A stretch of DNA of 34,413 nt from Candidatus Eiseniibacteriota bacterium (lineage in GTDB: Bacteria > Joyebacterota > Joyebacteria > Joyebacterales > Joyebacteraceae). Of this stretch, positions 1 through 34,413 are shown in pieces. The stretch is from contig JAUWLR010000014.1 in assembly GCA_030613615.1 (NCBI GenBank), forward strand, positions 1-34,413. Direction: 5' to 3'. A program made the translations under genes and the position numbers. Under the pieces are notes generated by a model. That model had not been told where the DNA came from, did no database searches, and saw only the letters and a list, made by a program, of their open reading frames with translations. Within the stretch, counting starts at the first letter, position 1; each line of letters starts with the position of its first letter.

Positions 1-148
1 TACTGAAGCAAGGCGCGTACCACTCCTACGGGGTTTCTGGGGGTATTTGTCGCCTCTCATGGCCGGGTCCGGGCGCCGGCCAGCACCGCAGGCGGAGAGG
101 ACATTTTAGCTTTGCAGTTAGAGAGGACATTTACGCTTAGCCTACACA
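1..148. mobile_element. probable end of a truncated insertion sequence
   Basis: The stretch carries two copies of the 12-mer GAGAGGACATTT at 95-106 and 121-132, spaced 26 bp apart, and ends near 148 with CCTACACA. Read on the minus strand, the element would begin TGTGTAGG and contain repeated TGTCCTCTC boxes. This is the layout of multi-repeat termini of IS21/IS481-type elements, with TG...CA ends and internal transposase-binding repeats. No transposase reading frame is visible because the window starts here. The family assignment is inference; the repeats themselves are directly visible. Confidence 0.4.
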
Positions 149-260
149 AGGTCAGCGGGCAGGCTTGACTGATTCTATGCTCAGACGGTAACCTTATCAG
201 CTAATCGAAGCGCGCCAGATCGAAGCCAATATCCACAACCTCAATCGAAGGGAGACGCCG
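149..260. other. leader upstream of the M16 peptidase gene
   Basis: These 112 bases separate the repeat-bearing end from the first gene. A TTGACT at 165-170 could be a -35 box, but no convincing -10 lies 16-18 bp downstream (best is TAACCT). A good ribosome binding site, AAGGGAGA at 248-255, lies just before the ATG at 261. No RNA gene or terminator is visible. Confidence 0.4.
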
Positions 261-2123
261 ATGCGGTGGTTTCTGAACGGGTTGGTGTGCCTTCTGGTGC
301 TGGCCGTCGGGCTTGTTTCCGCGGCCACTGCCGGGACGCTAGAGGACAAGGTCACGGAGTTCAAACTCGACAACGGCATGAAGTTCATCGTCATCGAGCG
401 TCACGAGGCCCCGGTCGCCTTCTGCGCCGTCGGGTTCAAGGTCGGCGCGATCTACGAACGACCCGGAATCACCGGCATCTCGCATCTCCTCGAGCACATG
501 CTGTTCAAGGGGACCGAGACGTTGGGTACGAAGGACTACGAGGCGGAGAAGAAGTTCCTCGACCGCGAGGACGAGCTGGCGGAACAGATCCGCGAGCTCA
601 TGCTGGAGATTGAGCCGTGGCGACTCGAGTACTTCGATGAGTACGTGAACGAGCTGACATCATCGTTCAGCGAGGAGGACCGCGAGACCATGGGCTCGGA
701 CCGCGCGCTCGAGCTCGAGCTTCTCGTCGAGCAGATGGAGGAGGTCGGGCCCGCCGACGACATGCGGTCGCTCTACGGTCTGCTCGAGGAGGGCGAGACC
801 GACTACTTCGATCTCTACCTCACGCTCAAGAGGACCGAGATGGGCCTCTACGACACACAGGCAGAGCACCGGGAGCTCATCATCTCGAACGAGCTGTGGG
901 AGACGTACGTGAACAACGGCTCGCAGATGCTGAACGCGGGCACGTCGAACGACGGCACGTTCTACTTCGCCTATCTGCCGGCGAATCGCCTCGAGCTCTT
1001 CATGCTCATGGAGTCGGACCGGATGGCCAACCCCGTCTTCCGCGAGTTCTACACGGAACGCGACGTCGTTATGGAAGAGATGAGGATGAGCCTGAACGAT
1101 CCTGAAGACGTCCTCTACTACTCCTTCCTGTCGACCGCCTACACGGCCAGCATGTACGGGGTGCCGGTCCTTGGATGGGCTTCTGACGTGACGATGATCA
1201 CCCGCACGGACCTTCAGGAGTACTTCGACCGCAACTACGCGCCGAACAATGCGGTGGGCTTCTTCGCCGGCGACCTCGATCCTGACGAGGTCAGGCGCTT
1301 CGCGAAGAAGTACTTCGGGGCGATACCGCGCGGGGAGGACCTTCCGGCGCTCACCACGCGTGAGCCGAAGCAGCAGGGCGAGCGCAGGGTCGTCGTGAAG
1401 CAGGACGCGAAGCCCGCTATGATGATCGGCTACCACATACCTGCCTCACCTCACCCCGACACGTATGCGCTGAGCGCGCTGCAGTCGATTCTCTCCGGTG
1501 GGCGGACGAGTCGGTTCTACAAGGGCATCTACGAGAAGCAGGGGCTGACCAGAGAGGCGCCGGACGCTTGGACGGGGCCGGGCGACCGGCTCGACCCGCT
1601 GTTCACGATCTCAGCCGACCCGAAGGACCCGCATACTCTTCCGGAGGTGGAAGCAGCGATCCTCTCAGAGCTAGAGCGCGTCAAGACCGAGCCCGTCAGC
1701 ATGCGCGAGCTAGAGCGCGTGTGGAACCAGGACGAGGCCTCGCTTGTCAGAGCCCTCGGTTCCAACATTGGTCTGGCCTTCCGCGTCGGCATGTATGAGG
1801 CCATGAGAGGGGACTGGCGGGCGCTGCTTACAGATATGGAACGCATGAAGCAGGTGACGCCCGAGGACATAATGAGGGTCGCGGAGAAGTACCTCACGGA
1901 GGAGAATCGCACGGTCGCCTGGCTGATCGAGACGGAGTCTGAAGGAGGCGACGAAGGCGAAGAGGGGCCCGATTTCCGCGCGATCATGATGTGGGTCCAG
2001 ACGCTGCCAGAAGAGGAGCAGCGGGAACTCATGGGGAAGTTCATGACGCTGGACGACGCGGGGAAGAAGGTCTTCGCCTGGGAGCTCTCGTCGAGGATGA
2101 AGGCGGAGCAGGAGAAGAGCTAG
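261..2123 (+). CDS. secreted M16 zinc metallopeptidase, catalytic subunit
   Basis: Predicted processing peptidase/insulinase-like enzyme (M16) that would cleave peptides in the periplasm or at the envelope. Residues 1-25 form a signal peptide. The inverted zinc motif HxxEH is intact (H75, E78, H79 in SHLLEHM), followed by the usual FKGTE. The likely third ligand is E251 in the ANRLELFMLMESDRM region. That lies about 172 residues after E78, where the family norm is about 75, so roughly 100 extra acidic, helix-prone residues (about 95-210) are inserted in the catalytic half. The C-terminal half (from about 370) is the second M16 domain. The start is the ATG at 261 behind AAGGGAGA. The downstream neighbour, 58 bp away, is an M16 protein without the zinc motif, so the two probably form the usual active/inactive heterodimer. 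Confidence 0.9.
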   Translation: MRWFLNGLVCLLVLAVGLVSAATAGTLEDKVTEFKLDNGMKFIVIERHEAPVAFCAVGFKVGAIYERPGITGISHLLEHMLFKGTETLGTKDYEAEKKFLDREDELAEQIRELMLEIEPWRLEYFDEYVNELTSSFSEEDRETMGSDRALELELLVEQMEEVGPADDMRSLYGLLEEGETDYFDLYLTLKRTEMGLYDTQAEHRELIISNELWETYVNNGSQMLNAGTSNDGTFYFAYLPANRLELFMLMESDRMANPVFREFYTERDVVMEEMRMSLNDPEDVLYYSFLSTAYTASMYGVPVLGWASDVTMITRTDLQEYFDRNYAPNNAVGFFAGDLDPDEVRRFAKKYFGAIPRGEDLPALTTREPKQQGERRVVVKQDAKPAMMIGYHIPASPHPDTYALSALQSILSGGRTSRFYKGIYEKQGLTREAPDAWTGPGDRLDPLFTISADPKDPHTLPEVEAAILSELERVKTEPVSMRELERVWNQDEASLVRALGSNIGLAFRVGMYEAMRGDWRALLTDMERMKQVTPEDIMRVAEKYLTEENRTVAWLIETESEGGDEGEEGPDFRAIMMWVQTLPEEEQRELMGKFMTLDDAGKKVFAWELSSRMKAEQEKS

Positions 2124-2181
2124 AGCCGGAACTGTCGGCGCGGCCTACCGCGCCTGTGATGAGAGAGACAAGGAGCCAATC

Positions 2182-3642
2182 ATGAAGAGACTTCTCACCA
2201 TCGGCCTGGTTCTTCTCGTCGCTGTCCTGTTTGTGGGGGCGGCGCAGGCCGAGAAGGTCAAGCACCCGAGCAAGCTCAAGTACCCGAAGCTCAAGCTGAC
2301 GACACCCGAGTATGAGGAACTGACGTTCGCGAACGGCATGACCGGTTTCCTGATCGAGGACCACGAGGTGCCGGTCGTCAACATGACGATGATCTTCGGC
2401 ACGGGCAGGCCGGCCGTGGACAAGGTCGGGCTCGGGGGACTGGCCGCCTGGACCATAAGGAACGGTGGCAGCGAGGACTGGCCGGGCGACAGGATCAACG
2501 AGGAGCTGGAGTTCGTCGACGCCTACGTGGAGGTCGGCCGCCCGGCGGGAGGCGGCGGGATGATGGGTCGCAGCCGCGGTCCCTCGGGAGACAGCCGCAG
2601 CACGAGCGTCAGCGTCAACTGCCTGAAGAAAGACCTCCCGCTCTGCCTGGAGATCATGAGCGAGCTGCTCGTTAGCCCGGCCCTCCCTGAGGAGAAGATC
2701 GAGCTCAGGCGCGAGACGATGCTCGAGAACATCCGACGCGAGAACGACGAGCCGCGCGGGATCGCCGGGCGAGAGCTGGCGAGAATCCTCTACAGCGACC
2801 ATCCGAAGGCGTGGCGGGCGACCGAGGAGACGGTGACCGCGATAACGCGCGACGACCTCATCGCGTACCAGCAGGCGTTCTTCCGCCCGAACAACGCCAT
2901 CATCGGGATCTCGGGCGATGTGACGAAGGACGAGATCATGGGGCTGCTCGACGAAGCCCTCGCGAGCTGGGAACAGGCGGAGGTCGTCATCGAGCCCGAG
3001 CCCGAGCTTCCCCTCACGTTCGAGCCGTCGGTCAACTACGTGTTCAAGGACATCGACCAGGGCGTCATCATGATCGGACACCTCGGCCTCAACAGCCGCG
3101 ACGAGAACCGCCCGGCGGTCCAGATAATGAACTTCATCCTTGGGGGAGGAAGTTTCACGTCCCGCATTACGCAGAAGGTGAGGACCGAAGAGGGCCTTGC
3201 GTACGCGGCATACTCTCGCTACTCGCACGATGCATGGACCTACGGCACGTTTGTTGCCTCTTCTCAGACGAGGTCCGACGCGACGGCACGGGCCGCGTCT
3301 CTCATTGTTGACCTGATCGTGGAGATGCAGGCCGAGGGACCGTCGGAGGAGGAGTTCGAGAACGCACGGGACGCGTACCTGAACAAGCGAGTGTTCGACT
3401 ACGACTCGAAGGCCGCGGTCGTTCGGCGGCTTGTCCAGCTGAAGTGGCAGGGCCGGCCTCTCGACACTCCCGAGCGGGACATCGAGACGATTGAGAATCT
3501 GACTCTCGACGACGTCAAGGCGGCGGCAGCCGAGTACCTGCATCCCGATGGGCTGGTCATGCTCTTCGTGGGTGATGCTGAGAAGTTCGAGCAGCCGCTG
3601 TCCAACTTCGGAGAGGTCAACGTCATCGAGCTGTCGGAGTAG
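2182..3642 (+). CDS. secreted M16 peptidase-like protein, non-catalytic partner
   Basis: A 486-residue M16 homologue with a signal peptide (residues 1-24, ending AQA). The HxxEH zinc motif is absent: the equivalent helix reads GLGGLAAWTIRNGG. The C-terminal half keeps the R/Y pair of the non-catalytic subunit (R334 and Y341 in KVRTEEGLAYA), which in known bacterial M16 heterodimers supports substrate binding by the active partner. A glycine-rich loop (GGGGMMGRSRG, about residues 118-130) sits where the active subunit has its catalytic-domain surface. The RBS AAGGAG at 2170-2175 is 6 nt from the ATG. It is almost certainly co-transcribed with the preceding gene and contributes to one enzyme. 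The physiological substrate is unknown. Confidence 0.87.
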   Translation: MKRLLTIGLVLLVAVLFVGAAQAEKVKHPSKLKYPKLKLTTPEYEELTFANGMTGFLIEDHEVPVVNMTMIFGTGRPAVDKVGLGGLAAWTIRNGGSEDWPGDRINEELEFVDAYVEVGRPAGGGGMMGRSRGPSGDSRSTSVSVNCLKKDLPLCLEIMSELLVSPALPEEKIELRRETMLENIRRENDEPRGIAGRELARILYSDHPKAWRATEETVTAITRDDLIAYQQAFFRPNNAIIGISGDVTKDEIMGLLDEALASWEQAEVVIEPEPELPLTFEPSVNYVFKDIDQGVIMIGHLGLNSRDENRPAVQIMNFILGGGSFTSRITQKVRTEEGLAYAAYSRYSHDAWTYGTFVASSQTRSDATARAASLIVDLIVEMQAEGPSEEEFENARDAYLNKRVFDYDSKAAVVRRLVQLKWQGRPLDTPERDIETIENLTLDDVKAAAAEYLHPDGLVMLFVGDAEKFEQPLSNFGEVNVIELSE

Positions 3643-3948
3643 CGGGAGGGCCAAGCCTCGGTTGTGCAGGATCAAGGCGGCGTTCGAGTAGACTTCGCTG
3701 AGCGCACATGGCAGCGCGTCACGCACTCGCATTCGGGCCCGTGAGGGGCGTTCGCCAACAGGCGGCCTCCCGCGGGTCCGGATTCGCGTACTTGACATAG
3801 GTGGCCCAGTCTGGTATCATGCTCGTGCCGGCTTCGTTTCACTTCGCGCGCCTCGGCTGGGAGGGCCAGAGGCCGCACCGAGGTGACGGGGAACCGGCGC
3901 AACTTTTGTGTTCACACGTCGTTCCCAGGCTCGGGGAGGTCCGGAAGC
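3643..3948 (+). other. intergenic region with promoter and structured leader
   Basis: This 306-bp gap separates the M16 pair from the capB operon. The left half (3643-3790) shows no gene, repeat or clear terminator. The right half holds the promoter at 3792-3820 and, downstream of it, a leader of about 120 nt. In the leader, CCTCGG (3851-3856) can pair with CCGAGG (3878-3883) around an inner GGCC/GGCC pairing. I do not recognise a known riboswitch class here. Confidence 0.5.
3792..3820 (+). promoter_or_regulatory. sigma-70-type promoter of the capB operon
   Basis: TTGACA at 3792-3797, a 17-bp spacer, then TATCAT at 3815-3820 preceded by TGG (extended -10, TGnTATCAT). The -35 matches consensus fully and the -10 matches 5 of 6 positions. 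Transcription would start near 3827, giving a leader of about 120 nt before capB. It stands out against otherwise GC-rich sequence. Confidence 0.75.
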
Positions 3949-5118
3949 ATGATCCTGGTGTTCCTGCTGGCCGTGGCATTCCTCATCTACGGCGTCGTGG
4001 AATACCGCGTGCATCTCGCCAACCTGCGTGCAATCCCCATCCGTGTTCACGTCAACGGCACCCGGGGCAAGTCCTCCGTCGCAAGGCTCATCGCGGCCGG
4101 TCTTCGGGCAGGGGGCATACGCACCGTGGCCAAGACCACCGGCTCCGCCGCCAGGTACATCCACCCGGACGGCGCCGAGGAACCCGTCTCAAGGCCAGGT
4201 CCACCTAATATCCGCGAACAGCTGGGCATCGTGAGGCGTTCCAGGCGCGAAGACGCCAGGGCTCTGGTCCTCGAGTGCATGGCCATCCGGCCCGATCTTC
4301 AGAGGCTCTGCGAGCACATGATCGTCAAGGCTACGGTCGGCGTCATCACGAACGCGCGCCCGGACCATCTGGACGTCATGGGTCCCACCGTGGACGACGT
4401 GGCGGTCGCCCTCGCCGGGACCGTTCCGACCGGAGGCGCGCTCTTCACGTCCGAGCACGCGCGGCTCCAGACCTTCGCGGAGCAAGCAGTGGCACAGGGC
4501 ACCGAGGTGCATGAGGTGCTGCCCGAGGCGGCCGACCAGAGCCTCTCTCGCGGCTTCAGGTACGTCGAGCACCTCGAGAACGTCGTACTGGCGCTCGCCG
4601 TCTGCGAGCATCTTGGCGTTCCGTCCGACACCGCCGTCAAGGGCATGCGGGAAGCGACGCCCGACCCGGGCGCGCTCTTCATTCACGAGGTCCACGAGGG
4701 CGGCAAGGAGCTCGAGTTCGTGAGCGCCTTCGCGGCGAACGACCGCGACTCGATCGTGGCCATCTGGAAGACACTGAATCCGCACTCTGACCCCGGTCGG
4801 ACCGTGATCGTCATCGCCAGTATGCGAGCCGACCGTCCGGACCGCGTCTTCCAGTTCGGCGAGATCATCGCCGACGACCTTCCCGCCGACCACTACATCC
4901 TGACCGGCGGAATGACGCATCCCGTGAAGTCGATAGCTAGGAGCCGCGGGCTCGGGGCCGAGAAGATCCACGACCTCGGCGGGAAGAGTGCCGAGGAGGT
5001 CTTCACGAAGGTCGTAGAATTGACGCCCGAGCGCGCGATCGTCGTGGGCGTGGGCAACATCGGTGGCACGGGCGGACAGATACTGTCGTTGTTCCGAGAG
5101 AGGAGCAAGAGAGAGTGA
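3949..5118 (+). CDS. capB: poly-gamma-glutamate synthase subunit CapB/PgsB
   Basis: ATP-dependent amide ligase of the Mur-ligase fold that polymerises glutamate through gamma-carboxyl linkages at the inner face of the cytoplasmic membrane. An N-terminal membrane segment (1-18) is followed by the P-loop GTRGKSS (37-43) and the family motif TNARPDHLDVMG. I chose ATG 3949 (389 aa) over an in-frame ATG 22 codons upstream. GGGGAGG at 3933-3939 fits the later start, and it begins directly with the membrane helix as CapB proteins do. It overlaps capC by 4 bp (GTGA). Together with capC and pgsW it forms a poly-gamma-glutamate locus. No capA homologue is seen nearby. Confidence 0.93.
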   Translation: MILVFLLAVAFLIYGVVEYRVHLANLRAIPIRVHVNGTRGKSSVARLIAAGLRAGGIRTVAKTTGSAARYIHPDGAEEPVSRPGPPNIREQLGIVRRSRREDARALVLECMAIRPDLQRLCEHMIVKATVGVITNARPDHLDVMGPTVDDVAVALAGTVPTGGALFTSEHARLQTFAEQAVAQGTEVHEVLPEAADQSLSRGFRYVEHLENVVLALAVCEHLGVPSDTAVKGMREATPDPGALFIHEVHEGGKELEFVSAFAANDRDSIVAIWKTLNPHSDPGRTVIVIASMRADRPDRVFQFGEIIADDLPADHYILTGGMTHPVKSIARSRGLGAEKIHDLGGKSAEEVFTKVVELTPERAIVVGVGNIGGTGGQILSLFRERSKRE

Positions 5119-5576
5119 TACCTATTGCGGTAGGGCTTGGGCTCGTGATGAGCCTCATCTTCTCGGAGGCCTTCGGACTCGCGGCCGGTGGCATGGTCGT
5201 CCCGGGCTACATCGCCCTGGCCATGGCCGAGCCCTGGCGAGTCGTCGGAACGATCGCGGCCGCCATCGTCACGTTTCTTATCGTCCGCCTGCTCGGCCGG
5301 GTGATGCTCCTCTACGGGAAGAGGCACCTGGTCATGGTCATCCTCATCGGGTTCATCTGCGGCCATCTGACGAGGGTCTTCTTCGGCAGGCCCGAGCTCC
5401 CGGAGTTCCTGAGCTTCGAGGCCGTCGGCTACATTATCCCCGGACTGATCGCCTACTGGATGGAAAGGCAGGGCGCGGTCGCAACGTTGATGGCGATGCT
5501 GATGGCGGCCGTCCTGGTCCGACTCGTTCTCATCGTCGTCGTCGGAGGAGTGCCGATTGAAATACCGTCCTGGTAG
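5115..5576 (+). CDS. capC: poly-gamma-glutamate synthase membrane subunit CapC/PgsC
   Basis: A 153-residue polytopic membrane protein of the CapC family, the partner of CapB in the membrane synthase. About four to five hydrophobic segments are visible, with the family's early GGMVVPGYIA motif (about residues 25-34) and a later GYIIPGLIAYW. The length matches known CapC (about 150 aa). Translation starts at GTG 5115, overlapping the capB stop (GTGA), so synthesis is coupled to capB. Its 3' end overlaps pgsW by 20 bp. Its role in chain elongation or translocation is known only in outline for the family. Confidence 0.93.
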   Translation: MIPIAVGLGLVMSLIFSEAFGLAAGGMVVPGYIALAMAEPWRVVGTIAAAIVTFLIVRLLGRVMLLYGKRHLVMVILIGFICGHLTRVFFGRPELPEFLSFEAVGYIIPGLIAYWMERQGAVATLMAMLMAAVLVRLVLIVVVGGVPIEIPSW

Positions 5577-6657
5577 TGTTCACGTGATGAGTCTCGTAGC
5601 GCTTGCCATCGTCGGGCTGGCGCTCCTCGCGGTAGCCGAGCGCTCGAAAGACCCGGTGATGCAGGAGTACTTCAGCGAGAAGATGGAAGCGGTGACCCTG
5701 ACGCGTGCGGGGCTCGATGCCATTCGGGAGGCACGGCTGGGGCTGGGTGGGCCGATAGACGTCGTCAACGACCCGAACGAGACGGGACTCATCGGTCGCG
5801 AACTCTCGCCCATCACCTCGAGTAGAGGCTCTCACGAGCAGAAGCTCCGTGCGCTCGACCCTAATCTCGCGGCGGTGTTCTTGGAACTTCTCAAGCGTGG
5901 CCGTGTCGGGGAGGGCGACCTGGTGGCGGTCGCTGTCACGGGGGCGTTCCCGATGCTGAACGCGGCGGTGCTGGTGGCCATCGAGACGCTGGGCGCCACG
6001 CCCGTCACGATCACGTCGGTGGGCTCGTCGATGTGGGGCGCGAACGACCCCGACCTCACGTGGCTGGACATGGAGTCGGTGCTGATAGACGCGGGTCTCC
6101 TGAAGCACCGCTCCGTCGCGGCGTCGCGGGGTGGTGGCGATGACCGAGGACGGGGGCTTTCGCCGGAGGGACGCGCGCTGGTCGACAGCGCGGCCGTGAG
6201 GAACGGCGTTCCTCTCATTGACGAGCCGACGCTCGACGAGAGCATCGCTCGCAGAATGGACATATACGAGGAAGCAGCGGACGGAGACGCCTACTCGGCC
6301 TACGTCAACATCGGAGGTGGTCAGGGCAGCATGGGAAGCTCGCAGGTCTATCGTCTTCTCAGGCCCGGCCTAGCAAGAAACCTCGGCACGAAGAACTTCC
6401 CGAGGCGGGGAACGCTGGTGCGCATGGCTCAGCAGGGCATGCCCGTGCTGCACGTGCCCAGCGCCGACCATTTCATCGAGCGTTATGACCTTGCGGCGGA
6501 GCCGACGCCGCTTCCCGACATCGGGACCGGCGGGATCTTCTTCAGAGACAGGTACAATGTCCCGCTCGCCGGGGTTCTGGCAGTCCTCTACGGATTTCTG
6601 ATCTTCGTGGTCGTCAGGATCGACCTGAAGCACTACCTGTTCCGCAAGCCGCAGTAG
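5557..6657 (+). CDS. pgsW: poly-gamma-glutamate system protein PgsW
   Basis: A 366-residue protein of the family found beside capB/capC where capA is absent. One hydrophobic segment lies at the N-terminus (about residues 11-28) and one near the C-terminus (about 332-352), so the central domain is probably periplasmic and anchored at both ends. A conserved-looking glycine-rich motif, NIGGGQGSMGSS, lies near residue 255. The start is TTG at 5557, set by GGAGGAG at 5544-5550 with 6-nt spacing. An ATG at 5587 is possible but has no ribosome binding site. The gene overlaps capC by 20 bp. The exact biochemical role of the family is not established; the context indicates polymer synthesis or release. 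Confidence 0.82.
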   Translation: MKYRPGSVHVMSLVALAIVGLALLAVAERSKDPVMQEYFSEKMEAVTLTRAGLDAIREARLGLGGPIDVVNDPNETGLIGRELSPITSSRGSHEQKLRALDPNLAAVFLELLKRGRVGEGDLVAVAVTGAFPMLNAAVLVAIETLGATPVTITSVGSSMWGANDPDLTWLDMESVLIDAGLLKHRSVAASRGGGDDRGRGLSPEGRALVDSAAVRNGVPLIDEPTLDESIARRMDIYEEAADGDAYSAYVNIGGGQGSMGSSQVYRLLRPGLARNLGTKNFPRRGTLVRMAQQGMPVLHVPSADHFIERYDLAAEPTPLPDIGTGGIFFRDRYNVPLAGVLAVLYGFLIFVVVRIDLKHYLFRKPQ

Positions 6658-6676
6658 AACGCGGCGGCTCTGGCTG

Positions 6677-6697
6677 CCGCCCGGGAGATCCGGGCGG
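6677..6697 (+). other. hairpin between pgsW and the next operon gene
   Basis: CCGCCCGG (6677-6684) and CCGGGCGG (6690-6697) form a perfect 8-bp GC-rich stem with a 5-nt loop, in the 62-nt gap between pgsW and the downstream envelope gene. No T-run follows, so it is not a standard intrinsic terminator. It could be an mRNA processing or stability element that sets the ratio of synthase to accessory proteins. Structure is seen; function is inferred. Confidence 0.45.
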
Positions 6698-6719
6698 ACG
6701 AGCCCGGACCGGAGGCGCA

Positions 6720-7619
6720 ATGAGAAGAACTCTCACCCTTGGCGTGATGGTCGCGGTGCTGGCCGCGGTCGTAGCGCAGGTCTCCGCCGCGGCCGACTGG
6801 AAGTCGTTCAGGCCGGCCGACTACTCGGCGAAGGTCAGGATTTCGGTCGACGACAAGAGGCTGACGTACTACCGCTTCACAGCAGACGAGCCTCTGACCT
6901 TCTCCGTCGAGGGGCCGACGCGCGTCAAGATCCTGACGCGCGTCCGTGTGCCCAATGACCGCGAGACGGTGGAGTACGGCGTGTCCATCTCTCGCGACGG
7001 CGTCCACGTCGAAACGCTCGAGAAGGAAGCCTACCCGAAGGAGTCCGCGTTCTACGTCGCGTTCAACACCTTCCGCCCGGGCGTCATCCGTCGCATCTAC
7101 ATCGACGTCCCGACGGGGCGGCACGGGTACGAGCTCAGGGCCGTCGGTGGGCATTCCGTGGACGCGCGCCTCTTCGAGTCTGCCAAGTCGAAACCGTCGC
7201 TCGTGTCCATCGCGCCGCGAGACTACGACTCGGTCGAGACGCTCTACTATCGCGACAAGGAACTGACCTACTACCTGATGACGAAGGACGCGCTCGTCGT
7301 GCTCGACGTCATCGGACCCACGAGCATCAAGGTCAATACCAGGCTGCTCTACGACGCCACGATGCTGGGAAGACAGACCTACATCGTCGGTGTCCGGGCG
7401 CCGGGTGCTCCCGAGGACCTCTACAAGATCGACGCGGGGCCGTCGCAGACCGTCGTGTGCCGGGACCGCGACGACGTGATACCCGGGGCGCTTCGTCACT
7501 TCGTGCTCGAGGTCCCGAAGGGAGCGCACACGTACGAGTTCCGGCTGGTGGACGCCGCGGCGGGCGGGCTCGCCGTCAAGTTCTACATACCACGCGGGGA
7601 CCTGACGAATGAGCCGTAA
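6720..7619 (+). CDS. unrecognised periplasmic protein with duplicated beta domain
   Basis: A 299-residue protein with a signal peptide (residues 1-23, ending VSAAA). I recognise no named family. The mature part consists of two related beta-rich repeats. Each begins with a tyrosine-rich strand (LTYYRFTADEPLTF and LTYYLMTKDALVVL), continues with EGPTRVKI or IGPTSIKV, and ends with a PxGxHxYE/Y strand (DVPTGRHGYEL and EVPKGAHTYEF). A third copy of this repeat begins the next gene. The RBS GGAGG at 6711-6715 precedes the ATG. It lies 62 nt after pgsW and overlaps the next gene by 11 bp. I infer a carbohydrate- or polymer-contacting periplasmic protein of the poly-gamma-glutamate export system; this is context only. 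Confidence 0.8.
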   Translation: MRRTLTLGVMVAVLAAVVAQVSAAADWKSFRPADYSAKVRISVDDKRLTYYRFTADEPLTFSVEGPTRVKILTRVRVPNDRETVEYGVSISRDGVHVETLEKEAYPKESAFYVAFNTFRPGVIRRIYIDVPTGRHGYELRAVGGHSVDARLFESAKSKPSLVSIAPRDYDSVETLYYRDKELTYYLMTKDALVVLDVIGPTSIKVNTRLLYDATMLGRQTYIVGVRAPGAPEDLYKIDAGPSQTVVCRDRDDVIPGALRHFVLEVPKGAHTYEFRLVDAAAGGLAVKFYIPRGDLTNEP

Positions 7620-9093
7620 TGCCCGGGCGCTCCTGGCGTCGTCGACCCTTGTCGCCTGCCTTCTGTTCGCGCTTCCGCTGCCCGCCGCCCGCGTGGTTCC
7701 CGTGTGCGCGCCCGAGCCGGTGGAACTCGAGATCTCCGGAAAGGTATACAGGTACTTCCCGCTGACCGCCGGTTCTCCGCTGTCGTTCACCGTTGAGGGT
7801 CCCGCCGTCTTCGAGCCGATATTGCGCTGGAGATTCGAGGGTGGGGCGTCGGACGTCGATGTCGACGTCGTGTTTACGCTCGATGGGAGAGTGATGTGGC
7901 ATCAGGTGTTCACGACGGCGGCGGGAGCGGCCGGCTACCCGGCGCAGCCCGACTGGCGGGGAGGGAAGCCCAAGAGGGCGCCGCTCGATATCCCGTCCGG
8001 AGAACACACCGTCGAGCTCACGCTCGTGGCGCCTACGCTGGGCGTCCTCGACGTCAATCCCGTCGTGCGTGCTCCCGATGTCCTGCCGTGGCGGGTGGCC
8101 TGGCGGGGCGAGTTCGGGGTAGCGTATGTCAGCAACATCTTCAGATACTCGGACGCCGATGTCGACGACTTCCTGGACGGCAGGCATGAGGAGAAGTACC
8201 CGGTTGAGACCACGGACGACGTTCGCCTCGAGCCGTCGTTCGACCTGTCGCTTGTCAGGGAGGAGCCCGGCAGGCGCACAACGGAGTTGAGACTCTCGGC
8301 TGACGTACGACTGCCGGTGATCAACAGCGAGAAGAGCTTCGCTAAACTGGGTGCCCGTGTGAAGGAAACCAGGACGCGGTTCGCGTATGTCCTCGTCGAC
8401 TACTACGCCATTCCCAGCTACCACATCCGGTATCTGTGGGACGGAGACGCTGACGGCGACGACCCGTACCGTTCGTGCGACTACCGGAAGCATTCCGTGC
8501 GGGTCGAGGTCGGAAGCGACAGGTCGCTGCCGGTGGATTTCATTGCGCGCTTGAAGTACGACTACATGGGGTACAACCAGAACTTCGTCGAGTACGACTC
8601 CGATGCCTGGACGACCGGACTGGTCGCCATCGTGCGGCCGGTGCGCGGGGTCCGCGTGGATCTCGGCTACGCTCTTCGGAAGCTCACGGCCCTCGGCTAC
8701 GACGAGGTGGGGGAGACGGGGGGTGCATCGGACGACAGCGACATCAGCTACGAGCAGGACGAGTACGCTCTGAAAGTGCGGTGGGACGTGGGACGTGTGC
8801 GGGATGTCCGGACTGTCCTGACGCTCGGCGCCAGGCTTCAAGTGCGGTTCTACCAGACGAGCAAGAGCGTCGAGGACGACCCCTACCACGCGGGCCGGGA
8901 GGACACCTACTGGACGTTCTCGGCCCGAAGCACCCACCAACTGACCGAGGAAACGGCTCTGGAGGTCTTCTACGAGCACCGGCGGCGGAGCTCGAGATCG
9001 GACTACAACGAAGAACTGGGATCTTCCAAGGACTACACGGCGGACCGGGTCGGCATACGGCTCATTTTCGAGGGAGAGCGATTCCTTGACTGA
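7609..9093 (+). CDS. probable outer-membrane beta-barrel with N-terminal beta domain
   Basis: A 494-residue exported protein (signal peptide about 1-27). Residues about 40-160 hold one more copy of the beta repeat seen twice in the upstream gene (YRYFPLTAGSPLSFTVEGP ... IPSGEHTVEL). From about residue 165 the sequence turns into a long run of alternating hydrophobic/polar strands with aromatic girdles and acidic turns (for example the turn DGDADGDDPYRS). This is typical of an outer-membrane barrel of perhaps 12-14 strands. The last strand (VGIRLIFEGERFLD) does not end in the classical terminal phenylalanine. The start ATG 7609 lies inside the previous gene behind CGGGGA. Its position in the capB operon suggests an outer-membrane channel or anchor for poly-gamma-glutamate. 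No named family was recognised. Confidence 0.75.
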   Translation: MSRNARALLASSTLVACLLFALPLPAARVVPVCAPEPVELEISGKVYRYFPLTAGSPLSFTVEGPAVFEPILRWRFEGGASDVDVDVVFTLDGRVMWHQVFTTAAGAAGYPAQPDWRGGKPKRAPLDIPSGEHTVELTLVAPTLGVLDVNPVVRAPDVLPWRVAWRGEFGVAYVSNIFRYSDADVDDFLDGRHEEKYPVETTDDVRLEPSFDLSLVREEPGRRTTELRLSADVRLPVINSEKSFAKLGARVKETRTRFAYVLVDYYAIPSYHIRYLWDGDADGDDPYRSCDYRKHSVRVEVGSDRSLPVDFIARLKYDYMGYNQNFVEYDSDAWTTGLVAIVRPVRGVRVDLGYALRKLTALGYDEVGETGGASDDSDISYEQDEYALKVRWDVGRVRDVRTVLTLGARLQVRFYQTSKSVEDDPYHAGREDTYWTFSARSTHQLTEETALEVFYEHRRRSSRSDYNEELGSSKDYTADRVGIRLIFEGERFLD

Positions 9094-9114
9094 ACGCGTA
9101 AGTACTGGTATAAT
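9086..9114 (+). promoter_or_regulatory. consensus extended -10 promoter inside the lipoprotein gene start
   Basis: TTGACT at 9086-9091, a 17-bp spacer, then a perfect TATAAT at 9109-9114 preceded by TGG (TGnTATAAT). By sequence it is the strongest promoter in the window. It begins exactly at the TTG that also serves as the likely start codon of the lipoprotein gene. Transcripts from it (start near 9121) would lack that start codon. It may therefore drive a shorter product from GTG 9137, or mainly the downstream peptidase gene. Confidence 0.7.
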
Positions 9115-10129
9115 AAGCAGTAAGCACCTTCACGGTGTGGTGACGCTGGTGGTCGCTGCGGCCGTGCTCGTGTTTGCGGCGGGGTGTGCCCAGAAGGGCA
9201 GCCCTGTCGAGCCGGATGACGGCGGCTACAGGATCGTGGGTACGCTGGCGATAGCGGGGTACGCCGAGGACGTGGAAGTCGCAGGCACGCTGTGTCTCGT
9301 GGCTGCCGGCCAGGGCGGGCTGGTGCTCGTTGACGTGTCCGACCCCGCGAGTCCCGAGTATCTATCCACGGCGGTGACGTCCTACCCGGCCATGGGCTGC
9401 GCGTACGTGGCCAGCGATTCGCTCGCGTTCGCCGCGATCGGGGCGCAGGGCATTTACGTCTACGACGTGAGCGATCTCTTGAACCCGGTCTGGCAGAGCA
9501 ACGGTCAGGGGACCTTCACGAGAGACGTCGTCACGCGCGAGGTGACGCCTGGTGATTACCACGAGGTTCTAACGGCGGATGCCTACGGTATCCGGACGCA
9601 GGAGTGCTACTACTACGAGGCGCTTGACACGTGGTACTTCCGCCAAGCCGTTGCCGAGGGGGCTGCTGGAGTCGCGCGCGGCATATGTGCGCACGGAAAC
9701 CTGGCGCTTCTCGCAATCGAGGAGCTCGGGCTCTCGATCTACGACGTGACCGACGTGACGAACGTACTGTACCTGGGGGGAGTAGATACACCTGGGGAGG
9801 CGCGGGCGGTGGCGGCCGAAGGCAGCTACGCCTACGTCGCCGACTGGCGCAAAGGACTCCAGGTCGTGGATATCTCCGACCCGAGCAGCCCTGAGATAGT
9901 CGCGAGCGCTGACATGGACGGTCTGGCGGACGGGATCTGCTACTACGGCGGCAAGGTCTACGTCGCCGCTCACACTGAGGGACTGAGGGTCTTCGACGTG
10001 AGCGATCCGACGGACCCGCGGGCGGCGGGCTTCCTCGAGACGCCGTTCGCAAACGACGTGTTCGTCACAGATTCGTATGTATACGTGGCCGACCGGGACT
10101 GGGGCCTGGTGGTCGCTGAAGAGGAATAG
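9086..10129 (+). CDS. LVIVD-repeat beta-propeller lipoprotein
   Basis: A 347-residue predicted lipoprotein. A hydrophobic leader ends in the lipobox VFAAGC (lipidated Cys at residue 34). The mature protein consists of about seven repeats of roughly 42 residues with the LVIVD-type signature (LVLVDVSDPASPEYL, LQVVDISDPSSPEIV, LRVFDVSDPTDPRAA), so it should form a seven-bladed surface beta-propeller. The third blade is divergent. The start TTG 9086 is supported by AGGGAGAG at 9071-9078 and by an 8-bp overlap with the barrel gene. GTG 9137 is an alternative, giving a shorter leader without basic residues. It is likely an outer-membrane lipoprotein binding protein or polymer partners, but its function is unknown. 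Confidence 0.83.
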   Translation: MTERVSTGIISSKHLHGVVTLVVAAAVLVFAAGCAQKGSPVEPDDGGYRIVGTLAIAGYAEDVEVAGTLCLVAAGQGGLVLVDVSDPASPEYLSTAVTSYPAMGCAYVASDSLAFAAIGAQGIYVYDVSDLLNPVWQSNGQGTFTRDVVTREVTPGDYHEVLTADAYGIRTQECYYYEALDTWYFRQAVAEGAAGVARGICAHGNLALLAIEELGLSIYDVTDVTNVLYLGGVDTPGEARAVAAEGSYAYVADWRKGLQVVDISDPSSPEIVASADMDGLADGICYYGGKVYVAAHTEGLRVFDVSDPTDPRAAGFLETPFANDVFVTDSYVYVADRDWGLVVAEEE

Positions 10130-10187
10130 AGCAGGTAGGCGCGCAGTCTGTCACTTGAATGACGACAGTCGGGGAAGGAGCAGCTTA

Positions 10188-13100
10188 GTGACACGCTCAA
10201 TCGCAGTCGCCGTTCTTCTCGTACTTCTCGTCTTCTCGTTCGCCTCCGCAAGGGAGTGGGTCCCCTTCCGTGACGCACCTGTCGCGGAGGAGGTGGCGAC
10301 CAGGATCATCTCAACAGACATTTCTACGACCGTGATTGAGGTCGAGATTCCCGGCATGCTGGTCGAGCCGGCGCTCGAGGGCTTCCCTAGCGCCGTTGAT
10401 CTCGCGATCCCGGGCGCTCGCAATCTCAGCAGCCCGGGCATGCCCGACCTGCCCGTGCTGTCCTATCTCGTGGCGATTCCGAGCTACGGAGACATCGAAC
10501 TTGAGGTCGTGGCTCTCGAGGAGCGCGTGCTCACCGGGTACGACGTTGCCCCGGCGCGCCCGTTCGAGCTCGAGGGGCGTGAGCCGATGGAGGCCGCTCC
10601 CGACGCGTCGGTCTACGCCACCGACGCGTTCTATCCGGCTGACGTCGCTTCCGTGGGTGAGCCCGGTGTCTTCAGGGACCTTCGGCTCGTGTCCGTTCGG
10701 GTCAACCCCGTCAGATACAACCCCGTCACGCGCGAGCTCTGGGTCGCTGAGAGACTGAAGCTCAGGCTCAGCTCCACGAGCGAGCAGGGCGCGAACCCGA
10801 AGCGCGTGTCCAGGGATTTCCGTTCCGCGGCCTTCGAGCCCATCTATGCGGCCGTCGTCGACAACTACGATGAGCTTCCGCGGGCCGAGGTCCGCCGGGG
10901 TTCGTATCTCGTCATCACTGTCGACGATTATGCCGTCGCGATGGGGCCGTTCGTCGAGTGGAAGCGGCAGCGCGGTTACGAGACCGAGCTTGTGACGCTC
11001 TCGCAGATCGGCGCGAGCCCGACGAACCAGGACATCAAGGACTACATACAGAACGCCTACGACACGTGGCCGAATCCACCCGAGTACGTGCTTCTGGTCG
11101 GCGACAGTACGATGAGTGGCAGCTACGGGACGTTGCCGTGCTGGTACGTGCCCGGCGTGCCGTTCGAGCAGGTGGTGGATCATCCCTACGCGGAGCTTGA
11201 CGGCGGCGACTATTTCCCCGACGTGATAGTTGGAAGGATGTCGGTCGACAACCCGGTCGAGGCCACCGTGGCGACGCTCAAGGTCATGTCGTACGAGCGC
11301 GACTGCGACGGGGCGAACAACGACTGGTACAAGAACGCGCTGATGGTCGCCGGCAACTACGGGGCAACGCCGCCGCCGACGTCTCCGCGGCAGACAGTGC
11401 TCAGGGTGCGCGAGCTGCTGCTCGATTGCGGCTACGCCCAGGTGGACACGGTCATGTACCCACCCTACATCGCGCCGAATCCGATCGGTTCCATCATCGA
11501 CTCGGGTGTGGGCTTCGTCAACTACCGCGGCTGGGGCGCGGCCCAGGGCTGGCACTACCCCGAGTACTACGTCGATGACATCAACGCTCTGTCGAACGGC
11601 GGCATGCTGCCTGTGATGACGAGTTTCGTCTGCGGAACCGCCAACTGGGAGAGTTGGGGCTTCGACCCTTGCTTCGGCGAGGCGTGGATTCGTTCGGGCT
11701 CGCCCGGCTATCTCAAGGGTGGCCCGGTCATGTGCGGGCCCAGCGACTACAACACCCACACGCGCTGGAACAACGCCGTGGGCATCGGCTTCTACCAGGG
11801 CATGCTCTACGAGGACCTCGACCACTTTGGTCAGGCGTTGGTGCGCGCGAAGTTCGAGGTCTGGAAGTGGTTCATCGACGAGCGGGTGGGAGAGGATTGG
11901 GTCGACTACTACTTCAACATCTACAGCATCATCGGCGATCCCGAGCTGTGGATGAGGTTCGACTCGCCGAGCAGCTTCACGGTCAGCCACGAAGCGACCG
12001 TGGACCTCGGACAGAACTTCCTCGAGGTCAACGTGACCGATTCCGGCGGGGACGTCGTCCCCGGTGCTGAGGTCATCCTCTACAAAGAGAACGAGTTCAT
12101 AGAGTCGCGCGTCCTGACCGGCGACAGCAGGATCGTCGTGCCGATGCCCGCCGAGACGGCGGGAACCGTGCACGTCACCGTGTGCGGAAGCGAGTTCAAG
12201 CCTTACACGGGCGAGGCCGCGGTCGGTACGCCTGCGGGGTACGTCGGGTACTACGGGCACGCGGTTGACGACGACAGCTCGGGACTGAGCAGCGGCAACG
12301 GCGACGGCGTCGTGAATCCCGGCGAGACTATCGAACTTGCGGTGACACTCAAGAACTACGGCACCGCGACCGTCTCGGGCGTCAGCTGCTCGTTTGACGT
12401 CCTGGAGTATTCGTCCTGGGTGGACGTGGTCACTCCGCAGAGCGCTACCTACGGGAGCATATCCGGTGGTGGTACGGCGTCCGGCAGCCAGCCGTTCGTG
12501 TTCGACGTGCTGGACGGTTGCCCGGACGGCGAGGAACTCGTGTTCCTCCTCGAGGCGACCGACGCCTCTCGCGCGTCCTACGAGAGCGAAGTTCGCATCA
12601 CCGTCGGTGCTCCGGCGATGTCGTACTATGCGCTGACCATCAGCGGCGACGGCGTCTTGGATCCGGGTGAGACGGCGACGCTGACCGTTACGCTGGCGAA
12701 CGAGGGTCCACGAGGCGCGAGCTCGGTCGCGGGCACGCTTCGTGCGCCCACCAGCGGCTTGACCGCCGGCGACGACACGGGCTACTGGGGCACCATTGCG
12801 GCGAGCGGAATGGCCTCGAACTCCGGCAACACGTTCCAGGTAACGGCGGCGGGGAACGTCGCTGTCGGCCACGAGTTCCTGCTGGCCATCGATCTCACGG
12901 GCGACGACGGGCTCTCGCAGTTCGTGGTCTTCCCGCTGGTCGTGGGAACGGCCACGGGCACGGATCCCGGTGGTCCGGACGACCACGGCTACTACTGCTA
13001 CGACGACACGGACACGGGCTATGCTGAGGCGCCGGCCTACTCCTGGGTCGAGCTCGACCCGTCACACGGCGGCAGCGGCACCGACCTCGGCCTGGGCTAC

Positions 13101-13964
13101 GATGAGATGGTCGACGTCGCTCTGCCGTTCGCGTTCAGATACTGCGGCGAGGACTTCGGCACCATCGGCGTCTGCAGCAACGGCAACATCGGTATGGGGT
13201 CCCAGCCCGAGTGGGAGACTCAGCCGAGGAACACGCCCATCGGCGCGTCACTGGGGCCGGCCGGAATGGTCGCGCCCTTCTGGGACGACCTCAATCCGAA
13301 CGCCGGTGGCAAGGTGCTCTACAAGAACCTCGGCAGCGGTCGGTTCGCGGTCGAGTGGAGCCGCGTGCAGACCACTTATGTGGATACGATCAGCCTCGTG
13401 CCCTACGAGCAGACGTTCGAGCTCATCCTCTACGACCAGGACGTGTATCCGACCGAGTCGGGCGACGGCGAGATCCTGTTCCAGTACCACACCATCGCCA
13501 ACGCAGACACGGCGAACGGCGCCACTGTCGGCGTCGAGAATCTCAACCAGACCGACGGGCTGGAGTACAGCTTCTTCAGAATGTATCCGGACCACGCGGC
13601 CCCTCTCGCGAACGGCAGGGCGATCAAGTTCACGACCGACCCGCCTGACGGATATCCCTCCACGGGAATCGACGACGAGGTGACGCTGGGCGTGCGGGTC
13701 CTTGGCAACAGGCCGAACCCGTTCAACCCGGTGACGAAGATAGCGTTCTCGATGCCCGCAACGGCCGAGGCCAAGCTGGCGGTCTTCGATATCGCCGGAC
13801 GGCGCGTGGCCACCCTGGTTGACAGAGAGGTAGAGGCCGGCCGCCATGAGGTGGTCTGGAACGGCACCAACGAAGCAGGCGAATCGGTCGCGAGCGGAGT
13901 GTACTTCTCTCGCCTCACGGCAATGGGAGAGGAACACTCGGCCAAGATGGTGCTCCTGAAGTGA
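10188..13964 (+). CDS. secreted C25 gingipain-like peptidase with C-terminal sorting domain
   Basis: A 1258-residue exported protein. The signal peptide covers about 1-22, followed by an N-terminal propeptide-like domain to about 230 and a C25-type caspase-fold domain (about 245-600). Then come beta-sandwich (CARDB/Ig-like) repeats (about 610-930), a nidogen-like domain (about 950-1150) and a FlgD-Ig-like C-terminal domain starting RPNPFNPVTKI and ending AKMVLLK, typical of type IX secretion cargo. The expected nucleophile is C482 in TSFVCGTANWE. The position of the catalytic histidine, normally in GHG, reads NYRGWG with W449, exactly 33 residues before the cysteine as in gingipain RgpB (His211/Cys244). 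Activity is therefore doubtful unless H456 substitutes. The start GTG 10188 has GGGGAAGGAG at 10171-10180. A longer frame upstream overlaps the lipoprotein gene and lacks a signal-peptide start. Confidence 0.88.
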   Translation: MTRSIAVAVLLVLLVFSFASAREWVPFRDAPVAEEVATRIISTDISTTVIEVEIPGMLVEPALEGFPSAVDLAIPGARNLSSPGMPDLPVLSYLVAIPSYGDIELEVVALEERVLTGYDVAPARPFELEGREPMEAAPDASVYATDAFYPADVASVGEPGVFRDLRLVSVRVNPVRYNPVTRELWVAERLKLRLSSTSEQGANPKRVSRDFRSAAFEPIYAAVVDNYDELPRAEVRRGSYLVITVDDYAVAMGPFVEWKRQRGYETELVTLSQIGASPTNQDIKDYIQNAYDTWPNPPEYVLLVGDSTMSGSYGTLPCWYVPGVPFEQVVDHPYAELDGGDYFPDVIVGRMSVDNPVEATVATLKVMSYERDCDGANNDWYKNALMVAGNYGATPPPTSPRQTVLRVRELLLDCGYAQVDTVMYPPYIAPNPIGSIIDSGVGFVNYRGWGAAQGWHYPEYYVDDINALSNGGMLPVMTSFVCGTANWESWGFDPCFGEAWIRSGSPGYLKGGPVMCGPSDYNTHTRWNNAVGIGFYQGMLYEDLDHFGQALVRAKFEVWKWFIDERVGEDWVDYYFNIYSIIGDPELWMRFDSPSSFTVSHEATVDLGQNFLEVNVTDSGGDVVPGAEVILYKENEFIESRVLTGDSRIVVPMPAETAGTVHVTVCGSEFKPYTGEAAVGTPAGYVGYYGHAVDDDSSGLSSGNGDGVVNPGETIELAVTLKNYGTATVSGVSCSFDVLEYSSWVDVVTPQSATYGSISGGGTASGSQPFVFDVLDGCPDGEELVFLLEATDASRASYESEVRITVGAPAMSYYALTISGDGVLDPGETATLTVTLANEGPRGASSVAGTLRAPTSGLTAGDDTGYWGTIAASGMASNSGNTFQVTAAGNVAVGHEFLLAIDLTGDDGLSQFVVFPLVVGTATGTDPGGPDDHGYYCYDDTDTGYAEAPAYSWVELDPSHGGSGTDLGLGYDEMVDVALPFAFRYCGEDFGTIGVCSNGNIGMGSQPEWETQPRNTPIGASLGPAGMVAPFWDDLNPNAGGKVLYKNLGSGRFAVEWSRVQTTYVDTISLVPYEQTFELILYDQDVYPTESGDGEILFQYHTIANADTANGATVGVENLNQTDGLEYSFFRMYPDHAAPLANGRAIKFTTDPPDGYPSTGIDDEVTLGVRVLGNRPNPFNPVTKIAFSMPATAEAKLAVFDIAGRRVATLVDREVEAGRHEVVWNGTNEAGESVASGVYFSRLTAMGEEHSAKMVLLK

Positions 13965-14064
13965 CGAGGTAGCCGGGCAGGCCGGCAACGGCAGCGACCC
14001 GACACTGAGGCGCAGCACAAGAAAGCACTGCAGCAACGGCTCAGGCAACCGGGAGGCATATCAG

Positions 14065-15630
14065 ATGAGACCCGCAAGTCAGGCAGCGCTGCGACCCGCG
14101 ATCCTGTTCGTGATCGCCGCACTGGTCGTACTGGCGTCCGCGCCCACGGCGTTGGCGCTCGACGAGCGCTACCACACGAAGGAAGAAGTCCACGCGGAGA
14201 TCCTCGCGCTCGCCGCGAACTACCCCGCGATCGTCAGGGTAGACACGCTGGGCCAGTCGATGGAGGACGGGCTGGATATCTGGGGTGTGAAGCTCTCTGA
14301 CAACGTGGGGACAAATGAGGATGAGCCGGTCGTTCTCTACAACGGCATCCATCACGCCGAGGAGGTCCTGGGTCTCGAGGTCATCATGTGGATGCTCGAC
14401 GAGATGACCGCGGCCTATGGCGTCAATGACACGGTGACGCAGTGGATCGACGACCTCGAGATCTGGTTCATACCCATTCTGAACCCCGAGGGGCACGATA
14501 TCGTCACGTCTGAGATCGACACCATCTGGCGGAAGAACAAGTTCGACAACAACGACAACGGTGTGTTCGATCTCGATTATGACGGCGTCGACATCAATCA
14601 TAACTACGACTTCAACTGGGATCAGGGCGGAAGCACCAACCCCGCCTCCGAGTACTACCGTGGTCCGTCCGCGGGCTCGGAGAGCGAGACGCAGCTGATG
14701 TGCGACTTCTGTCTCGAGCACAAGCCGCTCTTCTCACTCAACTACCACAGCCCCTTGAGTTCCCTGGGTGACCTGGTCTACTACCCGTGGTACTGGCCGC
14801 TCCAGGGGTTCTCGCCGGACCACCACACGATCTTCCCGATAGTGACCGAGCTCGTCTCGCGGACTCTCACCGAGGAGGACGTGCCGTACACGGCCGAGTA
14901 CGGCTACGCTGACGCCGGCAAGGCCCGGAACTGGCAGTACGGCATCGTCGGGACCATCGGGCTCACAATGGAGATCTTAAGCCAGCTCTGCCAGCCCGCC
15001 GGCCACAGGGTCGACGGTATCTGCGAGCGCGTCTCGACAGGTTCGTACTATCTGCTGGAGCGAGCCGCGGGGCCGGGTCTCACCGGCCACGTCACGGACT
15101 CCGCGGCGCGGGCGCCGCTCGTGGCCGAGGTGGAGATCCTTGAGAACACGTCGGGGGACCTGACGCCACGCACGACCGACCCGAACTACGGGCGGTACTG
15201 GCGCCCGCTCAAGGCCGGGACCTACACCGTGGAGTTCTCCGCCTTCGGGTATGACACGCAGACGTTCACCGATGTGGTCGTGGACACGACGGGATGGACC
15301 GTTCTCGATTGCGCGCTCGAGTCATGGGTTGGCGTGCCGGAGGACGAGATCAATGCGCCGCGCATCACGGGCGTCTCTCCGAATCCCTTCAGCGGGAGTG
15401 CCACGGTGAGCTTCACAGCGCCGGGCGCGACGCTGGCCGGTGTCGAGATCTACTCGGCGGCCGGGAGACTGATCGCGCGGTGCGAGGGGGAGCTTCAAGC
15501 CAACGGGGAGAGCACCGTCGTCTGGGACGGCCGCCGGCTCTCGGGGCAGCCCGCGGCATCCGGTGTCTACTTCGCCAGGCTCATGACCGACGCCGGCGAG
15601 GACACGGTGAAGATGGTCTACATACGGTAG
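14065..15630 (+). CDS. secreted M14 zinc carboxypeptidase with C-terminal sorting domain
   Basis: A 521-residue exported metallocarboxypeptidase homologue (signal peptide about 1-31). Zinc ligands are visible: H97 and E100 (HxxE in NGIHHAEEVLG) and H228 (SLNYHSP). The catalytic Glu is E303 (GLTMEIL), and R156 (WRKN) matches the transition-state arginine. The usual NRN motif that binds the substrate carboxylate reads N178-H179-N180, so the arginine is replaced by histidine. A carboxypeptidase-regulatory-like beta domain (about 335-415) and a FlgD-Ig-like sorting domain (about 435-521, ISGVSPNPF-like start, ending VKMVYIR) follow. The ATG at 14065 is preceded by GGGAGG with 8-nt spacing. It probably trims peptides at the cell surface beside the C25 protein. 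Confidence 0.9.
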   Translation: MRPASQAALRPAILFVIAALVVLASAPTALALDERYHTKEEVHAEILALAANYPAIVRVDTLGQSMEDGLDIWGVKLSDNVGTNEDEPVVLYNGIHHAEEVLGLEVIMWMLDEMTAAYGVNDTVTQWIDDLEIWFIPILNPEGHDIVTSEIDTIWRKNKFDNNDNGVFDLDYDGVDINHNYDFNWDQGGSTNPASEYYRGPSAGSESETQLMCDFCLEHKPLFSLNYHSPLSSLGDLVYYPWYWPLQGFSPDHHTIFPIVTELVSRTLTEEDVPYTAEYGYADAGKARNWQYGIVGTIGLTMEILSQLCQPAGHRVDGICERVSTGSYYLLERAAGPGLTGHVTDSAARAPLVAEVEILENTSGDLTPRTTDPNYGRYWRPLKAGTYTVEFSAFGYDTQTFTDVVVDTTGWTVLDCALESWVGVPEDEINAPRITGVSPNPFSGSATVSFTAPGATLAGVEIYSAAGRLIARCEGELQANGESTVVWDGRRLSGQPAASGVYFARLMTDAGEDTVKMVYIR

Positions 15631-15647
15631 CGAGTTCGAGGTAAGAG

Positions 15648-15678
15648 ACGGGGCCGGTCAGCCGGCCCCGTTCTCTTT
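15648..15678 (+). terminator. intrinsic terminator after the M14 gene
   Basis: ACGGGGCCGG (15648-15657) and CCGGCCCCGT (15662-15671) form a perfect 10-bp stem with a 4-nt loop, followed by TCTCTTT. It lies 17 nt after the carboxypeptidase stop codon and closes the upstream transcription unit. Confidence 0.85.
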
Positions 15679-15713
15679 CGGGATGGGATAACATACGAGG
15701 GGGGAGACCACAG

Positions 15714-18479
15714 ATGAAACGCATCGTCCGGACGGCGCCGCTCGTATCGCTCGCGCTTGCCTGTCTGCTTTTCTCTGGTGCACACGCAGCGACCTTCGAG
15801 GAACTTGCGCTGGAACACGGCGATGCGGGGAAGGAATTCCGCCAGGCCGAGATAGGCGGGAAGGTCGTCTACTTCCATCAGAGGATGCTCGGGCTTGCGA
15901 GCGTCGAGAAGGACTTCATCGTCTACCAGCTTGACCCCGACACCGGCGAGCTGCTCGCCCGGAAGGGGCACTGGAGGAACGACCTGCCCGAGGAACTGCC
16001 CGAGCTTCACCTGTCCCGGGAAGAGGCCGAGGCGATGGCGGCTGGAGACGCGCTCTTCTCGCGGCTCTACATGATCTCACCGGAGTCCGACGTGTTCCCA
16101 CTGGACCCCCCGCCCGTGAATCCATGCTGGGTCGTCCGCAGTATCACCGACGCGGGCGAGCAGGTCGTCAGTGTGATCGAGGCCGTCGAGATCGCCTACC
16201 TCGGTCCCGGCGTGCCGCCGCCCTACGCGGCCTTCTCTCTGACGGGCCCCCAGTACGACTCCCCCTGCAGCGGCGCGTGGGACCCGTGGTCGGGAAACGC
16301 GGACACGTGGTTCAACACGATGGGCTACTCGACGGAGGAGATCATCTGGCCGGAGGAGTCCGAGGTGCAGGACCGCGTCCAGTCCACCACGGTTGCGATG
16401 TTCTACGAGCTGGCGCACGGTGGCAGCTCGGGGTTCGCAAGCGGGTGCATCGGTGGCGAGGACTACGAGACGACCTTCGCGAGCGAGATAGAGAGCTGGA
16501 TCGCCAGCTATGGGAAGATGCCGTTCGCCTTCATCGGCAGCTGCGGCGGGATGTGTGAGACGGGCAACAACTCGCTGTCGTTCGAGTTCCGCAAGGGCTC
16601 GTCGCTCGAGACGACGACCGTGGGCTACTGCAACATGGCCGCAGAGTTCTGCGGCGATTGCTGGTTGAGTTCGATCGACTGGCAGACGGCGCTCTTCGGG
16701 TACATGAACGAGGGTTACACGGTCAAGGCCGCCCACGACCAGGCCAATGCGGACTTTCCTCAGTGCGGTGTGCCCGAGTGCATGCGGTTCGCCGGCGATC
16801 CGACGTTCGTCGTAGTACCGCCCGTTGCCAGGCTCGGCGCGCCGTGGACGGATGCTACCACTCCAATCATCGGGGACCTGTCCCGAGGCGCCGGCGTCGC
16901 GTGGGGCGACTACGATGGCGACGGGGACCTCGATATCTATCTCGTGAACAACGACTCGGCCAACAAACTCTTCAGCTACGTTGGTGGAGGGGTGTTTGTT
17001 GACCTGACTGCAGGGCCTCTCGGGGACTCAGGCGCCGGTACCGCCGTGGCCTCGGCCGACTACGACAACGACGGAGACCTCGATATCTATCTCGTCAATG
17101 CGGACGGGCCGAACAAGCTCTTCGTCAATGACGGCACCGGGGTCTTCACGGACGGCACGGGGACGGGTCCTCTGGCAGACGCAAGCGCGGGCTACGGAGC
17201 TTCCTGGGCCGACTTTGACAACGACGGCTACGTCGATCTCTACATCGTCAACGACGGACCCAACAGGCTTCTGAGAAACAGCGGTCCGCCAACCTGGACG
17301 TTCACGGACGTCACACTGCCGCCTCTGGACGATGCTCACAGGGGACGCACCGGGGCCTGGGCGGACTACGACAACGACGGTGACCAGGACCTCTACCTCA
17401 CCAAGGCCGGGTATTCGTCCAGGCTCTTCAGGAACGATGGCGCGGGTGTCTTCACCGACGCGACGGTTCCGGCCCTCGCGGACTCGGGCATCACGATGGG
17501 CGCCGCGTGGGGCGACTACGATAACGACGGTGACCTCGACCTCTACCTGACGAAGATGTGGAACACCAACAGGCTCATCAGAAACGACGGAGGCGGCGCC
17601 TTCTCCGACGCGACGTTCCCGCTCCTGGCAGATGCCGATGACGGCATGGCCGTCGCGTGGGTGGACACGGACAATGACGGGCACCTCGACCTGCACGTCG
17701 TCAACTACTACGATCCCGACAAGCTGTTCCACAATGATGGGACGGGGTCGTTCGCCGACGCCTCAGACCCTCCGCTCAACGACGACGGTTCCGGATGGGG
17801 AGCCGCGTGGGCGGACTACGACGGCGACGGCGACTGCGACGTCTACGTGGCGAACGGTGGCGCCAACGCCCTCTATGAGAACCAGATCGGCGAGCTGAGC
17901 CACTGGCTCGTCGTCGAGCTCGAGGGGACCGCGTCGAATCGCTCGGCGATAGGCGCGCGCGTCCGCATCGTCGCCGGAGGTCACTCGCAGATAAGAGAGA
18001 TCACGAGCGGGTCGGGCAACTTCTCGCAGAACTCACTCGCGGCGGAGTTCGGGCTGGGCGACGCTACGGTGGTCGACACGCTCGAGATTCGCTGGCCCTT
18101 AGGGCTGGTGGAGCGCGCGACGGACGTAGCGGCCGACCAGTTTCTGGAGGTGAGGGAGGGCGTCTGGACCGGCATAGCGGGCGCGGTCGCCGCGGGCGAT
18201 CGAGCCATCCTCCACGGGAACTCCCCGAACCCGTTCAATCCTGTGACGCTCATCCAGTACGAGCTGCCGGTCGGCGGCCGCGTGGACCTTGCGGTCTACG
18301 ACCTCTCCGGGCGTCTTGTCCGCACGCTGGTAGCGGCTGAGCTGCTCGATGCCGGCAGACAGACGGCGCCGTGGAACGGCCGTGATGACGACGACCGCAC
18401 CGTCGCGTCAGGTGTCTACTTCTACCGGCTCGAGGTCGGGGGAGAGGTGCTGACGAAGCGGATGGTGTTGTTGAAGTGA
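15714..18479 (+). CDS. caspase-like/FG-GAP propeller/ASPIC secreted protein
   Basis: A 921-residue exported protein. After the signal peptide (1-26), residues about 27-165 form a prodomain-like segment. Residues about 170-370 look like a clan CD (caspase/gingipain) domain with a candidate dyad H235 (ELAHGGSSG) and C277 (FAFIGSCGGM). Residues about 375-745 carry seven FG-GAP/VCBS blades, each with a calcium-loop motif such as DYDNDGDLDIYLVN, giving a seven-bladed propeller. Then comes an ASPIC/UnbV domain (about 750-835, with NRSAIGARVRI and EIRWPLG) and a FlgD-Ig-like sorting domain starting NSPNPFNPVTLI. The ATG at 15714 follows a GGGGGGAG site. It is probably a surface protease or adhesin. 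Peptidase assignment rests on motif spacing and should be treated as likely, not proven. Confidence 0.82.
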   Translation: MKRIVRTAPLVSLALACLLFSGAHAATFEELALEHGDAGKEFRQAEIGGKVVYFHQRMLGLASVEKDFIVYQLDPDTGELLARKGHWRNDLPEELPELHLSREEAEAMAAGDALFSRLYMISPESDVFPLDPPPVNPCWVVRSITDAGEQVVSVIEAVEIAYLGPGVPPPYAAFSLTGPQYDSPCSGAWDPWSGNADTWFNTMGYSTEEIIWPEESEVQDRVQSTTVAMFYELAHGGSSGFASGCIGGEDYETTFASEIESWIASYGKMPFAFIGSCGGMCETGNNSLSFEFRKGSSLETTTVGYCNMAAEFCGDCWLSSIDWQTALFGYMNEGYTVKAAHDQANADFPQCGVPECMRFAGDPTFVVVPPVARLGAPWTDATTPIIGDLSRGAGVAWGDYDGDGDLDIYLVNNDSANKLFSYVGGGVFVDLTAGPLGDSGAGTAVASADYDNDGDLDIYLVNADGPNKLFVNDGTGVFTDGTGTGPLADASAGYGASWADFDNDGYVDLYIVNDGPNRLLRNSGPPTWTFTDVTLPPLDDAHRGRTGAWADYDNDGDQDLYLTKAGYSSRLFRNDGAGVFTDATVPALADSGITMGAAWGDYDNDGDLDLYLTKMWNTNRLIRNDGGGAFSDATFPLLADADDGMAVAWVDTDNDGHLDLHVVNYYDPDKLFHNDGTGSFADASDPPLNDDGSGWGAAWADYDGDGDCDVYVANGGANALYENQIGELSHWLVVELEGTASNRSAIGARVRIVAGGHSQIREITSGSGNFSQNSLAAEFGLGDATVVDTLEIRWPLGLVERATDVAADQFLEVREGVWTGIAGAVAAGDRAILHGNSPNPFNPVTLIQYELPVGGRVDLAVYDLSGRLVRTLVAAELLDAGRQTAPWNGRDDDDRTVASGVYFYRLEVGGEVLTKRMVLLK

Positions 18480-18484
18480 TGCGG
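18408..18484 (+). repeat. 77-bp direct repeat, copy 1
   Basis: The last part of the caspase-like gene, its stop codon and five bases beyond match 23019-23095 at 75 of 77 positions by eye. The two differences (near 18413 and 18454) are synonymous. It encodes SGVYFYRLEVGGEVLTKRMV and the final residues of the sorting domain. Confidence 0.85.
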
Positions 18485-18779
18485 CGGCAGCTCTCTGGGA
18501 GCTCTTGCGCCCCCTGACTATCCCGGGGCGGCGCGTGCCAGAAGACCGCGACGCAAGTGTTCAGACGCCCGGCTGCAGAGCAGGAGTTGCTCGCGCGGCC
18601 GGGCTTGCGTTTGGGGGACCAGCTCGTCTCGCACGTTGACATGACGCGCGAGATGAAGTATACTTTGAGCACAGGGTCGGTATCCCCTTGTGCCCCCTCA
18701 ACCATGGTCCTGATCGGTTGACCTCCGGTGGGACTCCCCGCATTGTCCTGGTGGTAGCATGAGAGAAGCGAGGTGCTGC
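18480..18779 (+). other. intergenic region with possible terminator and promoter
   Basis: This 300-bp gap holds no gene. GCCCGGC (18567-18573) can pair with GCCGGGC (18598-18604), with an inner GAGCA/TGCTC pairing and TTGCGTTT after it, so it may be a weak terminator for the upstream gene. A clear promoter follows at 18636-18664. Right after the upstream stop, ATGCGG copies the start of the MFS gene found after the second 77-bp repeat, but it opens only a 12-codon frame. Confidence 0.45.
18636..18664 (+). promoter_or_regulatory. sigma-70-type promoter of the beta-helix/MFS unit
   Basis: TTGACA at 18636-18641, a 17-bp spacer, then TATACT at 18659-18664. The -35 is perfect and the -10 matches 5 of 6. 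The predicted transcription start near 18671 leaves a leader of about 110 nt before the ATG at 18780. Confidence 0.72.
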
Positions 18780-21700
18780 ATGAGGACTGCCATCATTGTG
18801 CTTGCTGTCGCGGTGTTCTCCGTCGCCGGTGCATCGGCGAGGTCAGATCAGCAGCGCCCGATCATTGCCACCAGTGTGTCCTCGATGGCGCCGGAGCGGG
18901 CTCGTGGCATCGTCACACTGTTCTTCGATGATATGGAGAGCGGTGAGAACGGCTGGACGCACATCGACAACACGGCGGCCGGCGAGTTGCGGTTCCATGT
19001 CGACTCCTATCTGGCGTACGACGGAAGCTACTCCTGGTGGTGTGGAACGTTCGACTACGATGCGAATGGCGGGTACGGCAACGACTGGCTCGACGCCCTC
19101 TGCATTCCCCCCACGGACATCAGTGGGGCGACCTACCCCACACTCACGTATGCATACCGTCACGATAGCGAGATCGGATACGACTTCACATTTGTCCAGG
19201 CGGAGAGCGCCGGAGCGTACGTCAACCTGCAGGGGGGCTACAATGGCGTGGCCCCGTGGACGGATATCGGGGCATATGGCTACCTCCTGAGCGGGTACGA
19301 CAATCCCCTGAAGCTGCGGTTTCTGTTCGATTCAGATCCGCTGTGGTCCGACGAGGACGGTCTGTACCTCTCGAACGGCGGCGCCTTCATGGTCGACAAC
19401 GTCGAGATCTATGACTACTTCGGAGGCTACGTCTACTTCTACGACGACGTGGAAAGCGGAGGTCTGTGCTTCCCAGGAACTGTCCCAGTCTCTGGGGACT
19501 GGTGGCACATCATCGACAGGGCGTGCCCTGCCTACAGCGGAACGCACTCCTGGTGGTGTGGTGACGACGCCGACACGAGTCTTATCCCGCCAAACCTGAA
19601 CAACTCGCTCATCTCGCCTTGGGTCGATGTCAGCGGCGTGACCACGTGCACGCTGAAATGTGCGGTTCACTTCGCGATCCCGACCGTCGATAACGATTAC
19701 CTCGCGATATCCGCGACTAACAACGGCGTGGACTACATCGACCTGGTTGCGCACTGGGGCGACTTCGGGACGTGCTATGGATGGGGAGGTACGCTGTTGA
19801 GGGGCCTCGACCTTGCGCTTCCCGAGCACGGGCTTCTCCCCGCGGACAGCATCCGCGTGAAGTTCACGATGTTCACGACCGACAACGGGTGTGGTCCCGG
19901 CGGGGCCGGCGATGCCGGCGTCATGATAGACGACGTCGTCATCGAATCCTGGGGTGCGCCGGTGGTCTGGAACGTCCCTGGCGATGTCCCCACGATTCAG
20001 GCAGCGATAGATACGGCGACATCGGGAGACATCGTGCGGGTGGCTCCTGGAACGTACTCCCCCTCGTCCAGAGGTGAATTTTTTCCCATTGTCATGAAGA
20101 ACCGCGTCACCCTGGAAAGTGTGGGCGGACCCGGGGTGACCATCCTCGATGCCGAGGGGACGGGTGGTGTGATCTCCTGTACGGACCTCGGCGAGTTCAC
20201 TACGATCTCGGGCTTCACGATCACGGGCGGTTCCGCGACCGACGGCGGAGGGATCTACCTGAGCAACTCGTTGCCCTTCATCGAATCGTGTCTGATAGCC
20301 GGCAACTCGGCGACGAATGGGGGCGGGGTCTACTGTGACGGGGGGTCCGAGCCGTACCTGTGCCGGTGCACGCTCTTCGAGAACGAGGCCGACGTCGGCT
20401 CAGGCATCGCGAGCGTCGGCGGGTCAGACCCTGACCTGTACCAGGTCATCATCGCTGACGGTGCACCAGGAGAGGCCGTCTACTGCGCCGTCGGGTCTAA
20501 TGCCCGCGCCAGCTTTACTGACATCTACGGGAACGCTGGTGGCGACTGGGTGGGCTGCATTGCCTCTCAGCTCGGGACGAGCGGGAACATTTCGGCTGAC
20601 CCCGGGTTCTGCGATGCCGAGGCGGGCGACGTGCACATCTGTTCGGGATCGCCCTGCTTCATCAGTATGGGCCACTACATGGGTGCCTTCCCCGTCGGCT
20701 GCATCTCTCGGACGTGGCAGGTCACTCTGGATGCTCCGACCATCCAGGCCGCGATGGACTCGGCCCGAGTCTACGACACCGTCGTGGTCGAGAGCGGCAC
20801 GTACTACGAGCACGACATAGCCGTCAAGTCCGCTGTCTCGCTCAGGAGCGAGACGGGAGAGGCCGACTGCGTCGTCATCGACGCCGGCGGTCTGGGGAGA
20901 GTCCTCGACCTCGATGGGGCGGTGATCCAGACGGAGGTCGAGGGATTTACGCTCACCGGTGGTTCCGCGGATCACGGAGCGGGCGTACGCCTCGTGGGTT
21001 CGTCTCCGCTCATTTCCAGCTGCGCGATCCTCGGCAACACGGCCTCAGCGTCTGGTGGAGGAGCCTTCTGCTCGGACGGTTCGAGCCCGCAGTTCCTCGG
21101 CTGCACGTTCTTCGGAAACGCCGCGCCAGACGCTGCGATAGCCTGCGACACTGGGTCCGACCCCTCGTTCTCGGAGGTCATCGTGGCCTTCGGCGCCGCG
21201 GGCTCCGCTGTGACGTGTGACGGCACCTCCACTGCCACGTTCTCCGATTCCGACATCTACGGGAACACCGGTGGCGACTGGACCGGCGCCATCGCCACCC
21301 AGTTGGGCACGGACGGCAACATCGAGGCGCTTCCCGGCTTCTGCGACAGGGACGCCACGGACCTGCACCTGTGTTCGGCGTCACCGTGCGTCCTCGGTGG
21401 GGGTGCCCACATGGGCGCCCTCCCGGTGGGGTGCACGACCGTCACATGGCAGGTTCCGTCGGGTGCTCCGACCATTGCGGCGGCGATAGACTCGGCGCGC
21501 GCATACGATGCAGTGGTCGTCGACTGCGGCACCTACTTCGAGCACGATGTCGTTCTGAAGCCAGGCGTTACGCTTGAGAGCGCGACTGGAGTAGCGGATT
21601 GCGTCACCATAGACGCTGGCGGTCTGGGGCGCGTCATGGACCTGGACTCGGTTCCGAGCCAGTCGAGGATAGAGGGCCTAACGCTCACAGGCGGCCTGGC

Positions 21701-23090
21701 GTCGGACGGCGGCGCGCTGCGGCTCGTCGGATCGTCTCCGGACATTGTCGGGTGCGTCGTGTCGGGCAACTCGGCGAGCGTGTCCGGCGGCGGTGTGTCG
21801 TGCGCCGACGGTTCCGAACCCCAGTTCACGAGCTGCACATTCTACGGTAACTCGGGTCCCGATGCGACCGTTGCGGCGGCCACGTCATCCGGGCCCGTCT
21901 TCACGAACACGATCCTCGCTTTCGCCACCTCCGGCACGGCCATCTCATGCGACGGCACAAGCGGCGCCACACTTGCGTGCTCCGATGTCTACGGCAACGC
22001 GGGCGGCGACTGGGTCGGGTGCATAGAGACGCAGGCGGAAGCGAACGGCAACTTCGAGGAAGACCCGGAGTTCGTGGACGCGCCCAGCGGCGACCTGCAC
22101 GTGCTCTGGAGTTCACCCTGTGTTCTGGGCGGGGGCTGTGGTCCCGTCGGTGCGCTCGGGCCGTACGTTGCGGCCGAGCCCGGCTTGGGCGAGATTTCCG
22201 ACGTGCCCGACGACGAGGGAGGCAGCGTCTCCATAGCGTGGGGGAGGTCCGAGTACGACGGCGCTCAGGAACCACCTGTGGTCGAGGCCTACGAGGTGTA
22301 CCGGCGCCAGGATTCGAGGCTGGACGGGTGGGACCTCGTGGGGACCTTCCCGGCGACGCAGGAGTGGCTCTACGAGGTGTCTGTACCCACGGTGTGCGAC
22401 TCCACGCCCGCGGGAGGGATCTGCTGGTCGACGTTCTTCGTCAAGGCGACCACGGACTCGCCGGGGGTCTACTTCGACTCACAGCCAGACAGCGGCTACT
22501 CCGTCGACAACCTACCGCCCGCCCCGCCGCAGAACCTCTCGGCCGAGGGCGATACCACGCAGATAATACTGACCTGGGATTCGAGCGCCGAGCCTGACTT
22601 CTACCGATACGCCGTCTACAGGGACACCATCGTCTCCTTCGATCCGGGCGTCCCGCTCGCCTACGTGTACATCAGCTACTTTGAGGACGACGACCCGCCC
22701 GTCAGCCAGCACGGGGTGTTCTACGTGGTCACGGCCTGGGACGTGAACGGCAACGAGAGCGAACCGTCGGCACCCGCCGGGATATCTACGGGCGTGGTCG
22801 AAGTGGGTCCGAGGCTCAGCCTGAGACACGCGGTCCCCAACCCTTTCAATCCGATGACCGTGATCAGCTACGAGTTGCCCGAGCCCGGGACCGTCAGTCT
22901 GCGTATCTTCGACGCTTCAGGGAAGCTCGTGCGCGTGCTGGTGGACGGGCAGTGGCGGACGGTCGGGATTCAGCATGTGTCGTGGGACGGCCGCGATAAC
23001 GAGGGCAGGAGCCTGCCGTCAGGCGTCTACTTCTACCGGCTCGAGGTCGGGGGAGAGGTGCTGACTAAGCGGATGGTGTTGTTGAAGTGA
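18780..23090 (+). CDS. giant secreted parallel beta-helix protein with sorting domain
   Basis: A 1436-residue exported protein. The signal peptide (1-20) is followed by two jelly-roll/MAM-like domains beginning FFDDMESGENGW and YFYDDVESGG (about 40-390). Three tandem right-handed beta-helix modules of about 245 residues follow, each opening with a W-x-V...APTIxAAIDSA strand and containing GGGVYC-like turns. They begin near bases 19968, 20715 and 21447. A fibronectin type III-like domain and a FlgD-Ig-like sorting domain (VPNPFNPMTVI to KRMVLLK) end the protein. Such modules resemble pectate-lyase-like surface adhesins or polysaccharide-binding proteins; no catalytic motif is identified. I chose ATG 18780 over ATG 18759 because GAGGTG lies 6-7 nt upstream and it starts directly with the signal peptide. 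The stop overlaps the MFS start (GTGATG). Confidence 0.86.
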   Translation: MRTAIIVLAVAVFSVAGASARSDQQRPIIATSVSSMAPERARGIVTLFFDDMESGENGWTHIDNTAAGELRFHVDSYLAYDGSYSWWCGTFDYDANGGYGNDWLDALCIPPTDISGATYPTLTYAYRHDSEIGYDFTFVQAESAGAYVNLQGGYNGVAPWTDIGAYGYLLSGYDNPLKLRFLFDSDPLWSDEDGLYLSNGGAFMVDNVEIYDYFGGYVYFYDDVESGGLCFPGTVPVSGDWWHIIDRACPAYSGTHSWWCGDDADTSLIPPNLNNSLISPWVDVSGVTTCTLKCAVHFAIPTVDNDYLAISATNNGVDYIDLVAHWGDFGTCYGWGGTLLRGLDLALPEHGLLPADSIRVKFTMFTTDNGCGPGGAGDAGVMIDDVVIESWGAPVVWNVPGDVPTIQAAIDTATSGDIVRVAPGTYSPSSRGEFFPIVMKNRVTLESVGGPGVTILDAEGTGGVISCTDLGEFTTISGFTITGGSATDGGGIYLSNSLPFIESCLIAGNSATNGGGVYCDGGSEPYLCRCTLFENEADVGSGIASVGGSDPDLYQVIIADGAPGEAVYCAVGSNARASFTDIYGNAGGDWVGCIASQLGTSGNISADPGFCDAEAGDVHICSGSPCFISMGHYMGAFPVGCISRTWQVTLDAPTIQAAMDSARVYDTVVVESGTYYEHDIAVKSAVSLRSETGEADCVVIDAGGLGRVLDLDGAVIQTEVEGFTLTGGSADHGAGVRLVGSSPLISSCAILGNTASASGGGAFCSDGSSPQFLGCTFFGNAAPDAAIACDTGSDPSFSEVIVAFGAAGSAVTCDGTSTATFSDSDIYGNTGGDWTGAIATQLGTDGNIEALPGFCDRDATDLHLCSASPCVLGGGAHMGALPVGCTTVTWQVPSGAPTIAAAIDSARAYDAVVVDCGTYFEHDVVLKPGVTLESATGVADCVTIDAGGLGRVMDLDSVPSQSRIEGLTLTGGLASDGGALRLVGSSPDIVGCVVSGNSASVSGGGVSCADGSEPQFTSCTFYGNSGPDATVAAATSSGPVFTNTILAFATSGTAISCDGTSGATLACSDVYGNAGGDWVGCIETQAEANGNFEEDPEFVDAPSGDLHVLWSSPCVLGGGCGPVGALGPYVAAEPGLGEISDVPDDEGGSVSIAWGRSEYDGAQEPPVVEAYEVYRRQDSRLDGWDLVGTFPATQEWLYEVSVPTVCDSTPAGGICWSTFFVKATTDSPGVYFDSQPDSGYSVDNLPPAPPQNLSAEGDTTQIILTWDSSAEPDFYRYAVYRDTIVSFDPGVPLAYVYISYFEDDDPPVSQHGVFYVVTAWDVNGNESEPSAPAGISTGVVEVGPRLSLRHAVPNPFNPMTVISYELPEPGTVSLRIFDASGKLVRVLVDGQWRTVGIQHVSWDGRDNEGRSLPSGVYFYRLEVGGEVLTKRMVLLK
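19968..22170 (+). repeat. three tandem beta-helix modules within one gene
   Basis: Module starts, marked by the conserved Trp codon, lie at 19968, 20715 and 21447, spaced 747 and 732 bp (249 and 244 codons). Each module ends with a D(I/V)YGNxGGDW segment followed by a PxFxD...H(I/L/V) stretch. Modules 2 and 3 are the more similar pair, consistent with a more recent duplication. Confidence 0.8.
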
Positions 23091-23095
23091 TGCGG
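23019..23095 (+). repeat. 77-bp direct repeat, copy 2
   Basis: This matches 18408-18484 at 75 of 77 positions and spans the end of the beta-helix gene, its stop codon and the first codons of the MFS gene (ATGCGG). Confidence 0.85.
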
Positions 23096-24292
23096 AACGG
23101 TCGAAGGCTGTCCGTCAGGAGCTTGAGGGAGTTCTTCGCGCTCGAGCACAACATCCTCGTGCTCCTGGGCGCCATCCTGGCAATCGGGATGGGCGAAGAG
23201 CTCTGGATTCGCTTCATTCCCAAGTACCTCGAGCTACTGGGTGCCGGCGCCGTCGCCATCGGTGTGTACGGCTCCTTCGCGCGAATCGTCTCGACGATCT
23301 ACCAGTATCCAGGCGGCTGGCTTGCCGACAGGATGGGTCGCAAGCGCGCGCTCGTCCTGTTCAACCTGATCGCCGCCTCCGGCTACGCGCTGTATCTGGT
23401 GACGGACCGCTGGGAGGTCGTCATCGGCGGGTCCGTGCTCGTGCTGGCGTGGAGCAGCATGTCGCAGCCCGCGGTCTTCGCCCTCATAGGCGACACTCTC
23501 GGCAAGTCGCAGCGGGCGATGGGGTTCAGCGTCCAGTCGATCTGGAAGCGCATACCCGTAGTCATCGCGCCACCCATCGGCGGATATCTGCTGGAGCGCC
23601 TGGGATTCGCATCGGGCATGCACGTCGGGTTCGCGATCTCCATCCTGTTCGCGCTGGCCGCGATCTACCTTCAGTCTCGCTACTACCGCATTCCACCTCC
23701 GACTCCGGAATCCCGGGGAGAGAACGCGAAGTCTGTGTGGGGCATGATGCCTCGCACGCTCAGGCGTCTGCTTCTGGCGGATTGCCTGGTTCGGTTCGGC
23801 TCGAACCTGGCCGCCATCTATGTCGTACTTCTGGTCCTCAACGTCCGCGGAAAAAGCCCCCTCGAGTTCGGCGCGCTCACTTCACTACAGATGCTGACTG
23901 CGATCGCCTGCTACATACCCGCGGCACGCCTGGCGGACCGGTACGGTCGCAGGCCGTTCATTCTTGCCACCTTCGTACTCTTCGCGCTTTTCCCCATCGG
24001 TCTCGTCGCTCTTCCGGCTGGCTGGCTCTTCGTCGCATTCGTGATAGCCGGATTACGCGAAGTCGGAGAACCCGCGAGGAAGGCCCGGATTGTCGATCTC
24101 GCAGCGGAGTCGCACCGCGGCCGCGTCATCGGTTTCTACTACCTTATCCGTGGCCTGGCTACGATCCCGGCTCCGTTTCTGGGAGGCCTGTTGTGGCAAC
24201 GCGGCCACAGCTGGCCCTTCGTCCTTGGCGGCGTGGCCTCGGCGGTCGGACTTCTGCTGTATGCGTTGGGTTCTCGGGGGAGTCGCGACTGA
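23087..24292 (+). CDS. major facilitator superfamily transporter
   Basis: A 401-residue polytopic inner-membrane protein of the MFS with about 12 hydrophobic segments. The loop 2-3 signature is GWLADRMGRKRAL (about residues 75-87) and the matching loop in the second half is ADRYGRRPF. The substrate cannot be named from sequence. The start is GTG 23087 (4-bp overlap, GTGA) or ATG 23090 (TGATG), and no separate ribosome binding site is visible, so translation is coupled to the upstream giant secreted protein. The gene faces addA convergently, with 45 bp between the stop codons and no clear terminator. It may be an exporter, but that is open. Confidence 0.88.
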   Translation: MMRNGRRLSVRSLREFFALEHNILVLLGAILAIGMGEELWIRFIPKYLELLGAGAVAIGVYGSFARIVSTIYQYPGGWLADRMGRKRALVLFNLIAASGYALYLVTDRWEVVIGGSVLVLAWSSMSQPAVFALIGDTLGKSQRAMGFSVQSIWKRIPVVIAPPIGGYLLERLGFASGMHVGFAISILFALAAIYLQSRYYRIPPPTPESRGENAKSVWGMMPRTLRRLLLADCLVRFGSNLAAIYVVLLVLNVRGKSPLEFGALTSLQMLTAIACYIPAARLADRYGRRPFILATFVLFALFPIGLVALPAGWLFVAFVIAGLREVGEPARKARIVDLAAESHRGRVIGFYYLIRGLATIPAPFLGGLLWQRGHSWPFVLGGVASAVGLLLYALGSRGSRD

Positions 24293-24337
24293 TCCAGGGC
24301 TGGGGTGGTCTGGTGGGGCCAGAGCAGGTCCGACGAA

Positions 24338-27300
24338 TCAACGTGCGGCTGCGACGAGCGCCGCGAGACCTCTCTCAACCGATTCCGGGTCCGCATCGAC
24401 CGGGATCGATTCCTCTCTTGGTCCCCTCATGAACAACAGGACGACCTCTTTGACCGGCCTGTCGGACACTGCGCTCAGGGCGAGGCCGTACGCTTCGGCC
24501 TGCGCGCGGTAGTGCTCGCGGAGCGCCGACGTGTCGTCGTTATCGAACAGGTTGGTCTTGTAGTCGACGATGACGAGACCGTCCGCTTCCTCGAAGACGA
24601 GGTCTATCTTCCCCTCGATGGTCCCACCGTCGCGTGCGATGCAGAATGGCAGCTCGCGCCACACCTTCGACGCAGCGCAGGCTCGAGTGATAACGTTGCT
24701 CTTGAAACCCTTCACGATAATCGACGTGACCTCGTCGGCGGTCTCGGAGGGCAGTCCCTTCGCGAGTGCGACGGCCCGCGCGATCTCCGCCACATCGCCG
24801 GGGGTCGCGAGGTCGAGCTTCTCCATCACCTCGTGGACAACCGTCCCTATGTCGGCTCCCGTGACGCCCGGAGAGAGCGTCGAGGCCGTCCCTGCGCCTG
24901 AGCGGCTCACGATCGGGGCGTCCTCGTCCAACTTGGCTGAAGACGGCGAGGCTATGGCCGCGGGTCTGTGGTGGCGGTCTCCGTAGCCACCGAGCCACGC
25001 GCGCCACTCCGCGCGCTCTCGCGCGGCCACCGTGCCGGCAGGGTCGATCTCAGCCGCTTCCTCCACCTTGAGACGAGCCGGGCGCCGCTTCCCGGTGTCC
25101 AGGTCGAGCGACACGGTATCGAAGGTCACGGGCCCCGGTTCTTTCGCCGCGCCGGCCAGGTCGGCGACCGGCTCCGTGGCGCTCTTCCACAGGATATCCA
25201 GGTGTTCAAGCAGGCCGGCACCCTTCGTCTTGCCGCCCGCGAACCAGGGCACGATGAGCGCGTCGCGCGCCCTGGTCGTCCCGACGTAGAGGAGCCGTAT
25301 GAGCTCGGCGTCCCGGCGGTGAGCCTCGAGTTCGCGGAACTCATCGTATCGGGTCGTCGCGAGCCTGTTCTCGGACGGACCCAGGCCGAACTCGAGGTTG
25401 CCGATGTCTCTGTTGACGATCATGCTGTCGTCGCGAGCGCGGTAGTGGGCCAGGTCGGCGAGCACCACCACTGGGAACTCTAATCCCTTTGCCTTGTGAA
25501 TGGTCAGCATGCGGACGAAGTCGTCGCCCTCCTCGGACATCGGCGACTCGGATTCCTGCGGCGTCAGCTGCTGGACGTCGGCGAGCCAGCGCACGAAGCC
25601 ACCGAACGACAGCGTCCCGTCGCGGGTCAACTGGTCGGCGATCTCGACGACCTTGACCAGATTCGCGTGACGCTGTTCTCCCGTGGGCTTGAGGAGGAAG
25701 AGCTCCAGCGCGTTCGTTCTGCCGAAGAGGTCCCTGATGAGCTGCGGCGTCCCCTTGGCACTCCTGTCGTAATGGAGTTTCCGTAAGATGGCCATTGCGT
25801 CGTCCACGGCGGCGATGCCGCTCGACTCATTTGAGATGTAGCTCAGCGTCCCCGCACGGTGGCGGTGCAACAGGATGTCCTCGTCCGACGCACCGAAGAA
25901 CGGCGTCCTGAGGGCGCCGACGACGGCCGCGAGGTTGTGGGGATTTTCTATGGCAGCGAGGACCGTCGCCAGTTCCCTGACCTCGCGTCTGGCATAGAAT
26001 TTCTTCCCTCCTGCCATGCGGTACTCGAGCCCGTGGTCGCCGAAGGCCTCTTCGTAGGCGTCCAACGCGTTCGTGCGGTGGAAGAGCACCGCGATATCAC
26101 GGAGCTCGACGGGTCGCCAGTCCTTGAGTTCTCTGTCGAATACCCGCATTGCGCCCGACTCCGTCGCATCCGCAATGAGCGCGGTCGTAGCGCGAGCCTC
26201 CGCTCTTCTCACTTCGTCGGCGCTGAGATCGTCGAGCGGCCCGGCGGGGGGGAGAACGACGACGCCCGGGCCCACGTGCGCGCGTTCGCGGAACGCGGAC
26301 AGGCCGGCGTACTCGGGCTGGTAGCTGCCCCCGTCCTCGGGACGGTGCATGATGCCCTCGAACACCGCATTGACAGACTCGACTATCTCGGGCCGCGTCC
26401 TGAAGTTCTCGACCAGTTCGAGTACCTGGCCCGAACCAGCGATGATCTCCCTTGCCCGTTCGTAGGTCTCGATGTCCGCGCGGCGGAAGCGGTAGATGGA
26501 CTGCTTGGGGTCGCCCACGAGGAAGAGCTTGCCAGGCTCAAGTTCGACGTCGTTCCACGACGCGGCGCCTCCGCCCTCCACCTCGCAGAGGAAGAAGGCG
26601 AGCTCACACTGGAGAGGGTCGGTGTCCTGGAACTCGTCCAGCAGGACGTGATCGAACGCGCGCTTGAAGTCCTCCCTGACCTCCAGGTTATCCCGCAACA
26701 GATCGCGCGCTTTGACGAGCAGGTCCTCGAAGTCGAGGAGCCCCATGCGGGACTTCTCCCGCTCGTACGCTTCCAGGAATCCACGTAGCCACTGCACGAG
26801 CCCGACGGAGGCGTTGTGCGAGAGGAGCGAGAGGTGAGCCGCCTGGCGAGCGCGCAGCTCCTTCGCTCGCGCCTTGATGTCCGCGAGGACGCCGTCGCTC
26901 CAGTTCCCCTGCTTCCCACGCCCCACGGGGCGCGGGTTGACCTGCCGGAGCGCGTAGGCCGCCCTGCCCTCGTCGGGCACGTGTTCGATCATCTCGGCCT
27001 GCCTGACGAACTCCTCGATATCGCCGACCGCTCCGTCGTCGGAATCGGTGCAGTCCGTCCGGGCGAGTTCCGCAAACTCACGCGCTTCCGAGACCAGGTC
27101 CGCGGCGAGCGCGCCCACGTCTTCCACGTCCACGGGCCCAGGCACCATGTCGAGCAGGTCCCTCTGATCCACCAGCTCGAGCGCCAGCTCGCGGATTCGG
27201 TCCAGCCCGTGTCCGAGCGCCTCCGCGTCTGCCACACAGGCAGGGAGACTTTCCGAGAACTGCTCCCTGAGCCACGAGTCCCAGACGGTGTCGAGAATGA

Positions 27301-27733
27301 CGGTTCGCCGGAACTCGTCGGTGACCCCGAAGTTCGGATCGACCCCAGCCTCGACGGGCCGCTCCTTGAGCAGGGTCGAGCAGAACCCGTGTATCGTGCT
27401 GACCTGCGCGCGGTCGATCTGGTGAAGGGCCCTGGTCAGGATCGCGGCCTCGCTGGCGCGGGACTCGTCCTTCTCAGCCGCGCGCGCGGCGGCCTCGAGC
27501 TCCGCCCTCAGTCGTATCTTGAGCTCGCCGGCGGCCTTCTCGGTGAACGTGATCGCCACGATGCGCGAGATGGCCACCCCTGACATGATGAGGGCCAGCA
27601 GGCGGTCGACGAGCACGGTTGTCTTCCCCGTGCCCGCGCCAGCCTCGACGAGATAGGTGTGAGCGAGGCCGTCGCCCTTTCCACTGGCGAGCGCCCTGTG
27701 CTCCGCGTCGACTGTCGATCTGTCGCTCATCAC
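24338..27733 (-). CDS. addA: ATP-dependent helicase/nuclease subunit A (AddA)
   Basis: UvrD/RecB-family helicase with a C-terminal nuclease, half of the AddAB complex that resects double-strand DNA ends for RecA recombination. Visible motifs are Walker A AGAGTGKTT (about 31-39), motif Ia ITFTEKAA, Walker B LLDEFQDTDPLQ (about 364), motif III VGDPKQSIYRFRRAD, motif V TIHKAKGLEFPVV, motif VI LLYVGTTRARD, and a PD-(D/E)XK nuclease core GKIDLVF...VIVDYKTN (about 1040-1065). At 1131 aa it is a normal length. The start is GTG 27733 (GTGA overlap with addB) or the adjacent ATG 27730. It is co-transcribed and translationally coupled with addB. Confidence 0.92.
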   Translation of the reverse strand: MMSDRSTVDAEHRALASGKGDGLAHTYLVEAGAGTGKTTVLVDRLLALIMSGVAISRIVAITFTEKAAGELKIRLRAELEAAARAAEKDESRASEAAILTRALHQIDRAQVSTIHGFCSTLLKERPVEAGVDPNFGVTDEFRRTVILDTVWDSWLREQFSESLPACVADAEALGHGLDRIRELALELVDQRDLLDMVPGPVDVEDVGALAADLVSEAREFAELARTDCTDSDDGAVGDIEEFVRQAEMIEHVPDEGRAAYALRQVNPRPVGRGKQGNWSDGVLADIKARAKELRARQAAHLSLLSHNASVGLVQWLRGFLEAYEREKSRMGLLDFEDLLVKARDLLRDNLEVREDFKRAFDHVLLDEFQDTDPLQCELAFFLCEVEGGGAASWNDVELEPGKLFLVGDPKQSIYRFRRADIETYERAREIIAGSGQVLELVENFRTRPEIVESVNAVFEGIMHRPEDGGSYQPEYAGLSAFRERAHVGPGVVVLPPAGPLDDLSADEVRRAEARATTALIADATESGAMRVFDRELKDWRPVELRDIAVLFHRTNALDAYEEAFGDHGLEYRMAGGKKFYARREVRELATVLAAIENPHNLAAVVGALRTPFFGASDEDILLHRHRAGTLSYISNESSGIAAVDDAMAILRKLHYDRSAKGTPQLIRDLFGRTNALELFLLKPTGEQRHANLVKVVEIADQLTRDGTLSFGGFVRWLADVQQLTPQESESPMSEEGDDFVRMLTIHKAKGLEFPVVVLADLAHYRARDDSMIVNRDIGNLEFGLGPSENRLATTRYDEFRELEAHRRDAELIRLLYVGTTRARDALIVPWFAGGKTKGAGLLEHLDILWKSATEPVADLAGAAKEPGPVTFDTVSLDLDTGKRRPARLKVEEAAEIDPAGTVAARERAEWRAWLGGYGDRHHRPAAIASPSSAKLDEDAPIVSRSGAGTASTLSPGVTGADIGTVVHEVMEKLDLATPGDVAEIARAVALAKGLPSETADEVTSIIVKGFKSNVITRACAASKVWRELPFCIARDGGTIEGKIDLVFEEADGLVIVDYKTNLFDNDDTSALREHYRAQAEAYGLALSAVSDRPVKEVVLLFMRGPREESIPVDADPESVERGLAALVAAAR

Positions 27734-30700
27734 TTGATCTCGCTCAGGAGCTCGGTGTAGAACTCGGCCCTCGGATCTCCGCTCTTGATCGACGACAGCT
27801 TCATCGCGGTCGAGCCGCAGGCGTCTGCGTAGTCACAGTAGGAGCAGCCGGGATCGCTCGGAGGCGAGAAGAACATGCCAGACGAGATGCCACGCACGAT
27901 GAGCGCCACCACCGTCGCGAGGTCGTCCATGGCGCCCTCGAGCTGCTCCCTGGTGAGTCTCATGCGCCCGGGGCCTCCGCTCCCTCCGACGTAGAGGTAC
28001 TGGGCGGAGTCCACCCGGGCCTGGGGATGTGTCTTCTCGAGGAGACGCGCCGCGGCCATCAGATAGACGGGAAGCTGCAGGCGCTTTCCCCCGTCCAGCA
28101 CCTTCCTGCCGCCGGAGCGGGCACGCCCCGTCTTGTAGTCGATGACGCGGGCCCCCATGTTGTCCCTGCGGACGTCTATGCGGTCGATCTTCCCGCTGAA
28201 GGTCACGCGCACTCCCCCCGCTGCCTCGAACGGGACGCCCTCCTCGCTCGACAGGGTCTCGTCGTCGCCGGGTCTCAGCCGCCCGCCGAACCTCGCTTCG
28301 AAGTACGAGGGCTCGTAGTCGGAATCCTCCAGTGCTTCTTCGGCGAGCCAGAGAGAAAGTCCCGTCAGGAGGTTCCGGAGCGCCAGTTCCCTCGCGCCGG
28401 TGACGCCCGAGAGGCTCCACTTGCCAGAGCGGGCGACGCGTGCCGCCACCTCGAACAACGTGTCGCGTGCCTCGACCGTCAGGGGGAAGAGCCCGTCCTC
28501 CTTGGCCTTCCGCATGAATCGCTCGAGCACCTCGTGGTAGAGGCTGCCCTTCTCGAGCGGCGAGAGGAGGAGGGCTTCCTCAGGCTCGTCCATTGGTTGG
28601 ATTCCCAGCACGTGGTTCATGAAGAACCCGAACGGGCAGCGCGCGTACTGCTCGAGGGTCGTTGGCGCGACCTTGAGCAGTCCTTCCTCCGTGACCCGCG
28701 TGAACCCGGAGAGCTCCGCGATCGCCGCGATCGCCTCCGGCGATGTCAGCACCGCATCGTACTTCGTGAACGCCGGGCTTCCCCAGCGGATCCTCTCCAT
28801 TTCGAGCCCGCGCGACAGCGGCCCGTCGCTCTGGACGAGGTACGCGATCTCCGCGGGATCGCCTTCCTCCAGCGCCTTGAGCACAGAGCATCCGTCGAAC
28901 TCGTCGCGCGTCAGAGCCTTGCTCCGTTCCTCAGGGAACCGCCTCGAGAGCGGTATCCGGGTGACGAGCTCGCTCGATTCGAGCCTCTCGTAGTCGTGCC
29001 TGACACCCGTGAGCTCGTCGAGCGTCCGCAGCACGAACGGCGACGGCACTCTGGGCCGCGCGGTTGCCGGGTCGAGGCGCGGGAAGCTCACCAGCAGGAC
29101 GTCCTCCGCCGAGCCGACCGCGAGATGGTAGAGGAGCCGCTCTTCGTCGATGCTCGCGCTGCGGATCGGGAGGCTGCCCATCGGGTCGTTGCCACGCGCG
29201 CGGTTCAGCCGCTCCCTCTCCGCGTCGAGCAGGATGGGGTCCTGCCGATGTGCGGAAGGGAACTGCTTCTCCACCAGACCAGGAACGACGACCGTCGGGA
29301 ACGAGAGACCTCTCGCGGCCATCAGGTTGAGAACGACCGGGCCGCCGGTTCCGAACCGCTCCTCTCTGGCGCCGGGCTCGTCGAGCTGCGCGCGCAGGAG
29401 TTCGAGAAAATACGCCGGTGTCACGTCGCCGGCTACGCCCTCCAGGGCTCGCGTCGCGCCCGCGGCCTTGAGAACGAGTTCGCGCTCCCTGGATGTCTGA
29501 GTCACGTCCCGGAAGACATCGGTCAGGAGACTGAGGTAGTCGCCGACCGACGCCCTCGAGGGGGTTCTCGACAGCGGCCGGACGATGCGCTCGACCAGCG
29601 GCAGGAGCTGTTCGATAGGTTTGAGGAGATGCCGGTGCGCCGCGGCGAACCGATGCGACCCGTCGGCCCGCTCGAGCCGGTCCCTGAGGCCGGTGAGCCG
29701 CTCTTCCCACGACTCGGCCCCCGAGGTAATGCCCGCCAGTATCGTCGCCTTGTTCCAGTCGGCGACCGGAGGACGGCCTTCACCCACGTCGATGTCGGCG
29801 AGGCTGAGGAACTCCATGACCTCCGTGCGCGCGAAGCCGGCAACGGCGGCCTCGGCGAGCTTGATGAGGCTCCTGCCCGCGCGAGAGCGCGAGAGGGGAG
29901 GTGGCGACTCGAGGTAGGGTTTCGCACCCAGGTTCTCGAGCTCCTCGCGGAAGATGTCCGAGTATCGGTCGGGAGCCCTCGCGAGGATGGCCGCGCTCTG
30001 GAGCGAAGCGTTCCTCTCCTCGAGCAGCCGCGCCAGCTCGCGCACGTCCTCGCGCGCTTCCCTGGCCTCGCCGGGAGCAGAGATGATGCGCACCTCGGCG
30101 GGGAGCAGGACCTCGCGCCGGTCCTCGATAGGCAGGTCCGTTCGCGTCAGGCTTAGCCCCTCGAACCACTCGAGCGTCGGCCGAGCGTAGTCGAAGCTCG
30201 CAATGTCGATGAACGGGAAGAAGACGGCAAGACGCGCCCGCGCCGCGTGGCCGGCGATGAGGCTGCGCTGGAGTGAGTTGAGGTCGTAGAAGCCGTAGAT
30301 GGTGAGCAGGTCCGGTACCGCGACCGCTCCGGACGCGAGCCGCTCGGCCGCGGCCGCCATGGCGTCGAGCGTGTCTGCCCATCCGCCTGCTTGCAGCTCG
30401 GCCTCGTAGGCTCTCCAGATGCGCAGGAACTCCGTCAGCTTGCAGTCCCGGCCCTTCCGGAGGAGCCTGGCATCCCGCGCCGCATCGGCGAGCGTGTCGA
30501 CCGTGTAGCACGCCTCTTTGACGTCGCGGATCGCGGCGAGCAGAGCCTTGCCGAGACCCGGTTTGTCCGCGATGCCCTCGAAGTAGCCGCCGTGCGCGAG
30601 TCCGCCGTCCATGAGCTTCCGAAGAGCGACCTCGTCGGCTCCCTTGGGCAGGAGCACGCGTCCATCCTGGAGCGGTGTTCCCGCGACAGAGAGAGCGAAG

Positions 30701-30930
30701 TCCTTCATCGTCATGAAGCGGACGTTTGCGTGGCCGCCCGTGCGCCGGGCAAGCAGGCGCGAGAGCCTGAGTCCCAGGAGATTAGTCGGCACGACGCCCG
30801 GGACTTCACACAGCGGGGCGGCCGTCACGGTGTCTTCGAGGTGCGCGAGCAGAGCCTCCTCGAGAGTCGGGTGGAAACCGCCGGTCACAAGCGTTTTCCC
30901 TGGAGGCTGGACTGTGGGTGACTTCGCCAT
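27730..30930 (-). CDS. addB: helicase-exonuclease subunit AddB
   Basis: A 1066-residue partner of AddA. The C-terminal part has a PD-(D/E)XK nuclease core (GKIDRID ... ARVIDYKTG near residue 930). The four iron-sulfur cysteines of AddB are present: one before the nuclease (EQYARCPFGF, near 761) and a C-x2-C-x5-C group after it (CSYCDYADAC, near 1033). The inactive helicase half lacks a Walker A: the N-terminus reads KTLVTGGFHPTLEEAL where a P-loop would lie, as in AddB branches without ATPase function. The start is ATG 30930 with AGAAGG 8 nt upstream. A strong hairpin lies just upstream. Confidence 0.9.
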   Translation of the reverse strand: MAKSPTVQPPGKTLVTGGFHPTLEEALLAHLEDTVTAAPLCEVPGVVPTNLLGLRLSRLLARRTGGHANVRFMTMKDFALSVAGTPLQDGRVLLPKGADEVALRKLMDGGLAHGGYFEGIADKPGLGKALLAAIRDVKEACYTVDTLADAARDARLLRKGRDCKLTEFLRIWRAYEAELQAGGWADTLDAMAAAAERLASGAVAVPDLLTIYGFYDLNSLQRSLIAGHAARARLAVFFPFIDIASFDYARPTLEWFEGLSLTRTDLPIEDRREVLLPAEVRIISAPGEAREAREDVRELARLLEERNASLQSAAILARAPDRYSDIFREELENLGAKPYLESPPPLSRSRAGRSLIKLAEAAVAGFARTEVMEFLSLADIDVGEGRPPVADWNKATILAGITSGAESWEERLTGLRDRLERADGSHRFAAAHRHLLKPIEQLLPLVERIVRPLSRTPSRASVGDYLSLLTDVFRDVTQTSRERELVLKAAGATRALEGVAGDVTPAYFLELLRAQLDEPGAREERFGTGGPVVLNLMAARGLSFPTVVVPGLVEKQFPSAHRQDPILLDAERERLNRARGNDPMGSLPIRSASIDEERLLYHLAVGSAEDVLLVSFPRLDPATARPRVPSPFVLRTLDELTGVRHDYERLESSELVTRIPLSRRFPEERSKALTRDEFDGCSVLKALEEGDPAEIAYLVQSDGPLSRGLEMERIRWGSPAFTKYDAVLTSPEAIAAIAELSGFTRVTEEGLLKVAPTTLEQYARCPFGFFMNHVLGIQPMDEPEEALLLSPLEKGSLYHEVLERFMRKAKEDGLFPLTVEARDTLFEVAARVARSGKWSLSGVTGARELALRNLLTGLSLWLAEEALEDSDYEPSYFEARFGGRLRPGDDETLSSEEGVPFEAAGGVRVTFSGKIDRIDVRRDNMGARVIDYKTGRARSGGRKVLDGGKRLQLPVYLMAAARLLEKTHPQARVDSAQYLYVGGSGGPGRMRLTREQLEGAMDDLATVVALIVRGISSGMFFSPPSDPGCSYCDYADACGSTAMKLSSIKSGDPRAEFYTELLSEIK

Positions 30931-30945
30931 CGGTGAGGCCTTCTG

Positions 30946-30979
30946 CTAAAGAGCCGCGGACTCTTGTCGAGCCCGCGGC
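30946..30979 (-). terminator. intrinsic terminator or attenuator between rubrerythrin and addB
   Basis: On the minus strand GCCGCGGGCTC (30979-30969) pairs with GAGTCCGCGGC (30963-30953) over 11 bp with one G-U, a 5-nt loop, and then TCTTTAGC. It follows the rubrerythrin-like gene but ends only about 16 nt before the addB start codon, so it leaves room only for the addB ribosome binding site. Confidence 0.72.
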
Positions 30980-31042
30980 CTGGATGGACGCCGCGGACGG
31001 GCGCCCTGTCACAGTTCAGTCGTCGGTACGCTCATCACCCCT

Positions 31043-31567
31043 TCATCCACCGTCGAGAATGATGCCGTCGCGGTCGATGAACCACTCCTCGGGCTTGGTG
31101 AGGTAGCTGTGCATGTCCTCGAGCAGGCTGAGGTGATGTTCCTCTTCCTTAAGGAGAACGCCGAAGAGACGCTTGGCCCCATCGTCGTCGCACACCTTCG
31201 CGTACTCGGCGTAGAGGCTCGTTGTTTGCTTCTCGAGCTCTATCGCCTTCTCATACGCCGCCACGGAGTCCATCTCCTCCTCGACGGGACCCTCCTGCGC
31301 GCTCCCGTAGATGGTCTTGAGCCCGGACTCCAGGGCCTTCCGGGTGACCGTCTCAATCGTGGGCGCCTCGCCTTCCCCGCCCAGCTGCTTGCCCAGTCCC
31401 TCAATCAGCTCGACGTGGCGCAGCTCCTCCTTGCCCAGAAGCCTGAACGCGGCCCTGGCCAGCTTGTTCGCCACCTTCATGCAGGCCATCTGATAGAACT
31501 CGTGGCCGTCCTGCTCCGTCTTGAGCGCGAACTCAACTCGTTCTCTGTCGGTATTGTGCGCCGTCAT
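31043..31567 (-). CDS. rubrerythrin-like ferritin-fold diiron protein
   Basis: A 174-residue four-helix diiron protein. Candidate ligands are E18 in the first helix, E48 and H51 (KEELRHVE), E110, and E141/E142 with H144/H145 (KEEEHHLSLL), which match the two ExxH motifs of rubrerythrins. The C-terminal rubredoxin domain is missing (no CxxC pairs), so it belongs to the short rubrerythrin/YciE-like group, thought to reduce peroxide or store iron in anaerobes. I chose ATG 31567 over an upstream in-frame ATG at 31675 because GGGAGGAAAT sits directly before it and the extra 36 residues are low-complexity. A terminator-like hairpin follows. Confidence 0.87.
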   Translation of the reverse strand: MTAHNTDRERVEFALKTEQDGHEFYQMACMKVANKLARAAFRLLGKEELRHVELIEGLGKQLGGEGEAPTIETVTRKALESGLKTIYGSAQEGPVEEEMDSVAAYEKAIELEKQTTSLYAEYAKVCDDDGAKRLFGVLLKEEEHHLSLLEDMHSYLTKPEEWFIDRDGIILDGG

Positions 31568-31646
31568 ATTTCCTCCCTGGGGATGCGCGTTTCCTGGGCG
31601 ATCGCGCGGACTCGGCAGCGGGACGCCGCCGCGAAGGACGAATACC

Positions 31647-31675
31647 ATAGTAGATGACATAGCGGGCGCCTGCAA
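31647..31675 (-). promoter_or_regulatory. candidate promoter of the rubrerythrin-like gene
   Basis: On the minus strand TTGCAG (31675-31670), 17 bp, TACTAT (31652-31647). The match is only 3 of 6 and 4 of 6, but spacing is ideal and it is the AT-richest patch in this gap. The leader would be about 73 nt. Confidence 0.3.
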
Positions 31676-31703
31676 GGGTGGTTCGGGTGGACCACCGAGG
31701 CGC

Positions 31704-32453
31704 TCAGGCCGGCTTCCTCCGCTGAGGTTCAGGTGGAGTCTTCACTCTCCACGTCACCTTGCCGGCTGACTCGGCCGCGGGACAAGAGCCTCGGACCGGG
31801 CATTCCTCGCACGTGGGCTTTCGCGCCGGACAGATGAACCTGCCGTGCCACGTCATCCAGAGCGAGAAGTCGGACCAGTAGTGCTCGGGGAGGAAGCGCA
31901 TCGTGGCGAACTCGATCTTGACCGGGTCGAACTCGTTCGTCAGCGCCAGACGCCGCGAGATGCGGATGAAGTGCGTGTCGACGATGATGCCCTGCTTATC
32001 GTAGGCGTGGGCGAGGATGACGTTGGCGGTCTTGCGCCCGATGCCCCTGAGGGCGGTCAGTTCCTCGAGCGTGTCGGGCACGCGCCCGCCGTGATTCGTG
32101 ACCAGCTCCGCAGCGGTGGCGCGTATCGCCCTGGCCTTGTTGCGGAAGAAGCCCGCGGGACGGATCTCCTCTTCGAGAGTCTCCTGGTCGACGGCGGCCC
32201 AGTCGGACGCCGTCTTGTATCGCTTGAAGAGAGGCTTCGTCACCTCGTTGACGCGCTTGTCGGTGCACTGCGCCGAGAGGATCGTGGCGACCATGAGCTG
32301 GAGGGGAGTGGAGTAGTTGAGGGGAACGTGCGCGTCGGGGTAGGTCTTTTTGAGAGCCCGGAGTATCTTGACGGCGCGTTGGCCGCGATTGGACTCGCTC
32401 TCTTGGAGTGGTCCCCGCCACCACCGTGATCGAGTGGACTTGCGTGCCGCCAT
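31704..32453 (-). CDS. nth: endonuclease III (DNA glycosylase/AP lyase)
   Basis: Base-excision repair enzyme that removes oxidised pyrimidines and nicks the AP site. The helix-hairpin-helix is LRGIGRKTANVIL, with its catalytic Lys in GRKTAN. The catalytic Asp is in VDTHFIR, and the C-terminal [4Fe-4S] motif is C-x6-C-x2-C-x5-C (CPARKPTCEECPVRGSC). At 249 aa it is longer than the usual 210 or so, through a basic N-terminal extension of about 25 residues and a basic tail. The ATG at 32453 has AGGGA 7 nt upstream. A palindromic element lies immediately upstream and its outermost inverted repeat reaches the start codon. Confidence 0.93.
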   Translation of the reverse strand: MAARKSTRSRWWRGPLQESESNRGQRAVKILRALKKTYPDAHVPLNYSTPLQLMVATILSAQCTDKRVNEVTKPLFKRYKTASDWAAVDQETLEEEIRPAGFFRNKARAIRATAAELVTNHGGRVPDTLEELTALRGIGRKTANVILAHAYDKQGIIVDTHFIRISRRLALTNEFDPVKIEFATMRFLPEHYWSDFSLWMTWHGRFICPARKPTCEECPVRGSCPAAESAGKVTWRVKTPPEPQRRKPA

Positions 32454-32487
32454 GTTGGGTCCCTGTGTTGTGCAGTTTCCATGGATA

Positions 32488-32565
32488 CGCAGCAGGGCCC
32501 TACCCCGCCGCGAGTTTAGGCGCGAAGCGCCGCGTGTCTGAGCGCCGGGGTAGGACCCTGCTGCG
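32488..32565. repeat. large palindromic element between nth and iorB
   Basis: Two 20-nt arms (32488-32507 and 32546-32565) are complementary except for one position, enclosing a 38-nt centre that itself contains GGCGC-GAA-GCGCC (32519-32531). Outside them, CATGTTGG (32451-32458) and CCAACATG (32568-32575) are also inverted. There is no T-run on either side, so a simple terminator is unlikely. The form resembles REP/RAYT-type dispersed palindromes. Confidence 0.75.
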
Positions 32566-32579
32566 AACCAACATGGGCG

Positions 32580-33152
32580 CTACGCGCGTCCGGCAGCCCG
32601 GCCGAGCGCGAATGCTTTCAGGTTGATCTCGACGGTCTTCGGCGGGACGCGGGCCTCGATGGCCTTCTTCCAGTCCTCTTCCGTGAACTCCAGGTAGTTC
32701 GAGAACGCGCCCAGCATCACCGTGTTGACGGCCCGGGCGTTCCCGGCCTCGTTGGCCAGCGCGAGCGCATCGAGGATGTGCGCGTTTGGGGCGCGCTTCG
32801 AGATATCCTCGTCGATGTTCTCGGGATACCGCTCCATCCCGCTCGGGACGATCTCCTGATCGTTGATTACCACCGTTCCCTCAGGGGAGATGTAGTGGAT
32901 CCAGCGAAGAGCCTCCATCTTCTCGAACGATACGAGCAGGTCGGCCTCGCGCTCGGCGATGACGGGAGAGTAGACCTTCTCCCCGAATCTCACGTGGCTG
33001 ACAACGGAGCCGCCCCGCTGCGCCATCCCGTGCACCTCGCTCTTCTTGACGTCCAGCCCGTGTGCCAGCGCTACGTCAGACAGTATCTCGCTCGCAAGCA
33101 GAATACCCTGGCCGCCGACTCCTGAGATGAACACGTTCGTGGTTCGCTGCAT
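32580..33152 (-). CDS. iorB: indolepyruvate:ferredoxin oxidoreductase beta subunit
   Basis: A 190-residue IorB. With IorA it oxidatively decarboxylates aryl-pyruvates (from Trp, Phe, Tyr) to aryl-acetyl-CoA with ferredoxin as electron acceptor. It contains the gamma/beta-type ketoacid-oxidoreductase fold with N-terminal SGVGGQGILLASEIL (about 10-24) and the SEVHGMAQRGGSVVSHVRFG motif (about 38-57). The length matches the family. The ATG at 33152 has AAGAGGT upstream. It lies 92 bp downstream of iorA in the same orientation. It suggests anaerobic amino-acid fermentation. Confidence 0.93.
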   Translation of the reverse strand: MQRTTNVFISGVGGQGILLASEILSDVALAHGLDVKKSEVHGMAQRGGSVVSHVRFGEKVYSPVIAEREADLLVSFEKMEALRWIHYISPEGTVVINDQEIVPSGMERYPENIDEDISKRAPNAHILDALALANEAGNARAVNTVMLGAFSNYLEFTEEDWKKAIEARVPPKTVEINLKAFALGRAAGRA

Positions 33153-33244
33153 CGTGTCTTACCTCTTTCTTCGGAACCCGTGGGTCGATGCCTTGACCCG
33201 GTCGATGGCTCGACCGGGCCGAGACGCCGCCGGGGAGCGACCGA

Positions 33245-34413
33245 CTAGGCGGCAACCTCGACCGGCGCCGCAATGCACTCTACGGGGCACACCTGAGCGC
33301 ACATCCCGCAGATCTCCCCGACGCAGAAGAGCGGATCGATGACCGCCTTCCCGTCCTCGTCCCTGCTGATGGCCGGACATCCGAGCTTGAGACACATGCC
33401 GCATCCCGTGCAGCTCTCGGTGTCGACCACGAAGGCCTGCGTCCACAGCTTTCTGATCATGAGCGCGCAGGGCCCTTCCATCACCAGAAGTGACGCCTCA
33501 GGGTTGTCGGTCGCTTCCTTGATGGCCGTCTTGACCGCTTCCATGTCGAACGCATCCACACGCCGTGCGTCCTTGACACCCATGCTCCTGGCAAGCGCGA
33601 TGTAGTCCAGCTTCGTGGTCGGCTCACCCATGAGCGTCATGCCGGTGCCCGGATGGTGCTGGTGCCCCGTCATCGCCGTGATCGAGTTGTCCACGATTAT
33701 GACCGTCGTTGCACCCTTGTTGTAGGCCACGTCCGCAAGTCCGGTCATGCCGGAGTGCACGAACGTCGAGTCCCCTATGACCGCGACCATCTTCTTCGCG
33801 AAGTCCCTTCCGATGGCCTTCTCGAAGCCCAGCGCGTTGCCGATCGACGCGCCCATGCATATGGTCGTGTCAATGCCGTTCAGGGGAGGCATCACGCCGA
33901 GCGTGTAGCAGCCGATGTCGGATGTGGAGCCTATCCCCAGGCTATTCAGCGTGAAGAACGTCGAGCGGTGCGGGCAGCCGGGGCACAGAACCGGCGGTCG
34001 TGGAGCAACGGCAGCCCTGTCCGGCTCCTCGCCTCCTCCGAACGATCTCGCGACGATGCTCTGGTTCAGTTCACCGCAGAGCGGCACCTTCTCCTTGCCG
34101 ACGACGTTCGTGATGCCGGCGTAGCGCAGCTGCTCCTCGATGAAGGGTTCGTTCTCCTCGACGATGTAGACTGTCTCGAACCGGGCGCAGCACTTCCGGG
34201 CCAGTTCGATGGGGAAGGGGAAGCTCAGGCCCAGCTTGAGGAACGTCGCGTCCGGAAACGCGTCGCGCGCGTACTGGTAGGCGATACCGCTCGAGATAAC
34301 GCCCACGGCGGGGTCGCCTTCCTCGACGCGATTGAGAGGAGACGTCTCCGCGAACTTCCTGATCTCCTCGAGGCGACCCTCTACCTTGACGTGGAGCTTG
34401 CGCGCATGCGCGG
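33245..34413 (-). CDS. iorA: indolepyruvate:ferredoxin oxidoreductase alpha subunit (partial)
   Basis: The C-terminal ~389 residues of IorA; the frame stays open to the window edge (AHARKLHVKVEGRLEEI is read upstream of an internal GTG near 34306), so the true start lies outside. The TPP-binding region is clear (CMGASIGNALG, GDSTFVHSGMTGL, VDNSITAMTGHQ), as is HRST after CPGCP. At the C-terminus are two [4Fe-4S] motifs. The first is C-x2-C-x2-C-x4-CP (CTGCGMCLKLGCP). The second reads C-x4-C-x2-C-x3-CP (CVGEICGMCAQVCP), with two extra residues between the first cysteines compared with a standard ferredoxin motif. It pairs with iorB. Confidence 0.93.
   Translation of the reverse strand, partial: AHARKLHVKVEGRLEEIRKFAETSPLNRVEEGDPAVGVISSGIAYQYARDAFPDATFLKLGLSFPFPIELARKCCARFETVYIVEENEPFIEEQLRYAGITNVVGKEKVPLCGELNQSIVARSFGGGEEPDRAAVAPRPPVLCPGCPHRSTFFTLNSLGIGSTSDIGCYTLGVMPPLNGIDTTICMGASIGNALGFEKAIGRDFAKKMVAVIGDSTFVHSGMTGLADVAYNKGATTVIIVDNSITAMTGHQHHPGTGMTLMGEPTTKLDYIALARSMGVKDARRVDAFDMEAVKTAIKEATDNPEASLLVMEGPCALMIRKLWTQAFVVDTESCTGCGMCLKLGCPAISRDEDGKAVIDPLFCVGEICGMCAQVCPVECIAAPVEVAA

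Follow-up and report, generated by a model that had tools for sequence, protein, structure and literature searches.

Predictions of poly-gamma-glutamate capsules extend to most phyla, including many whose cells have two membranes. The standard detection model, CapsuleFinder, treats CapB and CapC as mandatory and CapA as accessory for this capsule and names no outer-membrane component; according to the same work, two-membraned bacteria require at least one additional protein for the outer-membrane step (PMC5542703). A CapB-CapC-CapA operon was reported for the Cloacimonadota, and the outer membrane is not mentioned there (PMC13082233). In the literature searched, which includes no bioRxiv preprints and lacks many articles behind subscriptions, no outer-membrane exporter for poly-gamma-glutamate is described, in line with the sequence-only reading of the present DNA, which could name no machinery for this step.

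The locus studied here lies on one contig of a 2.87-Mb assembly of Candidatus Eisenbacteria; this contig, analysed over its whole length of 34,413 nt, is referred to as the window. The locus shares with CapBCA / PgsBCA of Bacillus the order of capB and capC, whose products belong to the same curated families in both. In contrast to Bacillus, its third gene encodes PgsW instead of CapA, and genes for a periplasmic protein (P5), an outer-membrane barrel protein and an LVIVD lipoprotein follow. With the Cloacimonadota operon it has in common the poly-gamma-glutamate genes and the origin in a candidate phylum, the cells there being Gram-negative-staining; it differs in that CapA is reported as the third gene of that operon and no outer-membrane gene is mentioned (PMC13082233).

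Organization of the operon

The core of the locus consists of six plus-strand open reading frames arranged head to tail. CapB/PgsB, the ligase of poly-gamma-glutamate synthase, is encoded at 3949..5118 (TIGR04012, 422.4 bits versus a cut-off of 222.7, E 1e-126) and overlaps by 4 nt with the gene of the membrane protein CapC/PgsC at 5115..5576 (TIGR04011, 127.7 bits versus 96.45, E 3.5e-37; PF14102, E 3e-34). Hence, adjacent genes exceed the cut-offs of both the PgsB and the PgsC equivalog models. The PgsW-type protein follows at 5557..6657 with an overlap of 20 nt and matches TIGR04332, a subfamily-level model, with 279.7 bits versus a cut-off of 100 (E 2.7e-83). It features hydrophobic windows at 8 and 335, near both ends, and a weaker third one at 122; judged by this pattern, the bulk of PgsW is probably periplasmic. 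The only gap among the six genes, 62 nt, separates pgsW from the P5 gene at 6720..7619. The barrel gene (7609..9093) overlaps by 11 nt with the P5 gene and by 8 nt with the LVIVD gene (9086..10129). The latter encodes a β-propeller with four repeats (PF08309, 114.8 bits versus 20.2, E 1e-33) and a probable lipoprotein motif, VFAAGC.

No CapA (PGA_cap) match occurs in the operon, and two PGA_cap proteins are encoded elsewhere in the same genome. On another contig of this genome (G000:C262, 14273-18474), Poly_export (Wza-type) and PGA_cap (CapA-type) domains lie approximately 3.5 kb apart. In a different genome, a PGA_cap domain occurs in a 993-aa open frame a few kilobases downstream of capC-pgsW-P5-barrel (G159:C1, 1001246-1009005). 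The absence of CapA from the operon, together with the mere subfamily level of TIGR04332 and a searched literature that gives no product for any PgsW locus, would suit a CapB/CapC/PgsW type that makes a different amide-linked polymer or modifies another substrate, which the downstream module then serves. Such a product is, however, very improbable given how far CapB and CapC exceed their equivalog cut-offs.

A sigma-70-like promoter site with an extended -10 element, TTGACA-N17-TATCAT, is located on the plus strand at 3792..3820 and agrees with the consensus in 11/12 positions; in the 10.7 kb scanned, 1.5 sites matching in 9/12 positions or more would be expected by chance. Relatives share the capB start at 3949. 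A second promoter-like site, TTGACT-N17-TATAAT (11/12), overlaps the start of the LVIVD gene at 9086-9114 and could be an intra-operon transcript start or a chance occurrence.

Within the same GTDB family, capC is present in 14 of the 20 genomes examined, and all contigs that are long enough carry the fixed order CapB-CapC-PgsW-P5-barrel-LVIVD-C25 peptidase-M14 carboxypeptidase. In the window, the C25 (gingipain-type) peptidase is encoded on the plus strand at 10188..13964 (PF01364, E 1.5e-59; the frame is open from 10077 and the start at 10188 is guessed) and the M14 zinc carboxypeptidase, likewise on the plus strand, at 14065..15630 (PF00246, E 1.6e-45). Since both peptidase genes keep their place across the family, the conserved unit exceeds six genes. 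The barrel is only approximately 50% identical between genera of the family, so the shared gene order reflects conservation rather than recent divergence alone. The family genomes G013 and G019 contain the barrel without pgsW, and in both the contigs end inside the operon.

The sequence-only reading had described a six-gene operon in which capB, capC and pgsW overlap mutually and the remaining genes follow on one strand with small gaps or overlaps, behind one promoter. The coordinates and the promoter site bear this out and all six frames are real, but the boundary was drawn too short, as the C25 and M14 genes belong to the unit. The same reading had called the synthase genes fused to an outer-membrane module; this holds in the sense of one operon and of a P5-type domain on the N-terminus of the barrel, and in no other sense.

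Both peptidases end in a FlgD_ig tail of the sort borne by type IX cargo. As an SprA homologue is also encoded in the genome, both are probably secreted. Any involvement of either in handling the polymer is conjectural. The M14 gene is linked to the module in the own family only. The LVIVD gene adjoins the barrel gene in 9 of the 24 barrel genomes outside the family, four of which have the barrel away from capBC. Two M16 peptidase genes lie upstream of capB at 261-3642, likewise in several other genera of the family. Farther along the window, at 24338-30930 on the minus strand, a UvrD-type helicase with a PD-(D/E)XK nuclease domain is encoded beside an AddB-like protein, forming an AddAB-type pair.

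P5 and the barrel protein

P5 is a secreted periplasmic protein of 299 aa and consists of two copies of one all-β domain. It matches no Pfam or NCBIfam family above cut-off. The duplication shows in a match between the two halves (BLAST E 1e-14; hhalign probability 99%), and a domain of the same type heads the barrel protein of the window (E 6e-12; hhalign probability 98.5%). P5 is basic in most lineages, with a pI above 8 in 19/24 and a median of 9.65; some members, a few from the own family among them, have a P5 that is near neutral or acidic. The AlphaFold2 model, based on a four-sequence alignment, is poor (pLDDT 47.5), and the P5 profile gives chance matches only against PDB sequences. 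A kinship to the Ig-like domain of MtxA, seen at E 7e-4 in two relatives, was rejected, as it was not seen in eight full-length relatives. In genome G004 (L004 / L033), the P5 gene is apparently frameshifted near L004:2324-2328, with the halves in different frames.

The barrel protein comprises 494 aa and, like P5, matches no Pfam or NCBIfam family above cut-off. Its AlphaFold model, again from a four-sequence alignment, features the all-β P5-type domain at residues ~29-150 followed by 14 long strands at residues 162-492 (pLDDT 69.9, pTM 0.55). CymA and OmpG are 14-stranded monomeric porins. In a Foldseek search of the PDB, CymA was the top match (E 1e-9), with OmpG lower down (E 3e-6 to 5e-6); the protein that had been taken for a probable barrel is thus predicted as a porin-like one. 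At the sequence level, the barrel profile yields chance matches only against PDB sequences and none to OmpG or CymA. Some barrel relatives match OMP_b-brl, Porin_4, BBP2_2 or EpsL. The N-terminal P5-type domain is absent from most barrels outside the family and present in genomes G077 and G290. In the predicted strands, outward residues are mostly hydrophobic and inward residues polar, with many invariant arginines. A search of the model for a basic, polyanion-selective lumen was negative, as charges on the inward face nearly cancel out; the barrel as a whole is acidic (median pI 5.4).

Pfam detects neither a Poly_export (PF02563) nor a TPR domain in P5 or the barrel, whose N-terminal domain is all-β. 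The genome encodes four Poly_export (Wza-type) proteins, which could carry the polymer and thereby leave the barrel and P5 to hold the finished chain at the outer membrane, like Wzi in group 1 capsules. Anchoring of this kind is the main rival to export. β-Sandwich domains and an LVIVD propeller are suited to binding, and the co-occurrence with PgsW described below would fit equally. However, none of the four Poly_export genes is on this contig and the barrel resembles open 14-stranded porins, so that we consider anchoring with another crossing route unlikely.

Co-occurrence with pgsW and phylogenetic distribution

One set of 386 genomes served for the searches for the barrel, for PgsW and for CapC as well as for a repeat search with a 33-member barrel profile; P5 was surveyed with a 24-member profile over 356 genomes. 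A barrel match was counted as strong at E below 1e-70. Outside the own family, PgsW occurs in 36/366 genomes and a strong barrel in 24/366, and all 24 of these, from 18 families, contain PgsW. None of the 330 pgsW-less genomes outside the family has a strong barrel. The association has a Fisher p of 5e-29 by genome and approximately 1e-20 by family (the number of 225 pgsW-less families being an estimate), values that overstate the number of independent events because descent is shared. Eight pgsW-less genomes gave weak barrel matches (E 1e-6 to 7e-4), which were treated as generic barrels and not counted.

P5 tracks pgsW likewise and, outside the family, lies immediately 3' of it in 18 of the 36 genomes that have pgsW; in 13 the barrel comes immediately after P5. 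Co-occurrence is retained in eight genomes with the barrel at a locus separate from capBC-pgsW, and in three more the barrel is on a different contig or several kilobases off. The two downstream families, expected from the sequence alone to recur beside capBC-pgsW in relatives, thus accompany it in unrelated genomes as well. The pattern is not universal among pgsW genomes: in 12 of those outside the family, the barrel is undetectable despite BamA, so the step is achievable otherwise or the product differs there. BamA was found in 40/40 genomes tested, barrel-bearing or not. Therefore, a second membrane must be crossed in all of them, and the barrel contrast is not one of one versus two membranes.

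In the PgsW tree, barrel-bearing loci cluster together with one exception, genome G374, which is barrel-negative and has P5 beside pgsW. The barrel label needs two changes, versus a mean of 10.7 in shuffles. The barrel group is drawn open and supported by 94/88; hence, a single origin of the barrel module within the PgsW lineage is likely, not proven. Two changes also mean that few independent events stand behind the link, as would be expected of unrelated envelope genes kept together by common descent. This is the least probable reading and scarcely to be credited: the pair is missing from the 330 pgsW-less genomes, it stays with pgsW when genes are scattered, and four family members of at least 90% completeness lack pgsW and the barrel together.

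Other PgsW lineages of two-membraned bacteria are without the barrel. In one of them (Cetobacterium, G173), DUF6305 and a permease-like gene adjoin pgsW. Fusobacteriota have an outer membrane. Cetobacterium somerae thus matches the present locus in having the same three genes, pgsB-pgsC-pgsW, in an outer-membrane-bearing bacterium; they are carried on a 664-kb plasmid (NZ_CP143320.1; L104 2472-9879; L091 6425-9556). It differs in its neighbors, which are DUF6305, a DctM-type permease, an AstE-like enzyme and ggt, with no P5 or barrel annotated adjacent. The DUF6305/permease set looks like a second set of PgsW partners, one without the barrel. Metallocarboxypeptidase-type enzymes occur beside pgsBCW in two unrelated settings—the M14 enzyme of the window and the AstE/AspA-like enzyme at L104 6228-7361—and might trim gamma-glutamyl chains.

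The Cetobacterium neighborhood bears on a further alternative, namely that the porin imports gamma-glutamyl oligomers or gives passage to fragments released by the M14 and C25 enzymes. The association with PgsW would suit this alternative, like anchoring or a different product, as well as it does export. The porins found as best structural matches, CymA and OmpG, serve uptake; a secreted M14 carboxypeptidase lies downstream in the own family; and in Cetobacterium pgsBCW sits with a DctM-type permease, ggt and an AstE-like enzyme. Yet the barrel comes after synthesis genes, the M14 linkage is confined to one family and the permease-bearing lineages are those without the barrel. We regard uptake or turnover as unlikely, and as somewhat less probable than anchoring.

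Proposed export route and comparison with known systems

We infer a role of the module in exporting or anchoring the polymer. Export is the best reading because the pair occurs only with PgsW and behind pgsW, and because it joins a periplasmic β-domain protein to a porin-like barrel with which it has a domain in common. The basic P5 of most lineages and the clustering of barrel-bearing loci in the PgsW tree speak for it as well. Against it stand a lumen charge that is not clearly basic, the near-neutral or acidic P5 of some members, the 12 pgsW genomes outside the family in which the barrel is undetectable, the Wza-type proteins of the own genome, and the moderate quality of the barrel model and poor quality of the P5 model. 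On balance, we put the chances slightly better than even that the locus equips a two-membraned bacterium with a poly-gamma-glutamate system in which the gamma-glutamyl polymer has a dedicated export route from the periplasm to the outer membrane. The more specific claim—that the barrel and P5 form a dedicated trans-envelope exporter of gamma-glutamyl polyamide, representing a class of outer-membrane conduit without sequence relationship to known polysaccharide exporters, acquired approximately once and present in at least 19 families—is evenly balanced.

In the export route, CapB and CapC would make the polymer at the inner membrane, with the second membrane still to pass, and the membrane-anchored PgsW would pass it onward. 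The tandem β domains of P5 may hold the polyanion, guide it across the periplasm and dock onto the counterpart domain at the barrel entrance, the barrel itself being the putative pore by which the chain exits. The two peptidases, C25 and M14, and the LVIVD lipoprotein would have their place on the cell surface and may contribute to assembly or trimming. The locus thereby supplies candidates for the outer-membrane part missing from the detection model, as well as profiles that are searchable in any genome and that split pgsW systems into barrel-bearing and barrel-less ones.

Compared with CymA and OmpG, the predicted barrel has the same strand number and fold. It differs from these porins in an identity of only 10-11% in the structural alignment and no sequence match, in the extra N-terminal β domain and in its tie to a polymer synthase operon. 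The synthase-dependent systems of PgaA, BcsC and AlgE, as well as Wza, share with the present module the proposed outer-membrane passage of a polymer made at the inner membrane. In contrast to these, the module manages without TPR or Poly_export domains, and the polymer would be a polyamide rather than a polysaccharide.
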